From: Nitrospira sp.
GTDB taxonomy: Bacteria; Nitrospirota; Nitrospiria; Nitrospirales; Nitrospiraceae
Direction: 5' to 3'
NCBI GenBank assembly: GCA_030123605.1
Contig: CP126123.1
Location: forward strand, 806,001-870,000
Length of the DNA: 64,000 nt
Below are positions 1-64,000 of this stretch, in pieces; the first letter of the stretch is position 1, and the number at the start of each line of letters is the position of its first letter. The notes beneath the pieces were generated by a model. The model was not told the DNA's origin and made no database searches. It saw only the letters and a list, made by a program, of their open reading frames with translations. Both the position numbers and the translations under genes were made by a program.

Positions 1-433
1 CCTCTCTCGTCGTCAACGGACTCCGACGCCAGGCCCGCTCGTCGAGCAACTGCTGATCCTGTCGGTCTCGCCGTCGACGTTGTTCCTGGGCGGCACGCGT
101 TGCGAGAAGGTCCAGCTTCTTTCGATACCGTATCGCTTCGAGCAATTCATCCCGTTTGGCTTCCCATTGTTGCCGCAGTATGGCCTGCACCTGTTCCAGT
201 TCCTTACGGGCGACGATGGCTCGGTCCATCGCATCGAGGTGCGCCGAGGCCTGATCAACGGTGGTTCCTTGCCACACCTGAGACAAATAACGATCGGCAT
301 CCGCTCCGACCTGCGAATCCAGCATCGCCATCCGCCCGACGATGTCCTGCAAGGCCTTGGCGCACGCTGCCGTCTCCAATCCGGCGACCTCTTCGATCTG
401 CAGGGCATAGGCGCGAAGGGCCGCAATCTTCAT
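1..433 (-). CDS. fliJ: FliJ-like flagellar export chaperone (partial)
   Basis: The gene starts with ATG at 433 and stays open to the window edge, so about 144 residues are visible and the C-terminus is missing. The product is predicted almost entirely helical and highly charged, with an Arg/Gln-rich stretch near residues 115-130, as expected for the coiled-coil FliJ stalk that sits in the FliI ATPase ring of the flagellar type III export gate. The ATG overlaps the fliI stop codon (ATGA), the usual fliI-fliJ coupling. The assignment rests on position directly after fliI plus coiled-coil character, because FliJ sequences are poorly conserved. Other frames over this stretch give Arg/Pro-rich shadow translations. 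Confidence 0.75.
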   Translation of the reverse strand, partial: MKIAALRAYALQIEEVAGLETAACAKALQDIVGRMAMLDSQVGADADRYLSQVWQGTTVDQASAHLDAMDRAIVARKELEQVQAILRQQWEAKRDELLEAIRYRKKLDLLATRAAQEQRRRRDRQDQQLLDERAWRRSPLTTRE

Positions 434-1737
434 TGAACTTTCCCTGCCAGCGCCAGCAGTTCATCAATCGAACGGGAGAAGCCGACCGGCTCACGGATCT
501 CCTGCCGTAAAAATCCCGTAATGTCGGGTTGAGCCGCCACGGCCTTGTCCAACTCTTTACTCATGCCGGGCTTGTAGGCTCCCAGCGTGATCAAATCTTC
601 CGAACGGCGATAGAGCGCCGTGCGTTCGAGCAGCAAACGAGCCGCCGCATAATGGGCCGGGGTGACGATGTCGCGCATGACTCGGCTGGTGCTGTGCAGA
701 ATATCGATCGCGGGGAAATGATTCTGCGCAGCGAGTTCGCGGGAGAGCACGATGTGCCCGTCCAGAATGGACCGTACCGCGTCGGCGACCGGATCGTTGA
801 GGTCGTCTCCGTCGACCAACACCGTGTAGAGGCCGGTGATACTGCCGCCGCTTTGAGCCGTTCCGACCCGCTCCAGCAACTTGGGCAACAGAGCGAAGAC
901 CGACGGCGTATAGCCCTTGGTCGTCGGCGGTTCGCCGACTGCCAACCCGACTTCCCGTTGGCTATAGGCCAGCCGCGAGAGGGAATCCATCATCAACAAC
1001 ACATGTTTGCCGCGGTCGCGGAAATATTCCGCGATGGCGGTGGCCACCAGCGCGCCGCGAATCCTTACCAGGGGCGGCTGATCCGAGGTCGCCACGATCA
1101 CGACGGAGCGGGCCCTGGCCTCCGGTGTGAGGTCGCGTTCCAGGAATTCCTTCACCTCGCGCCCCCGCTCGCCGACGAGGGCGATGACCCTGACATCCGC
1201 CTGGGTGTATCGACTGATCATGCCCAACAAGACGCTTTTCCCCACGCCGGACCCTGCGAAGACGCCGATCTTCTGACCCTGTCCGCAGGTCAACAGGGCG
1301 TTGATCGCCCGGATGCCCAGATCGACCGGCTGTGTAATCCTGGCGCGGTGCAACGGATTGAGCGGTGCGGCATGGAGCGGAACACGGACCTCGGCGCGCA
1401 AGGCCGGCAGACCGTCCAGCGGATGGCCGAGGCCGTCGAAAATTCGTCCCAACATCTGCGGCCCGACCGGGACGGACGCGACATGTCCCTTCATGACCAC
1501 GCGACTGCCCGGCCCGATGCCCTGCATTTCCCCGAGCGGCATCAACAACACACGGTCTTCGCGGAACCCGACGACCTCCGCCATGACGGCACCGTGACCG
1601 CCCTCGCGAGTGATCTCGCACACCTCGCCGACGGAGGTGAAGGGGCCGGATGCTTCGATGACGATGCCGACCGCCTGCGCCACCCGTCCCGTGATGGAGA
1701 GCGGCTCGACCTGTTCGAGGCGTTCGCTAAGCTTCAC
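430..1737 (-). CDS. fliI: Flagellum-specific ATPase FliI
   Basis: This is a 435-residue F1-beta-like ATPase that energises flagellar type III export at the cytoplasmic face of the basal body. Walker A is GSGVGKS at residues 162-168; a Walker B segment (HVLLMMDS) and the conserved GEPPTTKGYTPSVF region follow. I chose a GTG start at 1737, which overlaps the 3' end of fliH by 11 bases. This gives the family-typical length, whereas the frame upstream encodes 41 residues unlike FliI. The end overlaps fliJ by 4 bases. Neighbours fliF, fliG, fliH and fliJ make the identity secure. Confidence 0.95.
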   Translation of the reverse strand: MKLSERLEQVEPLSITGRVAQAVGIVIEASGPFTSVGEVCEITREGGHGAVMAEVVGFREDRVLLMPLGEMQGIGPGSRVVMKGHVASVPVGPQMLGRIFDGLGHPLDGLPALRAEVRVPLHAAPLNPLHRARITQPVDLGIRAINALLTCGQGQKIGVFAGSGVGKSVLLGMISRYTQADVRVIALVGERGREVKEFLERDLTPEARARSVVIVATSDQPPLVRIRGALVATAIAEYFRDRGKHVLLMMDSLSRLAYSQREVGLAVGEPPTTKGYTPSVFALLPKLLERVGTAQSGGSITGLYTVLVDGDDLNDPVADAVRSILDGHIVLSRELAAQNHFPAIDILHSTSRVMRDIVTPAHYAAARLLLERTALYRRSEDLITLGAYKPGMSKELDKAVAAQPDITGFLRQEIREPVGFSRSIDELLALAGKVQ

Positions 1738-2770
1738 CGCCCTCTCGCTTTCGTAAGGCTTCGCCCAAACGAAGCAATTGTGAATCCAACGTCGCATCGA
1801 TCGACAAGTTCGCTGCTTGCACCAGGCAGCCTCCCGGACTGATGTCAGGGTCCGTCTCAAACTTCAGGCTCAGCAGGCCGTGCGGCGTCTGACTCAAGGC
1901 GGCGCGTGATGTCTCCAGGAACGGCAGGTCCGACGGATGGACATGAATCCGTACGAGCCCGCTCTCATGCAAATGCGCGAGCGCCGACCGCGTCTGGGCC
2001 ACGACCACCTCGTGGTTCGCAGCGCTCAGGTCGCGCACCACCTTCTGCGCGATCATGAACGCCAGCGAGGCGATTTCCTCTTCCACCGTCTCGTGAAGGC
2101 TGCGTGAGGTTTCCTCCAACTGGGCCATGAGCGACGCCGTCAGCGCCTGCTCTTTCTGCCGTATCGCAGCCGTCCTCTCATCGGCGCGTTTTTCTCCTTC
2201 GACCACACCCCGTTCGAACTCCGTCGCATCGTCCGATCCCACCGTCCTGTTGCCTCGGCCGAAATCCGTCAGCGACACGGCCCGCAACCGCAGGTTGCCG
2301 GATCGAATCAGGGTACTCTTGAGCAGGCTGTTTTCCCGGCGCAGTCGATAGAGTTCCAACAGGCGGGAAACGGTCGCATGCACCAGATCGAGCTGAAGCG
2401 GTTTCGTCAGGAAATCCGCCGCCCCGGCTTTCATGGCCCGCACCGCCAGTTCGATGTTGCCGTATCCGGTCATGACGATGCCCAGCAGTCGACCGTCGGC
2501 TTCCAGCGCCTGTTCCAAGAAGGTGATTCCGTCGATCCCGACCAATTGTACATCCACGATCAGCACGGCGATCTGATGCGTGCGCAGGCAGCCCAATGCC
2601 TCCTCGGCCGAGCCGGCCGTAAGGATTCTATGTCCGGTAGCATGGAGCATCTCAGCCAGCAACCTGCAGACAGCCGGCTCGTCGTCGACGACCAGAACGG
2701 TCAGAGGCGAGAGTTCCTTGTCCGGCACGGCCTGAGCAGGCGCGGAAAGGCGCGAGGACTGCGCTCCCAT
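1727..2770 (-). CDS. fliH: FliH with N-terminal response-regulator receiver domain
   Basis: The 347-residue product has two parts. Residues about 22-145 form a complete receiver domain: acidic pair DDE at 29-31, phospho-acceptor Asp73, Thr101 in MTGYG and Lys123 in TKP. Residues about 185-347 are a FliH/HrpE-like region with a long charged helix and a C-terminal domain ending in RLGEALRKREGGEA, matching the FliI regulator and stator. The receiver and the helix after it (YRLRRENSLL) closely resemble the same part of the NtrC-type regulator at 11850-13265 (YKLKQENHLL), so I infer the fusion came from such a regulator. The gene lies between fliG (TAG directly abutting its ATG) and fliI. Ordinary FliH proteins are about 220-270 residues and lack a receiver. 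Confidence 0.88.
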   Translation of the reverse strand: MGAQSSRLSAPAQAVPDKELSPLTVLVVDDEPAVCRLLAEMLHATGHRILTAGSAEEALGCLRTHQIAVLIVDVQLVGIDGITFLEQALEADGRLLGIVMTGYGNIELAVRAMKAGAADFLTKPLQLDLVHATVSRLLELYRLRRENSLLKSTLIRSGNLRLRAVSLTDFGRGNRTVGSDDATEFERGVVEGEKRADERTAAIRQKEQALTASLMAQLEETSRSLHETVEEEIASLAFMIAQKVVRDLSAANHEVVVAQTRSALAHLHESGLVRIHVHPSDLPFLETSRAALSQTPHGLLSLKFETDPDISPGGCLVQAANLSIDATLDSQLLRLGEALRKREGGEA

Positions 2771-3766
2771 CTACAGCAACTCCTCGCCCGCCCCGCCGCC
2801 CACTACGATGCGGCCCTCTTCTTCCAGCTTGCGACAAACCTTGAGAATGTTCTGCTGCGCCTTTTCGACGTCGGAGATCTTGACCGGCCCGCGCGTGTCC
2901 ATGTCTTCTTTGAGCATCTCGGCCGCGCGGCTGGACATATTTTTGAGAAATTTGTCTTTCACTTCGGGCGCTGCACCGCGGAGTGCGACCGGGAGATCTT
3001 CCTTGCTGATTTCCTTCATGAGTTCCTGCATCGCACGGGAGTCCAAATCCACAAGATCGTCGAAAACGAACATGAGCGCCCGGATGCTTTCGGCCAACGC
3101 TTGGTCCCGCTCGGTGAGCTTCGCCATGATGGCCCCTTCGGTATTCTTATCGACGCGGGTCAAAATGTCGGCCATCAGTTCGGCCCCGCCCACCGACATG
3201 CTCGACATCCCCATCGAGGCCGAGAGAATCTCCTGCAAGCTCTCGCTCAGTTCAGCCAGCACATCCGGCTGCACTTCCTGCATCGTCGCCAACCGCAGCG
3301 AGACGTCCGCATGCAGATGCACGGGCAGCAACGCGAGGACGGCGCTGGCCTGTTCCGCCTCCATTTGAGCCAGACAGACCGCGATGGTCTGGGGATGTTC
3401 GATTTTCAACAGTTGCGACACGGTACGGGGATCCACCCATTTCAGGGCATCGATGCCGGGATAGGTCTTCGTATTCAAGGATTCCATCATCCTGGCGGCC
3501 TTTTCCGGCCCCAAGGCTTTTTTCAAGATGGCTTCCATGAACTCGCGGCCCTCGAATTCCACTTCACCGGATGAACTCGCCTGTTCGAACTCGGCGATCA
3601 CGCTGTCTTCCTCCTGCTTCGTGATGTTTGCCGTTTCTTTCATGAAGGTGCCGAGCTTGCGGATGTCTTTGGGGTCCAGGGCTTTCATGACGGCCGCGGC
3701 CGCTTCTTCGCCCATCGCTCGGAGCAGGATGGCGGCTTTTTGTGCACCGGTCAGTTGTTTGTTCAT
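2771..3766 (-). CDS. fliG: Flagellar motor switch protein FliG
   Basis: This 331-residue protein is FliG, the rotor component that joins the FliF ring to FliM/FliN and receives torque from MotA. The N-terminal region (TGAQKAAILLRAMGEE) is the FliF-binding domain. The EHPQT motif is at residues 123-127. The C-terminal third carries the charged helix FVFDDLVDLD that contacts the stator. Length matches the family (330-350). The ATG is 12 bases downstream of the fliF stop and the stop abuts fliH, so translation is probably coupled through the operon. Confidence 0.97.
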   Translation of the reverse strand: MNKQLTGAQKAAILLRAMGEEAAAAVMKALDPKDIRKLGTFMKETANITKQEEDSVIAEFEQASSSGEVEFEGREFMEAILKKALGPEKAARMMESLNTKTYPGIDALKWVDPRTVSQLLKIEHPQTIAVCLAQMEAEQASAVLALLPVHLHADVSLRLATMQEVQPDVLAELSESLQEILSASMGMSSMSVGGAELMADILTRVDKNTEGAIMAKLTERDQALAESIRALMFVFDDLVDLDSRAMQELMKEISKEDLPVALRGAAPEVKDKFLKNMSSRAAEMLKEDMDTRGPVKISDVEKAQQNILKVCRKLEEEGRIVVGGGAGEELL

Positions 3767-3778
3767 GGTGGAGTGGGG

Positions 3779-5338
3779 TTAGGCGTTGCTCTTGAGCCAC
3801 TGCTTGACGACCACGGCGGTGTTGGCGGGATTGTTTTTCGCCATGTCCAAAATTTGAGCCGGTTGTTTGCCGACGATGGCAGCCTCCACTTGTCCGACCG
3901 AGGCCGGCAGGGCGGGTGTCCCGCCGGCGGCCGGAGGAGGCGCCGATTCGGCCAGCATGGTCATCAACGGACGGACGACCATGAACAGGATGAGGAAGAA
4001 CAACAGGCCTCCGACCGCATACCGGATGTAGGGCATCCAGACCTTGGTCGAATCGGACGCGGCTTCCACCCCGGCGCCGACCGGCTCTTCCGGTCCCAGT
4101 CCGAATTGAATGTTGACGACTTCGACCTGGTCCTGCCGTTCCGCCGAATAACCCATGGCCTTCTTGACGATGTCTTCGATGCGTTTCATGTCCTCTTCCG
4201 AACGAGCCACGTACTTCTTGGGTTGGTCCGCCGCGGCGTCGCCGGCCTTGCCTCCTTCATAGATTCCGTCCACCAAGACCGCGACCGACAGTTTCTTGAT
4301 CGTTCCGGTCGGTTCCACGATGCGCGAGACGGTCCGGCTGATTTCATAGTTCACGGTTTCATTCTTGGTCTGGTTGTTGCTGGAACTTGTTTGACCGCCC
4401 TCGGTCTCCTGGCCACCAGGCACATTCGATTCCACACCAGGTACGCCGCCGGAAGTCGTCCCGTTCACACCGCTGGACCGCTCCTGCCCTCGTTGTTCGC
4501 TTCGGACCACCTGCCCGTTCGGGTCGAACCGCTCTTCCGTCGTCTCGATCTTTCTGAAATCGAGGACGCTCGACACGCGGACGACGGCCTTGTTGACTCC
4601 GACGATTCGTTCCAACATCGACTGAATGCGGGTCTCGATATCTTTTTCCAACGTCCGCTGATATTCCATCTGCGTCCCGGACAACCCGGCCGATTCATCG
4701 GTGGATGTTGTCGATAACAAATTCCCGTGGCCGTCCACGACGGTCACATCGCGCGCCTGCAGCCCCTCCACGCTGCTGGAGACAAGGTGCACCACGCCCT
4801 GCACCTGGGCCTTGGACAGAGTCTGATTCGAACGCAACGACACCACCACCGACGCGCGCGCGCGATCCTGTTCGGTCGCGAAGAGTCTCCGCTCCGGGAT
4901 TGCCAAGTGCACCCGTGCCCGCTCCACTTCCGGCATCTGCGTGATGGTGCGCGCCAATTCCCCTTGCAGGGCCCGTCGATAGTTCAATTTCTGAAGGAAG
5001 TCGGACATGCCCAAAGTCGACCGATCGAAGATTTCATACCCGACCCCGCCGCCGTGCGGAAGCCCCTGGCCAGCCATCTCCAATCGCAGATCATGCACCT
5101 GTGCGTTCGGCACCAGCACCGTCGTCCCGCCGTTGGTGGTCTCGTAGGGCACCTTGGCGTCCTTCAGCCGGTCGATGATGGTGGACGCATCCTCGGCGGC
5201 AAGATTGGCGAACAGCACCTGCATGTCCGGCTGTTGTGTCCAGAGGGTGACGGCCACCAGGCCGGCCACGGATCCGGCGAGTGCGAGCAGGATGATGAAC
5301 CGTTGATTGATCGTGAATTGGCTGAATTTCGAAAACAT
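3779..5338 (-). CDS. fliF: Flagellar MS-ring protein FliF
   Basis: This 519-residue protein is FliF, which forms the MS ring in the inner membrane and anchors the export gate and FliG. A first transmembrane helix lies at about residues 15-35 (RFIILLALAGSVAGLVAV) and a second near 435-457. Between them are the ring-building domains, with YEIFDRSTLGMSDF and EVERARVHLAIPE typical of FliF/SctJ. The cytoplasmic tail of about 60 residues ends in AVVVKQWLKSNA, the FliG-binding tail. A Ser/Gly/Asn-rich linker occurs in the periplasmic part. It lies 49 bases downstream of fliE. Confidence 0.97.
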   Translation of the reverse strand: MFSKFSQFTINQRFIILLALAGSVAGLVAVTLWTQQPDMQVLFANLAAEDASTIIDRLKDAKVPYETTNGGTTVLVPNAQVHDLRLEMAGQGLPHGGGVGYEIFDRSTLGMSDFLQKLNYRRALQGELARTITQMPEVERARVHLAIPERRLFATEQDRARASVVVSLRSNQTLSKAQVQGVVHLVSSSVEGLQARDVTVVDGHGNLLSTTSTDESAGLSGTQMEYQRTLEKDIETRIQSMLERIVGVNKAVVRVSSVLDFRKIETTEERFDPNGQVVRSEQRGQERSSGVNGTTSGGVPGVESNVPGGQETEGGQTSSSNNQTKNETVNYEISRTVSRIVEPTGTIKKLSVAVLVDGIYEGGKAGDAAADQPKKYVARSEEDMKRIEDIVKKAMGYSAERQDQVEVVNIQFGLGPEEPVGAGVEAASDSTKVWMPYIRYAVGGLLFFLILFMVVRPLMTMLAESAPPPAAGGTPALPASVGQVEAAIVGKQPAQILDMAKNNPANTAVVVKQWLKSNA

Positions 5339-5387
5339 AGGATAGGAGGTCCTTTGGTCGGGAAACCGTTGCCCGGATCACGGCTCG

Positions 5388-5702
5388 TCAAATCTGCATG
5401 CGTTGAATTTCCTCGTAGGCCGAGACCAGCTTGTTCCGTACCTGCATCATCAGTTGGAACGACACGTCGGCCTGCTGCAATGCCACCATGGTTTGGTGAA
5501 TGTTGCTGCTCTGTCCTGAAACCAAGGCATCGACCGCCTGACCGGCTCCGGTTTGCGCGTCATTGATGCTGTTAATGGCCTCTTTGAGCGACCCCATGAA
5601 ATTCGTGGTGGCCCCGACGTCGCTTCCTTGACCGGGTTCGTGAATCTCCGGAGCCTCGATCGGTCGAGGCAGGCTCACCCCCGCTATACGCAGGTCGGAC
5701 AT
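5388..5702 (-). CDS. fliE: Flagellar hook-basal body protein FliE
   Basis: This 104-residue protein is FliE, the adaptor between the MS ring and the proximal rod. I start it at the ATG of MSDLRIAGVS, two bases after the flgC stop; an 11-residue upstream extension would run into flgC. The C-terminal half (VALQQADVSFQLMMQVRNKL, then AYEEIQRMQI) is diagnostic of FliE and includes the Met-rich terminal helix. Order flgB-flgC-fliE-fliF is the common bacterial arrangement. Confidence 0.95.
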   Translation of the reverse strand: MSDLRIAGVSLPRPIEAPEIHEPGQGSDVGATTNFMGSLKEAINSINDAQTGAGQAVDALVSGQSSNIHQTMVALQQADVSFQLMMQVRNKLVSAYEEIQRMQI

Positions 5703-5704
5703 GG

Positions 5705-6154
5705 TTACCTCCCGATCTCCAGGGCGCGATTCCACATGGTGCGGGTCGCGTTGATGGCCTGTACGTTCGCTTCGTATGCACGAGAGGCCCCGATCATGTT
5801 GACCATTTCCTCCATGACGTTCACGTTGGGCATCGTGACGAAGCCCTTTTTGTCCGCATCGGGATGCCGAGGGTCATAGACCGTCTGCCCCGGCTTCCGG
5901 TCTTCGATGACCCTGGCGACCTTCACTCCATCCAATGCATGGCGGCCCGGTCCTGTCACCGCCTGCTTGAATGCGTGCTGAAACGACGACGACACCGGCG
6001 CTGCTTGAAAGACGACATCCCGGCGTCGATAGGGTCCGCCGCCGTCGGTTCTGGTGGATTGTGCATTGGCGAGATTGCTCGCAATGACATTCAATCGATG
6101 TCGGTGGGCGTCGAGCGCCGAGACTGATACGGCGAGACTATCGGTCATATCCAT
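5705..6154 (-). CDS. flgC: Flagellar basal-body rod protein FlgC
   Basis: This 149-residue proximal rod protein begins MDMTDSLAVSVSAL. The N-terminal rod signature ASNLANAQSTRT and the C-terminal signature NVNVMEEMVNMIGASRAYEAN are both present, with the heptad-like ends that polymerise in the rod. The ATG at 6154 is preceded by AGAGG at a normal distance; a GTG one codon upstream is less well placed. It lies 62 bases after flgB and is followed immediately by fliE. Confidence 0.95.
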   Translation of the reverse strand: MDMTDSLAVSVSALDAHRHRLNVIASNLANAQSTRTDGGGPYRRRDVVFQAAPVSSSFQHAFKQAVTGPGRHALDGVKVARVIEDRKPGQTVYDPRHPDADKKGFVTMPNVNVMEEMVNMIGASRAYEANVQAINATRTMWNRALEIGR

Positions 6155-6216
6155 CACGCACCTCTCTGTTGGAATCTCGTGGTTCGATGCATCCTGTTCC
6201 CCTCACGGCACGGTAC

Positions 6217-6624
6217 CTACCGCCCCTCTCGAATCGCGCTCAACAGTTGCCGGAACCGCATGCCGATGATGGTCGCGGCGGTGTTGTACTGTTGGGCATT
6301 GTCCGACATCTTGGCCATTTCCAATTCGATATTGACCGTGTTGGCATCCAACGGCAGATCGCCGGCCGGCACTTCCTCTAGTCGCCCCGTCACCTGCTGA
6401 AACCCCGTCCCTTTCGGACCGAAGTGATGCCGGTCGGTGGAAACCAACGCGATCGGAAGCTTACCTCGCTGCGCATCGGCCAAGGCCTGCCCGAAGTTCA
6501 AGTCGGTTGCGCGATATTTGGGCGTTTCCTCGTTGGCGATATTGGCCGCGATGACTTGCTGGCGCGCTCCGCGCAGGTCCAGCGAACGTTCGAGCAACTG
6601 CATCGTCCTATCAAAGATCGTCAT
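6217..6624 (-). CDS. flgB: Flagellar basal-body rod protein FlgB
   Basis: This 135-residue proximal rod protein begins MTIFDRTMQLLERSLDLRG. It has the rod-family N-terminal motif QQVIAANIANEETP and the C-terminal NTVNIELEMAKMSDNAQQYN helix. I chose the ATG at 6624 because GAAGGAG lies just upstream and the homology starts there. The frame is open further upstream but would run through the sigma-54 promoter at 6665-6680. It is the first gene of the basal-body operon. Confidence 0.95.
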   Translation of the reverse strand: MTIFDRTMQLLERSLDLRGARQQVIAANIANEETPKYRATDLNFGQALADAQRGKLPIALVSTDRHHFGPKGTGFQQVTGRLEEVPAGDLPLDANTVNIELEMAKMSDNAQQYNTAATIIGMRFRQLLSAIREGR

Positions 6625-6664
6625 GTCGATGACTCCTTCGAGTGGTTCGGTCCATCGTTGAAAA

Positions 6665-6680
6665 TGCAATCCACATACCC
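6665..6680 (-). promoter_or_regulatory. Sigma-54 (-24/-12) promoter of flgB operon
   Basis: On the minus strand the 16-mer GGGTATGTGGATTGCA aligns with the consensus TGGCACGNNNNTTGCA. The GG and GC are exactly 10 bases apart, the -12 TTGCA is perfect, and three of the twelve defined positions differ. The expected transcription start is near 6654, leaving a leader of about 30 bases with a GAAGGAG ribosome site before flgB. Two sigma-54 activators lie immediately upstream. Confidence 0.7.
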
Positions 6681-6740
6681 TGCCTCCGTCGTCGCCTCTC
6701 AATATTCGCCCGTTTTTTCCAGGAAACGACCGATGACCCG

Positions 6741-6779
6741 GGCAAATTCTGACCTGGCTCGGCAAAATCTGCCTGGCTC
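6741..6779. promoter_or_regulatory. Tandem imperfect repeat, candidate activator site
   Basis: Two adjacent copies occur on the plus strand: GGCAAATTCTGACCTGGCTC at 6741-6760 and GGCAAAATCTGCCTGGCTC at 6761-6779. The second is itself a dyad (GGCA-N5-TGCC). They lie 60-115 bases upstream of the sigma-54 promoter of flgB, the usual distance for a bacterial enhancer-binding protein site. That the adjacent FlrC-like regulator binds here is inference. Confidence 0.45.
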
Positions 6780-6792
6780 TCAGATCACCGGA

Positions 6793-8211
6793 TCAGGATT
6801 TCTCTGCCGTCACCTGATAGCCCATGTCCCGATATTCCCTCAGTTTGTTGCGCAGGGTTCGGATGCTGATTCCCAATTCCTTGGCCGCATGGGTGCGGTT
6901 TTCTTTCACCCGCGCCAAGGTCTTGAAAATGAGGTCCCGTTCCATTTCCCACAATGAGCCGTGCGATGAAGGCGGCAGGGCCGGCACGATCGGTTCCGGC
7001 TCCCGCAGCAGCGCCGTGCCGTCCCCCGGCATCAGGTGATCCACATCGACCGCCCCTCCGTTGGCCACCAGGATGGCGCGCTCCATGACATTTTCCAATT
7101 CACGGACATTCCCCTTCCAAGGTCGGCCTTGTAGCTCCGCTACGGCGCGTTCGGACAACGTCGCCATCGGCAGACCGTTGCGCTGTGCGGAGGACCGGAG
7201 AAAGTGTCGGGCCAGGAGCGGAATATCGCCCTGTCGTTCTCGGAGCGGGGGTACCGTGACGGGAAATACGTTCAATCGATAAAAGAGGTCTTCTCGAAAA
7301 CGTCCCTGCGTGACTTCGTGATACAGCGAACGGTTGGTCGTGGCGATCACCCGGATATTGACCGGAACCGGTTCGCGCCCTCCGATACGATCCACCTCGC
7401 GCTCTTGCAGGACGCGCAACAATTTTGCCTGGAGTCCCAGATTCATTTCGCTGATCTCGTCCAGGAATAGGGTCCCGGTGTGAGCCATCTCAAACTTGCC
7501 CAGCTTCTTCTGAACGGCTCCCGTAAAGGCACCCCGCTCGTGTCCGAACAGTTCACTTTCCAGCAGACTGTCCGGTAACGCGGCACAGTTCAACGCCACG
7601 AAGGGACGATGGGCTCGCGGGCTTCTGGCATGGATATACCGTGCCAGCAACTCTTTGCCCGTGCCGCTCTCCCCGCTGATCAGCACGGTGGCTTGGCTGG
7701 CCGCCACGCCTTCCAGGGTCGTGAGCAACCGGATCATGCCAGGGTCCTGGGTCAGGATCGCACGTGCCTCTGGCGTTGCAGGGCCCTCCTGTTCGTCCGG
7801 CACGGTGGTCGCTTGCAGGTTGACGATGACCCGTTCCAGCAGATCGGTCGAAAAGGGTTTCAGGATATAGTCGTTGGCGCCGTATTTCATGGCCTCCACC
7901 GCCGTTTCCACCGTGCCGTAGGCGGTCATGAGGATCAGGAAGGTATGGGGAGCCTTCTGTTTGATCTCCTTCACGAGGTCGAGGCCGTTCACGCGTGGCA
8001 TCTTCAAATCGGTCACCACCAGCCAGGGTTTCACACGCTCGACCTGTTCGATCGCATCCATGCCGTCGGAGGCGCTTCGGACCTGATAGCCCAATCGTCG
8101 GATGGTTTCCGACAGAGCCGTCCGCATGGACGGCTCGTCATCGACAATCAACACGACACGCGCGTCGTCGGGAGAAGCCGGTGGTCCCTGCATGGCCTGT
8201 TGCACAGTCAT
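6793..8211 (-). CDS. FlrC/FleR-like sigma-54 response regulator
   Basis: This 472-residue NtrC-family activator has a receiver domain at residues about 18-135 (phospho-acceptor Asp68, MTAYG, KPF). An AAA+ domain at about 155-395 carries Walker A GESGTGKE, the sigma-54 contact loop GAFTGA and the arginine-finger region LFYRLNVFP. A Fis-type helix-turn-helix lies at the C-terminus (HAAKELGISIRTLRNKL). The ATG overlaps the stop of the histidine kinase gene by 4 bases (ATGA), so the two are a cognate pair. Position directly upstream of the flgB operon suggests control of middle or late flagellar genes, as FlrC/FleR do. Target promoters are inferred. Confidence 0.9.
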   Translation of the reverse strand: MTVQQAMQGPPASPDDARVVLIVDDEPSMRTALSETIRRLGYQVRSASDGMDAIEQVERVKPWLVVTDLKMPRVNGLDLVKEIKQKAPHTFLILMTAYGTVETAVEAMKYGANDYILKPFSTDLLERVIVNLQATTVPDEQEGPATPEARAILTQDPGMIRLLTTLEGVAASQATVLISGESGTGKELLARYIHARSPRAHRPFVALNCAALPDSLLESELFGHERGAFTGAVQKKLGKFEMAHTGTLFLDEISEMNLGLQAKLLRVLQEREVDRIGGREPVPVNIRVIATTNRSLYHEVTQGRFREDLFYRLNVFPVTVPPLRERQGDIPLLARHFLRSSAQRNGLPMATLSERAVAELQGRPWKGNVRELENVMERAILVANGGAVDVDHLMPGDGTALLREPEPIVPALPPSSHGSLWEMERDLIFKTLARVKENRTHAAKELGISIRTLRNKLREYRDMGYQVTAEKS

Positions 8212-9503
8212 TCGTAGATCTCCTCTTCAGTTACGCTCAACATCCGAAATGAGGCCATCGATCGGCCGGCCAAGGCGGCAGACGGCACAGGCAAGGCCCC
8301 CTTCCGTACAGGGCCCTGCGGCAAGGTGATGACAAACGACGTGCCCTGCCCCGGACTGCTTTCGACATCGATTCGGCCGTGATGGGCTTCTACCAACGCA
8401 TGAACGATCGCCAATCCCAACCCGGTCCCCTGGTCTTTGGTCGTAAAGAAGGGGTCGAACACCCGCGAGCGAATGTCCGGCGCAATGCCTGTCCCGCTGT
8501 CGCTGACGACGATGTGCAACACCGGCGTTTCCGAGTCGTGCGGAGGAACGGCCTGTACGGCGATCGTCAGCGCGCCGCCATCGGGCATGGCCTGGACGGC
8601 GTTCAAGACCAGATTGAGCAACACTTGCTGCATCTTTGCGGCATCACACCAGATTCGAGGAACGAGGGGATCCAGGCGACGACGGACATCGATCGCGATT
8701 CCCGACATCGCATGGGACGCCAACGTCAGGACTTCGTCGATCAGGGATTCCGTCTTCTGCCAGCCGGCTTTGGAACAGTCCGGTCTGGCGTAGGTCAGCA
8801 GGTTGGACAAGAGCCGGTCCATCGATTGCACCGCCACGGAGATGTGTTCGGCGTAGGTCCGCAGGGGAGGCCGGTCGCCGAGATCCTTGCGCAACAGGGA
8901 CGCGAACAGTTCGACGCTGCCCAGAGGATTGCGGATTTCATGCGCGATGCATCCCACCATCTGCCCCATCGCTTCCAACCGGTTACGCCGCTGGAGACGG
9001 TCTTCGAGCCGACGGATGTGGGTCACGTCATGGATGAGCACCACCTTTCCGATCGAAGCCCCTGCTTCATCGGTCAAGTCGGTTTGAGACAGAGCGATGA
9101 CGACGCCGTTCGGAAGCATCACGGGATATTCCCCATGATCTTTTCGGATCTCCCGGAGAATGTCTGCCGCACATCGGCCGCGCAATTGGGCTTGCGGGAT
9201 TCCCAACAGACGCTCGGTCGAGTGATTGCACCGCACGACAAGGTCCTGGGAATCCGCCACGATGACCCCCGTATCCAACGACTCCAACACTGCCGTCACA
9301 TGGGCACGCATCTCTTCGGTCTCACGGAGATGCTCCCGCAGGCTGGCGTTGGTCTGCGCGAGTTCCAGATCCATTTCCTGAAGACGCGCCGTCAAGGCAT
9401 CATACGACTGCTGTAGAACGGTGGCCGCCTGGTCGAAATCGTGAAAGGCCCGCGCCAACATGTCACTCTTGGCTTGCCGGACCTCCTGAGGATTCCCCGT
9501 CAC
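8208..9503 (-). CDS. FlrB/FleS-like cytosolic PAS histidine kinase
   Basis: This 431-residue kinase has an N-terminal coiled coil (residues about 10-65) and a PAS domain (about 66-165). The HisKA helix carries His188 in CIAHEIRNPLGS, and the ATPase domain has N-box NLVLNAVQAMPDGG, DSGTGIAP and the G2 box GTGLGLAIV. No transmembrane segment is visible, so it senses an internal cue, as FlrB and FleS are thought to do for basal-body completion. The GTG start at 9503 overlaps the TGA of the TPR gene, and its own end overlaps the regulator gene. The sensed signal is unknown. Confidence 0.9.
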   Translation of the reverse strand: MTGNPQEVRQAKSDMLARAFHDFDQAATVLQQSYDALTARLQEMDLELAQTNASLREHLRETEEMRAHVTAVLESLDTGVIVADSQDLVVRCNHSTERLLGIPQAQLRGRCAADILREIRKDHGEYPVMLPNGVVIALSQTDLTDEAGASIGKVVLIHDVTHIRRLEDRLQRRNRLEAMGQMVGCIAHEIRNPLGSVELFASLLRKDLGDRPPLRTYAEHISVAVQSMDRLLSNLLTYARPDCSKAGWQKTESLIDEVLTLASHAMSGIAIDVRRRLDPLVPRIWCDAAKMQQVLLNLVLNAVQAMPDGGALTIAVQAVPPHDSETPVLHIVVSDSGTGIAPDIRSRVFDPFFTTKDQGTGLGLAIVHALVEAHHGRIDVESSPGQGTSFVITLPQGPVRKGALPVPSAALAGRSMASFRMLSVTEEEIYE

Positions 9504-11671
9504 GGCCGGCCCCCTTGACGGGGAAGCGGCTGCGACTCTTCACTCTGCAGAACGGCCGCCATACGGCGGACGAGACTGTCGTGATCCTCGCTGAGAGCGC
9601 GCAGGCCGGCCTGGGTGAGGTCTCGGCGTTTGGTATCACGAGCCAGCCGGATGATTTGAAACTGAATCCACGTCGCCTGGTCCTGACTCGGTCCGGCGAT
9701 CAGTGCCTTCTTATACAAAGCCAATGCGGGTTCCGGCCGACTGAGACGAGCCAAGACATCGGCATAGCGCAGCAAGTCTGTCGCCGCCGGGCTCACGCCA
9801 CCATTGACGGCCTCGTCGTAGAGCGACACCGCCTCGCCGTACCGTTTGGCCGTTACCAGCGCATCGGCTACCCTCAACTGGACAAAGCGACGATCCTGGT
9901 GCCGTGGGTGATGTTGCAACCATTGTCGTCCCAGCTTGATCAGCCCGGCGGCATCCCCCTCTTGCTGAAAGGCGGTCAGAAGGCCCACCAACGCCTCCCC
10001 GCTGAAACGTCCGAGAGGAAATTGCAAACGATATCGTTCGAAGACGGAACGAGCTGCGCGCGGGTCTTTCTGTTCAAGATAACTTCGACCCAGCCCCATC
10101 AACGCCGCTTCGTGAAATGATTCCGCCTGCTGATTGCGAATCAGCGATTGATAGAGTCTGGCTGCCGCAGCCGGAAAACCGAGCCGCCGGTGGGCATCTG
10201 CGACCTCGAGCAACAGCTCCGTGCCCGCATACAATCGATCGGCCCGAGGACCGTGCCGATGAAACAGACTCACAAGCTCAAAATCATCCCGTGCCTTCAA
10301 GGCCGTCTCCAGGCGCGGACGAAGAAACGTCACAAGGCGCGCCCCGCTTTTGTCGGGCCAGGGATCGTGCTCGAACTTGCCTGTGCGTAAGACCGCTTGT
10401 TCATAGGCCGCGAGCGCCTCTTCCCGCTTTCCGGCCCGCTCGAATGACTCTCCAAGGTGAAAGAGTGCCTCGCTGCCGACCGACGACTCCTCATACTGTT
10501 TCGCGCTTTCTTCGAACAATCGGCGAGGACTGACCGTCTCACCCGGCGCCAGCGGAATATTCGACAGATGGGCCGCGACAGTTTGACGAAGGTTCACCAG
10601 GCCATCTTCCGGATCACGGTGTTCCTGGACTTCCGCCTGCCGAAGCCTGGCCACCGCCGCGATCGGAGCGTCCGGATACTGATTCAGGAGTGCGGCATAG
10701 AACAGATTCGCCTCCTCCCATCGGCCGGCATCCCTATAGCTGTCTGCGATATGGGCCAGCACGAACGGATGTTCCGGTCTGGATGGATACAGGTTGTAAA
10801 AATGGAGGAGTTGCTCCCGCATGACGGAGAAGCGATGAAATTCGCCGGCGGTATCGGCATACCGCAGCAAGGCATAGGGATCTTTTCGAAAGGCGACGGG
10901 CCAGCGGCCGGCGATGCTTTCAAACGACGCATCCGCCTCCTTCATACGCACCTGTCGGTAGAGGCTGTGGGCTTGTCCCAACGAGGCGCACACCAGCAGG
11001 CTCGGATCGGTGGTCCGTTTCCGCACATTTTCGAAGGCCTGCTCGCTCGCCTTCCATTGATTGCTGCCACGTAGGGCGTAGCCGAGCCCGAGCAAGGCTC
11101 GACTGGCATCGTAGGAGTCGGCATCGGAGAGGCTGAGCGCATGCTGATAGGCCACCTGCGCCTCCTGATACCATCCTTCCGTACGATACAGATCGCCGAT
11201 TCTCCAGGCGGCCCGTTTGGCATTCGTCGACTTGGGATCGTCTCGTATCAAGGTTCGGTATTGCTCGACGATTTCCATCGGCCGGACGTTCGGGTCGCCG
11301 CTTTTCACGATGCTCTCCGCTAGAAACGCTCGCGCGGACGATGTCAGCTGCGATTCTCGTTGATCGTTGAGGAGACTGCCGAAGATGAGCCGCGCCTCGA
11401 CATATCGGCCTTGCACGTACGACGTGACGCCCCGTTCAAATTGATTCCATTCGTGACTGTCGGTGAGTCGCTCGAAACGAGGACCGGGATCCGGCAACGG
11501 ACCCTGGACCAGTTCGGAAGGTTCAGGCAAGGTGGTCGGCAAGGTTTGTCGTACGGACGACGGTCCGTCGGCGGCGATGCCCTCTGTCCAAAATGGGAGA
11601 AGCACCCCCAACAAGAGGCCTATCGCGACACCGATCCACTTGGCTGGTTGTGTGAGAGATTGGGATTGCAC
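9500..11671 (-). CDS. Exported tetratricopeptide-repeat protein
   Basis: This 723-residue protein has an N-terminal signal-like hydrophobic segment (WIGVAIGLLLGVLLPFW, residues about 13-29) followed by many TPR-like repeats (for example GEALFHLGESFERAGKREEA, and later ALALYKKAL). It probably acts as a periplasmic or membrane-tethered scaffold. Operon coupling (GTGA overlap) to the FlrB-like kinase suggests a role in flagellar checkpoint signalling or assembly, but that is inference. The only plausible start is the GTG at 11671, because a stop lies four codons upstream and no Shine-Dalgarno is visible. It could instead be a general YbgF/BamD-like TPR protein. Confidence 0.8.
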   Translation of the reverse strand: MQSQSLTQPAKWIGVAIGLLLGVLLPFWTEGIAADGPSSVRQTLPTTLPEPSELVQGPLPDPGPRFERLTDSHEWNQFERGVTSYVQGRYVEARLIFGSLLNDQRESQLTSSARAFLAESIVKSGDPNVRPMEIVEQYRTLIRDDPKSTNAKRAAWRIGDLYRTEGWYQEAQVAYQHALSLSDADSYDASRALLGLGYALRGSNQWKASEQAFENVRKRTTDPSLLVCASLGQAHSLYRQVRMKEADASFESIAGRWPVAFRKDPYALLRYADTAGEFHRFSVMREQLLHFYNLYPSRPEHPFVLAHIADSYRDAGRWEEANLFYAALLNQYPDAPIAAVARLRQAEVQEHRDPEDGLVNLRQTVAAHLSNIPLAPGETVSPRRLFEESAKQYEESSVGSEALFHLGESFERAGKREEALAAYEQAVLRTGKFEHDPWPDKSGARLVTFLRPRLETALKARDDFELVSLFHRHGPRADRLYAGTELLLEVADAHRRLGFPAAAARLYQSLIRNQQAESFHEAALMGLGRSYLEQKDPRAARSVFERYRLQFPLGRFSGEALVGLLTAFQQEGDAAGLIKLGRQWLQHHPRHQDRRFVQLRVADALVTAKRYGEAVSLYDEAVNGGVSPAATDLLRYADVLARLSRPEPALALYKKALIAGPSQDQATWIQFQIIRLARDTKRRDLTQAGLRALSEDHDSLVRRMAAVLQSEESQPLPRQGGRP

Positions 11672-11685
11672 AGAAGGGGGAATTC

Positions 11686-11701
11686 AGCAAGTCTCATGCC
11701 C
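11686..11701 (-). promoter_or_regulatory. Sigma-54 promoter of TPR-kinase-regulator operon
   Basis: On the minus strand GGGCATGAGACTTGCT matches TGGCACGNNNNTTGCW, with GG-N10-GC spacing, a -24 core GGCA-G and a perfect TTGC. The predicted start of transcription is near 11675, only about four bases before the GTG start codon, which would make the message nearly leaderless. Confidence 0.6.
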
Positions 11702-11806
11702 TTAAGAAAGCTTCGATAGGCGGACGACTTGCCGTGAAAAGACATGCCTGGAGGGTACCGGACCGCTGCTGCTGTCAGAAAACCCAACAGGCCTGGTCCG
11801 TGGTCG

Positions 11807-11820
11807 GTCAAGAAATTGAC
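11807..11820. promoter_or_regulatory. FleQ-box-like palindrome
   Basis: GTCAAGAAATTGAC is a 5-base dyad (GTCAA-N4-TTGAC). It differs at one position from the FleQ binding consensus as I remember it (GTCAATAAATTGAC). It sits about 110 bases upstream of the sigma-54 promoter at 11686-11701, in the gap after the regulator gene, a suitable place for a master flagellar activator. No FleQ/FlrA homologue is in the window; the regulator at 11850 is a candidate reader. Confidence 0.45.
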
Positions 11821-11849
11821 GAGCTGGTAACCGGTCGGATCCGCGGGGA

Positions 11850-13265
11850 TTAGTTCTGAATCGAGTAGCCGTGACTTTTGGGATCGAATCCTTTGCGTTT
11901 CAGCTTCTCGACCAGGGTCGTTCGATTCACCTGCAGCAGCTGTGCGGCCTTGCTCGTGATCCCATTGGCTTTTCGCAAGGCTTCGCCGATCAGTTGATTT
12001 TCGTATTGTTCGAGTTCTTTGGTCAGATTGATACCGTCTTCTGAGAAACGAATAAAGTGCTCGGGAGCCTCGGCGGTTTTGCCGGTCGTCGCCTTGAACG
12101 CGCGCTCCGGCAGGTCGCTCAGAGTGATCCAGCCTCTCTTTTTCAGGACGGCCAGCCGTTCGATCATGTTTTCGAGTTCTCGGATGTTTCCCGGCCACTC
12201 TTCTTCCGCCATACGAGTCAGTACATCCGGCTCCATCCCAAGAATCTCGGTCCGGCGCAATCGATTGAACTGGGCGATGAAATGATTGACCAGGAGCGGA
12301 ATGTCGCTGCGCCGTTCCCGCAGGGGCGGGATGTGGATGGGAATGACGTGCAACCGATAATAGAGGTCCTGCCGAAATCGGCGTTCCTGCACGGCCTGTG
12401 CGAGATCTTGATTCGTGGCCGCGATGATGCGGACATCGACATTGATGGTCCGCGTGCCGCCGACCCGTTCGAAACATCGCTCCTGCAGCACGCGGAGCAG
12501 TTTGACCTGGAGCGGCAAACTCATTTCGCCGACTTCATCCAGGAAAATCGTCCCGCCGTGGGCCAATTCAAACCGCCCGAGTCTCGTGTGGGCCGCTCCG
12601 GTAAACGCCCCCTTTTCATGGCCGAACAGTTCCGACTCCAGAAGGTTTTCCGGAATCGCGCCGCAATTCACCGGTACTAAGGGGCGGTCTCGTCGCATGC
12701 TGTTGAAATGCAACATGCGCGCGATCAGCTCTTTGCCCGTGCCGCTCTCCCCTTCGATCAATACCGTGCTGTCGCTGTCGGCGACCTTTTCGACGAAATC
12801 CAGTACCGTCCGCATCGGCGCGCTGGTGCCCACCAGATGCTCCAGGCGATATTGATCCCGCACGGCCTTTCGCAGCAGGTGATTCTCCTGTTTCAGTTTG
12901 TAGATATCGAGCGCTTTTCTGACGACGACCGCAACGGTATCGGGTTCGAAGGGTTTCGTGATGAAATCAAACGCTCCCGCCTTCATGGCCCGCACGGCAT
13001 AATCGATCGTGCCATAACCCGTCATGACGATCGCCATGATTTTCGAATCGATCTTGGAGATCCGATCGATGGTTTCCAGCCCGTCGATACCCGGCATTTG
13101 AAGGTCGGTCAACACCACGTGCACCGGTTGGTCCTTGACGGCTTCCACACCTTCCAAACCGTTGGACACCACCGTCACCTGATGGCCCTCCGCAACGAGG
13201 GTCTCCGCCAACACCGCTCGGACCGCAGGATCGTCATCGATCACGAGAATGTGTGACTGGCTCAT
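11850..13265 (-). CDS. NtrC-type sigma-54 response regulator, flagellar
   Basis: This 471-residue activator has a receiver domain (acidic residues at 10-12, Asp54, MTGYG, TKPF) and a linker helix (YKLKQENHLL). Its AAA+ domain has Walker A GESGTGKE and an intact GAFTGA loop. The C-terminal Fis-type helix-turn-helix is in NGITSKAAQLLQVNRTTLVE. A strong ribosome site (GGGAGGAGC) precedes the ATG. It is a single gene just upstream of the TPR-kinase-regulator operon, so it may act one tier higher in the flagellar cascade. Its receiver resembles the receiver fused to FliH. The cognate kinase is not evident. Confidence 0.88.
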   Translation of the reverse strand: MSQSHILVIDDDPAVRAVLAETLVAEGHQVTVVSNGLEGVEAVKDQPVHVVLTDLQMPGIDGLETIDRISKIDSKIMAIVMTGYGTIDYAVRAMKAGAFDFITKPFEPDTVAVVVRKALDIYKLKQENHLLRKAVRDQYRLEHLVGTSAPMRTVLDFVEKVADSDSTVLIEGESGTGKELIARMLHFNSMRRDRPLVPVNCGAIPENLLESELFGHEKGAFTGAAHTRLGRFELAHGGTIFLDEVGEMSLPLQVKLLRVLQERCFERVGGTRTINVDVRIIAATNQDLAQAVQERRFRQDLYYRLHVIPIHIPPLRERRSDIPLLVNHFIAQFNRLRRTEILGMEPDVLTRMAEEEWPGNIRELENMIERLAVLKKRGWITLSDLPERAFKATTGKTAEAPEHFIRFSEDGINLTKELEQYENQLIGEALRKANGITSKAAQLLQVNRTTLVEKLKRKGFDPKSHGYSIQN

Positions 13266-13490
13266 AGTTGGTGCTCCTCCCTACCACCCGAGGAAAACAG
13301 ATTCACCTGCACTTCCTGACTGACGAGGACTCACCGCGGGAAGAGATGCCCTGCCGAAAGATCTCGACCAAGAATCAGCTTATTGTTTAATCAAACTTTA
13401 TTCAAGTAAAAGTAAGGGAGACCGAGCAGCCGCATCTTGAAAGCATACCTGTAGGACGTTCGGTCATCTCTCGCCGAGCATGAACTCATC
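13266..13490. other. Intergenic region upstream of regulator gene
   Basis: No gene is seen here. It contains the ribosome site of the regulator at 11850-13265 and an AT-rich island at 13378-13420, which probably holds a promoter for that regulator. I could not fix -35/-10 boxes with confidence, and no clear sigma-54 signature was found. Confidence 0.4.
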
Positions 13491-13519
13491 TTGACAGGTC
13501 GGAGGAAGAATTGTAGGGT
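13491..13519 (+). promoter_or_regulatory. Sigma-70-type promoter of tRNA-Thr
   Basis: A perfect -35 hexamer TTGACA (13491-13496) is followed, after exactly 17 bases, by TAGGGT (13514-13519), which keeps three of six -10 bases. Transcription would start about 50 bases before the tRNA. Confidence 0.5.
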
Positions 13520-13575
13520 TCTGGCTTCTATCCCACGGACGCCATCAATGCCACATCGGTTTGGTGATCGCGTAG

Positions 13576-13651
13576 GCTGGCGTAGCTCAATCGGCAGAGC
13601 AGCGGTTTTGTAAACCGCCGGTTGGAGGTTCGATTCCTCTCGCCAGCTCCA
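13576..13651 (+). tRNA. tRNA-Thr (anticodon TGT)
   Basis: A cloverleaf can be drawn. The acceptor stem pairs GCTGGCG (13576-13582) with CGCCAGC (13641-13647). The D arm is GCTC-AATCGGCA-GAGC, and the anticodon stem GCGGT/ACCGC has loop TTTGTAA. The T arm contains GGTTCGATTCC. A discriminator T and an encoded CCA end at 13651. Anticodon TGT reads Thr ACA/ACG. Confidence 0.97.
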
Positions 13652-13778
13652 CTATTTTCAAGGCTTTTCCCTGTGTTTTGGCCTAAAAATCAGCCCTTCC
13701 CCTCCCCCATCAAAATTCCAACAAATCCGACCAAAACCCATCATCACCCTGTGAACCATGGCGTCACGAACCAGATCC

Positions 13779-14070
13779 TTAAATCTGGTCTAACTCTCGA
13801 TAATCGCGGTTGCGGTGAAGAATCCTGGCCAGCTTCACGACCTTAGCCTTTTCGTCGATCTCATAGACGTTCCGATATTCCCCTTACGTCACTCGAAAGC
13901 CGGTGAAGCCTCGATAGTGAAATGCGCAAGTTGTTCGGAGTCAGGAGGATAGGGAGAGCAGCGGAAGCTCAGAACCTTGAGGAAGACTTGCGAAGACGTT
14001 TGGCATCTGAGCGGCCAAGGTCTTCAAGCGTCTCGGAAACGGCCTCTGAGGATTCGAGCGAATAGCTCAC
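13779..14070 (-). pseudogene. RelE/ParE-type toxin relic
   Basis: A GTG at 14070 overlaps the antitoxin stop (GTGA) and begins VSYSLESSEAVSETLEDLGR, a RelE/ParE-like start. The frame breaks after about 30 codons. The rest continues in another frame as LAHFTIEGFTGFRVT, then a TAA stop in place of a codon, then GEYRNVYEIDEKAKVV and LARILHRNRDYREL, which matches the core strands and C-terminus of RelE/ParE toxins. The 292-base span is not a multiple of three. One frameshift and one nonsense codon make it almost certainly inactive. Confidence 0.7.
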
Positions 14071-14384
14071 AGGCCAAGGCGTCGGGTGACTTCATCGAGC
14101 CTCAAGAATCGATCTTCTTTGAGGCTTCTCGTCATGAGCGCGGATTCGTAGCGAACTTCTATGTCGACCAGCCGCTGATAATCCTCATACCTCAGGATAA
14201 CAGCCGTAGGGCGGGTTCCTTTCTTAATCACAATCCGCTCCCCCCGATACCGGGCTCGGGCTGAGACGGCTGAAAAGCTCGCCTTGGCCTCGGTCGCCCT
14301 CACAGTGCTTGCGGTTTGATTCGGAGACGATTTCCTCACGAAGGTCGTTCTATTCAACCAGGTTAAAATAGTCAAACAGGTCAT
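14067..14384 (-). CDS. Phd/YefM-type antitoxin
   Basis: The C-terminal 80 residues (TVRATEAKASFSAV, then RGERIVIKKGTRPTAVIL and YEDYQRL) match the Phd/YefM antitoxin fold, which binds DNA through its N-terminal half and neutralises a RelE/ParE toxin through its C-terminal half. The start is uncertain. The ATG at 14384 gives 105 residues with extra N-terminal sequence; a GTG at 14303 gives 78 residues and a more typical start but no ribosome site. The frame is also open to 14501. Its partner toxin immediately downstream is broken, so this antitoxin is probably an orphan. Confidence 0.7.
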   Translation of the reverse strand: MTCLTILTWLNRTTFVRKSSPNQTASTVRATEAKASFSAVSARARYRGERIVIKKGTRPTAVILRYEDYQRLVDIEVRYESALMTRSLKEDRFLRLDEVTRRLGL

Positions 14385-14604
14385 GTAGCGATTCTTTGCG
14401 TGGTCCAGTGGGAACGGTGCGTACTGGTCCGCCGGGAGCATTACGACTCCCGCTTGCGGAAGCTTTGTACGGCTCGCATCCCCTACAGGCTCATCACGCA
14501 ATGTTGAGAAAGGTTCCAGCCGTGTCGATATCGAGCGGTAGCCTCATCGTCGCCCGCATGTCTTGATGACCTCGAACACCCGCTGACGCCGGGCAACGCG
14601 AGAC

Positions 14605-16038
14605 CTATCCGACGATCGTACGCCGGGTCAAGCGGGAGAATGCCGAGATGTATTTCTGGGATGAATCGGGCTTTCTCGCCTGCGCGGTGCAGGCCTGCAC
14701 GAACCCTTCGGCCATGAGAGGATTCGACGCCCAGTGGGCGTGCACGTAGGAAGCCAGCGTGTTCCCGATATGATAGCCCTCTGGAAATGCCTGACCGTCA
14801 CGACGACGACGAACGGTGTACTCACAGCCGACATCCGCTTTGAGCCGCATGTCCGAATAGCGAAATTGGTGCCCGCGAAAACGCAAGCCGGGTGGACCGA
14901 ACACCGTCGAGCCTCGCGTTTCCACCTCCACGTATCCGAGAGCCTGTAGGCGATCCCGCATCTCCGCTTCGCCTGGGACCAACCCCACCATCGCGTGCAA
15001 CCGCCCATCGACCGTTCGGATGCCTCCGGACAGATACATGAGGCCGCCGCACTCGCCATAAATGGGCCCACCGGTTGCGTCGAATGCCGCCACGTTTTGA
15101 CGCATGGAGCTGTTCTGCGACAGCGCCTCGGCATGGACCTCGGGATACCCGCCGCCGAAGTAGAGGCCGTCAACGTCGGGAAGCCGAGAATCGCGGAGAG
15201 GCGAGAACCGCACGAGATCTGCGCCGAGACTCTCAAGCCGCCGGAGATTGTCTTCGTAATAAAAGTGGAACGCCTCGTCGAACGCGAGACCGATTCGGCA
15301 CCGTCTCCCCCCTCCGGCGATCCGTTCCATCACCGGGATCTCCGGAAGCAATGGCGCGGTGCGCGCTACCGCCACGATTGCATCCACATCACACCACTTG
15401 TTTACCCGGTCGCCCCAGGCTGTAAACACGTGATCCGGTACTGCCTCTCGGTCGGCAGTGTGCAGGCCAAGGTGCCGGTCAGGAAACAACAACGCCGGAT
15501 CTTTCGGCAGCCCACCCATGATGGGAGGCGCACCTCCCGTCGCCTTGCGAAGCAGATCCAGGTGCCCGCGACTACCGATTCGGTTACACAGGAGACCAGC
15601 CATCCGGAGGTCGGCATCAAAACTCGCGAACCCGCGGGCGAGCGCGGCGATGCTGCGAGCCATGCCTCCCGCGTCGCAAACGAGCAGCACCGGTGCCTTG
15701 AGCCACTTGGCGACCTCGGCGGTCGAGCCTTCCTCAGTTGTCGGTGAGGCGCCGTCGAACAGACCCATCACGCCCTCGATCAGCGCGATGTCGGCCCCCT
15801 GCGATGCGCGGACGAACGTCGCGATGACCGTGTCACGCCCCATCATCCATCCGTCAAGGTTGTGGGACGTGGTATCCGCCGCGCGGGTGTGGTACGTCGG
15901 ATCGAGATAGTCGGGGCCACACTTAAAGACGGCGACGCGCAGGCCTCGTGCACGTAACGCCCGGACCAGGCCGACCATGACGGTCGTCTTTCCCACGTTG
16001 CTCGATGTCCCTGCAATCACCAGACGCGGAATCATCAT
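14605..16038 (-). CDS. cbiA: Cobyrinate a,c-diamide synthase
   Basis: This 477-residue enzyme is CbiA/CobB, which amidates the a and c side chains of cobyrinate using glutamine and ATP. The N-terminal synthetase domain opens with a P-loop (IAGTSSNVGKTT, residues 8-19) and has KCGPDYLDPTYH. The C-terminal class I glutaminase domain has the nucleophile Cys in YGECGGLMYL and HQFRYSD. It is the last gene of the cobalamin operon, 102 bases after cobM, with GGAGGAAC ahead of the double ATG. A weak alternative, hydrogenobyrinate synthase, is excluded by the anaerobic gene set. Confidence 0.95.
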   Translation of the reverse strand: MMIPRLVIAGTSSNVGKTTVMVGLVRALRARGLRVAVFKCGPDYLDPTYHTRAADTTSHNLDGWMMGRDTVIATFVRASQGADIALIEGVMGLFDGASPTTEEGSTAEVAKWLKAPVLLVCDAGGMARSIAALARGFASFDADLRMAGLLCNRIGSRGHLDLLRKATGGAPPIMGGLPKDPALLFPDRHLGLHTADREAVPDHVFTAWGDRVNKWCDVDAIVAVARTAPLLPEIPVMERIAGGGRRCRIGLAFDEAFHFYYEDNLRRLESLGADLVRFSPLRDSRLPDVDGLYFGGGYPEVHAEALSQNSSMRQNVAAFDATGGPIYGECGGLMYLSGGIRTVDGRLHAMVGLVPGEAEMRDRLQALGYVEVETRGSTVFGPPGLRFRGHQFRYSDMRLKADVGCEYTVRRRRDGQAFPEGYHIGNTLASYVHAHWASNPLMAEGFVQACTAQARKPDSSQKYISAFSRLTRRTIVG

Positions 16039-16140
16039 ATGATCGTTCCTCCGTTTCCAGGATGTCTGATCCTCACCGGCCGGTGAGCGTCGTCACGGCA
16101 AGGGGGACCAGCGCGGTGAGGTTGTCGGTTCACCCGTTGT

Positions 16141-16953
16141 TCACCCATCGAACCGGGGCGTTGGCTCACGCACTGCGCCTTTCTTGGATGTACCCTGTGG
16201 TGTACGCTTCCGAAAGCGATGACCGAATTCGGGTGCATAGAGTCGAGAGTCGGCAAAATCCGTGGCGGTCAGGACGTGTCCTACGAGCACCATCGATTGC
16301 GATCGAATACCGGCCGCCCGAACCTTGTCTCGAATATCGGCGAGCGTTCCCAGGAGGATCGTTTGGTCCGGCCATGTTGCCCGATGGACCACGGCGACCG
16401 GACAATCGGCGCCATAGGATGGAATGAGGGCCTTCGTCACTTGATCGAGCAGGGTGATGCTCAAAAACAGCGCCAGCGTGGCTTGGTGTCGGGCCAAGTC
16501 TTCCAACTTTTCTCCGTCCGGCATGGGTGTCCGGCCTTCCGCGCGGGTCAGAATGATCGTCTGGCACAACTCGGGCAGCGTGAGCTCACGACCAAGAGCG
16601 GCAGCTGCGGCCGTGAAGGACGACACGCCAGGTACGATGTCATAGGGGACGCCGAGTTCGTCCATGCGCCGCATTTGTTCGGCCGTTGAGCCGAAGACGA
16701 GCGGATCTCCCGTATGCACGCGGGCGACATCCTGGTCTGCCGCATGAGCCGCCACAATCACCTGCATGATGTCGTCGAGCGTCATGCCGGAGGAATCGAG
16801 CACCTGCGCATCAGGCCTGGCATGGGCCAGCACCTCACGAGGAACGAGCGAACCCGTGTACAACACGACGGGGCAGGAGGCAATGAGCTCCGCGCCGCGT
16901 AACGTCAGTAACTTGGGGTCGCCGGGACCCGCTCCGATCACATACACGCGCAT
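16141..16953 (-). CDS. cbiF: Cobalt-precorrin-4 C11-methyltransferase
   Basis: This 270-residue SAM-dependent tetrapyrrole methyltransferase is CbiF/CobM. It begins VYVIGAGPGDPKLLTLRGAE, has the active-site motif VARVHTGDPLVFGST, then YDIVPGVSSFTAAAAALG and LTLPELCQTIILTRAEGRTP, which is specific to this subgroup. It acts on the contracted ring in the cytosol. The last 20 or so residues are a polar tail. It is 9 bases downstream of the unknown gene at 16963. Confidence 0.95.
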   Translation of the reverse strand: MRVYVIGAGPGDPKLLTLRGAELIASCPVVLYTGSLVPREVLAHARPDAQVLDSSGMTLDDIMQVIVAAHAADQDVARVHTGDPLVFGSTAEQMRRMDELGVPYDIVPGVSSFTAAAAALGRELTLPELCQTIILTRAEGRTPMPDGEKLEDLARHQATLALFLSITLLDQVTKALIPSYGADCPVAVVHRATWPDQTILLGTLADIRDKVRAAGIRSQSMVLVGHVLTATDFADSRLYAPEFGHRFRKRTPQGTSKKGAVREPTPRFDG

Positions 16954-16962
16954 CAGGCTTCC

Positions 16963-17376
16963 TTATGTGCAGCGCAGGACCCTGTCTCGGACGATCTGCC
17001 AAATGGGCTGCGGGATCTCGCCGAGCCACTGCGCCGGCGTCACATCGGCCACGGGAGTGCTGTCCTCATCACGTTGCCCTCTCACGAGTTGCCAGAGCCG
17101 TTCGCTGATCGATCCGGTTCGCTGGATGAGGAACCGCTCCGCAAGCAGGCACGGCAGCCGTTCACCTTCGACTTCGACCACAAGATACGGTGGCGTGACC
17201 TCGACAGACCGGTACGGAGCAAGCCGGATAAATGGACGTATGAGCGCATCGATCTCACCCGGCGGCTCGAACCCGGCCTCACCCCAATCGCACGGCACCT
17301 TCGTATTGCCGACCAAGTAAAACCGACCCTGCGTTTCCGTGAGAATTGCACCGGCCAATCGCCCGACTCGCGCCAT
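16963..17376 (-). CDS. Unknown protein within cobalamin operon
   Basis: I do not recognise this 137-residue protein. It starts MARVGRLAGAILTETQGRFY and ends IWQIVRDRVLRCT, has two internal Cys, a Pro-rich centre and no membrane segment or signal. The ATG shares one base with the cobJ stop (TGATG) and cbiF follows 9 bases later, so it is co-translated with ring methyltransferases. A non-catalytic partner or a step-specific helper is possible but unproven. Confidence 0.75.
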   Translation of the reverse strand: MARVGRLAGAILTETQGRFYLVGNTKVPCDWGEAGFEPPGEIDALIRPFIRLAPYRSVEVTPPYLVVEVEGERLPCLLAERFLIQRTGSISERLWQLVRGQRDEDSTPVADVTPAQWLGEIPQPIWQIVRDRVLRCT

Positions 17377-18218
17377 CAGTCCGCCTCGCTGCTTGGATTC
17401 GAGCCCGTCACTAATGAGAACCCGGACCGCTGGCCGGGCAATACGTCGCCGTCGGGCGTGTATTTGTTGGTATACCCGCGCGGCGTCACCATATAGCCTT
17501 CAAAGACAAACGTCTGACTGGAACCAACCAGCACCGTCGTCAACATGCCGATCTCATAGTCGAGGCAGTGATCCAGATCGGTCAGCACCGCCTGCTGCAA
17601 CTTCCTGTAGGCGCTCTTGACCAATGCCACAGGTGTCGTGCCCTCGCGGTAGCGGCGAATGATGGTCTGTGCCTCGACAATCTGACGAGTCCGCCTCCCG
17701 CTCGCCGGATTGTAGAGGCCGATGACGAAATCGGCGGAGGCAGCCGCGTCAACCCGACGCGCGATCACCGGCCAGGGGGTCAACAGATCCGACAGCGAGA
17801 TCGCACAGAAATCGTGGACGAGCGGCGCGCCGACCAACGAGCCGCAGGAATTGAGCGCCGTCATGCCGGGGATGAGACGAAGCTCCGGCGAGTCGCCTCG
17901 TTTCCACCCCATATCACGCAGGACTTCGAAGACGAGCCCGGCCATGCCGTACGCGCCGGCATCGCCCGAGGAGATCAACACGACGTGCCCCCCGTCGCGC
18001 GCGCGTTCGACCGCCGCCCGCGCGCGGCCGATCTCTTCGGTCATGCCCGTTCGGATGATTTCCTTCCCTTCGATCAAATGCCGGACGAGTTTGATATAGG
18101 TCGTATACCCGACGATCAGGTCGGCCTCGGCGATCGCGGCCAGGGCCGCCGGCGTCGCATGCTCCTGCGCACCTGGACCGATGCCGACGACGGAGAGCAC
18201 GCCCCTCACCTCACTCAT
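17376..18218 (-). CDS. cbiH: Cobalt-precorrin-3 C17-methyltransferase
   Basis: This 280-residue protein is CbiH/CobJ, which methylates C17 and drives ring contraction. Motifs are LSVVGIGPGAQEHATPAAL, ADLIVGYTTYIKLV, VVLISSGDAGAYGMAGLVFE and IGLYNPASGRR, all typical of CobJ. I start it at the ATG in MSEVRGVLSVV (18218), overlapping the cbiG stop by 8 bases; an upstream extension of 14 Arg-rich residues is unlikely. No iron-sulfur CbiH60 extension is present. Confidence 0.95.
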   Translation of the reverse strand: MSEVRGVLSVVGIGPGAQEHATPAALAAIAEADLIVGYTTYIKLVRHLIEGKEIIRTGMTEEIGRARAAVERARDGGHVVLISSGDAGAYGMAGLVFEVLRDMGWKRGDSPELRLIPGMTALNSCGSLVGAPLVHDFCAISLSDLLTPWPVIARRVDAAASADFVIGLYNPASGRRTRQIVEAQTIIRRYREGTTPVALVKSAYRKLQQAVLTDLDHCLDYEIGMLTTVLVGSSQTFVFEGYMVTPRGYTNKYTPDGDVLPGQRSGFSLVTGSNPSSEAD

Positions 18219-19356
18219 TCGCACCCTCCGTCTTGCGCGAGGGAAAGGGAATTCTCGCAACCGCCAAGGTCATCGAGCGGCCGGCACCCGGTTCGCTGTA
18301 ACTCTGTTTGGGAACGAGCAGCTTGTGCGCGCCCGCCACCAACAACGCGGCCGGTTCCGCCACTCCGCGCGAACCGACATACTGCCTCACGGTCTCCGAC
18401 GGGTTTTCGATACCGGGCACCACATCCAGTTGTTCGGCGGGGAAAATATGCATCGGCCAGCGATAGCGTTCAGCCAGGGCAAGAAACGCCGGTTCATCTT
18501 TTTTCTTATCGATGGTGGCGATCGCCTTGACCGATTTGTACGAAAGTCCGTGCGCCGCCAGCAGGCTCATCACACCGCGCTCGACCATATCCGGCGCCGC
18601 ATCCTTGTCGCACCCAAGGCCGAGAACCAGACTCTTCGGTCGATACACCACCGCCGTCTTCCAATGATCGGGATGCGTGCCGTGAAAATCACGATCCGTC
18701 GCCACGAGCAACATCTCGAAACGAAGGGGATCGACCTGATCCAGCGAGGTGGTATAGGTGACGCCTTCCGGCAACGGTTTGTCGTGCGGCCACCAATTGG
18801 GCTCCCCGCTTTCCTGCACGAATGCGACCGGAGCGGCATTGACGACCGCCGCACAGCCACGTGTCACATTGCGATCCGGATCGTCGAGTTCCCACCCGAA
18901 ATCTCTACCTAAAATATCCACGGTCAAGGTGCCGCGCACATCGGACGCCGTCGTAATGACGGGCTGCGCATCCACGGCCTGAGCCACTCGCGAGGTAAAG
19001 GCATTGCCTCGCCCCACATGCCCCGACAAGACACAGATGGCAAATCGCGCATTGTCGTCGAGGCAAATCACCGCCGGATCGACTTTCTTGTCCTTAATGA
19101 GCGGCGCGATCATGCGGACCACCGCCCCGACGCTGATGATGAAAATGTGACAATCGTACGCGGTGAATGTCTCGGCAAGAAACGGCCCCATCGGAAGCGG
19201 CAGAGACCAGGCCCTTATTCCATCCTGCACGTAGGCGCGCACCTTGTCGGAGACGTACAAGTCCGCACCGTTCAGATTCGTAAGCAACCGCCGGGCGATG
19301 TGGATGCCATGTTTCGTGATCGCATAGATGGCGAAGGATCGTCGATCACTATTCAT
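18211..19356 (-). CDS. cbiG: Cobalt-precorrin-5A hydrolase
   Basis: This 381-residue CbiG opens the delta-lactone of cobalt-precorrin-5A, releasing acetaldehyde, a step found only in the anaerobic pathway. The N-terminal domain shows IIPLIKDKKVDPAV-like sequence and CVLSGHVGRGNAFTSRVA. The C-terminal domain begins LVLGLGCDKDAAPDMVERGV and ends with LLVAGAHKLLVPKQSY. The gene overlaps cbiL by 4 bases and cbiH by 8. Confidence 0.95.
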   Translation of the reverse strand: MNSDRRSFAIYAITKHGIHIARRLLTNLNGADLYVSDKVRAYVQDGIRAWSLPLPMGPFLAETFTAYDCHIFIISVGAVVRMIAPLIKDKKVDPAVICLDDNARFAICVLSGHVGRGNAFTSRVAQAVDAQPVITTASDVRGTLTVDILGRDFGWELDDPDRNVTRGCAAVVNAAPVAFVQESGEPNWWPHDKPLPEGVTYTTSLDQVDPLRFEMLLVATDRDFHGTHPDHWKTAVVYRPKSLVLGLGCDKDAAPDMVERGVMSLLAAHGLSYKSVKAIATIDKKKDEPAFLALAERYRWPMHIFPAEQLDVVPGIENPSETVRQYVGSRGVAEPAALLVAGAHKLLVPKQSYSEPGAGRSMTLAVARIPFPSRKTEGANE

Positions 19357-20117
19357 GACAGCCCATCGCGAAACGGCACCGTGCCGGCCAGGACCCCGCT
19401 CCGTTCTTTGCGCGACACGATGACCATAGCGAAACAGTCTCCCCGTTCAACTCGCACCTTGCGCAGGTCGCGCACAATACGCTGTTCACCCATCGTAGCT
19501 TTCGACACATAGACAGCCCGATCGAGGAGGCCGGTCTGATCGAGTACCTCTATGATGTGCGGCATCTCACCGCCGAGCTTCATGAGAACCACGGTGTCGA
19601 ACTTGAGAAGCAATTCCTCCAAGTCCTCGATGCCATAGGTCCCCGGCACAATGGCAATACGTTCCTGGCCGTCGGCCAAGGGCACCCCGGTCACAGCCGG
19701 AACAGCCATGATCGACGAGACACCGGGGACGACTTCGATCGAGATGCCGGGCCATCGGATCGGGGCTTCCTGCTTCAAATAGATGAACGTGCTGAACAGC
19801 GAGGGATCACCCTCGGTGGCAAAGGCGACGTCCATTCCTCGTTCCAATCTCTGTCCGATGGCAGCAAACGCCTTGTCCCAGGCGGGACGCAACAGCTGGG
19901 GGTCCTTGTTCATCGGGAACGTAAGGAACAGACGTTCCTGTCCCGGCGCCTCTCCAAGCACCGGCTTCACAATCTCCCAGGCTTTCGACGCGCCATAGTC
20001 CGAACTGCGGGGCAACGCGAGCACCTGCGCTCGGCGCATGACATTCAATGCCCGCAGGGTGATCAGATCGGGCGCACCGGGACCGACACCGACTCCATAC
20101 AGCGCTCCATAGGTCAT
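19353..20117 (-). CDS. cbiL: Cobalt-precorrin-2 C20-methyltransferase
   Basis: This 254-residue enzyme is CbiL/CobI. Motifs include LYGVGVGPGAPDLITLRAL, VAFATEGDPSLFSTFIYL and VVPGVSSIMAVPAVTGVPLA, with the FLTFPM segment that distinguishes C20 enzymes. It methylates C20 after cobalt insertion by CbiX. It overlaps the cbiET gene upstream and cbiG downstream by 4 bases each. Confidence 0.95.
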   Translation of the reverse strand: MTYGALYGVGVGPGAPDLITLRALNVMRRAQVLALPRSSDYGASKAWEIVKPVLGEAPGQERLFLTFPMNKDPQLLRPAWDKAFAAIGQRLERGMDVAFATEGDPSLFSTFIYLKQEAPIRWPGISIEVVPGVSSIMAVPAVTGVPLADGQERIAIVPGTYGIEDLEELLLKFDTVVLMKLGGEMPHIIEVLDQTGLLDRAVYVSKATMGEQRIVRDLRKVRVERGDCFAMVIVSRKERSGVLAGTVPFRDGLS

Positions 20118-21373
20118 GCTTGCACGTCGATTGCTTCAGGCTTCGTCACTGAAAATATTTGAATGGGATTCAACGCTTCATAGCGCAGGTACTGGGCGAG
20201 CGGGGCGGACCTCGACACTTGCAACAGGGTCACCTCCGGAACGAGTCCATGCCGGCGGATCACGTGATAGGCTTCGCCGGCATTCTCCAACGTCACCGCA
20301 TTGACCACCAACCGACCGCCGGGACGCAGGCGTTCCAGCGCCACGGTGATGATGTCGTCCATGCTGCCCTTGCTGCCGCCGACGAACACCGCATCAGGGG
20401 TTTCGAGCCCCGTCAACGCCTCCGGTGCTTTCCCCGCCACCACCTGCACATTGTCCACGGCATGCGTACGCATATTGTCTCTGCAGATCTCCACGCCCTC
20501 GGGATCGACCTCGATCGCATAGACGCGGCCTTCCGGCGCAAGCCAAGCCGCCTCGATCGAGACAGATCCGGAGCCCGCGCCGATGTCCCACAGCACGCTG
20601 TCAGGCCGAATCTGCAGCGCCGCGAGTGAGAGCACGCGCACTTCCCGCTTGGTGATCAATCCCTTTTTGGGTACCCGTTTCGCAAACGCATCCTCGTGAA
20701 GGAACGGAATCGCAGGCGGCGGGCGCCACCCAGGCTCGATTCTGGTCAGCAACAACACGTTGAGCGGGCAAATGTCATCCGCCGCTGCCAGCGCATCCAG
20801 CGAAAACGCCCGCACCCGCTCATCGACTCCGCCCAAACTCTCGCACACCCAGGTATTCCATCCTCGGTCGCCGTGCTCGATCATATGCGTGGCAATTCGC
20901 GCGGGTGCGTTCTGTTCATCGGTCAGGATGGCCACCTTCGACAGACGTTTCAGCCTGGTGAGAAACCCGTCTATCGGACGACCGTGCAAGGAAAGAAACG
21001 CGGCGTCGTCCCATTTGAGCCCGGCGCGAGCAAAGGCCAGCTGCATCGAGGAGGGTTGTGGAATGACCTCCACATGCTCCGCGCCCACCTTCCTGATCAC
21101 GAGCCCCCCGACGCCGAAGAAGAGCGGATCGCCCGAGGCCAAGATACAGACGTTCTGCTCTTCGGCCAGTTCGACGACCTGATCGAGTGTCGACGCGATC
21201 CCGTTCTTCAACGTGATCCGTCGCCCATGGAATTGTGGAAAAAATTCCAGATGGCGTTCGCCGCCCACCAACACCTGCGCGTTGGTAATGGCGCTCATGG
21301 CCCGGCTGGTCAAACTCACACAGCCGTCGTCGCCGATTCCCACCACCGAAACCGCCCGCCGGCGACTCATCAC
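20114..21373 (-). CDS. cbiET: Fused cobalt-precorrin-6B C5/C15-methyltransferase
   Basis: This 419-residue protein fuses CbiE (residues about 8-205; AQVLVGGERHLEFFP, ILASGDPLFFGVGGLV) to CbiT (about 230-405; DSVLWDIGAGSGSVSIEAA, the SAM site). The arrangement equals CobL: methylation at C5 and C15 with decarboxylation of the C12 acetate. A basic linker around RVPKKGLITKREVR joins them. The gene overlaps cbiC and cbiL by 4 bases. Confidence 0.95.
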   Translation of the reverse strand: MMSRRRAVSVVGIGDDGCVSLTSRAMSAITNAQVLVGGERHLEFFPQFHGRRITLKNGIASTLDQVVELAEEQNVCILASGDPLFFGVGGLVIRKVGAEHVEVIPQPSSMQLAFARAGLKWDDAAFLSLHGRPIDGFLTRLKRLSKVAILTDEQNAPARIATHMIEHGDRGWNTWVCESLGGVDERVRAFSLDALAAADDICPLNVLLLTRIEPGWRPPPAIPFLHEDAFAKRVPKKGLITKREVRVLSLAALQIRPDSVLWDIGAGSGSVSIEAAWLAPEGRVYAIEVDPEGVEICRDNMRTHAVDNVQVVAGKAPEALTGLETPDAVFVGGSKGSMDDIITVALERLRPGGRLVVNAVTLENAGEAYHVIRRHGLVPEVTLLQVSRSAPLAQYLRYEALNPIQIFSVTKPEAIDVQA

Positions 21374-22017
21374 CGCTCCTCCGCGGACAACAACAACAGG
21401 GCATGAATGATCGCCACCGCGATCGGGCTGCCCCCCTTGCGACCGCTCGCCACAATGAACGGCGACGGCATGGCCAGGGTGACCTCTTTCGATTCAGCAG
21501 CCGAGACAAAGCCCACCGGTACGCCGATGACCAACGCGGGATGCGCCCCTTCTTCGCGGACCAGACGCGCCACCTCAAGCAACGCCGTCGGCGCATTGCC
21601 GATCGCCACGATCGCTCCTGTCAGGAGATTCAGCCGATGCGCCTTCTTCATCGATTCGATCGCGCGGGTCGAGTTGTTGGCCTTTGCCGCCGCAATGACA
21701 TCGTCATCGGAAATGAATGAATGCACGGCGCAGCCATAGGCGGACAACCGCTGTTCATTGAGGCCCGCGGCGATCATTTTGACGTCCACCAACACCGGAC
21801 AACCAGATCGAAGCGCCTCCACCCCGGCGCGCACCGCATCGGGATGGAAGCGCATCAACGTCTTGAATTCGAAATCTGCCGTCGCGTGGATGACGCGGCG
21901 AACGATTTGCCATTGGGACGGCTCAAACTCATGCATCCCTGCCTCCTCATCGATGACGGCAAAGCTGCCGTCTTCGATACTGCGGCCCAGCGAGGTCATT
22001 TGACGCATGTCGTTCAT
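21370..22017 (-). CDS. cbiC: Cobalt-precorrin-8 methylmutase
   Basis: This 215-residue CbiC/CobH moves the methyl group from C11 to C12. Recognisable are VIHATADFEFKTLMRF (with the catalytic His of this family), VLVDVKMIAAGLN, RAIESMKKA and IGNAPTALLEV. I start at the ATG at 22017, which overlaps the cbiD stop (ATGA). A longer frame upstream encodes 31 residues inside cbiD and is unlikely. Confidence 0.95.
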   Translation of the reverse strand: MNDMRQMTSLGRSIEDGSFAVIDEEAGMHEFEPSQWQIVRRVIHATADFEFKTLMRFHPDAVRAGVEALRSGCPVLVDVKMIAAGLNEQRLSAYGCAVHSFISDDDVIAAAKANNSTRAIESMKKAHRLNLLTGAIVAIGNAPTALLEVARLVREEGAHPALVIGVPVGFVSAAESKEVTLAMPSPFIVASGRKGGSPIAVAIIHALLLLSAEER

Positions 22018-23120
22018 TCGGCAGCCTCCGGATAGCGGCCCAGCAACGCACCGCTGAAGTCGACCAGGCACACCTGTATCGGCAACGTGCCGCCGGCATG
22101 GCGCGAACAATGCTCCATGACTTTTAGGCAGATGCGCGACGTAATGCCGACCAACCCTGCTTCACGGCAGAGTTCCAACACATGCCGTGCGGTATTGGCC
22201 TGTCTGATGCCGGCGATCAATTCTTGTGAAGCGCCCAGATCGGCTGCCAGCGACGAAAGAAACTCCATGTCTACTTCCGAACCGGCGGCATGGGTCTGCA
22301 TCTTCCCCGCCGCCATTTTTGATAACTTTCCCATCATGCCCACGATGATGACCCGTGAGATGTCTCGCCTCGCGCAATGCTTCACACCCACGCCGATGAA
22401 ATCGCCGACCTGAATGAATGATTGTTCCGGCAAGTGCGCATGCAGCGCCATCGCGTACTGCTCCGATTTCCCGCCGGTGGTCAACACCAGTTCGCGCAAT
22501 CCATTCGCCGCCGCCACTTCGATCTCTTGCATGACGCTCGCCTTAAACGCTGCCGTGGAGTAAGGCCTTACAATGCCCGTTGTGCCGAGAATGGAAATGC
22601 CGCCCACAAGGCCGAGGCGCGCATTGGTGGTGTTCTTGGCCATCTCCTCGCCGCCCGGTACCGTGATCGTCACAACGGCGCCGCCGTAGGGCGAGGCCGT
22701 TAATTCTTCTAGCACCATCTCCGTCATATTCCGTCGCGGCACAGGATTGATGGCAGGACCTCCGACCTCAAGCCCCAAGCCGGCCTTCGTGACCGTGGCC
22801 ACACCGGATCCGCCCCTGATCTCGATACCGGGCTCCATCCGCAGTTCGACTTCGGCGATCAATTCAGCACCGTTCGTACAGTCTGGGTCGTCACCGGCAT
22901 CCTTGATGATGCTGCAGATCGCCCGCGACCCCACCAACTCGCAACGCGCGAGTGCGAATCTGGCTCTCGTTCGATTCGGAAGTGTCGTCTCGATGTCGGA
23001 CAGCAACGCACCGGTGACGAGCACGCGTGTCGCGGCCTTGGCCGCGGCTGCCGCACAGGCGCCGGTCGTATAGCCTGTGCGCAGCCCCTTTCGGTATTCC
23101 GGTGACCCGCTCGCAGCCAT
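22014..23120 (-). CDS. cbiD: Cobalt-precorrin-5B C1-methyltransferase
   Basis: This 368-residue CbiD is unique to the anaerobic pathway. It begins LRTGYTTGACAAAAAKAATR and contains TVPGGEEMAKNTTNARLGLV and GGISILGTTGIVRPYS, the hallmark region. Its presence, with CbiG and CbiX, shows early cobalt insertion rather than the aerobic CobNST route. The start is 3 bases after the preceding stop. Confidence 0.95.
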   Translation of the reverse strand: MAASGSPEYRKGLRTGYTTGACAAAAAKAATRVLVTGALLSDIETTLPNRTRARFALARCELVGSRAICSIIKDAGDDPDCTNGAELIAEVELRMEPGIEIRGGSGVATVTKAGLGLEVGGPAINPVPRRNMTEMVLEELTASPYGGAVVTITVPGGEEMAKNTTNARLGLVGGISILGTTGIVRPYSTAAFKASVMQEIEVAAANGLRELVLTTGGKSEQYAMALHAHLPEQSFIQVGDFIGVGVKHCARRDISRVIIVGMMGKLSKMAAGKMQTHAAGSEVDMEFLSSLAADLGASQELIAGIRQANTARHVLELCREAGLVGITSRICLKVMEHCSRHAGGTLPIQVCLVDFSGALLGRYPEAAE

Positions 23121-23123
23121 CGG

Positions 23124-23501
23124 TCATGGGCCCGCCTGTTCCGCCAGGCGAGCAAAGCGCATCCGCACCACCACTGCCCGTTCACTGTCATAGCGGTCTC
23201 CCTGCGCAGGATTGGTCCCTTGGAACGTAATGCGGCAGACCACGTCTCCGTCGGCGTTCCGCACCTCCAAGGCGGCATTGGCATCGGACGGATGGGTGTA
23301 TCGAATCATGGCGACAGCCGCTGTCTTGAGATGCACATGCGAGCCGTTGTCTTCTCCGAGCGTCAACCATTCCTGCCCCTGCTGGACCTTCAATGGACCT
23401 TTCATCTCCACGATCGCCGCAGGCGTACGCACGATCAGGCTGGTCTCCGTGAATCCCACCGCCTCTTCCAGTGTCGCAATGATCCCGGCTTGCTCCGTCA
23501 T
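23124..23501 (-). CDS. Small unknown protein, possibly tetrapyrrole-binding
   Basis: This 125-residue protein has no signal or membrane segment. The middle (LTLGEDNGSHVHLKTAAVAM, then ALEVRNADGDVVCRITFQGT) faintly resembles strands of the ChuX/HemS heme-handling fold, where a conserved His pair binds heme; I hold this weakly. It overlaps the ferredoxin-reductase-like gene by 4 bases and precedes cbiD by 3, so it is clearly part of the cobalamin operon. A helper of a reductive or metal-handling step is one possibility. Confidence 0.7.
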   Translation of the reverse strand: MTEQAGIIATLEEAVGFTETSLIVRTPAAIVEMKGPLKVQQGQEWLTLGEDNGSHVHLKTAAVAMIRYTHPSDANAALEVRNADGDVVCRITFQGTNPAQGDRYDSERAVVVRMRFARLAEQAGP

Positions 23502-24223
23502 GCGGATTTCTTCGGCATATTGAAAAAGGATTCGATGTGATCCTTGGTCGCAGGCACGCCGGCACTCATCAGTTCATCGAGCAAGACCGAGTTCACCGCG
23601 CCATCTCCGGAGAGGAATGCCCGGGCGAAACCGCCATGGGAAAGCATCTGCCGAAGAATCGCTTGAGCATGAGTAATACGTTCAGGTCGATCGATCTCGG
23701 GAATGGCTTCAATCTTGATCTCTCGACAGTCTTCAGGAACCAGACCTCGCACAAAATCATCGGGAAGGAAATAATCGGAGGAGGTTCGCAGCCACATGAA
23801 GATCGTCTCGGCAAGCAATGGCGCGAATCTTCTGCTCAGGATCAGTCCGAGTGCGGCCGTGATCCCGGTATCCGTCGAAAGGATCAGGGTCGTGCCAGGA
23901 GAATCCTCCCGCAGATAGAACTTGCCCCACGGCCCGCTGAACGAAACGTTCGCTCCCGCTTCCAATCCATGGACAAATGCCGAGCCTGGTCCGTTCGGAA
24001 TACGTTGCACGGCAAGCTGAAAGCGCGTTTGCTCGGCATCGCCGATCATCAAGGAATAGGCCCGTTTCACGGCCTTGCCGTTCGGCGACACAAGCCCGCT
24101 GTCGAGGATGATGTACTGGCCTCCGACGAATCCCAGCGGCTCCGCCGCCACCAAATCGAGCAGACGCGTATCGGGGCCGATGGTCTGGGCGTTCACCACA
24201 TGAGCCTGCTTCGCCACAGCCAT
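23498..24223 (-). CDS. Ferredoxin-NAD(P)+ reductase-like oxidoreductase
   Basis: This 241-residue protein has a flavin domain (RAYSLMIGDAE resembles the RxYS FAD motif; residues about 50-60) and a nucleotide-binding half with LILSTDTGITAALGLILSR and a C-terminal FLSGDGAVNSVL, as in ferredoxin-NADP reductases. It lacks an own iron-sulfur domain. Embedded in the cobalamin operon where no CbiJ/CobK is recognisable, it is a candidate for a reductive step: precorrin-6A reduction, cobalt(II) to cobalt(I) reduction, or feeding electrons to the ferredoxin domain of CbiX. The role is inferred only from position. Confidence 0.8.
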   Translation of the reverse strand: MAVAKQAHVVNAQTIGPDTRLLDLVAAEPLGFVGGQYIILDSGLVSPNGKAVKRAYSLMIGDAEQTRFQLAVQRIPNGPGSAFVHGLEAGANVSFSGPWGKFYLREDSPGTTLILSTDTGITAALGLILSRRFAPLLAETIFMWLRTSSDYFLPDDFVRGLVPEDCREIKIEAIPEIDRPERITHAQAILRQMLSHGGFARAFLSGDGAVNSVLLDELMSAGVPATKDHIESFFNMPKKSA

Positions 24224-24226
24224 CCG

Positions 24227-24601
24227 CTACCCCGCCGGATACATCTCGTGGACGAAATCATGCATTTCATCGAGGTCACGGTAGAGATGCCTGAGCCCCT
24301 CGATCTGATGCGCAAGATCGAGGTCCACCTTCTTGGTCAGGACGACGAGCGTGCGCAGATAGGGCAGCTTGGGATCGTCGGCACGTGTTGCCGACACCCG
24401 CGCTTCAAGTCCCGCCACCGCTCCCTCATAAAACTGTTTCAACGTGGTCAGATCCTTGGCTCCGCACATCGAACGGATCGGTCCCGGCTGATCGGCGCCC
24501 GATCCAAGCTCGGCAAGCTCATGCTGCCGCTCGGCTTCATCCTTCACTCCCAGGACTTCCATCAAACCGAGCCGAAGCGCTGCAATCTCATGACAGGCCA
24601 T
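24227..24601 (-). CDS. DUF3209-like cobalamin-operon protein
   Basis: This 124-residue acidic helical protein begins MACHEIAALRLGLMEVLG and ends LDEMHDFVHEMYPAG. It resembles the DUF3209 family that I remember next to cbi genes and CbiX in haloarchaea. Conserved Cys3, His4 and the C-terminal HDFVHE could bind metal, which would suit cobalt delivery to CbiX, but this is inference. It lies 14 bases after cbiX and 3 before the reductase-like gene. Confidence 0.7.
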   Translation of the reverse strand: MACHEIAALRLGLMEVLGVKDEAERQHELAELGSGADQPGPIRSMCGAKDLTTLKQFYEGAVAGLEARVSATRADDPKLPYLRTLVVLTKKVDLDLAHQIEGLRHLYRDLDEMHDFVHEMYPAG

Positions 24602-24615
24602 GGCGTTTCCCTCCC

Positions 24616-25797
24616 CTACTGCATGATGTTATCGACCAGACGGCCCACGAGGCGGTCTCGCAACAGATGCTCATCGACCAGCTCCCTGGCATCCGTCTCT
24701 TGCACCCCTCGGTACCAAATGCCGTCGGGATAGACGGCCACCGTCGGCCCCTCTCCACAACGGCCCATGCAGAGCGTGCGGGTGACTTTGATATCCGATT
24801 CACGGCCGGCAGCTTTGAGAAGCCGGCGCAAGGTGGCGATCAATGTGACGCTGCCGCGATCGGCACAGTCTGCATTCACGCAGACCAGTACGTGCTTTGC
24901 GAGCGGACGATGGGCGTGCACATGCGGCATCGTCTGCGCATGGGTGAATGAATGCCGCAGACTCCATAGCAATGCCTTGATGCCGCCGACCTTCTCGGTC
25001 ACGGCAGAGACCGGTACACGGTACTGACAGGTATCGCACGGCAAAGGACGGCTCCCCTCGACCGTTTCCTGCACCCGTTCGTCCATGACCTGAAAGAGAC
25101 GGTCATCGGCGCCCAGGTATGGTGCAAGTTCGGTCTTGATCCAGGGATACCGCATTCGAAAACCAGACACCTGCTCGTGGATCTTACTGATCAACCGCCC
25201 CCCGAAGAGGAAATACGGAACGACCACGATGCGATCGGGGCGCGCACGCGCGACGAGTTCCGCCGTTTCCTCAAAGAGGGGTTTCGCGATGCCGACGAAG
25301 CTCGGCAAGACCCATCCGAAGCCGCGTCCTTCCGCGAACAGGCGAACGACTTTACAGAAATCGGCGTTGGCATCCGGATCACTCGATCCGCGGCCGACCA
25401 CGATGACGGCGGTCTTCGAGGCGTCCCGAGCTTCTTCCACCTGCGCCCTCGCACGCTCAAACGCCAAATCCACAAGCTGGGGGTGGACGCCCAATGCCCG
25501 TGTCACCGTAAAACAGGTAGCAGGAAATTCGTTTCGTGCCTGAGCGAGCGCCAGTGGGATATCGTTCTTGACGTGGCCGGCTGCAAAGAGGAACAGCGGG
25601 AGCACCACGACGGTATCGGTCTGCTGCGCCAGATCGCGGAGCGCCGTGGCCAGAGAAGGCTGGGCCAACTCGACATAGCCCTGTGCCACGATCAGGTCCG
25701 GACGTGCCGATCGATACGCCGCCACACACGTCTCGAATTCGACGTTCGAGTTCGTATCCCGGCTCCCATGTCCGACGATGAGCAGTCCGATGCTCAT
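24616..25797 (-). CDS. cbiX: Sirohydrochlorin cobaltochelatase with ferredoxin domain
   Basis: This 393-residue protein has two CbiX chelatase halves (residues about 1-120 with LLIVGHGSRDTNS; about 125-260 with VVGRGSSDPDANAD) and a C-terminal thioredoxin-fold [2Fe-2S] domain (about 300-375) with Cys pairs in VCVNADCADRG and TLCMGRCGEGP. It inserts cobalt into sirohydrochlorin, the committing anaerobic step. A Cys pair (CDTCQY) and a His-rich patch (SFTHAQTMPHVHAHR) lie between the domains and may collect metal. It is the first gene of the operon, downstream of a cobalamin riboswitch. Confidence 0.93.
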   Translation of the reverse strand: MSIGLLIVGHGSRDTNSNVEFETCVAAYRSARPDLIVAQGYVELAQPSLATALRDLAQQTDTVVVLPLFLFAAGHVKNDIPLALAQARNEFPATCFTVTRALGVHPQLVDLAFERARAQVEEARDASKTAVIVVGRGSSDPDANADFCKVVRLFAEGRGFGWVLPSFVGIAKPLFEETAELVARARPDRIVVVPYFLFGGRLISKIHEQVSGFRMRYPWIKTELAPYLGADDRLFQVMDERVQETVEGSRPLPCDTCQYRVPVSAVTEKVGGIKALLWSLRHSFTHAQTMPHVHAHRPLAKHVLVCVNADCADRGSVTLIATLRRLLKAAGRESDIKVTRTLCMGRCGEGPTVAVYPDGIWYRGVQETDARELVDEHLLRDRLVGRLVDNIMQ

Positions 25798-25842
25798 GTC
25801 GCACAGCCTAGGGTCGAAGATCGCGTTCGAGCGTGAACCCCT

Positions 25843-25863
25843 GGATCAGTCGCCCGCTGATCC
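25843..25863. repeat. Hairpin between riboswitch terminator and cbiX
   Basis: GGATCAG and CTGATCC form a perfect 7-base stem with a 7-base loop. The same hairpin with one changed loop base occurs at the equivalent place in the second leader (35087-35105), so the leaders are homologous beyond the riboswitch itself. Confidence 0.6.
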
Positions 25864-25880
25864 ACGCAAAACGAGGGCAT

Positions 25881-25916
25881 AAAAAAACCTCCGGTTCCGC
25901 AACGGGAACAAGAGGT
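25881..25916 (-). terminator. Rho-independent terminator of cbi riboswitch
   Basis: Read on the minus strand, ACCTCTTGTTCC pairs with GGAACCGGAGGT around a CGTTGC loop and is followed by seven T. It lies 60 bases downstream of the aptamer and 84 bases before cbiX, as expected for transcriptional attenuation by cobalamin. Confidence 0.85.
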
Positions 25917-25978
25917 CACAACATGCCACGGGGGCAGGCGCACTCTCCGTTACCGCGCGGAGAAACAACAGCCGCATC

Positions 25979-26160
25979 GCCTCGGGTAGGTCTCCTGGCT
26001 CGTGAGTTCAGAAGGTCGAACCTTCTACGCGTTCCCTCAGCCTTCCTCAACACATCGTTGAGTGGCTGGAATCAGAGGGATCGCTTCTCACTTACAGTGG
26101 CGGGACCGCGCCGGTGTCGCACCGGACTTCCCTGTTATGCCCTTGCGGGCACCCGAGTGA
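25979..26160 (-). ncRNA. Cobalamin riboswitch of the cbi operon
   Basis: The minus strand carries the cobalamin aptamer core: GGGAAGTCCGGTG, then GCGGTCCCGCCACTGTAAG, and the distal B12 box AGCCAGGAGACCTACC. P1 pairs CTCGGGT (26157-26151) with ACCCGAG near 25981. A terminator follows, so high cobalamin would stop transcription of cbiX to cbiA. Confidence 0.93.
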
Positions 26161-26181
26161 CTCTTCACATTCGAATGACGG

Positions 26182-26211
26182 TGTGTACACCCGGCATGAA
26201 GGTGTTGTCAA
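26182..26211 (-). promoter_or_regulatory. Probable promoter of the cbi operon
   Basis: On the minus strand TTGACA (26211-26206) precedes TACACA (26187-26182) with an 18-base spacer. The start would fall close to the riboswitch 5' end. The -10 box is weak. Confidence 0.4.
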
Positions 26212-26277
26212 GATTGAGGGTAGGGCGTCCTCACCATTACGCCGCAATATCCTGACGCTCCAATCTGACAATCACCA

Positions 26278-26515
26278 GCAGGATGTTGAAAAAGTCCGCC
26301 AGCTTTGTTCTCGCAAGACACTGCCGCCTCACCATCTCGGCGGCGTTCACAAGCGTGACGCTCCTTATTGGTCGCGTCGTGAACCTCAGAGGATCAACGT
26401 ACCGCCATGGGAACAGAGCCTGTCTCGGGAGGCTCCGGGTGGGCGGGTAAGAATGTCACGCCTCGTCCCCTCGCATCGCTGCGACCTCGCTGAACGGCCT
26501 TTTTGACCATCCTGC
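26278..26515. repeat. MITE-like noncoding element with inverted ends
   Basis: The 238-base segment starts with GCAGGATGTTGAAAAAGTC (26278-26296) and ends with the near complement GCCTTTTTGACCATCCTGC (26497-26515). The two ends match at 15 of 18 positions, plus the outer G/C pair. No credible gene lies inside. It fills the gap between the cbi promoter and the Cys-rich gene, and resembles interspersed repeats I remember from Nitrospira genomes. No second copy was seen in this window. Confidence 0.55.
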
Positions 26516-26612
26516 GGGTCTTTTCGATGTCGCCTCCGACTCCGCACCATCTGCGTGTTCGGAAGTGGCGACATGGTTCTTCGACGGCCTGCTAGGGGCA
26601 TACCATGGGCCA

Positions 26613-26855
26613 TCATCTCCATCTTCGAATGAACTCACGAAGCTGTTCAAGCTTGCTCGTCGGCTGACGCAGTCCGGACAAACAGTCCTGGCAGAGGCAG
26701 GAGATGGTCGCAGCCTCACCCGGCACCCGCTCCACTACATCAGGAGAAATGGGCGAGGTGAAACACCAGCAGGTCCCGGCGTCAGTAACCATGCCGCACT
26801 TATTACGTCGCCTACAGAGCGGACAGCGGGAAGGATCCGGACTTGAGTCTGTCAT
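26613..26855 (-). CDS. Cysteine-rich CWC family protein
   Basis: This 80-residue protein contains CPLCRRRNKCGM, then GTCWCF and a late CLCQDC, the pattern of the small Cys-rich CWC family that probably binds zinc or iron-sulfur. The start is an ATG at 26855. It is the last gene of the cobalamin-uptake operon, 125 bases after the ferredoxin-like gene, with the MITE-like element downstream. The function of the family is unknown. Confidence 0.75.
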   Translation of the reverse strand: MTDSSPDPSRCPLCRRRNKCGMVTDAGTCWCFTSPISPDVVERVPGEAATISCLCQDCLSGLRQPTSKLEQLREFIRRWR

Positions 26856-26980
26856 CCTGGGTTACCGGCGAACTGCTGGTGAACCAGGCACGCCACCCCC
26901 ACCAGCAGATGTTCTCGAAGAATGGTGCGCCGGCCTTGCATCACACAATTCTCAGCTTGAGGACTGTATATCGGATGTCC

Positions 26981-27958
26981 TCACGAACGCCGCATCGGAA
27001 TCGTGTAGTAGGGATCGAAGCGGCCGAAACCGCGATCGAGTTCCAGCGATTCGTCATAGCCATCGCCGGCCGGAACCAAGACTTTTCTCGCCGCGGTCGC
27101 GGAGATGCCATGCGGGACACGATCGGCGAAACGAAGTCGAGCGCCGTCCACCTCAAGCTGAAAATCTACGATGGAGCCGACATCCGTATAGGCTCGCGAC
27201 AAGAACCCGCCGTGGTCTGGATCAGCTCCGACCAGAACCAGGGCCTGGTGCCGATCATGATTTCCGTTGAACTGTTGATAGGTCGCCGCCATTCGAAGCG
27301 CAAGGAAGCGTCCGCCGGTTTCCCATGATCCGACGACTTGCTTGCGGATCGATCGCCGCTCCTCGGGCAACTCGACCGTCCCTTCAAAACGCCCGATCAA
27401 AAACTTCAGCGGCAGCAATGCCGGCGAGGGCTTTTCGGCCACCTGGTGAGGATCGTAGCGGAAGGGCTCAACGGATTCCGACTCGATCTGCAATGTGCCG
27501 GCCTCGCTCGCACGCATGGTAAATTCGAGTAAGGTCTGCCAGTGAGAGGGCCGGCTGAATTGCGTAAACATTTCATGCTGCATGCCGACGCGCAATGTTG
27601 CGACCGGCGCTTCTTTGCACGGCCCTTGGCAGGCTGTCGATGTGATCCGGCAGCCGATACGTTCAGCTTCCTGTTGCAAAATTGCGGCGCTGCCGTCGAA
27701 CTGCCTTCGCCGGTGACACGGCGTCCCGTCACAAAGAAAGAGGTGAGACGCTCCTTCGTTGAACGACCCTCTCGCGCGATCCAACGAGGCCTCGAATTCA
27801 GCCGTCGTGGCCACCAGCTGCTTGGATTCTGCATAGCGGCACAGATCTCCGACCGTCTCGTTCGAACATTTCCCTCCACTACCCACCATCAACGCGAGAG
27901 TCAGGTCATCGAGCGTCGTGCCGGCAGATCGAGGCGTCTCCTGTTCAGACATGGTCAT
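26981..27958 (-). CDS. [2Fe-2S] ferredoxin-like domain fused to DUF1579-like domain
   Basis: The first 145 residues resemble thioredoxin-fold [2Fe-2S] ferredoxins, with Cys in LFLCDGTPCHRRR and CQGPCKEAP. Residues about 180-325 form a beta-rich domain beginning FLIGRFEGTVELPEE and including FLALRMAATYQQFNG, similar to DUF1579-type lipocalin-like domains. There is no signal peptide. It follows btuD by 12 bases in the uptake operon. A redox step on imported corrinoid (for example reductive handling of the cobalt ligand) is conceivable, but nothing in the sequence proves it. Confidence 0.75.
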   Translation of the reverse strand: MTMSEQETPRSAGTTLDDLTLALMVGSGGKCSNETVGDLCRYAESKQLVATTAEFEASLDRARGSFNEGASHLFLCDGTPCHRRRQFDGSAAILQQEAERIGCRITSTACQGPCKEAPVATLRVGMQHEMFTQFSRPSHWQTLLEFTMRASEAGTLQIESESVEPFRYDPHQVAEKPSPALLPLKFLIGRFEGTVELPEERRSIRKQVVGSWETGGRFLALRMAATYQQFNGNHDRHQALVLVGADPDHGGFLSRAYTDVGSIVDFQLEVDGARLRFADRVPHGISATAARKVLVPAGDGYDESLELDRGFGRFDPYYTIPMRRS

Positions 27959-27970
27959 TCTCCTTGTTGC

Positions 27971-28804
27971 TCAGTCGAGGACATGATTATTCGCCTTCAT
28001 CGTGACCGCATCGTCTGCGGTCGGTTCAATCGCATGAATCAGCAGTCCATTTGTAAACCCATCAGGACGGACATGCGCCGTGACACCGAATACCGATGCT
28101 AGGTGCTCCGCCGTCAGGACCGCCGCAGGAGGACCGTCCGCGACAATCCGTCCGTGATGCAGCAGGATCAAGCGATCGCAAAACCGGCTGGCCAGACCTA
28201 GGTCATGAATGGCGGTCACGGCCGACAGTCGATGCTTCGTCACCAATTGACGGACCAGCTGCAACACATGCAGTTGGTGTGAGAGATCCAGGCTTGCCGT
28301 GGGTTCGTCCAGCAACAGTAGGAGAGGCTGTTGCGCCAGCGCGCGGGCGATTGCGACACGCTGCCGTTCCCCGCCCGATAGTTCCGTCACGGAACGGTCG
28401 GCGAAGGAAGTCACCTTGGCATGCCGCATCGCCACCGTGGCGATCGCCCGGTCGTTCGCTGTTTCGCCCGCGAATCGTTGCCGGTGCGAGTAGCGCCCCA
28501 TCAAGACCATGTCTCGGGCGGAAAACCTGAAATCGCCTGCCGGTGCGGACTGTGGGACGAATGCAATGTGCTGCGCAATCTGACGTTGGCTGAAAGACGA
28601 CAGCGGAGTCTGATCCAGGTACACCTGACCAGCGCTCGGCTCCAAGAGTCCGCCCATGATCGACAGTAATGTCGTCTTGCCCGCCCCATTCGGCCCCACG
28701 ACACCGACGAGTTCACCGGCCTGCACCGCCAGATTGACGGCGTCCAAGAGAGTCCGGCCATTGCTCCGTCGACAGACACCGTCCATTCTCAGCAGTTCAG
28801 ACAT
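27971..28804 (-). CDS. btuD: Cobalamin ABC transporter ATPase
   Basis: This 277-residue ATPase of the BtuD/FecE class has Walker A GPNGAGKTTL (about residue 36), signature LSGGERQRVAIARAL and Walker B LLLLDEPTASLD. It powers BtuC-mediated corrinoid import. The family also serves siderophores and heme, but the operon with btuB under cobalamin riboswitches points to cobalamin. It abuts btuC with a one-base gap. Confidence 0.92.
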   Translation of the reverse strand: MSELLRMDGVCRRSNGRTLLDAVNLAVQAGELVGVVGPNGAGKTTLLSIMGGLLEPSAGQVYLDQTPLSSFSQRQIAQHIAFVPQSAPAGDFRFSARDMVLMGRYSHRQRFAGETANDRAIATVAMRHAKVTSFADRSVTELSGGERQRVAIARALAQQPLLLLLDEPTASLDLSHQLHVLQLVRQLVTKHRLSAVTAIHDLGLASRFCDRLILLHHGRIVADGPPAAVLTAEHLASVFGVTAHVRPDGFTNGLLIHAIEPTADDAVTMKANNHVLD

Positions 28805-28805
28805 G

Positions 28806-29843
28806 CTACAGGACCTCTGTTCGGATGCGATGCCGCTGCAACAGATAGATAAAAAACGGCGCGCCGAGGAGCGCCGTGACGACGCCCAATCGAAGGTCCT
28901 GCGAGGGCACCAATGCTCTCGCCACTAAATCGGCCCAAATCAGAAAGCTGGCTCCGCCCAGAAAGCTGGCAGGCAACAGAGCCCGGTGATCGGGTCCCAC
29001 GAGGAGTCTCACCATGTGCGGCACGATCAGACCGACGAATCCCACGATGCCGCTCACGGATACCGCTGCGCCGGTGATCAATGCCGTCAGCATCAACACA
29101 TGCCGTTTGGTGTGTTGCATGTCGACACCGAGGCTCGTCGCCCCTCTTTCTCCAGTCGCCGCCACAATGTTCAACTCATTGGAAAACAACAGTAGAAAAA
29201 GGCCACCCACCAGGATGGGCCCGGCTGCTAACGCCACATGAGACCATCCGCGACCATCCAACCCGCCTAACAACCAGAACAGCACTTCGCGAAAGGCGAA
29301 AATATCACGGGCTAATGTCAGCAATAAGGACATGACCGCCGTGACGAATGCGGTGACGGCAAGACCGGCCAAGAGCAACGTCGCCAACGGCGTACGGCCG
29401 CCCTGCGTCGAAAGGAGATAAATCGTCCACGTCACCCCTGCAGCCCCGACAAACGCCAGCAGGGGTAATGACCACAAGGCAGTGGCAGCGAACCCGCTCA
29501 TGACCGCAATGACTGCCCCTAACGCCCCTCCGCTGCTCACGCCGATAATTCCCGGATCGGCCATCGGATTCCGAAAGAGGCCTTGCAAGACGGCGCCGGC
29601 CAGTGCAAGCGCACCGCCGACCAGGGCAGCCAGGATGATGCGGGGCAGACGCAGGTACCACACAATCGCTTCATAGGCGGTCTGATGGGAGCCATGCTCA
29701 GATGAGAACAGGCCCTCATTGCCGAACAGCATGGCCGCCACTGCCGGAAGCGGAATTGAGACGGACCCGAGAGCGGTTGCGATGACGACACTCACGACCA
29801 ATAAAATAATGAGCGCCCCATAGAGAATCGACGCACGTGTCAT
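28806..29843 (-). CDS. btuC: Cobalamin ABC transporter permease
   Basis: This 345-residue FecCD/BtuC-type permease has about ten hydrophobic helices, the family motifs LPRIILAALVGGALALAGAV and FRNPMADPGIIGVSSGGALG near residues 70-115, and GIVGFVGLIVPHMVRLLVG near 265-285. It forms the inner-membrane channel with BtuD. It overlaps btuF by 4 bases. Confidence 0.93.
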   Translation of the reverse strand: MTRASILYGALIILLVVSVVIATALGSVSIPLPAVAAMLFGNEGLFSSEHGSHQTAYEAIVWYLRLPRIILAALVGGALALAGAVLQGLFRNPMADPGIIGVSSGGALGAVIAVMSGFAATALWSLPLLAFVGAAGVTWTIYLLSTQGGRTPLATLLLAGLAVTAFVTAVMSLLLTLARDIFAFREVLFWLLGGLDGRGWSHVALAAGPILVGGLFLLLFSNELNIVAATGERGATSLGVDMQHTKRHVLMLTALITGAAVSVSGIVGFVGLIVPHMVRLLVGPDHRALLPASFLGGASFLIWADLVARALVPSQDLRLGVVTALLGAPFFIYLLQRHRIRTEVL

Positions 29844-30799
29844 GGCGAGGTCTCCGGAAATGCGTCCGGATGTAAATGACGCGCGATCGTTTCCACAGTC
29901 TGGGCAATATGATGCGAACTGGTCACCAAGAGGCGCGCCGGGATGCTGTAGACACGCTGATTGCGCAACGCCTTCACATCGCGAAAGGCCGGATCTCTCA
30001 GCAGCGCTTGGCGAAAGCCTGATTCCCAGGTGCGCGAGTATCGAAGCAAGATGACGTCAGGGTCGGCCATGATCACCCGCTCTTGCGGTACGTTCCCTCC
30101 CCCCACAATGCCCATCTCCGCCGCGACATTCACGCCTCCCGCTGCGCGAATCGCATCGTCAATGGTAGTCTTCGCTCCCTGCACCCATCCCGATTCGGAA
30201 TACAGCAAGACGCGAGGACGCGGCAGACCAGCCACGCGTCGCGAGACAGTCTCGATCCTGGCATTCATCTCGGCAATAAGGTGCTCCGCACGATCAGGCA
30301 CACCGGCGCTGGTGCCCATCATCCTAATGAGCGAGCGAACCCACTCGATCGACTCGAACCCTTGTATTTGAACCAGCGGAATGCCCAATGATTCGATCTG
30401 TCGGGCCACGTTCACCTGATGGCTGCCGATGAGGACCAGGTCAGGATTCAACATGAGAATGCCTTCACTGTCCGCATTGACACGTGCGGGAATGACCTTG
30501 GCTTCTTCGACGATATTCGAACTCTCACTGTCGGCAGTCACACTGAGCCCGATGAGCCGTCCCGGAACCAACGCCAGAAGAATTTCATCGCTCATCACGT
30601 TGACGGAAAGAATGCGACTGGGGACCGATCCTTCCTTCACGTGAACGGGAGGAATCTGGGAGGACGACACAATCCGGATAGTGATCGCCGCAATCGTCGC
30701 TCCGAGACAGACCGCGAGCCAGAGGGAACGAGGGGGCAAGGGCCAGCCTCTCGGCGAGGTCCTGACAGAAGGTCGTAGCAATTCGAGCTCAGCAGCCAT
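29840..30799 (-). CDS. btuF: Cobalamin-binding periplasmic protein
   Basis: This protein of about 319 residues is a class III substrate-binding protein (BtuF/FepB type). I start it at the ATG in MAAELELLRPSVR (30799), 8 bases after the preceding stop. An N-terminal hydrophobic helix (LWLAVCLGATIAAITIRIV) without a clear lipobox suggests a signal anchor. Motifs include RILSVNVMSDEILLALVPG, NPDLVLIGSHQ, and ADPDVILLRYSRTW. A frame open further upstream overlaps the preceding gene and is not favoured. Confidence 0.88.
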   Translation of the reverse strand: MAAELELLRPSVRTSPRGWPLPPRSLWLAVCLGATIAAITIRIVSSSQIPPVHVKEGSVPSRILSVNVMSDEILLALVPGRLIGLSVTADSESSNIVEEAKVIPARVNADSEGILMLNPDLVLIGSHQVNVARQIESLGIPLVQIQGFESIEWVRSLIRMMGTSAGVPDRAEHLIAEMNARIETVSRRVAGLPRPRVLLYSESGWVQGAKTTIDDAIRAAGGVNVAAEMGIVGGGNVPQERVIMADPDVILLRYSRTWESGFRQALLRDPAFRDVKALRNQRVYSIPARLLVTSSHHIAQTVETIARHLHPDAFPETSP

Positions 30800-30807
30800 C
30801 GCTTTTT

Positions 30808-31392
30808 CTAGTGGGCAGGGGCTTCGATATCCGCCTCGGATGTCTCCGGGCTCCATTCTTTCGCACCAGGAAGATATTTCTGCCGCATCCCATTCCAGAG
30901 CTGCAGTTTGGTCCAATTCGGTTTCTGCGGTTTGAACCGCTCATTGAGAAAGGGACTAGGAAAAAATATGGTCAGCATTTGCTCATCCGCCCCATTCCAC
31001 ATTCGAAATCCCCAGCTTCCTCCTCCGCAGGTTTTGCTCGTGCTGCGAAAAAAAACGGCTTTGGAAACTCGGCGCATCTGGGCCAGTGCCTTCGGCGTCG
31101 GGCTGGCCTTCGTGCCTCGATGTTCTCCAATGCATAGATGGAAGTGCCAGTCGCCAAAATCCACGGTCAGGTACCCATCCAGCATGGTGATCTTCTTGGC
31201 CGGCGCCGGCACACGCACTTCAAACACGGCGCCCTGAATACAGGGGCCAAACACGATCTGCGACCAGTGGGTCTCGAACAGATCCCTCATCAATGCCAGA
31301 AGCGCATGCTCCGTGGGCTCCATGAACTCATACTCGCAACGCATGCCATCGGTCTCAACGATCTGCTCTGTTTTATAGGCGGCGGATACCAT
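30808..31392 (-). CDS. Conserved protein in cobalamin uptake operon (DUF7676-like)
   Basis: This 194-residue soluble protein has IVFGPCIQGAVFEVRVP, DGYLTVDFGDWHFHLCIGEH and FRMWNGADEQMLTIFFP. I recall similar sequences as a domain of unknown function (DUF7676-like), but hold the number weakly. The Cys and His residues in WHFHLCIGEH are suggestive of metal or cofactor binding. I chose the ATG at 31392 because GAAAGGAG lies ten bases upstream; another ATG overlaps the tonB stop. Its place between tonB and btuF suggests a cobalamin-linked role. Confidence 0.75.
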   Translation of the reverse strand: MVSAAYKTEQIVETDGMRCEYEFMEPTEHALLALMRDLFETHWSQIVFGPCIQGAVFEVRVPAPAKKITMLDGYLTVDFGDWHFHLCIGEHRGTKASPTPKALAQMRRVSKAVFFRSTSKTCGGGSWGFRMWNGADEQMLTIFFPSPFLNERFKPQKPNWTKLQLWNGMRQKYLPGAKEWSPETSEADIEAPAH

Positions 31393-31415
31393 GCTGGATG
31401 TCTCCTTTCTTTCAT

Positions 31416-32609
31416 TCATTGCTGCAGCCCGAAGATAATCGGGACCTTCACGGTCACTTGCGATGATCCAAGCGGTTGGGAGAGGGCCAGCGGTGATGCG
31501 GAGCCCACGATGGCCTTGGCATCCGCATCCAAGCGTCCATTCCCGGAGCTTTCGACCACTCGGATGTTCACAATGTGCCCATCGGCTTTGATCGATGCCG
31601 CAACCACCACCCGGCCTTCCCAATCATTGGCCCGCGCCTCTTCAGAGTACCGTTTGATCTCTTCGATTCGCTCACGGATGGCACCGGCCAACCATCCGTA
31701 ATCCGGTCGTGTGGATTCACCCAAGGACGGCGAACCGGCCGGCGAGCTACCTGGAGCCACCACAGCCTCGCCAACAACTTCCTGTGGACTTTCCGAACCG
31801 ACCGTATCCGATGCCCCTGACACAGGTTCGGCGATCGGTTGTTCCCTATCCGTTCGATCAGTTCGAAGACTCGCTGTAGACCTCTCACCGTCGATTGGCG
31901 CATCGGAAGGGAGAGCGTCGAGAGACGCTTGTTCCATTTCATTCAGACGTACCGTTGATTGCTCAGGAGCACGCGCCGTTATCCCGGAATGCAGACTGCC
32001 CAGCGTCCGCGTTTCGACGGTTCGTTCCTCTCGCACGCTAGACGCCACGATCGGCTTCGTCGAAGCGACGGTCGACACTGATGCCACTTCTCTGTCGATC
32101 GGGCGGCCTTTTCGGAGGACGGCTCCCGGCTCCCGCTCTTCGTGGTTCTCGCGTTCCAACGGCACCGGATGTTCAACCCTCTGCAGCTCAACCGTCTGCA
32201 CGTCCTCAAGCCCATGACGAACCACTTCAGGCCGACTGCGTGTGACTTGTGCCGCGGTCGTTTCCACAATCTTGGTTGTGGAGACTGATCTGGTCTCAAT
32301 CTGTGGCGTACCCCGCATGGGCACTCTCTGCGGGTGAATTCGCTCATGTCTCGGGGGCGTAGCCGGGTGCAAGGCCGGTTGTTGCTCAGGCCTCGTCGCG
32401 GCACCAGGCGCTGAATCCGACGACAATGCGCTCGTCACGACCTGCACATTCCAGCGAAAAGGTTTCGACGGCTCTCTCATTTCGTGAACCGGATAAGCCA
32501 TGATCGCCGCAGCGACGAGGGCCGCATGGCCCACGGCTGACAGGATCCAGCCGTAAGCCTCCGCAAGACCGTCGTCTTTGCTGATACTGCGATGGAAGGT
32601 GACGTTCAT
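31416..32609 (-). CDS. tonB: TonB-family energy transducer
   Basis: This 397-residue protein has one N-terminal transmembrane helix (WILSAVGHAALVAAAIMA, residues about 20-38) and a long, polar, charged periplasmic region of about 250 residues. The C-terminal TonB domain includes GRVVVAASIKADGHIVNIRV and SSGNGRLDADA and ends VKVPIIFGLQQ. It couples the proton motive force to outer-membrane transport, here presumably BtuB. I start it at the ATG of MNVTFHRSIS, 16 bases after btuB. The spacer is rich in Arg, Glu and Pro but not a classic Pro-Lys repeat. ExbB/ExbD are not in the window. Confidence 0.85.
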   Translation of the reverse strand: MNVTFHRSISKDDGLAEAYGWILSAVGHAALVAAAIMAYPVHEMREPSKPFRWNVQVVTSALSSDSAPGAATRPEQQPALHPATPPRHERIHPQRVPMRGTPQIETRSVSTTKIVETTAAQVTRSRPEVVRHGLEDVQTVELQRVEHPVPLERENHEEREPGAVLRKGRPIDREVASVSTVASTKPIVASSVREERTVETRTLGSLHSGITARAPEQSTVRLNEMEQASLDALPSDAPIDGERSTASLRTDRTDREQPIAEPVSGASDTVGSESPQEVVGEAVVAPGSSPAGSPSLGESTRPDYGWLAGAIRERIEEIKRYSEEARANDWEGRVVVAASIKADGHIVNIRVVESSGNGRLDADAKAIVGSASPLALSQPLGSSQVTVKVPIIFGLQQ

Positions 32610-32625
32610 ACCATTATCCCAGCCG

Positions 32626-34659
32626 TTAGAACGACGCTTCCAAACCGGCCAGCGCGAATATGCCTGGATTCGGAAACCCATAGGCTTCCTGGTAGTGGGT
32701 ATCGGTGAGATTCTCGACACGCAACTTGGCTTTCCAATCCGCACTCTCAAACTTGCCGAGCGAATACCAGCCCGACACATCCGCCCGCCAGTAGGCCGTA
32801 TTGTTGACACGGGGCGAGCCCGCTAGCGCAAAATCACGATCCACGCGATCGCCGACGCCAAGCACCATCAAGTTGAGCCCCCATGTCCTGGCCTGGTAGT
32901 CGGCTTGAACATTCCCGCTGTGCTCGGGACGGCGGAGCAGCCGTCCGCCTGGAACGAATAGTCCCCCGAAATTCTGGCCTATACCGATATCCGTTACCTC
33001 CGTCTTGAGATACGTATGCGTGAGCGAGAACGTCAGCCTCGGAGTCGCTCGCCATCTCACCTGGGATTCAAGTCCTTCCGTGTCCGCACCCTGGATGTTT
33101 TGATTCACGCCCGTATTCAGCACGATGAGGTTGGTAAACTCGTTGTGGAACCAGGTCACGGATGCCGTCAGGGTTTTACCGACGATCTCTTGATCGAGAC
33201 CGACTTCCCAACTCGTCGCTTTTTCCGGCTTCAAATTGAAGTTGCCTGGAATGCCGAAGTTGGGAAATCCGATCAGTTCATTGAATGACGGTGCTCGAAT
33301 GCCACGTCCCACACTGCCCCGAAGCTTGGTTCCCGTTTCCATGTGGACATAGGCACCGGACACTTTCGGATTGACGAATTCTCCGAAGAACTCGTTTTCT
33401 TCCACGCGAATCCCAGGCGTGATGAAGAACCGGTCCGCATATACTCCCTGCAATTGAGCGTAGTACCCCATATTCCGGCGTGACAGACCCGTTGCGACAC
33501 TCGTAAAACCCACGCTCGACTGGGACAGCCGCTCCTCTTGAAACTCGACGCCGAAGGTTGCAGCCGTGCCCCGCCAGGCCCCTTCTCCCATCCGCACATT
33601 CGTGTGGTAGTCGAGCATGTCTCGACGTTGCGTGCCGTCCGTCTGGGAAGATCCGAAGTCGGTCGGAATGGGATCTGCGAAATCATAAAATTTGAACCGC
33701 GACTCCATATGTGACCACTGGATAACATGCTCCCACCACGACGTGGCTTGATAGGTCGCGGACGTGCCGAATGAAAGGAGCGTTCGCTCCTGGCCTTGAT
33801 TGGGATCGACCGGGGGATAGCCCACGCCCGAAACAAAATCGGTAGGAAAGTGAAAGCTACTATCGGTGTACCGAAAGTTACTGCGAAACTGCAGCTTGTC
33901 GGAGGCGCGCAACCCGAAATTTCCGCTGAAGACGTTATTGAGAAATTTATTGTTGAGACTGAAGGTCCCGGCGTGATCCAGCCTGGTCCACTCCGCGGAA
34001 TAATCGAGACGGTCAGACGCCCCGCTGACGCTCACACGTTCTTGATGGGTGCCCATGTTGGAGCCGATCCCTCGTCCCATGCCACCCATGATCTCGCCGA
34101 TGACCCTGGTGGTTCCGCTGCCCTTGCGAGTGATGATGTTGATGACCCCGCCGATGGCATCCGAGCCGTACAGAGCGCTCTGAGGACCCTTGATGACCTC
34201 GATGCGCTCCACGTTGTCCGTCGTCAGATTCGCAAAGTCGAATCCTCCGCCCGCGTCGTTCACCTTCACGCCATCGACCAGCACCATCGTATAGTCGGAC
34301 TCGCCGCCGCGTGTGAAGAGAGACGTGGTTCCACCGCGAGATCCTGTCTGCACGATCGTCAGTCCGGGAACATCCCGCAGAACCTCACGCAAGTAAGGGA
34401 ACTGCCGCTGTTTCAGTTGATCGCGCGTGATCACATGGACCGATCCCGTCACCTGACTGACGGGCTTCTCCATCCTGGTTTCTGATACGACGATGGGCTC
34501 GACCGGCACCGCCGCGAGTACGTTCTCGTCCGAGGTAGAAACTGGTGACTGAACCTCTTCCTCCTCTGCGCCGTAACTCTCGTAAGCACACATGATCGCC
34601 ATGAACATCCCCAGGATGATGGCCTTCCGATAGACAGACCTCGACGTACGTGTCCGCAT
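32626..34659 (-). CDS. btuB: BtuB-like TonB-dependent cobalamin receptor
   Basis: This 677-residue outer-membrane receptor has a signal peptide (residues 1-30), a TonB-box-like EPIVVSETR near residue 53 and a plug with TSLFTRGGESDYTMVLVDG, KVND and QSALYGSDAIGGVINIITR. The beta barrel ends in a terminal Phe (LAGLEASF). The sequence type matches BtuB. Regulation by an adjacent cobalamin riboswitch supports corrinoid as substrate. A good ribosome site (AAAGGGAG) precedes the ATG and could be masked by the riboswitch. Confidence 0.93.
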   Translation of the reverse strand: MRTRTSRSVYRKAIILGMFMAIMCAYESYGAEEEEVQSPVSTSDENVLAAVPVEPIVVSETRMEKPVSQVTGSVHVITRDQLKQRQFPYLREVLRDVPGLTIVQTGSRGGTTSLFTRGGESDYTMVLVDGVKVNDAGGGFDFANLTTDNVERIEVIKGPQSALYGSDAIGGVINIITRKGSGTTRVIGEIMGGMGRGIGSNMGTHQERVSVSGASDRLDYSAEWTRLDHAGTFSLNNKFLNNVFSGNFGLRASDKLQFRSNFRYTDSSFHFPTDFVSGVGYPPVDPNQGQERTLLSFGTSATYQATSWWEHVIQWSHMESRFKFYDFADPIPTDFGSSQTDGTQRRDMLDYHTNVRMGEGAWRGTAATFGVEFQEERLSQSSVGFTSVATGLSRRNMGYYAQLQGVYADRFFITPGIRVEENEFFGEFVNPKVSGAYVHMETGTKLRGSVGRGIRAPSFNELIGFPNFGIPGNFNLKPEKATSWEVGLDQEIVGKTLTASVTWFHNEFTNLIVLNTGVNQNIQGADTEGLESQVRWRATPRLTFSLTHTYLKTEVTDIGIGQNFGGLFVPGGRLLRRPEHSGNVQADYQARTWGLNLMVLGVGDRVDRDFALAGSPRVNNTAYWRADVSGWYSLGKFESADWKAKLRVENLTDTHYQEAYGFPNPGIFALAGLEASF

Positions 34660-34701
34660 TCCAATCTCCCTTTAGCTCGAAGGGGTGATGAGACATCTTC
34701 C

Positions 34702-34850
34702 GTCAGTTGGGTCTCCTGACTCGCGGATCACCAAACGTCCGCGCCTTCCCATGTGTCGAAACACACAGTGGCATCTCTGCAGACGTTCTCCCCGCTTACA
34801 GTGGCGGCACCGTGATGGCTTCTCACCATCTTCCCCGGCGCTGACGGTAA
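34702..34850 (-). ncRNA. Cobalamin riboswitch, proximal to btuB
   Basis: The minus strand contains GCCGGGGAAGATGGTGAG, CACGGTGCCGCCACTGTAAG and the B12 box GAGTCAGGAGACCCAACTG. P1 pairs GTCAG (34845-34841) with CTGAC (34706-34702). It is compact (about 150 bases), differs from the other two aptamers, and ends 42 bases before btuB with no poly-T terminator, which suggests translational control. Confidence 0.85.
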
Positions 34851-34860
34851 TAGTCCGATT

Positions 34861-35123
34861 ACCTGTTAATGATGTGGGGTCCCTTTCATCGCGATGGGAC
34901 ACACCTGACCCGAGATGCGTCCTCTGTTGGCCATCACCGAGTCGGAAGACTTCGGCGCATCAATGAATTCAGCATGTCGAATTCGACGTGTGCATGCGCG
35001 CCGTATCGCCTTGTCCGACGACGGACAATCCGGCGCTTCTACCGCGCATGCTGTTCCGAACAATGATGTCGGGGCTTGGAGGCTGTGATCAGTCGCACGC
35101 TGATCCAGCAGGAACGAAGGCAT
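34861..35123. other. Spacer between tandem riboswitches, no gene seen
   Basis: This stretch inside the btuB leader has no credible gene. A 98-codon minus-strand frame crosses it but is low-complexity, lacks a ribosome site and has no recognisable domain. A hairpin (GATCAG/CTGATC, 35087-35105) copies the one ahead of cbiX. Confidence 0.5.
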
Positions 35124-35159
35124 AAAAAAACCTCTCATCCCGCAACGGGAACAAGAGGT
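35124..35159 (-). terminator. Rho-independent terminator of distal btuB riboswitch
   Basis: Read on the minus strand, ACCTCTTGTTCCCG pairs imperfectly with CGGGATGAGAGGT around a short loop and is followed by seven T. It is nearly identical to the terminator of the cbi leader. Confidence 0.85.
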
Positions 35160-35219
35160 CACATGCCGAGGAGGCAGGCGCCATCTCCGTTACCGCGCGG
35201 AGTGACAACACCCTGTCTG

Positions 35220-35400
35220 CTCGGGTAGGTCTCCTGGCTCATGAGTTCAGAAGGTCGGACCTTCAACACGCTCCCTCAACCTTCCTCAACGCATTCGGTT
35301 GAGCGGCTACAATCCGAGGGATCGCTTCTCACTTACAGTGGCGGGACCGCGCCGGTGTTACACCGGACTTCCCTGTTATGCCCTCACGGGCACCCGAGTG
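35220..35400 (-). ncRNA. Cobalamin riboswitch, distal in btuB leader
   Basis: The minus strand has GGGAAGTCCGGTGTAACACC, GCGGTCCCGCCACTGTAAG and AGCCAGGAGACCTACC. P1 pairs CTCGGGT with ACCCGAG (35220-35226). The aptamer, the terminator and the following hairpin are close copies of the cbi leader at 25843-26160. It is the first of two aptamers upstream of btuB. Confidence 0.92.
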
Positions 35401-35424
35401 ACGAATTGACGATCGAGCGCGGTT

Positions 35425-35452
35425 TCTATCGCAAACTGGCTCGCTGTGTCAA
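35425..35452 (-). promoter_or_regulatory. Promoter of btuB leader
   Basis: On the minus strand a perfect TTGACA (35452-35447) is followed after 16 bases by GATAGA (35430-35425). The expected start, near 35418, lies just ahead of the distal riboswitch. Confidence 0.5.
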
Positions 35453-35500
35453 ATTGAAATTACACGGAATGGTCTGTCATGGAGATCGATTCACGCCACG

Positions 35501-35650
35501 TCATCGTACGTAGTGTGAACAGGCGCGAGAACCGACTGCAGGTTTGATGAAAATGGCTGAGTGCCAGTCTGGCAAAGATTCGACGATGATCACAACATGT
35601 GCCTGACCACGCCCGATCGGTAGCGGACCGGCCACCTCGTCGCACGTCAT
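35501..35650 (-). CDS. Possible small protein coupled to efflux pump gene
   Basis: A 49-codon frame (MTCDEVAGPLPIGRGQAHVV, ending ACSHYVR) starts at an ATG that overlaps the czcA stop codon by 4 bases (ATGA). The overlap is the only positive evidence. It has two Cys and three His, which could bind metal, but no family was recognised. It may be fortuitous. Confidence 0.3.
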   Translation of the reverse strand: MTCDEVAGPLPIGRGQAHVVIIVESLPDWHSAIFIKPAVGSRACSHYVR

Positions 35651-38600
35651 GTTGTCGCTTCCGTGGCAGCCCCTGAGGCAAGCGTTGAGGTATCCGCTTC
35701 GCGGCCTTGAAGAACTTTTTGTTCCGTCCACCGATAGAGCACCGGTAAGACCACGAGGGTGAGGGTCGTTGACGAAAATAACCCTCCGATCACCACTATG
35801 GCAAGCGGCCGTTGTATTTCCGAACCGGGACCGCTGGCCAACAGCAAGGGCATGAGCGCCATCATCGCGACGACCGCGGTCATCAGGACAGGGCGCAACC
35901 GCAACACCATGCCGGTCAGCACGGCTTCGTCCAGTGACATGCCCTGTTCCCGCAACTGGTTGATGTAGGCGATCTTCACCACCCCATTGAGCACCGCCAC
36001 ACCGAACAAGGCAATAAATCCGACGGAGGCCGGCACTGAGAGATAGAGCCCGCTCAGCAACAGCGCCATCAACCCACCGACCATCGCAAACGGAATCGCG
36101 AGGAGAATGAGCGTCGCGTGCCTCAGGTTTCCGAACGTGAAAAAGAGCAACAGAAAGATCAGTCCAATGACCAACGGCACGACAAGCGCCAGTCGTGCCA
36201 TCGCTTGTTGCTGGTTTTCGAATTGGCCACCCCAGGTCACATAATAACCGGGCGGAAGGTGCACCAGGCGGCCGACTCCCGCTCGCGCCTCTTCGACCGC
36301 GCCGACCAAGTCGCGCCCGACCACGTTGGCCTCAATCACAATTCGACGGCTTGCATGCTCACGGCTGATCTGTGCCGGCCCGTCCACAATTCGAATGTCG
36401 GCCAGGTCTCGAAGCGGGATGCGGGAGCCATCCGGCGCGGTCACCCAGAGTGTCGCAATCGTCGGCACATCAGCCCGCCGATCATCAGGAAACCGCACCA
36501 TAATAGGAAAGCGCCATTGCCCCTCGAAGACCTCTCCCGCGACAACCCCACCGCCGGCAGCTTCGATGACCTCCGTGACCTCAGCCACATTGATCCCGTA
36601 GCGCGCGATCTTGGCACGATCGATGTCGATCTTCAGATAGTAGAGACCGGAGATCTGCTCGACCCGAAGATCAGATAGGCCCGGCACCTGTCGCAACACC
36701 CGAGAAATCTCGTCCGCTTTCACCCGCAACACCTCGAGGTCATCGCCGAACAATTTGACCGCGATCTGAGACCGGACCCCTGACACCAGTTCATCGACAC
36801 GCATGGCGATCGGCTGGGACAACCCGACTGCGATGCCGGGCACTTGCGCCAGTCGGCCGCGGACTTGCTCTTCGATCTCGGCTTTGGACTGCGCCTGCCA
36901 TTCGGACTCGGGCTTGAGTAAGACATACACATCGCTGAGTTCCATCCCCATCGGATCCGTACCCAGTTCGTTGGCTCCCGTGCGCGAGACCACGGAGCGT
37001 ACGTCCGGGATCTCCAGCAACAACCGCTCGACTTCTCCCGAGATGTTCAGCGATTCGCTCAGGCTGATGCTCGGAAGCCGCACCACATTCACCACGATCG
37101 ACCCTTCATCCATGATCGGCACGAATTCCCGGCCGATGAACGGAACCAGGGCCACCCCGCAAACGAGTACTCCGACTGCCGCGAAGACGACCGGCCGGGT
37201 GTTACGAATGGCGCTCTCTAACATCCGTCTATACAGGAGGCGACCCCGCTCCAACAGGCGACCGTTTTCGTGGGTGACACGAGGCTTCATGAGCAACGCC
37301 GCCAGTACCGGGATCACCGTCACCGAGAGCACTAAAGAACTCAGGAGAGCGATCACCATCGTCATGGCGAGCGGGATGAACATCTTGCCCTCCATACCTT
37401 GGAGAGTCAGGAGCGGGACGAAGGTCAACGCAATGATCAACTCCCCGAACAGACTCGGCCGCCTCACTTCCAAGACGGCGCGTAACACGACCGGCAAACG
37501 GTCAACGACCGAGAGGGCTCGGCCCTTGGTCTGCTCACTCAGATGACGCTCGATATTTTCCACCTGTACGATGGCCGCATCGACGATCATCCCCAACGAG
37601 ATGGCCAAGCCGCCCAGCGACATCAGGTTCGCCGACAGGCCGACTTGCTGCATGACGACGAAGGTGGCCAACGTGGCGAGCGGTAACGTCAGGGCCACGA
37701 CAAGCGCGCCGCGAAAATTCCTCAGGAAGAGATACAGCACCAGGATGACGACCGCGGCGCCCTCCAACAAAGCCCGTTCGACGGTTGCGAGCGCCCGAGC
37801 CACCAGTTCGATGCGGTCATAGAACGGGACCAGCGTGACGCCGGCAGGCAACACCCGGTTGATCAATTCCACTTTGTCTTTCACCCCTGAGACAATCTCC
37901 CGGCTGTTGCCCCCCCGTAGCATAACGGCGATGCCTTCGAGCACCTCACCCTTCCCGTCACGGGTGACGCCTCCCAACCGGATCGCGGTCCCTTGGCGAA
38001 CCTGTGCGACGTCGCGGAGAAAAATCGGTGTGCCCTTGTGCGCCGCTACAACGATCTGTTCCAGGTCCGCGGCAGAGCGGGCCAATCCCACGCCGTGGAC
38101 GACCAACTTGTCTCCGCCCTGCTCGATGTAACCGCCCCCGGCATTCTGATTGTTTCCTGCGACAGCGGCGCAGACTTGACGCAAGGTGAGGCCAAAGTTC
38201 GTCAATCGATTGGGATCGACGAGCACCTCATACTGCTTCGCCAGGCCACCCAGCGTGTCGACATCCGCGAGGCCTGGGACGGCACGCAACATCGGGCGAA
38301 TGACCCAATCTTGAAGGGTCCGCAATTCCATCAGGGTCTGCATCGAGCCCTCGACGAGATACATATACACTTCGCTTAGACCCGTACTGACCGGTCCGAG
38401 TACCGGTTCGGCGCTTTGCGGAAGCCTGGATCGTGCCTGGAGCATCCGCTCCAAGACGAGTTGTCGGGCGAAATAGATATCCATCTTGTCCTCAAACACC
38501 ACCGTAATCACCGAGAGCCCGAACCGCGACACCGACCGGAGCTCCGTTTTGCCCGGCAGGTTCGTCAACTCGATTTCCAGGGGAAAGGTCACGAGACGTT

Positions 38601-38784
38601 CGATTTCGGGAGGCGCCAGAGACGGCGCTCGGGTAATGACCTGGACCTGAACGGGAGTGACGTCAGGAAAGGCATCGATCGGCAGATGACGAAACGCAGC
38701 GACGCCCCCCGCGATCAGTCCGATCACGGCATAAAGCACGAGGATTCGTTGTTCCAGCGCGGCACGGATCACTCGCTCGATCAT
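35647..38784 (-). CDS. czcA: Heavy-metal efflux RND pump (CzcA/CusA family)
   Basis: This 1045-residue inner-membrane proton antiporter has twelve predicted helices and two large periplasmic loops. Helix 4 reads ISLGMIVDAAIVQVENIERH, where the MVDAAIV-like form is nearer the CusA group than the DGAVV form of CzcA; metal specificity is therefore uncertain (cobalt/zinc/cadmium or copper/silver). Other family motifs include IDAFPDVTPVQVQV at the start and GREFVPIMDEGSI. It overlaps the membrane-fusion gene by 4 bases. Confidence 0.92.
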   Translation of the reverse strand: MIERVIRAALEQRILVLYAVIGLIAGGVAAFRHLPIDAFPDVTPVQVQVITRAPSLAPPEIERLVTFPLEIELTNLPGKTELRSVSRFGLSVITVVFEDKMDIYFARQLVLERMLQARSRLPQSAEPVLGPVSTGLSEVYMYLVEGSMQTLMELRTLQDWVIRPMLRAVPGLADVDTLGGLAKQYEVLVDPNRLTNFGLTLRQVCAAVAGNNQNAGGGYIEQGGDKLVVHGVGLARSAADLEQIVVAAHKGTPIFLRDVAQVRQGTAIRLGGVTRDGKGEVLEGIAVMLRGGNSREIVSGVKDKVELINRVLPAGVTLVPFYDRIELVARALATVERALLEGAAVVILVLYLFLRNFRGALVVALTLPLATLATFVVMQQVGLSANLMSLGGLAISLGMIVDAAIVQVENIERHLSEQTKGRALSVVDRLPVVLRAVLEVRRPSLFGELIIALTFVPLLTLQGMEGKMFIPLAMTMVIALLSSLVLSVTVIPVLAALLMKPRVTHENGRLLERGRLLYRRMLESAIRNTRPVVFAAVGVLVCGVALVPFIGREFVPIMDEGSIVVNVVRLPSISLSESLNISGEVERLLLEIPDVRSVVSRTGANELGTDPMGMELSDVYVLLKPESEWQAQSKAEIEEQVRGRLAQVPGIAVGLSQPIAMRVDELVSGVRSQIAVKLFGDDLEVLRVKADEISRVLRQVPGLSDLRVEQISGLYYLKIDIDRAKIARYGINVAEVTEVIEAAGGGVVAGEVFEGQWRFPIMVRFPDDRRADVPTIATLWVTAPDGSRIPLRDLADIRIVDGPAQISREHASRRIVIEANVVGRDLVGAVEEARAGVGRLVHLPPGYYVTWGGQFENQQQAMARLALVVPLVIGLIFLLLFFTFGNLRHATLILLAIPFAMVGGLMALLLSGLYLSVPASVGFIALFGVAVLNGVVKIAYINQLREQGMSLDEAVLTGMVLRLRPVLMTAVVAMMALMPLLLASGPGSEIQRPLAIVVIGGLFSSTTLTLVVLPVLYRWTEQKVLQGREADTSTLASGAATEATT

Positions 38785-40001
38785 GGCGCGTCCTCCGACG
38801 GCATCTGCTCGCGAAGCAATTCCGACTTCAAGGCATAACTGCCCTGGGTCACCACTTCGTCCCCCATGGCGAGACCGGCTTTGACCTGGACGTAGTCATC
38901 CGACGATTCGCCGATGGTGATCTCGCGGGATTCGAAGCGACGCGGTCCCCGAACGATGAACGCGACCGTCCGGATGCCTGCTTGCTGCACCGCCCCGCGC
39001 GGCACGCTCAAGACGGATTGCTCGTCCGTCATCAACGTCACGTCGGCGAACATCTCCGGCCTCAATCGGCCGTCAGGATTGGACACCTCCGCACGCGCCG
39101 TCACGGTCCGCGTCGTGGGATCAATCACCGCGCCGACATAGGTAATGGTGCCGTGAAATATCCGGTCCGGATAAGCCGATACGCGCAACTCGACGGTGAG
39201 GCCGGTCTTCAACCGCCCGGCCTGTTGTTCGGGGAAATCAGCACGCACCCAGACGGTCGAGAGATCGGCCACCGTGAACAAGATCTTGTTGGGATCGATG
39301 ACTTCTCCGATGGTCGCGTTCCGTTCGATCACGTCACCGACAAACGGGGCGCGGAGCGAGACTTGTGCGACCTCCGCATGGGGCAAGGTCCTGTTTGCCA
39401 GCCGCTCGATCTCACCCTCGGTCATGCCGAGCAAGTGCAGTTTCTCTTCTCCTTCATGCAAATCGGCTCGGGCGTTCTCATAGTCGGCCTCACGCCGTTG
39501 ATATTCACCCGCACCGATGGCGCCGCGATCGATGAGCGCTTGAGCCCGTTCGAGAAACTTCTTCGTCACCTTCAACGCCGTCCGCGCTTTGCGGTATTCT
39601 AATTGCGCTTCTCCAAAGGCGGGGCTATCGAGGAGGAGAAGTCGGTCGCCTTCCTGGACACGCTGTCCAAGATCCGCGTAGACGGACACGATGCGGCCGG
39701 GAACTCGCGCGCTCAGGTGTGCCAATCGGTTTTCGTTGGCTAACACCTTTCCGGCTTGTGCCTTAAGCGCCCTACGGATCGGGCGGATGGCCGCTCGATC
39801 GGTTCGGAGGCGCGCAAGTGTCGGACTGCCGTCGGGGAGTTCGATGATACCGGGCTCAGCAGACGCCGGCGCAGCCGGAGGAGTCGGCTTCGGCGTGTCC
39901 TCTTGTTTCGACTGGCACGAGATGGCGCCCATCGTTGCCGCTAGGCACAGGGCCATCGTCGTATGAACCCGTGAGGGAGGGCTCACGAAGCAAACGTTCA
40001 T
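38781..40001 (-). CDS. czcB: Efflux membrane-fusion protein (CzcB/CusB type)
   Basis: This 406-residue adaptor begins with a lipoprotein-type signal (LAATMGAISC, Cys at about residue 29) and has a lipoyl/barrel-sandwich segment (LAHLSARVPGRIVSVYADLG), a helical hairpin and a beta-barrel region (VRADFPEQQAGRLKTGL). It links the RND pump to the outer-membrane channel in the periplasm. It overlaps both neighbours by 4 bases. Confidence 0.9.
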   Translation of the reverse strand: MNVCFVSPPSRVHTTMALCLAATMGAISCQSKQEDTPKPTPPAAPASAEPGIIELPDGSPTLARLRTDRAAIRPIRRALKAQAGKVLANENRLAHLSARVPGRIVSVYADLGQRVQEGDRLLLLDSPAFGEAQLEYRKARTALKVTKKFLERAQALIDRGAIGAGEYQRREADYENARADLHEGEEKLHLLGMTEGEIERLANRTLPHAEVAQVSLRAPFVGDVIERNATIGEVIDPNKILFTVADLSTVWVRADFPEQQAGRLKTGLTVELRVSAYPDRIFHGTITYVGAVIDPTTRTVTARAEVSNPDGRLRPEMFADVTLMTDEQSVLSVPRGAVQQAGIRTVAFIVRGPRRFESREITIGESSDDYVQVKAGLAMGDEVVTQGSYALKSELLREQMPSEDAP

Positions 40002-41257
40002 GGCAATCCTCCCACCGCCCGTTCCAATTGGGCCAACGCGATGGAATGGTCGGCTCGGGCTTGAGCATACTCAAGGAGTGTCTGACGATAGACCCGCTGT
40101 GCATCGATGACTTCGAGCAAGCTCGCCACTCCATGGCGAAAACTGAACTGCGCAATATCCAGAGCTTCTTTGGCTTGAAAGAGCAGTCCTTGTTCGAAGA
40201 CCTGCATCTGTTCTTGAGCCGTCTGCACCTCCTGAAAATGCTGCGTGATGGCCTGCTCCAGTTCCTGCTGTATCCGAGATCGATTGGCTTGCGCTCGGCG
40301 ATGCACTCCCATTGCGGTACCGATTTCACCTTGTCGGCGATACCAGATGGGCAAGGGCACACTGACGCCCGCCGTGAAGGATTCATCCCCTGCTTCCCGG
40401 TGATACTGGCCGATCACCGCCACATTGGGCATGCGCGACGCACGTTCCTGCTCAATAGCGAATTCAGCCTGCTCCACCGCTTTCTCCTGCCGACGAACGG
40501 TCGGATGTTGATTCAGGCCCTGTTCCATCAACGCTTGGAGGTTCATTCCCCTTCGGATCGGTTCGAACGTTCCTTCTATCGTGAATCGATCTCCTATGAC
40601 TTTTCCCGTCACCGTGTTGAGCTTGGCGCGGGCGACGAGGAGCGCATTGTCCGCCCTCGCCAGATCCTTTCGTGACTTTTGAAGTTCGACCGTCGCCTTG
40701 ACCAACTCGAACTTCGGCGCTTCTCGCGTACCGACACGAGCCGTAACCAATTTCACGAGGTCTTCGACCGTTTTCAGATTCTCCTTCGCGAGTTGGGCAT
40801 CTTGTTGTGAGAAGAGCAATTGGAAAAACGCCCCCTTCACATCGGCCATAAGGATCACCTTTGTCTCCTCCATGCCGGCCAGAGCACCCGCGACCCCCGC
40901 GTCAGCCGCCCGCTGTCGAGCCGCTCGTTTGCCGAGCCATTCCAGTGGCTGCTCCACCGTAATCGTCCGTTCGGTGACCGAGACACCGGTGCTGGGATCG
41001 CGAATCGATCCACGTCCGGCCGACGCCGTGATGAGGGGATTCAAGTAGGCACCGGCGGTGACCCGTTGACTCTGAGTCTGTTCCAACATCGCTTCGGCGC
41101 CATTCATGAGCGGGTTATGTTGGAGAGCGAGTTGTATGACTTGATTCAGCGTGTATCCATTCTGATTAAGTTCCGTGGCCTGGCTCACCGTATGAAACGG
41201 AGGAGTCATCGCGCATGCGAGCACGGCGATGACTCTGCAAACGAGTGCAGGTGTCAT
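39998..41257 (-). CDS. czcC: Efflux outer-membrane channel (CzcC/TolC family)
   Basis: This 419-residue protein begins MTPALVCRVIAVLACAM with a signal peptide, followed by two outer-membrane efflux repeats (YTLNQVIQLALQHNPLM; later RGMNLQALMEQGLNQHPTVR) rich in long Ala/Gln helices. I start at the ATG at 41257, which has GGGGAGGA upstream. It completes the tripartite pump. Confidence 0.9.
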   Translation of the reverse strand: MTPALVCRVIAVLACAMTPPFHTVSQATELNQNGYTLNQVIQLALQHNPLMNGAEAMLEQTQSQRVTAGAYLNPLITASAGRGSIRDPSTGVSVTERTITVEQPLEWLGKRAARQRAADAGVAGALAGMEETKVILMADVKGAFFQLLFSQQDAQLAKENLKTVEDLVKLVTARVGTREAPKFELVKATVELQKSRKDLARADNALLVARAKLNTVTGKVIGDRFTIEGTFEPIRRGMNLQALMEQGLNQHPTVRRQEKAVEQAEFAIEQERASRMPNVAVIGQYHREAGDESFTAGVSVPLPIWYRRQGEIGTAMGVHRRAQANRSRIQQELEQAITQHFQEVQTAQEQMQVFEQGLLFQAKEALDIAQFSFRHGVASLLEVIDAQRVYRQTLLEYAQARADHSIALAQLERAVGGLP

Positions 41258-41367
41258 GATAGTCCTCCCCCATCGGTGCCATGGCAACTGGCCTCCGTCA
41301 CAATATGAAACGGACGCACAACACCGATACAATTGGTCGAAGCGTTACGGGAATTGAGACAATACGA

Positions 41368-41835
41368 TCAAGCGAGGGGAGGGGCGCGAGATAAAAGACT
41401 GGTCGCTAGGAGAACAATCGTCGGAGAAGGATGGGGTTGCGGCCGCCACACGGCATGAGGCCTCCCTCGCTGGCTCGCGTGGGAGGCATGTGCGGCCACA
41501 TCAAGCGCGGTACCCTTGCCGATCTGCGGCTCCGCGGATACAGCAAGCACAAAATCGATTTCTTGATGGACCAACCCATGGGACAGGTGAGCGACCAGAT
41601 GGAGCGGACAGCCAGATTCGCCTGCAACCGAGCGATGGTTGTGAACGGAAAACTCGCAGGTCAGGTCCCTGGAAAAGACGGTATGGACGGTCCCACCGTG
41701 CATGTGATCCGAGAACCCATGGCGATGATCGGCCTCGGGATGAATATGGACCAACGGCACGACGAGCATCCACAGGGACACCCATGAGAGAAGCACGACG
41801 CGCGTGAACAAGGAGGAGCGATCCCTCTGGTACAT
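41368..41835 (-). CDS. His-rich small exported protein
   Basis: This 155-residue protein has an N-terminal hydrophobic helix (VVLLSWVSLWMLVVPLVHI) followed at once by a His-rich region (HIHPEADHRHGF and HMHGGTVH), so a metal-binding periplasmic domain is likely. A second hydrophobic stretch is near the C-terminus (TIVLLATSLL). It precedes czcC by 110 bases and may act as a metal sponge or sensor for the pump. No family was recognised. Confidence 0.7.
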   Translation of the reverse strand: MYQRDRSSLFTRVVLLSWVSLWMLVVPLVHIHPEADHRHGFSDHMHGGTVHTVFSRDLTCEFSVHNHRSVAGESGCPLHLVAHLSHGLVHQEIDFVLAVSAEPQIGKGTALDVAAHASHASQRGRPHAVWRPQPHPSPTIVLLATSLLSRAPPLA

Positions 41836-41859
41836 GGTGAGTTTACAGCAGCACAGTTC

Positions 41860-41884
41860 ACCGAAACCTTAGCATTCTTTCGGT
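41860..41884. promoter_or_regulatory. Inverted repeat upstream of efflux operon
   Basis: ACCGAAA and TTTCGGT are perfect inverted heptamers separated by 11 bases. They lie 25 bases ahead of the His-rich gene start, where an operator for a metal-responsive repressor would be placed. No regulator gene is seen nearby. Confidence 0.35.
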
Positions 41885-42169
41885 CTGCTCGCAACAATGA
41901 CCCGCCTCGGACTCGCCAATGTCACGCACCAGAAAGTCTTCGGCCTAAAAAAACCTTCCTCCCTACGTCCGGTTCCTCAAGGGAAATTTCGTCTTAGCTA
42001 TTGTGTGCCGGGACCGGGCTTCCCCGCTGGCACAAGGGCTCAATACTGAGTTTCGTGACGGATCGAGGTACTCGCCACGTCCGATCCAGCACCGCACGGA
42101 CAGTCCATCGCGGACGGACACGCAACCGACAGAACAATCGTTCACTCATTCCGCAACCAGGGGGAAAGG
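41885..42169. other. Divergent intergenic region
   Basis: This 285-base stretch separates the efflux operon (minus) from the STN receptor gene (plus). I see no gene and no convincing Fur box. The ribosome site of the receptor (AGGGGGAAAGG) ends it. Confidence 0.4.
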
Positions 42170-44938
42170 ATGCACCATAAGAGTCGGAAGCACCGGAAGA
42201 AGCCCATGGGCGAAGCGGCCCTGCGTCGCATTCAAGCCGCAGTCGCGTCCGCGACCGAGACGGTCGCGGCGTATGACCGAAAGCGATTCGCATGGAGCTT
42301 TATCGTCAGCCTCTCGGCCTTGGCCTTGGGCACCTACCATCCCGCAATGGCGCAGGACAAGCGATCGCAGGACTGGAATCAGGGACCGTATGACCCGGAA
42401 CAGGACGACCTCGCTCTTCGGGCCGGTGCAACAGGACGCGACAGGCTCGATTCGGCTGGACGCGCCGTTCGGACACCGGACTACGATCGAGGCGCCGCCC
42501 CGCCTATTCGCCTCGCCGCGAACGAGGAATCACCAGGCGGGTCGAAGCAGCCGTTTGACGTCTCGGAAGGCGACTTGGAAGGAGCACTGTTCACTTTCTC
42601 TGGACAAGCGAACTTACAGATCCTCTACTCGTCTGAATTGGTCACCGGCCTCCGGAGCCGTGGGGTCCAAGGCGACTATACGCCGGACGAAGCCCTCACC
42701 CGATTGTTACGCGATACCGGGCTCGACTACCGATATTCCAATCCCACCACGATTACGCTCCACCGCAGTGATTCGACGGGCTCGGCCGCCGCGGGCGCTG
42801 CCGGAGCAGCCGCAGTCGTGTCCCAAGCGCAACCGTCCAAACCGGTCAAAGTACCGGAAATCGTCGTCAAGGAGGTCACTGACCGGACGCCGGCCAACGA
42901 CCCTGAGGAAGGGTACAAAGGCGACTATTCCTCTACGGTCACTCGCAGCCAGATGTCGATCGATGAGAATCCGACGTCGATCGGCATTGTCACCCGTGAT
43001 CTGATCAAAGACACCTTCGCTCGTACACAGAACGATGCCTTCGAAGCGGTGAGCGGCATGTCGCGCAGCAACACCAGATCAGGACGGGGTGAAGGCTTCA
43101 ATATCCGAGGAATCGAGGTCTGTACCTTTACCGGCAGCTTTAACGGCATGAAAGTCAATGGGTTGCCGACTGATTGCGTGTTCGCACCGGATTGGGGCAT
43201 CGTCGAGCGGTATGAGATCGTGAAAGGACCTGCCTCCATCGTCGGCGGCGCCGCCACTCCGGGCGGAATCGTCAACCGGATCACCAAGACCCCGCAGCGT
43301 CATAATTTTACGACCGTCGAGTCCAATGTCGGGTCCTACGGCTTGGCCAGAGGGATGGTCGATGCCAACGGGGTCCTGCCGAATCACGAGGACATTCGCG
43401 GGCGATTGGTCTTCGCCGTCGAAGACGGCGGCAACTTTATCGATTTTACGCCGGTCAGGCAATATACGGTCGCCCCCTCCGCCGAGTTCGATCTCTTTAA
43501 AGGCGCCGGGAAGTTGCTCCTCGTCGGCACCTATCAAAAGTTCCAGGGCGCCAGCTATCCAGGTTGGCCGCTCACGACCGACGGAAAAATGCTCAACGTG
43601 CCGCGCACGCGGAACTACGGCGGCGGCGCCGGGGTGGGCGCCTATACCAGCTATACCGGCTACAACGGCGAAGTCCATTACGACCATAAGTTTATCCACG
43701 ACATCAAACTGTCGGCCAAAGGCAAGGTGTCGAAGTCCGATCTCACCGATAACATCGTGTACAGCTATACCTTCGGCGGAATTCCACCGAGCGGCGACTC
43801 CTACCTCAACAACGGCTTTCGTCACAACCGGTTCGATACCTATGCGGGCGAGTTGTTTCTCAGCAAGGACTTCTCATTGTTCGGGCAGAAGCAGGAGATC
43901 TTGGCCGGCGCCGACCATCGCGACATGACGCAAAATTTCTTTCTGGGCTATACCTATTTACCGGAGGGCGGAACACCGGTGATCGACAACGTGTTCAACC
44001 CGAGAAACGGGATGCGCGTGGCATCCGATTCCTTCTTGACCAGCACCGCGACAACCCCCTTCCGAGCCACCCTGAAACAGACCGGGGTGTTCGCGCAAAC
44101 CGTCATTCGTCCCCTTGAACGGCTGACCCTCGTCTTGGCGGGACGGCACGACGAGGCGGACTCGTCGAACCGAAACACATTGACGGGCGTACAAAGCAAC
44201 CAGACGAGGTCCGAATGGACAGGCCGAGCCGGCGCGACCGTGAAAGTCACGGACTGGATGAACGTCTATGGAGGCATTCAACAATCATTCGCCCCACAAC
44301 CTTTCAATCTCACCCGGAATAATCAGATTCTGGAGCCGGAGACCGGCATCAATTACGAAGTCGGAGCCAAGTTGAACCTGCTCGACGAACGTCTGCGCAT
44401 CACCACCGCCTTGTTCCGCACCTATCGCCGCCATGTCGCGACAGTCGATCCGGGGGACATTCGATTTACCGTTGCCGTCGGCGAGCAACGCCATCAGGGC
44501 GCGGAATTGGATGTGAACGGGCAACCGATTCCCGGCTTGAACGTGAATGCAGCCTTCACCTATCTGGATGCCGTGATTACAGAAGACAATGACCCGGCAA
44601 GGATCGGCATGTATCCGACCAGGGTTCCGCGTAACTATGTGGGGCGCGTCTTCACGACCTATGAACTCCAGTCCGGACCTCTGCAAGGGTTCGGATTCGG
44701 GGGCGGCGTCTATTTCCAAGGGCAGTATGAAGTGTCATTTCCCAACGGGATCAAGACCGATCCGTATCAACGGGTCGATGCCCTGCTCTTTTACCGAGGC
44801 AACAAACGTTATGATGTGACCGTCAACGTCCGCAATCTGCTCAACGCCAAATATATCGAAGGCCCAGGCGGTATAAACGCCTATAACAGCTTCGGCGCGC
44901 CGATCACCGCCATCGCGTCGTTGCGGGTGTTTTTCTGA
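42170..44938 (+). CDS. TonB-dependent siderophore receptor with STN domain
   Basis: This 922-residue receptor has a signal peptide (RKRFAWSFIVSLSALALGTY, cleavage after AMA near residue 60) and an STN signalling domain at about 125-190 (PFDVSEGDLEGALFTFSGQA, ILYSSELV). A Pro/Ala linker, a TonB-box-like KVPEIVVKEV (about 225), a plug and a 22-strand barrel follow, ending FGAPITAIASLRVFF. Plug features FNIRGIEV and IVKGPASIVGGAATPGGIVN are typical of FpvA/FhuE-like receptors. It converges with the NRPS genes, which suggests uptake of their product. The matching anti-sigma/sigma (FecR/FecI) genes are absent from the window. It is the only plus-strand protein gene here. Confidence 0.9.
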   Translation: MHHKSRKHRKKPMGEAALRRIQAAVASATETVAAYDRKRFAWSFIVSLSALALGTYHPAMAQDKRSQDWNQGPYDPEQDDLALRAGATGRDRLDSAGRAVRTPDYDRGAAPPIRLAANEESPGGSKQPFDVSEGDLEGALFTFSGQANLQILYSSELVTGLRSRGVQGDYTPDEALTRLLRDTGLDYRYSNPTTITLHRSDSTGSAAAGAAGAAAVVSQAQPSKPVKVPEIVVKEVTDRTPANDPEEGYKGDYSSTVTRSQMSIDENPTSIGIVTRDLIKDTFARTQNDAFEAVSGMSRSNTRSGRGEGFNIRGIEVCTFTGSFNGMKVNGLPTDCVFAPDWGIVERYEIVKGPASIVGGAATPGGIVNRITKTPQRHNFTTVESNVGSYGLARGMVDANGVLPNHEDIRGRLVFAVEDGGNFIDFTPVRQYTVAPSAEFDLFKGAGKLLLVGTYQKFQGASYPGWPLTTDGKMLNVPRTRNYGGGAGVGAYTSYTGYNGEVHYDHKFIHDIKLSAKGKVSKSDLTDNIVYSYTFGGIPPSGDSYLNNGFRHNRFDTYAGELFLSKDFSLFGQKQEILAGADHRDMTQNFFLGYTYLPEGGTPVIDNVFNPRNGMRVASDSFLTSTATTPFRATLKQTGVFAQTVIRPLERLTLVLAGRHDEADSSNRNTLTGVQSNQTRSEWTGRAGATVKVTDWMNVYGGIQQSFAPQPFNLTRNNQILEPETGINYEVGAKLNLLDERLRITTALFRTYRRHVATVDPGDIRFTVAVGEQRHQGAELDVNGQPIPGLNVNAAFTYLDAVITEDNDPARIGMYPTRVPRNYVGRVFTTYELQSGPLQGFGFGGGVYFQGQYEVSFPNGIKTDPYQRVDALLFYRGNKRYDVTVNVRNLLNAKYIEGPGGINAYNSFGAPITAIASLRVFF

Positions 44939-44980
44939 CCTGCGAAGCGCGAACGAGAACGACTGAGTTTCTTTACGAGG

Positions 44981-45009
44981 CCAGATTCACCGTAAGACAG
45001 TGAATCTGG
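44981..45009. terminator. Candidate bidirectional terminator hairpin
   Basis: CCAGATTCAC and GTGAATCTGG form a perfect 10-base stem with a 9-base loop in the convergent gap between the receptor and the NRPS operon. Neither side has a long T run, so termination strength is uncertain. Confidence 0.5.
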
Positions 45010-45153
45010 CCTTGCAAACCTATTGCTGTTCTTACTCCAGACTGCACATACACACTCCTCGGGTCTCCAGTCGATCCGCACGATCCTGCAATCTCAGTCG
45101 TCTTCACACATCGAGACAATCCATTTGGTCGCTGTTGTCGCTCGATCGCTTCA

Positions 45154-48100
45154 TTAGCGGGATATCTGAGCCAGTAGCGATGCCGGAGTCTCGCTCTGAC
45201 TATGCGCGATCACCTCCCGCAAAACCTCAGCATACGCTCCGACAACCGCTTCGATCGTTTTTTGTCGATAGCGTTCCCTGCTGTAGGTGAGGGATACTTC
45301 AAACTGTCCTCCTATGATCGCGCCGGCAAAGGTCAATTCGTGGCCCAGCCGATCCCGGCCATCGTGCGAACGTCCGGTCGATTCGGTGGCCGCCGCAAAC
45401 AGGCCGCCATCAGGAAGCGTTTGGTCGAATTGACCCAAATAGTTGAAACAGACTTCCGCGGCCGGCATGGAGCGAATCTGTCTCGACAGCACGCCACACG
45501 GCGGCAAATATTTCAGAATGCCATATCCAATTCCTCGATTGGGAACGAGGTGGAGCTGCTGCTTGACGGTCTGGACTGCTTCTTTCGGCAAGGCATCGGG
45601 TGCCACATCGAGCCACACGGGAAACAGTCCGGCAAACCAGCCGACCGTCCGCGAGACGTCGAGACCCGCAAAGATTTCCTCTCGTCCATGCCTATCCAGA
45701 TCCACCATCAGGCAGGAATGGCCCGTCCAGCGTCCTATGCTCTGAACCATCGCCGTCAACAGAACATCGATGATTTGCGATTGATACGCTCGGGGCACGT
45801 GCTGCAACAACGCCTGTGTTTCTGCTGCCGTTAACTCGACCGTCACCGTCACGGCAAGGTCCTCGGTCCTCTCTCCTTCGGGATAGTCAATGGGGATCCC
45901 TTGGGTCTGTGTCCATCGGCTATCCAACCAGTAGGTTGCATCCTGCGCCGGCGCCTCTGATTGGGCATACATCCGCAGCCGCTCCGCCCATTGTTTGTAC
46001 GAACTGGTCTTCGCCGGCATCTGAATGGCCTGTCCCTGCGTCACTTGCCGGAGAGCTGTTTGAAGATCCTCTGCCAAGATTCGCCACGAAACCCAATCCA
46101 CGACGGCATGGTGAATGATGATCAACAACCGTTGCGATCGGCCCATTCCTCGATCGAACAAAACGACCTGCAGCAATGGTCCCTTGTTCAGGTCGAGTCG
46201 CTGATGCCATTCGTCGGCCGATTCGGCCAACACCTGTTCATGCTCCGCCTCTGAAATCTGGGACAGATCCATACGATGGACGCCGACCTGCGGAACAGAT
46301 GGCTCGATCCACTGTCTCCATCCTCCTTCATCGCGTCTGAAACGCGCCCGCAGCATGTCATGCTGTCGCAACAACTGTTGGAACGCTGCTTCTACCGTAG
46401 CGACCGTGAGATTTTCCCGCAACTCCAGCAGGACAGCTTGGTTGTAGCGATGTGGATTCTGTATGTTCTGTTCGAAGAACCACTCTTGAATCGGCGTCAG
46501 GGGGATTTCTCCGCTCACCAACCCTTGCTCTGCTTGAATATCAGAATCCGCTTCCACTGCTGCCTTCCCTGCCAAGTCGGCAATCGTTTGATGCTCGATC
46601 AATTGCCGAGGAGACAACAGAATCCCGCTTTGGCGACATCGCGAGACAACCTGAATGCTCAAGATAGAATCCCCGCCCAACTCGAAGAAGTTGTCGTGGC
46701 GGCCGACCTGAGCCACCCCGAGCAGCTCCGCCCAGATCGTCGCCAACCGCGCTTCCGTCGGCGTCGCCGGCGGCGCATACGCCACGGGACGCGGCAGGTC
46801 CCCGGCCTCCGGGGCCGGCAGGGCCTTCCGGTCCACTTTGCCGTTCGGCGTGAGCGGCAGCTTGTCCAGCACCACGTACACCGCCGGCACCATATACTCC
46901 GGCAGCCGACGCCCCAGAAACTCCCGCACCGCCGCCACCGCCACCGGCGCGGTCGTCACCAGATACCCGACCAGACGCTTGGAGCCGGCCGGCTCCGCCC
47001 GCGCCACCACCACCGCTTGCCCGATGGCCGGATGTTCGCGCAGCCGCGCCTCGATCTCCCCCAGCTCGATCCGGACCCCCCGCACCTTCACCTGCTGATC
47101 CCGCCGCCCAAGAAATTCGAGGGTCCCGTCAGCCCGATAACGCCCCAGATCTCCCGTCCGGTACAGCCGCTGCCCTGGCTGCTCGCTGAACGGATGCGGC
47201 CCGAACGCCGCCGCCGTCCGCCCCGGCTCGCCGAGATACCCCCGCCCCACGCCCACGCCCCCGATCCAGAGCTCCCCCGTCACCCCCACCGGCACCGGCG
47301 CCAGATCCGCATTTAATACATACAGCTCCAGGTTGGCCGCCGGCCGCCCGATCGGCACCACCGTCTCCTCCGCCCCCGGCGCCCGCGTCAGGGGATAGTA
47401 CGCCACGTCGTCCGCACACTCGGCCGGCCCGTAGGCATTGAGCAACGGCACGGTCGGATACCGCGTCAACCACGCCCGGCAGAGCTCCGGCGTCACCGCC
47501 TCCCCCGTCGGCAACAACCACCGTAAGGCCGGGAGGGCCGGCGCTGGCTCCACCGCCACCACTTCCCGCAACAACGACGGCACCAGCTCCGCCACCGTCA
47601 CGCCCGTTCGGGCGAATTCGGCCAGCAACCGCACCGGCTCCTGCACGACGTCGTCGGACAGAATCTCCACCCGCCCCCCGCACAGTAACGCGCTCAGCCC
47701 TTGCCACACCGAGATGTCGAACCCGACGCCCGCGGTCTGTGCCACCACATCCCGGCTCGTCAGGCCCAGCACCGGGAGCTTTCCCCACACGTTGTTCACC
47801 ATCCCCTGCTGCGAAACCACCGCGCCTTTGGGCTGCCCCGTCGACCCCGACGTGAACAGCACATACCCCACTTGCTGCGGATGCGTCCGGCGCGGCGGCC
47901 GCGGGTACCGGCCCGCCGGCAACGACGCCCGCGTGGCCACCCGCAGGTCGGGCCGCTCCGCCACGAGGGGCTCGAGCCGATGGCGCTCCGCTTCCGTCGT
48001 CAGCACCTGCCGCACGTGGCCCTGCGTCAGCAGTTGCCCCCACCGCGCCGGTGGATGCGTCGGATCCAGCGGCAGATACCCCCCGCCCGCCTTCAGAATG

Positions 48101-51100
48101 CCCAGCAGCAGCGTGACCCACTCCACGCCCCGCGCCGCCAGCACCGCCACCACCGTATCGGGCCCCACGCCCGCCGCCACCAACCCCCCGGCCACCTGCG
48201 CCGCCCGCGCGTCCAGCTCCGCATAGGTCAGCGCCTCCGCCCCGCCTTGCACCGCCACCGCCGCCGGCGTCCGCGCGACCTGCGCCTCAAATAACTCCGC
48301 CACACTCTGCTCCGCCGGGTACGCCGCCCCCGTCTTATTCCACGTTGTTGTTATGGTCAGCCGCTCTTCTTCTGTCAGGAACGACAACTCCGACAGACGC
48401 GCAGGTGGTCGCGCCACCATCTGTTCCAAGAGAACCCTATAGTGCTCGACCATTCGGGCAATCATGTCGTCGTCGAAGAGATCCGTACTGTACTCCACCA
48501 ATCCGTTGAGTCCTTCCTGAGTCTCATTCAATTCCATTGAGAGATCAAATTTTGATGTCTTGTCTTCAATCGTCAGCGCTTCTATCGACAGGCCTGGAAT
48601 CTCCAAAGCCTCCATCGGCGCATTCTGAAATGTAAACATCACTTGAAACAGCGGACTATGGCCGAGAGAGCGGACCGGCTGTACAGCTTCGACGACCTTC
48701 TCAAACGGAACATCTTGATGGGCTTGGGCTCCAATCACCCGCTCCCGTACTCGTTGCAATAATGTCCGACATGATGGATTGTCGGACAAATCCGTCCGCA
48801 AGACGAGTGTGTTCACAAAGAATCCGATCAAACCTTCAATTTCCAACCTGGTCCGATTGGCAATTGGTACTCCGACACAGATGTCCTGTTGGCCGCTGTA
48901 TCGGGATAGGAGAATCTGAAACGCCGCCAACAGAGTCATGAACATCGTGGTACCCTCAGCTTGACTCAGAGCATGAAGTTGTTGAGTCAGGGGCGCCGAA
49001 AGCTGGAACGGAATGCGGGCGCCGCGATAGGTCTGCACGGCGGGACGCGGCCGAGTGGGAAGAGTAATGAGCGGCGGAATTCCCGCGAGTGTGCCCTTCC
49101 AGTAAGTCAGTTGTTGTTGAAGTACGGATCCCGACAGCCATTGCCGTTGCCAGAGCGCGAAATCCGCATACTGAATCGGCAACTCCGACAAGGATGATTG
49201 CGTTCCGTTCGTAAACGCCTTATAGAGGGCGACGGATTCCTTTACAAACAACCCCATCGACCAACCATCCGAGACAATATGATGCATGGTCAGCAGTAAC
49301 ACATGTTCATGTGACGCCAGATACAGCAACGTCGCACGAATCAGCGGACCTAGCGAGAGGTCAAACGGCCGCTTAGCCTCTTCAGCTACCGAACGCCGCA
49401 CCGCTCCCTCTCGCTCGTCTTTCGGGATTGTCGTCAAGTCGATCCTCATCAGAACGATCGTTGCCTCGTCTCCGATCACCTGTACGGGCCGGCTATCTCT
49501 CATCTCAAAGGTAGTGCGCAATACTTCATGGCGACGAATCATCTCTTGCAAGGCAGCCTGCAACGCCGCTGCATCAAGCGTTCCCTGAAGCCGAAACGCC
49601 GTCGCGATGTTATAGGTGGAACTATTTGGCTCCAGCTGATCCAAGTACCAGAGTCGCTCTTGTGCAAAAGAAAGCGGCACGCGATCAGTTCGTCGGGCAC
49701 GGATCAAGGCAGGCGCCCCTGCACTATCTCTGTCTGTACGAACGGGGTCCGTAGTTGCAGCTAATTGAGCTACTGTCGGTCCGTCGAATAACGCTCGAAG
49801 CGGTAACTCGATCTGAAAGGCTTTTCTCACGCGAGAGATCACCTGTGTCGCCAAGAGCGAATGTCCGCCCAACTCGAAGAAGTTGTCGTGGCGGCCGACC
49901 TGAGCCACCCCGAGCAGCTCCGCCCAGATCGTCGCCAACCGCGCTTCCGTCGGCGTCGCCGGCGGCGCATACGCCACGGGACGCGGCAGGTCCCCGGCCT
50001 CCGGGGCCGGCAGGGCCTTCCGGTCCACTTTGCCGTTCGGCGTGAGCGGCAGCTTGTCCAGCACCACGTACACCGCCGGCACCATATACTCCGGCAGCCG
50101 ACGCCCCAGAAACTCCCGCACCGCCGCCACCGCCACCGGCGCGGTCGTCACCAGATACCCGACCAGACGCTTGGAGCCGGCCGGCTCCGCCCGCGCCACC
50201 ACCACCGCTTGCCCGATGGCCGGATGTTCGCGCAGCCGCGCCTCGATCTCCCCCAGCTCGATCCGGACCCCCCGCACCTTCACCTGCTGATCCCGCCGCC
50301 CAAGAAATTCGAGGGTCCCGTCAGCCCGATAACGCCCCAGATCTCCCGTCCGGTACAGCCGCTGCCCTGGCTGCTCGCTGAACGGATGCGGCCCGAACGC
50401 CGCCGCCGTCCGCCCCGGCTCGCCGAGATACCCCCGCCCCACGCCCACGCCCCCGATCCAGAGCTCCCCCGTCACCCCCACCGGCACCGGCGCCAGATCC
50501 GCATTTAATACATACAGCTCCAGGTTGGCCGCCGGCCGCCCGATCGGCACCACCGTCTCCTCCGCCCCCGGCGCCCGCGTCAGGGGATAGTACGCCACGT
50601 CGTCCGCACACTCGGCCGGCCCGTAGGCATTGAGCAACGGCACGGTCGGATACCGCGTCAACCACGCCCGGCAGAGCTCCGGCGTCACCGCCTCCCCCGT
50701 CGGCAACAACCACCGTAAGGCCGGGAGGGCCGGCGCTGGCTCCACCGCCACCACTTCCCGCAACAACGACGGCACCAGCTCCGCCACCGTCACGCCCGTT
50801 CGGGCGAATTCGGCCAGCAACCGCACCGGCTCCTGCACGACGTCGTCGGACAGAATCTCCACCCGCCCCCCGCACAGTAACGCGCTCAGCCCTTGCCACA
50901 CCGAGATGTCGAACCCGACGCCCGCGGTCTGTGCCACCACATCCCGGCTCGTCAGGCCCAGCACCGGGAGCTTTCCCCACACGTTGTTCACCATCCCCTG
51001 CTGCGAAACCACCGCGCCTTTGGGCTGCCCCGTCGACCCCGACGTGAACAGCACATACCCCACTTGCTGCGGATGCGTCCGGCGCGGCAGCCGCGGGTAC

Positions 51101-52917
51101 CGGCCCGCCGGCAACGACGCCCGCGTGGCCACCCGCAGGTCGGGCCGCTCCGCCACGAGGGGCTCGAGCCGATGGCGCTCCGCTTCCGTCGTCAGCACCT
51201 GCCGCACGTGGCCCTGCGTCAGCAGTTGCCCCCACCGCGCCGGTGGATGCGTCGGATCCAGCGGCAGATACCCCCCGCCCGCCTTCAGAATGCCCAGCAG
51301 CAGCGTGACCCACTCCACGCCCCGCGCCGCCAGCACCGCCACCACCGTATCGGGCCCCACGCCCGCCGCCACCAACCCCCCGGCCACCTGCGCCGCCCGC
51401 GCGTCCAGCTCCGCATAGGTCAGCGCCTCCGCCCCGCCTTGCACCGCCACCGCCGCCGGCGTCCGCGCGACCTGCGCCTCAAATAACTCCGCCACACTCT
51501 GCTCCGCCGGGTACGCCGCCCCCGTCTTATTCCACGTCCGCGTCTGCTCACGCACCTCCGCGGCGCTCAGCACCGTCACCTCGCCCAGCCGCCGCCCCGG
51601 TCCCGCCACCAGCTGCTCCAGCACCCCCTGGAACTGCGCCAGCATCCGCCGTATCGTCGCCTCCTCACACTGCCGCCGATCGTAGGTCAACTGCAGCAAT
51701 AAGGCCTCCGTCGGAACCACGACGACGGTGAGCGGATAGTTCGTATGAGTGCGATTGCCTTGCTGTTCAATAGAAAATGGACTGGCATGATCTGTCAGAC
51801 TGGGATCACTGGGGGCGCTTTCGAAGACGAGGAGCGAATCGAAGAGCGCTCGCCCGCGTGGCACCTCACTCCAACTCTGAATCTGCACCAGCGGCGCATA
51901 CTCGTATTGCCGCAGCCGGAGATTCTGTGCAAAGAGCTCCTGCAGCCACGACACCACGTCCCGGTCGCCCGCCACCGTCACCCGCAGCGGCAGGCTGTTG
52001 ATGAACAGCCCCACCATGTCCTCCACCCCCGCCAACCCAGGCGGCCGCCCCGCCACCGTCACCCCGAACACCACCTCCGTCTCCCCGCTGTAGCGGCTCA
52101 AGAGCCAGGCCCACGCCCCCTGCACCAGCGTGTTGAGCGTCACCCGATGCCGCGTCGCCCACGCCTGGAGCGCCGCCGTCGTCTCCTCCGACAGCGTCAC
52201 CACCGCATCGGCCACCGGATCCGGCCCCCTCCACTCCGCCGGACGGTCCCGCAACACCCCCACCGGCGTCGGCACCGTGAACCCGCGCAACTGCTCCCGC
52301 CAAAACCCTTCCGCCTCCTGCATGTCCTGCTGCTGCAGCCACGCAATGTACTCGCGGTACGGCCGCGGCTTCGGCACCGCCAGCGGCCGCCCCGCCACGA
52401 GCGCCTCGTAAAACCGAAAGAAATCCACCATCAGCACCGAAAAGCACCAGGCGTCCATCAAGATCAGATGATAGCTGCGCGTGATCCGATACGTCGTCGC
52501 TCCCGTCCGGATCAGCCGCAGCCGCAGCAACGGCACCTTCCCCAAGTCGAACCCCGTCGCCAACTCCTGCGCCAGCACCTCCTCCACCCCCTGCGCCTGC
52601 GCCGCGGCCGACCGGTCCCGCCAATCCAGATATTCCAACGGCACCGCCACCTGCTTGTGCACCACCTGCAACGGCCGCTTCTGCCGCTCCCACACAAACG
52701 CCGTCCGCAGCACCCCATGCCGGTCCATCACCTGCTGCCACGCTTGCCGAAACGCCGCCACGTCCAGCGGCCCGTCCCACCCATACCGGTCCTGCATCAG
52801 GTACATCCCCGAGCCCGGCTCCAGCAGCGTATGAAACAACAACCCCTCCTGCATCGGCGACAACGGATAGATGTCCTCAATATTCGCCGACGCCTGCTTC
52901 GTCTGAGTCTCAGTCAT
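45154..52917 (-). CDS. NRPS, C-A-T-C-A-T-E (two Dab-type modules)
   Basis: This is the last synthetase of the chain, 2587 residues. Domains by residue: C 15-450 (starts IYPLSPMQEGLLFHTL, DCL type, motif YHLILMDAW), A 470-960, T 985-1050 (FFELGGHSLL), C 1070-1510 (VPLSFAQERLWYLDQL, LCL type, MHHIVSDGWS), A 1535-2025, T 2050-2115 (FFELGGDSIL), E-like 2140-2587. Both A domains give the ten-residue code DIWELTADDK, which I recall for 2,4-diaminobutyrate. The E-like domain is altered: HHAVVDW for HHxxxDG and DRHGRE for EGHGRE. There is no thioesterase. The start ATG lies 62 bases after the preceding NRPS gene. Confidence 0.93.
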   Translation of the reverse strand: MTETQTKQASANIEDIYPLSPMQEGLLFHTLLEPGSGMYLMQDRYGWDGPLDVAAFRQAWQQVMDRHGVLRTAFVWERQKRPLQVVHKQVAVPLEYLDWRDRSAAAQAQGVEEVLAQELATGFDLGKVPLLRLRLIRTGATTYRITRSYHLILMDAWCFSVLMVDFFRFYEALVAGRPLAVPKPRPYREYIAWLQQQDMQEAEGFWREQLRGFTVPTPVGVLRDRPAEWRGPDPVADAVVTLSEETTAALQAWATRHRVTLNTLVQGAWAWLLSRYSGETEVVFGVTVAGRPPGLAGVEDMVGLFINSLPLRVTVAGDRDVVSWLQELFAQNLRLRQYEYAPLVQIQSWSEVPRGRALFDSLLVFESAPSDPSLTDHASPFSIEQQGNRTHTNYPLTVVVVPTEALLLQLTYDRRQCEEATIRRMLAQFQGVLEQLVAGPGRRLGEVTVLSAAEVREQTRTWNKTGAAYPAEQSVAELFEAQVARTPAAVAVQGGAEALTYAELDARAAQVAGGLVAAGVGPDTVVAVLAARGVEWVTLLLGILKAGGGYLPLDPTHPPARWGQLLTQGHVRQVLTTEAERHRLEPLVAERPDLRVATRASLPAGRYPRLPRRTHPQQVGYVLFTSGSTGQPKGAVVSQQGMVNNVWGKLPVLGLTSRDVVAQTAGVGFDISVWQGLSALLCGGRVEILSDDVVQEPVRLLAEFARTGVTVAELVPSLLREVVAVEPAPALPALRWLLPTGEAVTPELCRAWLTRYPTVPLLNAYGPAECADDVAYYPLTRAPGAEETVVPIGRPAANLELYVLNADLAPVPVGVTGELWIGGVGVGRGYLGEPGRTAAAFGPHPFSEQPGQRLYRTGDLGRYRADGTLEFLGRRDQQVKVRGVRIELGEIEARLREHPAIGQAVVVARAEPAGSKRLVGYLVTTAPVAVAAVREFLGRRLPEYMVPAVYVVLDKLPLTPNGKVDRKALPAPEAGDLPRPVAYAPPATPTEARLATIWAELLGVAQVGRHDNFFELGGHSLLATQVISRVRKAFQIELPLRALFDGPTVAQLAATTDPVRTDRDSAGAPALIRARRTDRVPLSFAQERLWYLDQLEPNSSTYNIATAFRLQGTLDAAALQAALQEMIRRHEVLRTTFEMRDSRPVQVIGDEATIVLMRIDLTTIPKDEREGAVRRSVAEEAKRPFDLSLGPLIRATLLYLASHEHVLLLTMHHIVSDGWSMGLFVKESVALYKAFTNGTQSSLSELPIQYADFALWQRQWLSGSVLQQQLTYWKGTLAGIPPLITLPTRPRPAVQTYRGARIPFQLSAPLTQQLHALSQAEGTTMFMTLLAAFQILLSRYSGQQDICVGVPIANRTRLEIEGLIGFFVNTLVLRTDLSDNPSCRTLLQRVRERVIGAQAHQDVPFEKVVEAVQPVRSLGHSPLFQVMFTFQNAPMEALEIPGLSIEALTIEDKTSKFDLSMELNETQEGLNGLVEYSTDLFDDDMIARMVEHYRVLLEQMVARPPARLSELSFLTEEERLTITTTWNKTGAAYPAEQSVAELFEAQVARTPAAVAVQGGAEALTYAELDARAAQVAGGLVAAGVGPDTVVAVLAARGVEWVTLLLGILKAGGGYLPLDPTHPPARWGQLLTQGHVRQVLTTEAERHRLEPLVAERPDLRVATRASLPAGRYPRPPRRTHPQQVGYVLFTSGSTGQPKGAVVSQQGMVNNVWGKLPVLGLTSRDVVAQTAGVGFDISVWQGLSALLCGGRVEILSDDVVQEPVRLLAEFARTGVTVAELVPSLLREVVAVEPAPALPALRWLLPTGEAVTPELCRAWLTRYPTVPLLNAYGPAECADDVAYYPLTRAPGAEETVVPIGRPAANLELYVLNADLAPVPVGVTGELWIGGVGVGRGYLGEPGRTAAAFGPHPFSEQPGQRLYRTGDLGRYRADGTLEFLGRRDQQVKVRGVRIELGEIEARLREHPAIGQAVVVARAEPAGSKRLVGYLVTTAPVAVAAVREFLGRRLPEYMVPAVYVVLDKLPLTPNGKVDRKALPAPEAGDLPRPVAYAPPATPTEARLATIWAELLGVAQVGRHDNFFELGGDSILSIQVVSRCRQSGILLSPRQLIEHQTIADLAGKAAVEADSDIQAEQGLVSGEIPLTPIQEWFFEQNIQNPHRYNQAVLLELRENLTVATVEAAFQQLLRQHDMLRARFRRDEGGWRQWIEPSVPQVGVHRMDLSQISEAEHEQVLAESADEWHQRLDLNKGPLLQVVLFDRGMGRSQRLLIIIHHAVVDWVSWRILAEDLQTALRQVTQGQAIQMPAKTSSYKQWAERLRMYAQSEAPAQDATYWLDSRWTQTQGIPIDYPEGERTEDLAVTVTVELTAAETQALLQHVPRAYQSQIIDVLLTAMVQSIGRWTGHSCLMVDLDRHGREEIFAGLDVSRTVGWFAGLFPVWLDVAPDALPKEAVQTVKQQLHLVPNRGIGYGILKYLPPCGVLSRQIRSMPAAEVCFNYLGQFDQTLPDGGLFAAATESTGRSHDGRDRLGHELTFAGAIIGGQFEVSLTYSRERYRQKTIEAVVGAYAEVLREVIAHSQSETPASLLAQISR
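46673..48345 (-). repeat. Near-identical A-T repeat, copy 1
   Basis: This 1673-base block spans the second A domain and the start of the second T domain of the last NRPS. It is nearly identical to 49865-51537 and 57945-59617. Across all three, the encoded proteins differ at only two positions that I could see (Leu/Pro in RYPRxPRRTH and Lys/Glu in TWNxTGA). Confidence 0.9.
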
Positions 52918-52940
52918 GGGCTTATCCTATCTCGTTCAAT
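49850..52940 (-). repeat. Near-identical C-A-T repeat, copy in last NRPS gene
   Basis: The 3091-base block matches 57930-61020 at a constant offset of 8080 bases with no indel. Identity is broken only by a divergent patch near 51689-51815 (C-to-A linker). It extends past the start codon into the intergenic gap, and that extension carries TTGAACGAGATAGGATAA, the last codons and stop of the NRPS gene at 61002-64000. Confidence 0.92.
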
Positions 52941-52979
52941 CGAGTGATCGGTCGACGGGATGTAGTCGGCATCATGTCC

Positions 52980-55900
52980 TCATTGAATGTCTTCAAGAAT
53001 GTGATTCAGCGCCTCCGGGCTGAGCTCGACGTCCGGGAAATCCGCCGGCGTATACCCGGCCGCCTCCCCCGCCAGACACTCTCGGATCAGTGTGCGAAGC
53101 GCCTGCTCATACCGTTCGCCCAGCGCCGCCATCGTGGCTCGGCGGTACCGGCGCCCGCTGTATCCCCACAGGACGTGCAGCCGGCCGTCGAGAATATGGG
53201 CGTTGATGTCCCACTCATACGGCAGTCGGCTCCCCGCCGCCTGGTTGGGGCCCACGGACTCCGGTGCCGGACGCACCGGCGCCTCCGGCGGAAACGTCTG
53301 GTCCAATTGCCCCAAGTAGTTGAAGCTCACCGGCGCGGGCGGCTGCGCGGCCAGATGGCGCCGGACCTCGGGATCTCCGCCGCCGTAGCGCAGCAGCCCA
53401 TAGCCGAGCCCCTTGTGCGGGAGCCGCCGCACCCGGGCTTTCACCGCCGCCAGCACGGCCCCCGGCGTCGCACCGGGCGCCACCCGCACCACGACCGGAT
53501 AGACCGTCGTGAACCACCCGACCGTCCGCGACACATCGAGCTCGGGAAATACGTCTTCCCGGCCGTGCCCCTCCAGATCAAACGCCACCACCGCGCTCCC
53601 GCTCCACTCGCTCAGCACCTGAACCAGCGCCGCGAGCAGCACCTCGTGCAGCTGGGTGCGCGCCGCCGCCGGCACCGCCTGCACCAGTTGACGCGTCGTC
53701 TCTGCGTCCACCGACACCGTGACGATCTCGGCGTCCGCCTCGGTCGCCGCCCCCTGCGGGTCCTCGACCGGAATGGCCCAGGCGGCCGCTGGCTCAATGG
53801 CCAGCCAAGAGGCCGCCTCCGCCTGGAGCGCTGCCGAGTGACTGTAGGCGTGCAACTGCGTCGCCCACGCTTGAAAGGAACTGCTCGTCGGCAGCCGCAC
53901 CGGTGCCTGGGTGGTGAGCGCCTGATAGGCCGTCATCAGGTCCTCCAGCAGAATCCGCCAGGAGATGCCGTCCACCACCAAGTGATGGATGACCAACAGC
54001 AGGCGCGCGGTCTGCGCCGGCCCGCGGGTGAACAGCACCGCCCGGACCACCGGCCCTGTCGTCAGATCGAGCCGCGCCTGCCGGTCGGTCGCCGCCGCCT
54101 CCAACGCCTGGGCTTGCTCGGCCACCGGAACGGCCGCAAGATCGACATACTCCACGGTCACCGCCGCTGCCTCGGCCGCATAGGCTTGTCGCCAGCCGTC
54201 GGCCGTCGGCGTAAACCGCAGCCGGAAGGCGTCATGATGGGCCAGCACCGCCTGCACCGCGTGCTCGAGCCGACGCAGGTCGACCGCCGGTTGAACCGCT
54301 AACAACACCGCTTGATTGTAGTAATGGGGATTCGCCACGCCTTGCGCAAAGAAGTCCTGCTGGATCGGCGTCAGCGGCACCGCCCCCTGCACCGGCCCTT
54401 CTCGTTCGGCCTCCGCCGGCTTGCCCGTGCTCACCGCCGCCAGCGCCGCCACCGTCTGATGTTGAAACAACTGCCGCGGCGTCACTCGGATCCCTCGCTC
54501 GCGCGCCTGAGCAATGACTTGGATGCTGAGAATGGAATCCCCCCCCAACTCGAAGAAATTGTCGTGAATCCCCACACGCTCCACTCTCAAAACCTGCCGC
54601 CAGATCGCCGCCAGCGTGGTCTCGAACTCCGTTCGCGGCGCTACATACAGACGGGCTTCCCCCCCCCCGGCCTCCGGGGCCGGCAGGGCCTTCCGGTCCA
54701 CTTTGCCGTTCGGCGTGAGCGGCAGCTTGTCCAGCACCACGTACACCGCCGGCACCATATACTCCGGCAGCCGACGCCCCAGAAACTCCCGCACCGCCGC
54801 CACCGCCACCGGCGCGGTCGTCACCAGGTACCCGACCAGACGCTTGGAGCCGGCCGGCTCCGCCCGCGCCACCACCACCGCTTGCCCGATGGCCGGATGT
54901 TCGCGCAGCCGCGCCTCGATCTCCCCCAGCTCGATCCGAAACCCCCGCACCTTCACCTGCTGATCCCGCCGCCCAAGAAATTCAAGGGTCCCGTCAGCCC
55001 GATAACGCCCCAGATCCCCCGTCCGGTACAGCCGCTGCCCTGGCTGCTCGCTGAACGGATGCGGCCCGAACGCCGCCGCCGTGAGGTTCGGCCGATTCAA
55101 ATAGCCTCGCGCCAACCCTGTGCCCGCAATGTACAGTTCTCCCACCGCCCCGAGGGGGACCGGCTGCAGATCAGAATCGAGAACGTACAGCTCGACATTG
55201 GCAATGGGCCGGCCAATCGGGACGGTACTCATTGGAAGCCAATCCGTCCTCGAATCGGGGGCGTACACGCTGGCCGTAACTGTCGTCTCAGTCGGTCCAT
55301 ACGCATTGCACCAACCGATCGCATCACTCGCGATGCGCCGCCATCGCCGCACGTCGTCCACCGCTGCCTTTTCACTTCCGGCAACGACGAGACGGAGGGC
55401 AGGCGGCATCGCTGCGTCGGTATGTTCAATGTGCCCGATCCATCCTGCCCAGTAAGGTGTCGGAAGATTGAGCACCGTGATGTTTGTCTCTCGAATGAAA
55501 GCGTGAAAGTCTGAATAGGTCTCCGTCGACTCAGATGACCGCAAGACGACTGTCGCGCCGGTTAACCAGGTCGGAATACATTCTTCGATCAAGACATCGA
55601 AACTGATGGACGAAAATTGCAGCACACGATCGTCAGGGCTCAGGCCATACATCGTGACCATGGCCATCCCATGGTTCACCAACGACCGGTGGGTCACGCT
55701 GATTCCCTTAGGCCGTCCCGTGGAGCCTGAGGTATAGATCACATAGGCCAGCTGCTCAGGCTGGCCGACGGGGACGAGATTCATGCACGCGTATGTTGCA
55801 ATCACTTCCCACTGACTATCCAGACAGAGTATCGACATATCCCTGGCCGGTATCGTGGCTTGTAGATGAGCTTGCGTGAGCACGATCGCCGGCCGGCTGT

Positions 55901-57704
55901 CGACAAGCATGTACGCTAATCGCTCTGTTGGGTAATGAGGATCCAACGGAACATACGCACCCCCGGCCTTGAGAATGCCGAGTAGGCCGATGACCATTTC
56001 CAGCGAACGTTCCACATAGAGTCCTACCAAGACATCCGGCCCGACGCCCTGTTCTCGCAGATACCGTGCGAGCTGATTCGCACGGGCGTTCAGTTCCTCA
56101 TATGTCACCTGCTGGTGGTCAGACTTCACCGCTACCGCCGTCGGCGTGCGCGCGACCTGTGCCTCGAACAATTGGGAGATCGTCTGCGTGGTCGGATAGT
56201 CCGTCTCTGTCGTATTCCATTCCTTCAACACCTGCCGCAGTTCGGTTCCGGTGAGCATCGGCAGTTCCGCGATACGGGCCTGCGGACCGACGACAATCGC
56301 CTCAAGCAGGATCCGAAAATGTTCGGCCATCCGGGCGATGGTTTCTCCGTCAAACAGAGCCGTGCTGTATTGAAATTCTCCGCTGAGTCGGCCACCCCTT
56401 TCGGTCATATCCAGACATAGATCGAAGGGGGCGCTTTTCTCCTTCATGTCGACCGGATAAAACTCTAACCCCGAAACCTGGATGCCCTGTCTGGGAACAT
56501 TGTGGAGCACGAACATCACCTGAAACAGAGGGGAATAGGCAAGATCGCGAGTGGGTTGCAACTCATCGAGCAACTTTTCAAACGGAATGTCTTGGTGGGA
56601 TTGGGCTTCCAAGGAAGCTTCTCGAACGTTCGCCAAATGTTCCACGAATGTCGGATCGCCTGTCAGATCGGCACGCAATACCAATGTGTTGACAAAGAAC
56701 CCGATGAGATTTTCGACTTCGGGTCTGGTTCGGTTCGCCAGCGGAGTGCCGATACAAAACTGCTTCTGGTCCGAATAGCGAGACAACAGAACTTCGAAGG
56801 CAGCCAAGAGGGTCATGAATAAGGTCACGCCCTGCTTTCGGCTGAATTCGCTCAGCTGGACGGTAAGGGACTCCGTCAGTGTGAACGGAACGTCGTCTCC
56901 TTGATACGTCTGTACGGATGGCCTCGGCCGATCAGTCGGGAGCTTGAGGATCGTCGGCACTCCCCGAAGCTTGTCTTTCCAGTACGTCAGTTGCTTCTCC
57001 AGTATGGTCGAGGAAAGCCGCTGTCTCTGCCAGACTGCATAATCCGCGTATTGGACACCATCCTCCGGCAAGGCGACCGGCGTTCCATCCGTGAAGGATT
57101 GATACGAAGCCGCCAATTCACGGAACAGTAGACCCATCGACCAATCATCCGTGACGATGTGGTGCATGGTCAGCAAGAGCACATACCGCCGGTCTTCCAA
57201 TCTCAGCAGCATCGAGCGAAAGAGGGGCCCCTTCGTCAAGTCAAAGGGCTGCTGAAATTCTTGGGTCATGAGACGTTGGAGTTCGCTCTCCTGCGCCACG
57301 CCTCCAAGCCTCCGTAAGTCAACGTGCTTGATCGCTAGCGGAGAGTAAGCCATCGCAGTCTGCACAGGCTGCCCGTTGTTTTCGGTAATGACACTGCGTA
57401 GTGATTCGTGTCGGAGGAGAATGGCGTCGATACTCTGTTGCAGAGCCGTGAGATTCAACGCTCCGGAAATTCCGAACGCAACCGGCACATTATAGAAGTG
57501 GCTGTTCGGTTCCAGCTGGTCCAAGAACCACAAACGTTGTTGTGCAAAGGACAACGGCGCCGGCTCGTGCGGACGAGACCGTCGGCAAATCCTGTCGGAA
57601 TCCGCACTCTCGTTGACCTTTCCTTCGAGCAACTTTTGCAGCAAGGCTTTCTTCGCCGCCGACAGTTCCGGACGATCGGCGGCGCGCTTCTTCTGTTCCA
57701 ACAT
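52980..57704 (-). CDS. NRPS, C-A-T-E (unassigned residue, epimerised)
   Basis: This synthetase has 1574 residues. An N-terminal helix (ELSAAKKALLQKLLEG) precedes C at 45-480 (APLSFAQQRLWFLDQL, LCL type, MHHIVTDDWS). A is at 505-1000, T at 1025-1090 (FFELGGDSIL) and E at 1105-1560 with intact IHHLVVDGISW, EGHGRE and SFNYLGQ. The A code reads DVENVAAVTK. Glu at the third position is shared with lysine/ornithine-type codes, so a basic or N-modified ornithine-like residue is possible, but I cannot assign it firmly. The small C-terminal subdomain of A is nearly identical to that of the Dab modules although the core is not, so A is chimeric. A ribosome site (AGGAGAGAG) precedes the ATG. Confidence 0.92.
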   Translation of the reverse strand: MLEQKKRAADRPELSAAKKALLQKLLEGKVNESADSDRICRRSRPHEPAPLSFAQQRLWFLDQLEPNSHFYNVPVAFGISGALNLTALQQSIDAILLRHESLRSVITENNGQPVQTAMAYSPLAIKHVDLRRLGGVAQESELQRLMTQEFQQPFDLTKGPLFRSMLLRLEDRRYVLLLTMHHIVTDDWSMGLLFRELAASYQSFTDGTPVALPEDGVQYADYAVWQRQRLSSTILEKQLTYWKDKLRGVPTILKLPTDRPRPSVQTYQGDDVPFTLTESLTVQLSEFSRKQGVTLFMTLLAAFEVLLSRYSDQKQFCIGTPLANRTRPEVENLIGFFVNTLVLRADLTGDPTFVEHLANVREASLEAQSHQDIPFEKLLDELQPTRDLAYSPLFQVMFVLHNVPRQGIQVSGLEFYPVDMKEKSAPFDLCLDMTERGGRLSGEFQYSTALFDGETIARMAEHFRILLEAIVVGPQARIAELPMLTGTELRQVLKEWNTTETDYPTTQTISQLFEAQVARTPTAVAVKSDHQQVTYEELNARANQLARYLREQGVGPDVLVGLYVERSLEMVIGLLGILKAGGAYVPLDPHYPTERLAYMLVDSRPAIVLTQAHLQATIPARDMSILCLDSQWEVIATYACMNLVPVGQPEQLAYVIYTSGSTGRPKGISVTHRSLVNHGMAMVTMYGLSPDDRVLQFSSISFDVLIEECIPTWLTGATVVLRSSESTETYSDFHAFIRETNITVLNLPTPYWAGWIGHIEHTDAAMPPALRLVVAGSEKAAVDDVRRWRRIASDAIGWCNAYGPTETTVTASVYAPDSRTDWLPMSTVPIGRPIANVELYVLDSDLQPVPLGAVGELYIAGTGLARGYLNRPNLTAAAFGPHPFSEQPGQRLYRTGDLGRYRADGTLEFLGRRDQQVKVRGFRIELGEIEARLREHPAIGQAVVVARAEPAGSKRLVGYLVTTAPVAVAAVREFLGRRLPEYMVPAVYVVLDKLPLTPNGKVDRKALPAPEAGGGEARLYVAPRTEFETTLAAIWRQVLRVERVGIHDNFFELGGDSILSIQVIAQARERGIRVTPRQLFQHQTVAALAAVSTGKPAEAEREGPVQGAVPLTPIQQDFFAQGVANPHYYNQAVLLAVQPAVDLRRLEHAVQAVLAHHDAFRLRFTPTADGWRQAYAAEAAAVTVEYVDLAAVPVAEQAQALEAAATDRQARLDLTTGPVVRAVLFTRGPAQTARLLLVIHHLVVDGISWRILLEDLMTAYQALTTQAPVRLPTSSSFQAWATQLHAYSHSAALQAEAASWLAIEPAAAWAIPVEDPQGAATEADAEIVTVSVDAETTRQLVQAVPAAARTQLHEVLLAALVQVLSEWSGSAVVAFDLEGHGREDVFPELDVSRTVGWFTTVYPVVVRVAPGATPGAVLAAVKARVRRLPHKGLGYGLLRYGGGDPEVRRHLAAQPPAPVSFNYLGQLDQTFPPEAPVRPAPESVGPNQAAGSRLPYEWDINAHILDGRLHVLWGYSGRRYRRATMAALGERYEQALRTLIRECLAGEAAGYTPADFPDVELSPEALNHILEDIQ
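54666..55082 (-). repeat. Shared A-domain C-terminal subdomain block
   Basis: These 417 bases align without gaps to 46801-47217 (and the other Dab copies) with about five substitutions seen. The match begins at the A-to-T linker (PAPEAG) and ends abruptly within TAAAFGPH, after which the A core is unrelated. It marks a recombination boundary inside the A domain. Confidence 0.88.
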
Positions 57705-57745
57705 ATCTCTCTCCTACGGGAATGTATGGGGATCGGGCTCGAGGC

Positions 57746-60700
57746 TCAGAGAACTGGCGACTCATCCGCTAGAAGTCGCTCCGCTTCACTCTCCGAAAGC
57801 ACTTCCAGTTGTCTGGTCAATGACTCTTCAATGAGATCCGCTAATCCCGCTACTGTGGAGGCTTCGAAGAGGTCCCGCAACGCAAGTTCGGTTCTGAAAT
57901 GCTTTCGTACCCGCGACATCAGTTGCACAGCCAAGAGCGAATGTCCGCCCAACTCGAAGAAGTTGTCGTGGCGGCCGACCTGAGCCACCCCGAGCAGCTC
58001 CGCCCAGATCGTCGCCAACCGCGCTTCCGTCGGCGTCGCCGGCGGCGCATACGCCACGGGACGCGGCAGGTCCCCGGCCTCCGGGGCCGGCAGGGCCTTC
58101 CGGTCCACTTTGCCGTTCGGCGTGAGCGGCAGCTTGTCCAGCACCACGTACACCGCCGGCACCATATACTCCGGCAGCCGACGCCCCAGAAACTCCCGCA
58201 CCGCCGCCACCGCCACCGGCGCGGTCGTCACCAGATACCCGACCAGACGCTTGGAGCCGGCCGGCTCCGCCCGCGCCACCACCACCGCTTGCCCGATGGC
58301 CGGATGTTCGCGCAGCCGCGCCTCGATCTCCCCCAGCTCGATCCGGACCCCCCGCACCTTCACCTGCTGATCCCGCCGCCCAAGAAATTCGAGGGTCCCG
58401 TCAGCCCGATAACGCCCCAGATCTCCCGTCCGGTACAGCCGCTGCCCTGGCTGCTCGCTGAACGGATGCGGCCCGAACGCCGCCGCCGTCCGCCCCGGCT
58501 CGCCGAGATACCCCCGCCCCACGCCCACGCCCCCGATCCAGAGCTCCCCCGTCACCCCCACCGGCACCGGCGCCAGATCCGCATTTAATACATACAGCTC
58601 CAGGTTGGCCGCCGGCCGCCCGATCGGCACCACCGTCTCCTCCGCCCCCGGCGCCCGCGTCAGGGGATAGTACGCCACGTCGTCCGCACACTCGGCCGGC
58701 CCGTAGGCATTGAGCAACGGCACGGTCGGATACCGCGTCAACCACGCCCGGCAGAGCTCCGGCGTCACCGCCTCCCCCGTCGGCAACAACCACCGTAAGG
58801 CCGGGAGGGCCGGCGCTGGCTCCACCGCCACCACTTCCCGCAACAACGACGGCACCAGCTCCGCCACCGTCACGCCCGTTCGGGCGAATTCGGCCAGCAA
58901 CCGCACCGGCTCCTGCACGACGTCGTCGGACAGAATCTCCACCCGCCCCCCGCACAGTAACGCGCTCAGCCCTTGCCACACCGAGATGTCGAACCCGACG
59001 CCCGCGGTCTGTGCCACCACATCCCGGCTCGTCAGGCCCAGCACCGGGAGCTTTCCCCACACGTTGTTCACCATCCCCTGCTGCGAAACCACCGCGCCTT
59101 TGGGCTGCCCCGTCGACCCCGACGTGAACAGCACATACCCCACTTGCTGCGGATGCGTCCGGCGCGGCGGCCGCGGGTACCGGCCCGCCGGCAACGACGC
59201 CCGCGTGGCCACCCGCAGGTCGGGCCGCTCCGCCACGAGGGGCTCGAGCCGATGGCGCTCCGCTTCCGTCGTCAGCACCTGCCGCACGTGGCCCTGCGTC
59301 AGCAGTTGCCCCCACCGCGCCGGTGGATGCGTCGGATCCAGCGGCAGATACCCCCCGCCCGCCTTCAGAATGCCCAGCAGCAGCGTGACCCACTCCACGC
59401 CCCGCGCCGCCAGCACCGCCACCACCGTATCGGGCCCCACGCCCGCCGCCACCAACCCCCCGGCCACCTGCGCCGCCCGCGCGTCCAGCTCCGCATAGGT
59501 CAGCGCCTCCGCCCCGCCTTGCACCGCCACCGCCGCCGGCGTCCGCGCGACCTGCGCCTCAAATAACTCCGCCACACTCTGCTCCGCCGGGTACGCCGCC
59601 CCCGTCTCATTCCACGTCCGCGTCTGCTCACGCACCTCCGCGGCGCTCAGCACCGTCACCTCGCCCAGCCGCCGCCCCGGTCCCGCCACCAGCTGCTCCA
59701 GCACCCCCTGGAACTGCGCCAGCATCCGCCGTATCGTCGCCTCCTCACACTGCCGCCGATCGTAGGTCAACTGCAGTTCCAGCGCCTTCAGAGGAACGAT
59801 CACGACGGTCAGCGGATAGTTCGTATGGGTACGATCTCCCTCTTGGCAGACGCGAAACGGAAGATTCTGATTCGTGAGAGACGAATCGACCGGAAGGTTT
59901 TCGAAGACGAGGAGCGAATCGAAGAGCGCTCGCCCGCGCGGCACCTCACTCCAACTCTGAATCTGCACCAGCGGCGCATACTCGTATTGCCGCAGCCGGA
60001 GATTCTGTGCAAAGAGCTCCTGCAGCCACGACACCACGTCCCGGTCGCCCGCCACCGTCACCCGCAGCGGCAGGCTGTTGATGAACAGCCCCACCATGTC
60101 CTCCACCCCCGCCAACCCAGGCGGCCGCCCCGCCACCGTCACCCCGAACACCACCTCCGTCTCCCCGCTGTAGCGGCTCAAGAGCCAGGCCCACGCCCCC
60201 TGCACCAGCGTGTTGAGCGTCACCCGATGCCGCGTCGCCCACGCCTGGAGCGCCGCCGTCGTCTCCTCCGACAGCGTCACCACCGCATCGGCCACCGGAT
60301 CCGGCCCCCTCCACTCCGCCGGACGGTCCCGCAACACCCCCACCGGCGTCGGCACCGTGAACCCGCGCAACTGCTCCCGCCAAAACCCTTCCGCCTCCTG
60401 CATGTCCTGCTGCTGCAGCCACGCAATGTACTCGCGGTACGGCCGCGGCTTCGGCACCGCCAGCGGCCGCCCCGCCACGAGCGCCTCGTAAAACCGAAAG
60501 AAATCCACCATCAGCACCGAAAAGCACCAGGCGTCCATCAAGATCAGATGATAGCTGCGCGTGATCCGATACGTCGTCGCTCCCGTCCGGATCAGCCGCA
60601 GCCGCAGCAACGGCACCTTCCCCAAGTCGAACCCCGTCGCCAACTCCTGCGCCAGCACCTCCTCCACCCCCTGCGCCTGCGCCGCGGCCGACCGGTCCCG

Positions 60701-60997
60701 CCAATCCAGATATTCCAACGGCACCGCCACCTGCTTGTGCACCACCTGCAACGGCCGCTTCTGCCGCTCCCACACAAACGCCGTCCGCAGCACCCCATGC
60801 CGGTCCATCACCTGCTGCCACGCTTGCCGAAACGCCGCCACGTCCAGCGGCCCGTCCCACCCATACCGGTCCTGCATCAGGTACATCCCCGAGCCCGGCT
60901 CCAGCAGCGTATGAAACAACAACCCCTCCTGCATCGGCGACAACGGATAGATGTCCTCAATATTCGCCGACGCCTGCTTCGTCTGAGTCTCAGTCAT
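57746..60997 (-). CDS. NRPS, C-A-T (Dab-type module)
   Basis: This 1083-residue synthetase has C 15-450 (DCL type, same YHLILMDAW motif), A 470-960 with code DIWELTADDK (2,4-diaminobutyrate by recall) and T 985-1055 (FFELGGHSLLAVQL). Its C-terminal tail is acidic (LSESEAERLLADESPVL) and may dock with the next synthetase. It has no E domain, so its residue should stay L, which matches the LCL domain that follows. The start is 4 bases after the preceding NRPS stop and the next gene begins 41 bases on. Most of it is a near copy of the first module of the NRPS at 45154-52917. Confidence 0.93.
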   Translation of the reverse strand: MTETQTKQASANIEDIYPLSPMQEGLLFHTLLEPGSGMYLMQDRYGWDGPLDVAAFRQAWQQVMDRHGVLRTAFVWERQKRPLQVVHKQVAVPLEYLDWRDRSAAAQAQGVEEVLAQELATGFDLGKVPLLRLRLIRTGATTYRITRSYHLILMDAWCFSVLMVDFFRFYEALVAGRPLAVPKPRPYREYIAWLQQQDMQEAEGFWREQLRGFTVPTPVGVLRDRPAEWRGPDPVADAVVTLSEETTAALQAWATRHRVTLNTLVQGAWAWLLSRYSGETEVVFGVTVAGRPPGLAGVEDMVGLFINSLPLRVTVAGDRDVVSWLQELFAQNLRLRQYEYAPLVQIQSWSEVPRGRALFDSLLVFENLPVDSSLTNQNLPFRVCQEGDRTHTNYPLTVVIVPLKALELQLTYDRRQCEEATIRRMLAQFQGVLEQLVAGPGRRLGEVTVLSAAEVREQTRTWNETGAAYPAEQSVAELFEAQVARTPAAVAVQGGAEALTYAELDARAAQVAGGLVAAGVGPDTVVAVLAARGVEWVTLLLGILKAGGGYLPLDPTHPPARWGQLLTQGHVRQVLTTEAERHRLEPLVAERPDLRVATRASLPAGRYPRPPRRTHPQQVGYVLFTSGSTGQPKGAVVSQQGMVNNVWGKLPVLGLTSRDVVAQTAGVGFDISVWQGLSALLCGGRVEILSDDVVQEPVRLLAEFARTGVTVAELVPSLLREVVAVEPAPALPALRWLLPTGEAVTPELCRAWLTRYPTVPLLNAYGPAECADDVAYYPLTRAPGAEETVVPIGRPAANLELYVLNADLAPVPVGVTGELWIGGVGVGRGYLGEPGRTAAAFGPHPFSEQPGQRLYRTGDLGRYRADGTLEFLGRRDQQVKVRGVRIELGEIEARLREHPAIGQAVVVARAEPAGSKRLVGYLVTTAPVAVAAVREFLGRRLPEYMVPAVYVVLDKLPLTPNGKVDRKALPAPEAGDLPRPVAYAPPATPTEARLATIWAELLGVAQVGRHDNFFELGGHSLLAVQLMSRVRKHFRTELALRDLFEASTVAGLADLIEESLTRQLEVLSESEAERLLADESPVL

Positions 60998-61020
60998 GGG
61001 CTTATCCTATCTCGTTCAAT
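57930..61020 (-). repeat. Near-identical C-A-T repeat, copy in third NRPS gene
   Basis: This partner of 49850-52940 includes the true 3' end of the upstream NRPS gene (its final LNEIG and stop). That makes this locus the likely donor. It has much higher C/G bias than the flanking NRPS DNA. Confidence 0.92.
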
Positions 61021-64000
61021 AAGTCGTGAAGTTCGTCATCCGTTAACCCGGCTGCCTTAAAATCACTGGCCATCACTCCGCCGGCGCCGGGACTGAGACA
61101 ATGAGCGATCAGTTCCCGCAAGGCTTGGACATAGCGATCGGCAAGACTTCGCATCGAGGGCGCATCGCGATCGGTCGACGGATAGGTCCAGTCGATCGAC
61201 AATTGGTGTTCGAGGACTTGGATGTTCACATCCAGAATTTCACGCCGTTTGCTTGTCGAATCGCGCGTAGGTCCCGTTGATTCGTGCGCCAAAGCGAACA
61301 ACGTCTCACCTTCCAGCGCGATATCCAGTTGGCCGAGATAATTGAAGCAGACAGCAGGGCACGGTTCCTTCATCAACGCATGCCGCTGCTCAGCGTCCCG
61401 GCTGAGATAACGCAGAATACCGTACCCGATCCCTTTATTCGGGACCCGTCGCAATTGTTCCTTGATGGCTTGTATCGCTTCGCCCGGTCCTCCTGTTCCC
61501 GGTGTGAGCGTGACCGGGAAACGAGTGGTAAACCAGCCGACCGTGCGAGACACGTCCACGCCGTCGAACAGATCTTCCCGGCCATGGCCTTCCAATTCCA
61601 CATCGACGGAAGACCGTCCGCTCCACGCGCAGAGTGTCTGAGCCAGCGCCGTGAGGAGAATGTCGTTGATTTCTGTCCGGTAGACCGACGGCACGTCGTG
61701 CAGCAACGCCCGCGTCTCCTCTACGCTGAGACTCATACATTCCGTAGAGGTATCAGCAACCAGGCCCGGTCGTTCGGACGCATCGGACAAGAGCGTCGTC
61801 CGATTGGGGGCTTCCGCCAGCCAATAGGTTCGTTCTTCGGCAAAGGCATCGGAATCCGCATACATCCGCAACCGCTCACTCCAGGTTTTCCATGACGTGG
61901 CCTTAGCCGGCAGTTCGACCGGCTGTTTTCGAACCAGTTGGCGGTACGCCGTCTGTAGGTCTTCCACGAGCACACGCCACGAGACGCCATCGACCACCAA
62001 ATGGTGCACGACCAGTAAGAGACGACTTGATTCCTTTTGCCCACGGTCGAAGTACGCTGCCTGAAGTAAGGGCCCCTCAGTGATGTTAAGGCTTTGTTGC
62101 ACCTCCGTCGCCAACGTTTCGAGCACCAGCGGCCACGACTGATCGTGCCCCCGCATAACCTCCGTAAGGTCAATCCGCCGACAGAGAGTGTGTTTCTCCG
62201 CCGAAGCATAGGCTTGAGTCCACCGGCCTGATGGATCCTGTCGAAATCGCAATCGCAAGGCATCATGATGGTCCACCAAGACCTGCATGGCTCGCTCCAG
62301 CAGCGGCATCTCCATCGGCGTTTGCACCTCCAGCAGTACAGCCTGGTTCCAGTGATGCGGATTCGGATGCTGCGCCTCAAAGAACCACTGTTGAATCGGG
62401 GTGAGCGGTACCGTTCCGGTCACCGGCCCTTGCGAGACCTGACCTTCCTGTTCGCGCACCACGGCGATTTCCGCCAGTTCTGCGATCGTCGGCCGCTCGA
62501 ACAACTGTTTGGGCGTCACCTTAAGGCCGCATCGATGCGCGCGCGCAATGATCTGCAGACTGAGGATGGAGTCGCCCCCCAGCTCAAAAAAATTGTCGTG
62601 GCGCCCGATACGGTCCCGTCGCAAGACCTCTCTCCAGATCTCGGCCAACCGCCGCTCAACGTCGGTCTGTGGAGCGGCATCGGTCTCCCCACTCTGGTCC
62701 CGCAACTGTTCCGGATCAGGCAAGGCCGCTCGGTCCAGTTTGCCGTTTGAGGTCAACGGCAACGAATCCAGCTCGATGATGACTTGCGGCACCATGTAAT
62801 CGGGAAGCTGCCGCGCCAGGCGTGTGCGGAGATCGGTCAGCTGTCCCGTCGAGCCTGAAGTCGGTACCACATAGGCCGCAAGCTGCTTAGCTCCGGCCAC
62901 TCCCTCGCGCATCACCACCACGGCTTCCTGAATCTCCGGATAGTCCCTCAAGTGAGCTTCGATCTCACCCAGTTCAATCCGATAGCCGCGCAGTTTGACT
63001 TGGTGATCCCGTCGACCGAGAAACTCAATGGTACCGTCCTCGCGATAGCTCGCCTGGTCGCCGGTCCGATACATGCGTGCTCCGGTCTGAGGGTCGAACG
63101 GGTCCGGCCTGAATCGGTCGGCCGTCAATCCCGGCCGTCGGTGGTAGCCATGCGCAAGCCCCGCTCCTCCGAGATAGAGTTCACCTGTTACTCCGACCGG
63201 CGTCGGCTCCAAGTGTCGATCCAAGATGTACGCTCGACTATGGGCAAGCGGACGCCCGAGCGGAACGGTCGCACCCCGGCGCACCCCTTGAGCATCGAGT
63301 CGATGTGTAAGGACCCCGACCGTCGTCTCGGTCGGCCCGTAGTGATTGATCACCGTACAGGCCGGCGCTAAGGCATGGATCCGCTCGACGAGAGTCCACG
63401 TCAATGCCTCCCCTCCCAAAACCAAACACTGCGACGGTAAGACCTGCTCCGGATGAGTCGCGTCCAGCAAACCTGCCAAATGGCTGGGCGTGATCTTCAA
63501 CACGTGAATCTGCTCTCGTTGCATGTATGCCGCCATCTGCTCAGGATGGAACCCCCTGTCAGTCGAGAGGAGATGCAATGTCCGACCGGCGCACAACGCG
63601 CCGAACAGCACGGTATGGCCAAGGTCTGCCGCCACGGTGGAGAGCAAGGCCCACTGGGCGGCTGTCTCTGGCACCGGCATATTCGCCAGCATGCTCGTCA
63701 CGTAACTCACGAGGGCACGATGAGACACGACCACCCCTTTGGGCTGCCCGGTGGAGCCGGACGTATAAATCACATAGGCCACACTCTGCGGATGGGGAGG
63801 CGGTAGGTTTGCATCGGAGCCACCTTCATTGTCTCGATGAATGACATCCTCCACGTCCCACATCCGGATCGTCCGCAACGCCGCGACTGTGTCGGCGGAG
63901 AAGGCCACGCGTACGGCGGTTTGCGTGAGCAACACCTCGACATCGGCATCTTGCAATAGAAACACCAACCGTTCCGGCGGTATCGAAGGCTCTACCGGCA
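61002..64000 (-). CDS. NRPS, partial A-T-E (Asp-type module)
   Basis: The frame is open to the window edge, so the N-terminus and any upstream domains are missing; about 999 residues are visible. The A domain (already inside its first third at the edge) has YVIYTSGSTGQPKGVVVSH and a code read as DLTKVGHVGK, one residue from the aspartate code DLTKVGHIGK that I remember from surfactin synthetase. A T domain (FFELGGDSILSLQ, near 62580) and an E domain (VHHLVVDGVSW, EGHGRE, RTVGWFTT, CFNYLGQ) follow, all intact. D-Asp, or a hydroxylated form if a hydroxylase exists elsewhere, is predicted. The stop is 4 bases before the next NRPS. Confidence 0.92.
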   Translation of the reverse strand, partial: PVEPSIPPERLVFLLQDADVEVLLTQTAVRVAFSADTVAALRTIRMWDVEDVIHRDNEGGSDANLPPPHPQSVAYVIYTSGSTGQPKGVVVSHRALVSYVTSMLANMPVPETAAQWALLSTVAADLGHTVLFGALCAGRTLHLLSTDRGFHPEQMAAYMQREQIHVLKITPSHLAGLLDATHPEQVLPSQCLVLGGEALTWTLVERIHALAPACTVINHYGPTETTVGVLTHRLDAQGVRRGATVPLGRPLAHSRAYILDRHLEPTPVGVTGELYLGGAGLAHGYHRRPGLTADRFRPDPFDPQTGARMYRTGDQASYREDGTIEFLGRRDHQVKLRGYRIELGEIEAHLRDYPEIQEAVVVMREGVAGAKQLAAYVVPTSGSTGQLTDLRTRLARQLPDYMVPQVIIELDSLPLTSNGKLDRAALPDPEQLRDQSGETDAAPQTDVERRLAEIWREVLRRDRIGRHDNFFELGGDSILSLQIIARAHRCGLKVTPKQLFERPTIAELAEIAVVREQEGQVSQGPVTGTVPLTPIQQWFFEAQHPNPHHWNQAVLLEVQTPMEMPLLERAMQVLVDHHDALRLRFRQDPSGRWTQAYASAEKHTLCRRIDLTEVMRGHDQSWPLVLETLATEVQQSLNITEGPLLQAAYFDRGQKESSRLLLVVHHLVVDGVSWRVLVEDLQTAYRQLVRKQPVELPAKATSWKTWSERLRMYADSDAFAEERTYWLAEAPNRTTLLSDASERPGLVADTSTECMSLSVEETRALLHDVPSVYRTEINDILLTALAQTLCAWSGRSSVDVELEGHGREDLFDGVDVSRTVGWFTTRFPVTLTPGTGGPGEAIQAIKEQLRRVPNKGIGYGILRYLSRDAEQRHALMKEPCPAVCFNYLGQLDIALEGETLFALAHESTGPTRDSTSKRREILDVNIQVLEHQLSIDWTYPSTDRDAPSMRSLADRYVQALRELIAHCLSPGAGGVMASDFKAAGLTDDELHDLLNEIG

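Follow-up and report, generated by a model that had tools for sequence, protein, structure and literature searches.

Pyoverdine, as described in the passages of PMC6206403 devoted to its biosynthesis, shares with the locus analysed here an acyl-ligase start, a Dab (2,4-diaminobutyrate) aminotransferase, a PvdE-type exporter, a PvdQ-related acylase and a free thioesterase; the same passages name Dab as one of the residues of PvdL, attribute a thioesterase (TE) motif to PvdD and discuss PvdG as acting in trans. Lines with no TE in cis are represented by surugamide and wollamide, for which part of PMC11735501 proposes a stand-alone release enzyme, a PBP-type TE, and reports that WolJ accepts a C-terminal D-Orn. 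In the glycopeptide NRPSs StaB and ComB, an epimerase (E) domain is retained and thought inactive, according to the relevant section of PMC1894796, and that domain is internal, whereas the E domain that concerns us ends its line. It resembles the E domains of PvdL (E2), TycB3, TycA and GrsA in its TIGR01720 match, its fold and its other motifs, and differs from them in having DRHGRE, a Trp for a Gly, no docking tail and nothing downstream. The last NRPS of the locus also differs from PvdD in having no thioesterase motif, and the cluster as a whole from pyoverdine in containing a PKS module and a TauD enzyme.

The window, by which we mean the whole 64,000-nucleotide stretch that was analysed (genome positions 806001-870000), lies on the single 4.316-Mb contig of a Nitrospira genome (G000), and the NRPS line extends 28 kb beyond it, to about 898 kb. 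In the order of transcription, all on the minus strand, the genes encode a PvdE-type exporter, a Dab aminotransferase, a PvdQ-related acylase (a relative only, its 57-bit match falling far below the equivalog cut-off of 950), a free PF00975 thioesterase and the TauD enzyme, followed by a FAAL-T-C-A-MT protein, a small separate A_C-T protein, KS-AT-T-C-A-T-E-C-A-T-E, C-A-T-E, C-A-T, C-A-T-E and the last protein, C-A-T-C-A-T-E. A siderophore receptor completes the pyoverdine-type set. The NRPS frames are all open, across more than 13000 codons, and neither the receptor gene nor the accessory genes are damaged. A literature search on Nitrospira siderophore NRPSs gave nothing on this cluster among the matches listed. 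The principal features are as follows.

61002-64000, minus strand: NRPS C-A-T-E with intact E motifs, continuing beyond the window end (genome 867005-871708)
57746-60997, minus strand: NRPS C-A-T
52980-57704, minus strand: preceding NRPS C-A-T-E, with intact E motifs and a docking tail
45154-52917, minus strand: last NRPS of the line, C-A-T-C-A-T-E, 2587 aa
44978-45012, minus strand: 16-bp hairpin between convergent genes, probable terminator
42170-44938, plus strand: TonB-dependent receptor for siderophores, bearing an STN signalling domain and convergent with the NRPS line
Genome 891392-892258, minus strand, outside the window: free PF00975 thioesterase, by profile match

The cluster is repetitive, with near-identical repeats of up to 3.1 kb and exact ones of up to 1876 bp, and its four Dab-type A domains share 99% identity or more across 1.5-1.7 kb, a likeness that would ease recombination or exchange. 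Between genome positions 851 and 874 kb, a 3.1-kb stretch at 98% identity and several of 1.5-2.1 kb at more than 99% connect modules of different NRPS genes; judged by these identities, the internal copying there is very recent. At the other end of the line, a methyltransferase-like domain breaks up the A domain of the FAAL-T-C-A-MT protein (genome 884553-890297, L002). The C-terminal portion of this A domain forms, with a T domain, a separate overlapping frame of 213-219 aa (genome 883898-884554, L001). This arrangement is common to all five clusters mapped (G000, G001, G019, G023 and G092) and, being conserved, appears to be a genuine module of two proteins and no artefact of sequencing. Elsewhere in the window, positions 14605-34659 carry corrinoid biosynthesis genes (CbiX, CbiD, CbiC, methylases, CbiG and a CobB/CobQ-type amidotransferase) adjoining a TonB receptor, TonB and an FecCD-type importer, and an RND pump at 35647-41332, considered as siderophore exporter, was ruled out as being of the CusA/CzcA metal type.

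Within the last NRPS, the two modules and the terminal E domain are arranged as follows.

49753-52881, minus strand: first module, C-A-T, used for the C-domain comparison with G092
48364-49680, minus strand: second C domain, closer to the LCL-like query
47233-48321, minus strand: last A domain, read as Dab-activating from its pocket residues compared with PvdL
46567-46755, minus strand: last carrier (T) domain, of GGDSI type
45157-46515, minus strand: terminal E-type domain (residues 2135-2587), with no docking tail and no TE behind it
46093-46113, minus strand: HHAVVDW in place of HHxxxDG, His-His and Asp retained, Gly replaced by Trp
45679-45696, minus strand: DRHGRE in place of EGHGRE, Glu replaced by Asp and Gly by Arg

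The pockets of the last two A domains equal that of the solved A domain of PvdL except at one residue, and both are read as Dab-activating; we take the PvdL domain to be its Dab one and this pocket to be the Dab code itself, and the extraction that gave these pockets left several A domains with incomplete codes. GGDSI, found in the last carrier, is a sign of carriers that pair with E domains. The initial annotation had singled out both altered motifs and the replacement of the catalytic Glu, and all three hold: the changed codons are TGG for W2275 and GAT for D2408. Its statement that the two other E domains of the window are intact likewise stands and extends to the cluster, which has five E domains, the four besides the terminal one carrying HHLV(V/T)DG and EGHGRE; behind each of these four comes either a docking tail or a C domain, behind the terminal one neither. 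To call the latter a degenerate epimerase-like domain is apt as regards the catalytic motifs and overstated for the rest, since profile, fold and the other motifs (PIQxWF, RTVGWF, GxGYG and FNYLGQ) are those of E domains. It is full length, scores 102.2 bits with the E-specific profile TIGR01720 (cut-off 74.2) and also matches PF00668. Among solved structures, the PvdL E domain is the closest to it in sequence, and the structure predicted for it (pLDDT 91.2) aligns with solved E domains at Z 40.8-48.1 and with other condensation-superfamily chains at no more than 34.5. Thus, by descent and predicted fold, this is an E domain that has neither HHxxxDG nor EGHGRE with the catalytic Glu. The role of that Glu in the GrsA E domain was reportedly addressed by Stachelhaus and Walsh in 2000.

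How unusual these changes are was assessed against 121 other E domains of the same genus and 78 public loci, aligned after 6 of 131 stretches had been left out as too short and exact duplicates and the query's own copy removed; one other E domain of G000 stays in the set twice, with slightly different edges. In this set, which was collected by likeness to the terminal domain and is not a random sample, the Glu-to-Asp change in EGHGRE occurs once (DGHGRE, in L069) and is therefore rare by this comparison, and the Gly of HHxxxDG is replaced in 10 of the 121 (three times by Met, twice each by Val and Ser, once each by Ala, Leu and Thr) and by an aromatic residue in none. When each sequence is scored against the rest of the set, the terminal domain deviates at 9 of the 57 columns conserved to at least 90%, the most of the 122 sequences (the next has 7), and at 5 of the 21 columns of the three catalytic motifs (the next has 3). 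At the 95% level it deviates at 3 of 37 columns, and at least one other sequence fares worse. Its mean identity to the set, ranking 41st from the bottom among 122, is unremarkable, and its changes are not significantly more concentrated in the catalytic motifs than elsewhere in the domain (p 0.19). In the tree, its branch is no longer than those of the other E domains of G000, and it forms an isolated line with no clear orthologue in G092. Profile and structure matches together with the column deviations suggest a domain that has kept its fold while conserved positions, including motif positions, have changed; an impaired remnant, an active epimerase and a release domain are indistinguishable by sequence.

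The reading frame of the last NRPS terminates in two consecutive stops, past which no docking tail or TE remnant is found in three frames. The domain thus has no TPSD-type C-terminal tail and no downstream C domain, and the report that no TE, reductase or C domain follows and that the next gene is the convergent receptor is borne out, with the hairpin at 44978-45012 (z -5.4; 0 of 200 shuffles equally good) lying between the two genes as a probable terminator. Genome-wide, there is no unpaired C domain that could serve as a partner: of the 15 PF00668 matches, this cluster accounts for 13, and the other two belong to a second NRPS at 1.2 Mb with its own TE.

An E-domain match is present in 11 of the 29 genomes of the genus, G000 included, and the ten others have a PF00975 match in a large terminal NRPS frame, where G000 has none. 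In nine of the ten, the match is full (frames of 2386-2447 aa), and in G003 it is partial (1335-aa frame). The three that were mapped (G001, G019 and G023) have two more NRPSs past the E-bearing protein, the last with a TE. In G012, a 612-aa A'-T-TE piece (C7, 131205-133041; L121:5206-7041), whose TE matches the cis TE of G001 at 530 bits, is all that is left of the line. Across the order, 27 of 235 genomes have a match; five beyond the genus were fetched, among which the cluster of G092, from another genus of the same family, is the closest. It has the same gene order and accessory genes to the cluster end, where C-A-T, C-A-T-C-A-T-E and C-A-T-TE stand before the same TonB receptor, again convergent, which matches that of the window at 1306 bits. 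At the place where G092 has its TE, G000 has C-A(Dab)-T and the altered E domain, so that the one cluster ends in C-A-T-E followed by C-A-T-TE and the other in C-A-T-C-A-T-E, the rest of the gene order being alike. The C domain at the head of the last protein is 62% identical to the TE protein of G092 and equally to its C-A-T protein, which is why the exact rearrangement is not pinned down. In the tree of the genus, G000 falls next to the ten other genomes. An argument on polarity based solely on the genus was rejected, as this placing cannot decide between loss and gain. With G092 sharing the gene order and having a cis TE, loss is the simpler reading, and the TE-less end is probably derived.

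Two further observations concern E domains in other clusters. The second E domain of the 4097-aa protein of G092 (C89, 62116-74406; L140/L141) has HQ for HH, EGQGRE and no FNYLGQ, and retains its docking tail; its counterpart in G000 is intact. In a gammaproteobacterial MAG (L069:5215-11428), a tail-less, protein-terminal E domain with DGHGRE is directly followed by a CmlA-type beta-hydroxylase gene, and the contig ends 1.5 kb on. A link between a tail-less end and the Glu-to-Asp change was dropped, for only L069 of the three outside cases with DNA beyond the end has the change, and three cases are too small a number; L049, a further tail-less one, is truncated where its contig stops.

The routes of release envisaged in the initial annotation were the altered domain, a separate enzyme or hydrolysis. 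The separate enzyme stays a live option, and what had been missed is the cis TE of the relatives. A search upstream for a stand-alone thioesterase, as had been advised, found the PF00975 gene in the same gene run; it is the only such match in the cluster, where the line has no cis TE, and PF00975 matches elsewhere in the genome include no TE remnant of this line. A clearly co-regulated TE acting in trans, combined with normal epimerase activity, had been named as evidence against the earlier view, and half of this is seen in that the gene is co-located in the cluster. The enzyme retains GHSxG and the DHF His stretch and is found in exactly the 11 of 29 genus genomes with an E-domain match. Its presence in all relatives with a cis TE counts against release in trans: standing alongside cis TEs, it was not acquired to replace one, and it fits an editing role. 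In favor of such release is L085, in which a tail-less terminal E domain with its Glu kept is followed by a PF00975 gene. Faster evolution of the free TE in G000 was not significant (34 versus 22 unique sites, p 0.14). A PBP-type TE as release enzyme was rejected: unlike the surugamide and wollamide systems, this cluster has no PF00144 gene in or near it, the two in the genome being at 2340071 and 2985371, the former with counterparts across the genus.

Our preferred explanation, held tentatively and at somewhat short of even chances, is that a pyoverdine-like line lost its cis TE by rearrangement, that its terminal E domain is impaired and that the free TE acts in trans to release the chain. 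The end of the last NRPS would have been rearranged from the C-A-T-TE of the relative to C-A-T-C-A(Dab)-T-E, with loss of the terminal TE; the E domain, left with no downstream partner, would have lost its docking tail and had its catalytic motifs changed (Gly to Trp, Glu to Asp), and is probably impaired as an epimerase, although the Asp may still serve as a base. The conserved free PF00975 thioesterase would most likely free the chain, probably as a linear product, which the PvdE-like transporter would then export and the PvdQ-related acylase deacylate. That the domain is instead still an active epimerase with Asp for Glu, giving a last residue of D-Dab that a trans enzyme releases, is unlikely, even if it deserves serious consideration: the full-length E fold, the passed profile, the retained His pair and Asp of HHxxxDG and the GGDSI carrier all agree with it, the motif Gly is absent from ten other E domains too, and TE-less ends on an E domain are known in L085 and in L096 (tail-less, Glu kept) and are given for the mannopeptimycin NRPS, C-T-E, in part of PMC8949500. 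Against activity stand the single other Glu-to-Asp case, the lack of any other aromatic residue at the Gly position and the listing of that Gly as catalytically important in VibH, in the pertinent section of PMC1894796.

Release of the chain by the E domain itself, through hydrolysis or cyclization, would make a former epimerase the occupant of the lost TE's place and, if true, a release domain of a kind new to the condensation superfamily. It sits where relatives carry a TE, the catalytic motifs are the changed part, and domains of this superfamily can release chains, as do fungal CT domains, the CT domain of IvoA hydrolyzing a D-Tyr thioester according to part of PMC11546977; by fold and descent, however, this is an E domain and not a CT domain, and the portions of the literature searched contain no E domain with release activity, so that we consider the idea improbable. 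We regard as rather doubtful that the pathway is dead or dying, its TE lost and its product no longer made, for although decay is seen in relatives, in the remnant of G012 and the internal E domain of G092, the long open frames and intact receptor and accessory genes of G000 argue otherwise. Attack of a Dab side-chain amine on its thioester yields a five-membered lactam, and a terminal Dab, as the last A domain is read, could in this way release itself with no enzyme; this is very improbable, since the three other Dab-type modules of the line do not terminate the chain and no lactam product is known for this cluster. That the end of this repetitive cluster was misassembled, as the long repeats might suggest, is hardly credible, given that the terminal E domain occurs only once, as does its junction with the receptor, and that the genome is one contig with 99.98% completeness.

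Whichever way the chain is released, the line belongs to a known type of siderophore pathway, of which it is a variant that has no TE and is probably derived. Closely matched clusters, some having a cis TE and some not, and running in the same order to the same receptor, constitute a natural experiment on how a line survives the loss of its release domain, and also on whether a free TE or a domain of the condensation superfamily can take over release. They also show that a terminal E domain is no safe basis for predicting the chirality of the last residue.

Follow-up and report, generated by a model that had tools for sequence, protein, structure and literature searches.

How the same 3.1-kb module of a non-ribosomal peptide synthetase (NRPS) came to stand twice in one operon of Nitrospira sp., in which direction it was copied and what the copying did to the assembly line were the questions raised by this locus. 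The window analyzed here is the whole stretch of 64,000 nucleotides (GenBank assembly GCA_030123605.1, contig CP126123.1, positions 806,001 to 870,000 of the forward strand). Positions are those of the window unless prefixed C1, and the NRPS genes, all on the minus strand, were numbered gene0 to gene4. For comparison, the relative ACE_NIT12 was used, whose genes are marked with a prime.

Organization of the NRPS cluster

The NRPS genes and the copied features within them were listed in Table 1. The genes were separated by at most 4 bp or overlapped as far as gene2, and the gaps thereafter were 41 and 62 bp. No thioesterase was found in gene4 by Pfam, and the gene terminated in an E domain, unlike gene4' of ACE_NIT12, which terminated in a thioesterase. 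A stand-alone thioesterase was encoded upstream in the cluster.

Table 1. Coordinates of the NRPS genes, the copied tracts and the fossil gene
Feature	Position	Strand	Basis or remark
gene0, first of five NRPS genes in order	outside the window, end at C1:871683	minus	
gene1, NRPS C-A-T-E, 1565 aa	61002..64000, ATG at C1:871678 past the window edge	minus	source of the fossil
gene2, NRPS C-A-T, 1083 aa	57746..60997	minus	ORF list
gene3, NRPS C-A-T-E, 1574 aa	52980..57704	minus	ORF list
gene4, last NRPS, C-A-T-C-A-T-E, 2587 aa	45154..52917	minus	ORF; Pfam
Tract X source: last codons of gene1, gene2	57930..61020	minus	offset alignment
Tract X recipient: gene4 ribosome-binding site, docking head, C, A, T start	49850..52940	minus	offset alignment
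Un-homogenized 122-bp island within the C domain	51697..51818	minus	GC3 0.54 and 0.61 in the two copies
Tract Y recipient: gene3 A-sub, T, E, docking tail, stop	52952..55082	minus	self-comparison of the cluster
44-bp segment of the live gene0/gene1 junction, with gene0 stop and gene1 start	52952..52995	minus	exact match, reaching back into the gene3 end
Partial A-domain copy (A-sub), common with four full copies	54665..55082	minus	self-BLAST
A-domain tract, third copy, in gene4 module 2; 99.7% to gene2	46660..48345	minus	self-BLAST
In-frame 17-codon ORF, collapsed gene1 copy	52922..52975	minus	gap sequence
Fossil gene1 3' end and spacer, including AGGA	52918..52940	minus	offset alignment

The neighbors encoded a FAAL-like start, a TauD dioxygenase, a Penicil_amidase with a weak PvdQ match, TonB receptors, an ECF sigma factor and FecR. 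An acyl start, a hydroxylase/acylase, a TonB receptor and FecI/FecR-type regulators, the gene content by which siderophore clusters were recognized, were all present, and on this content the cluster fits a candidate siderophore NRPS pathway. No paper was found for the A-domain binding-pocket code read by eye, DIWELTADDK. At L015:7895-14291 (C1:883895-890291), the start gene, of 1913 aa, had a second A domain that appeared to be split over two genes, with the core in the start gene and the A-sub and T parts in the following 217-aa gene; about 310 aa past the core of the split domain were without any Pfam family match, and genes with the same lengths and order were seen in ACE_NIT12. Outside the NRPS genes, the window contained a further direct repeat (25841-26161 and 35083-35402), with units of about 325 bp that were 87% identical.

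Two copied tracts in the NRPS genes

The 3.1-kb repeat, here tract X (49850-52940 and 57930-61020), was aligned base by base at an offset of 8080, and the match without indels that the earlier note had claimed was borne out, with exact ends at 49850 and 52940. Over 3,091 bp, 54 mismatches were counted; a single 122-bp island accounted for 51, and the three outside it lay at 51089 (P/L), 51528 (E/K) and 51859 (synonymous). Within the island the copies were 59% identical, a divergence as deep as the split from ACE_NIT12. Quartet counts on the island, meant to tell an old gene4 remnant from a gene2 remnant, stood at 5 against 6 sites, and a search for its donor elsewhere in the genome found none. 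The island may have escaped conversion or may derive from an old paralogue.

The second tract, Y, matched the 3' part of gene3 and part of the gap after it to the 3' end of gene0 (C1:871654-873785, 99.7% identity), and its source there comprised A-sub, T, E and the stop of gene0 together with the start of gene1. Across 52952-54827 no difference was found, and five fell within the A-sub part. On the source side, the E domain of gene0 grouped with that of gene0' (support 0.94) at an identity of only 40%, and the tail motif P.DFPDV was common to both.

In addition, the A domains of gene0 module 2, gene2 and gene4 modules 1 and 2 had only 2 variable sites in about 1,545 bp among the four copies, the one in gene0 lying just outside the window. 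The A domain of gene0' was of another kind, and therefore the gene0 copy here was probably overwritten. The 122-bp island, tract Y with the start of gene1 in the gap, and the A-domain copies at 46660-48345, just outside the window and, in part, at 54665-55082 had escaped the earlier note.

A fossil of gene1 between gene3 and gene4

Tracts X and Y abutted within the gap between gene3 and gene4. From one end to the other, the gap comprised 44 bp shared with the live gene0/gene1 junction, an 11-bp scar and 23 bp shared with the live gene1/gene2 junction; both ends of gene1 were exact, its interior was gone and the flanks were copied from the live locus. An ORF of 17 codons, MMPTTSRRPITRLNEIG followed by a stop, retained the first 8 and the last 5 codons of gene1. 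The 18-mer TTGAACGAGATAGGATAA, the in-frame end of gene1 with its stop at 61002, recurred before gene4 at 52922-52939; both its coding role and its repetition ahead of the last NRPS had been recognized before, with the second position given one base off.

The 13 bp across the scar (CCGTCGACCGATC) recurred near the 3' end of gene1, and a match of this length was reached in only 3 of 2000 codon-shuffled versions of gene1. Seven bases of CCGTCGACCGATC were also present at the gene1 start. Based on this recurrence at the two ends of the gene, loss of the gene1 copy by a microhomology deletion is likely; the remaining 5 bp of the scar fall outside that account.

The relic had been called useless, which is doubtful. 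AGGA was found inside it, 7 nt before the ATG of gene4, and the same sequence serves gene2; the in-frame 17-codon ORF carries the fossil gene1 start. Because it holds the ribosome-binding site of gene4, the relic is probably not useless, and we infer that the 17-codon ORF may keep the translation of gene3 and gene4 coupled.

Direction of copying and order of events

The order of the cluster in ACE_NIT12 was gene0'-gene1'-gene2'-gene3'-gene4', and the C-terminal end of gene1 read ...LSDEELHDLLKEIG and stop in ACE_NIT12 against ...LTDDELHDLLNEIG and stop here. Given this homologous end of gene1', the 18-mer is native to gene1 as coding sequence, which makes the copy ahead of gene4 the derived one. 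Gene order and gene1' end in the relative therefore supported the direction that had been proposed from the relic alone, with the gene1/gene2 junction as source and the front of gene4 as target. A similar gene3/gene4 junction was found in none of 29 genomes of the genus, nor was a close strain without the duplication found; the pre-event state was taken from this relative, at about 60% identity. In ACE_NIT12 a gene1-like A-T-E unit, with an A domain 81% identical to that of its gene1', lay directly before gene4', and therefore a gene1-type module at that place is not peculiar to this genome. The arrangement in ACE_NIT12 reads as an older, parallel copying of the same neighbor pair to the same place.

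It is quite probable that a block running from the 3' end of gene0 through gene1 to the 5' part of gene2 was copied onto the gene3/gene4 junction, that the gene1 copy collapsed, and that the copies were homogenized by conversion. As we infer the sequence of events, the block would have extended from A-sub-T-E of gene0 via gene1 to C-A-T of gene2 and would have been laid over the junction. One deletion or more, for which the 7-bp repeat was probably the guide, would then have reduced the gene1 copy to the 17-codon ORF. Repeated gene conversion would keep the A domains near identical, and here it would act likewise on one C domain and one T-E unit. The age reflected in the high identity of the copies is that of the most recent conversion and not that of the first duplication. 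The module duplication of the earlier note is thus real, although it was not a simple one-off event and belongs to a larger mosaic, with the loss of a gene1 copy and with copies that conversion keeps alike.

Concerted evolution of the A domains

The A-tract tree was compared with the C and T trees for seven genomes together with this genome and ACE_NIT12. Trees of the C and A domains paired gene2 with gene4 inside each of the latter two genomes. In six of the seven, five from the genus (G004, G006, G010, G023 and G024) and one from the order (G057), the A tracts of two modules, about 1.7 kb long, were 99.7-100% identical within the genome and mostly 72-85% identical between genomes. The C domains of the same two modules were about 45% identical within a genome and grouped by position between genomes. 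The seventh, G015, had an unsynchronized A pair (about 80%). The tract ends lay close to two motifs, WN.T in the C-A linker and LGG(D/H)S in the T domain. Paralogous A domains clustered by genome and the domains flanking them by position, a pattern that these trees identify as concerted evolution.

Two side observations were made. Three near-identical A tracts (99.2-99.7%) were present in the cluster of G004 (L112-L113), and one of the three sat in a third module at a different place. In ACE_NIT12 (L105-L106), the A-T-E of gene1' had 84% DNA identity to gene3' module 2, and gene2' had 74% to gene4'.

Docking ends and possible product routes

As a result of the two tracts, gene3 now has the docking tail of gene0 and gene4 the docking head of gene2. 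The product could be made by any of three routes: along a simple linear line, along a line that branches at gene1 towards gene4, or with a re-use of gene1, which would act in trans between gene3 and gene4.

The branched line, in which gene1 would pass its chain either to gene2 or straight to gene4 and give a long and a short product, is compatible with the best explanation of origin, and we regard it as a somewhat unlikely possibility. The N-termini of gene2 and gene4 were identical over the whole docking region, which gives the two acceptors a shared docking head as in a bifurcated line; there is precedent for one in which the acceptors are duplicated (PMC9205934). Docking ends of the COM type are promiscuous, and swaps between them have led to skipping (PMC9113145). 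Against a branch of the wollamide type, where the specificities differ, the A domains of gene2 and of gene4 module 1 had identical binding-pocket residues, so there was no neofunctionalization.

More doubtful is the use of one gene1 enzyme twice, in the chain gene0-gene1-gene2-gene3-gene1-gene4, in which gene1 would act in trans for its deleted copy. This route is suggested because the natural partner of the gene0 tail is gene1 and the natural partner of the gene2 head is the gene1 tail. The gene1-like A-T-E of ACE_NIT12 sits exactly where re-use would place gene1. If the route is true, deletion of the gene1 copy costs the product nothing.

GC content of the tracts

GC-biased gene conversion in bacteria is debated, and the evidence for it is mostly statistical. 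In the cluster, the tracts had 69-73% GC, compared with about 56-60% in the surroundings, and elsewhere in the window every 1.5-kb stretch stayed at or below 64.4%. GC3 was 0.864 in the tracts and 0.664 outside; when the tract mask was shifted circularly, only 6 of all 13,008 positions reached this difference. GC3 fell from 0.88 to 0.48 where tract X ends in the T domain, and the step was small at some of the other edges (Y left, source Y low). Raised silent-site GC was thus confined to the converting tracts.

Across genomes, GC3 was higher in homogenized A domains (n = 16) than in the others (n = 65), with p = 2e-8, where the domains are not independent. In the other genomes GC4 was 0.93-0.98 in homogenized A domains and 0.64-0.88 in most unconverted ones, with exceptions at 0.91-0.98 in single or paired A domains of G015, G018, G019 and G029. 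In G018 and G029 (L126, L116-L117), single A domains had GC4 of 0.97-0.98 and no twin was detected in the stretch retrieved; they may have a twin elsewhere or may have been converted in the past.

Parsimony on fourfold sites gave an equilibrium of 0.89 in the tracts against 0.68-0.70 in the flanks, from few events, and a simulation indicated that such parsimony should still recover about 0.9. Parsimony on all sites gave equilibrium GC of 0.50-0.59 in the tracts and 0.42-0.63 in the flanks, with no rise in the tracts. From composition, we lean slightly towards a GC-biased conversion of the tracts. The main alternative to such a bias is the reversed causality, in which GC-rich DNA might recombine more readily.

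The contrast between the tracts and the cluster would also be expected if a high-GC NRPS module had recently been imported and then duplicated, its GC being that of the donor and not a product of conversion. We regard this as improbable. The nearest relatives of gene2 were from Nitrospira, and their orthologous C domain had GC3 near 0.5; the unconverted 122-bp island inside the tract was low in GC in both copies. Elsewhere, 32-49% of the fourfold sites in the tracts differed between species, about three quarters or more of them by G/C swaps, and GC4 nevertheless held at 0.92-0.99 across species, including one with a cluster at about 0.65. This turnover at constant GC4 argues against old foreign GC and, unlike the parsimony on all sites, would favor a high GC that is an equilibrium.

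Discussion

Near-identical repeats of 1.5-3.1 kb within one cluster are a classic source of assembly trouble, and a chimeric join or a collapsed repeat could in principle have made the identical stretches. In this case an artefact is very unlikely: the genome was assembled as one contig of 4.316 Mb, the copies differed by their island sequences and had distinct flanks, homogenized A tracts of the same size were found in six other genomes, and the 11-mer of the scar occurred once in the 76 kb checked and could not have been made by any repeat join. Least credible of all is the reverse polarity, with an ancestral gene3/gene4 junction and gene1 inserted into a copy of it, because, although sequence identity is equal in both directions, ACE_NIT12 has gene1 with a homologous C-terminus between gene0 and gene2, and the fossil has both gene1 ends in frame, which an insertion would have to match by chance.

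The proposed copying of the gene0-gene1-gene2 block, followed by conversion, can be set beside several known systems. In the concerted evolution of PKS and NRPS clusters (Medema et al. 2014, PMC4256081), domains of the same cluster are likewise closer than positional counterparts in sister clusters, and internal recombination has been reported in calcium-dependent lipopeptide NRPSs, for their A domains and for most of their C domains (PMC4256081). What differs here is that the tract ends are base-sharp, the copies are 99-100% identical with steps of composition at the edges, and the same module pair was homogenized in several genomes. The wollamide/desotamide NRPS (Booth et al. 2022, PMC9205934) resembles this locus in gene duplication, intragenomic A-domain recombination and duplicated acceptor docking ends; there the duplicate gained a new specificity, whereas here the A domain was unchanged, the intervening gene1 copy was lost and an in-frame fossil was left. 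In A-domain substitution of pyoverdine and other NRPSs (Calcott et al. 2020, PMC7486941), A domains are also transferred whole, and the breakpoints lie in the region of the C-A linker, but the movement observed here homogenizes modules instead of diversifying them and often stops at the LGG(D/H)S motif of the T domain. The module loss of nostopeptolide and minutumamide (PMC12184294) is similar in that lost modules reshape the line and docking ends are adjusted; in our case the two ends of the lost gene are still readable. Recombining sequence was also higher in GC in the work on GC-biased conversion in bacteria by Lassalle et al. (2015, PMC4450053), which is a statistical association over genes of many species, in contrast to the tract-sharp steps within one operon and the unconverted internal control described here.

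One operon contains repeatedly converted stretches, unconverted neighbors and an unconverted internal island of 122 bp, with composition that shifts at the edges, and since the same kind of module pair is present in other genomes of the group, the question of GC bias becomes directly testable. The fossil is a recorded intermediate in the evolution of an assembly line, in which a module was lost and its docking ends remain. Such module loss with kept docking ends matters for the prediction of NRPS products from gene order.
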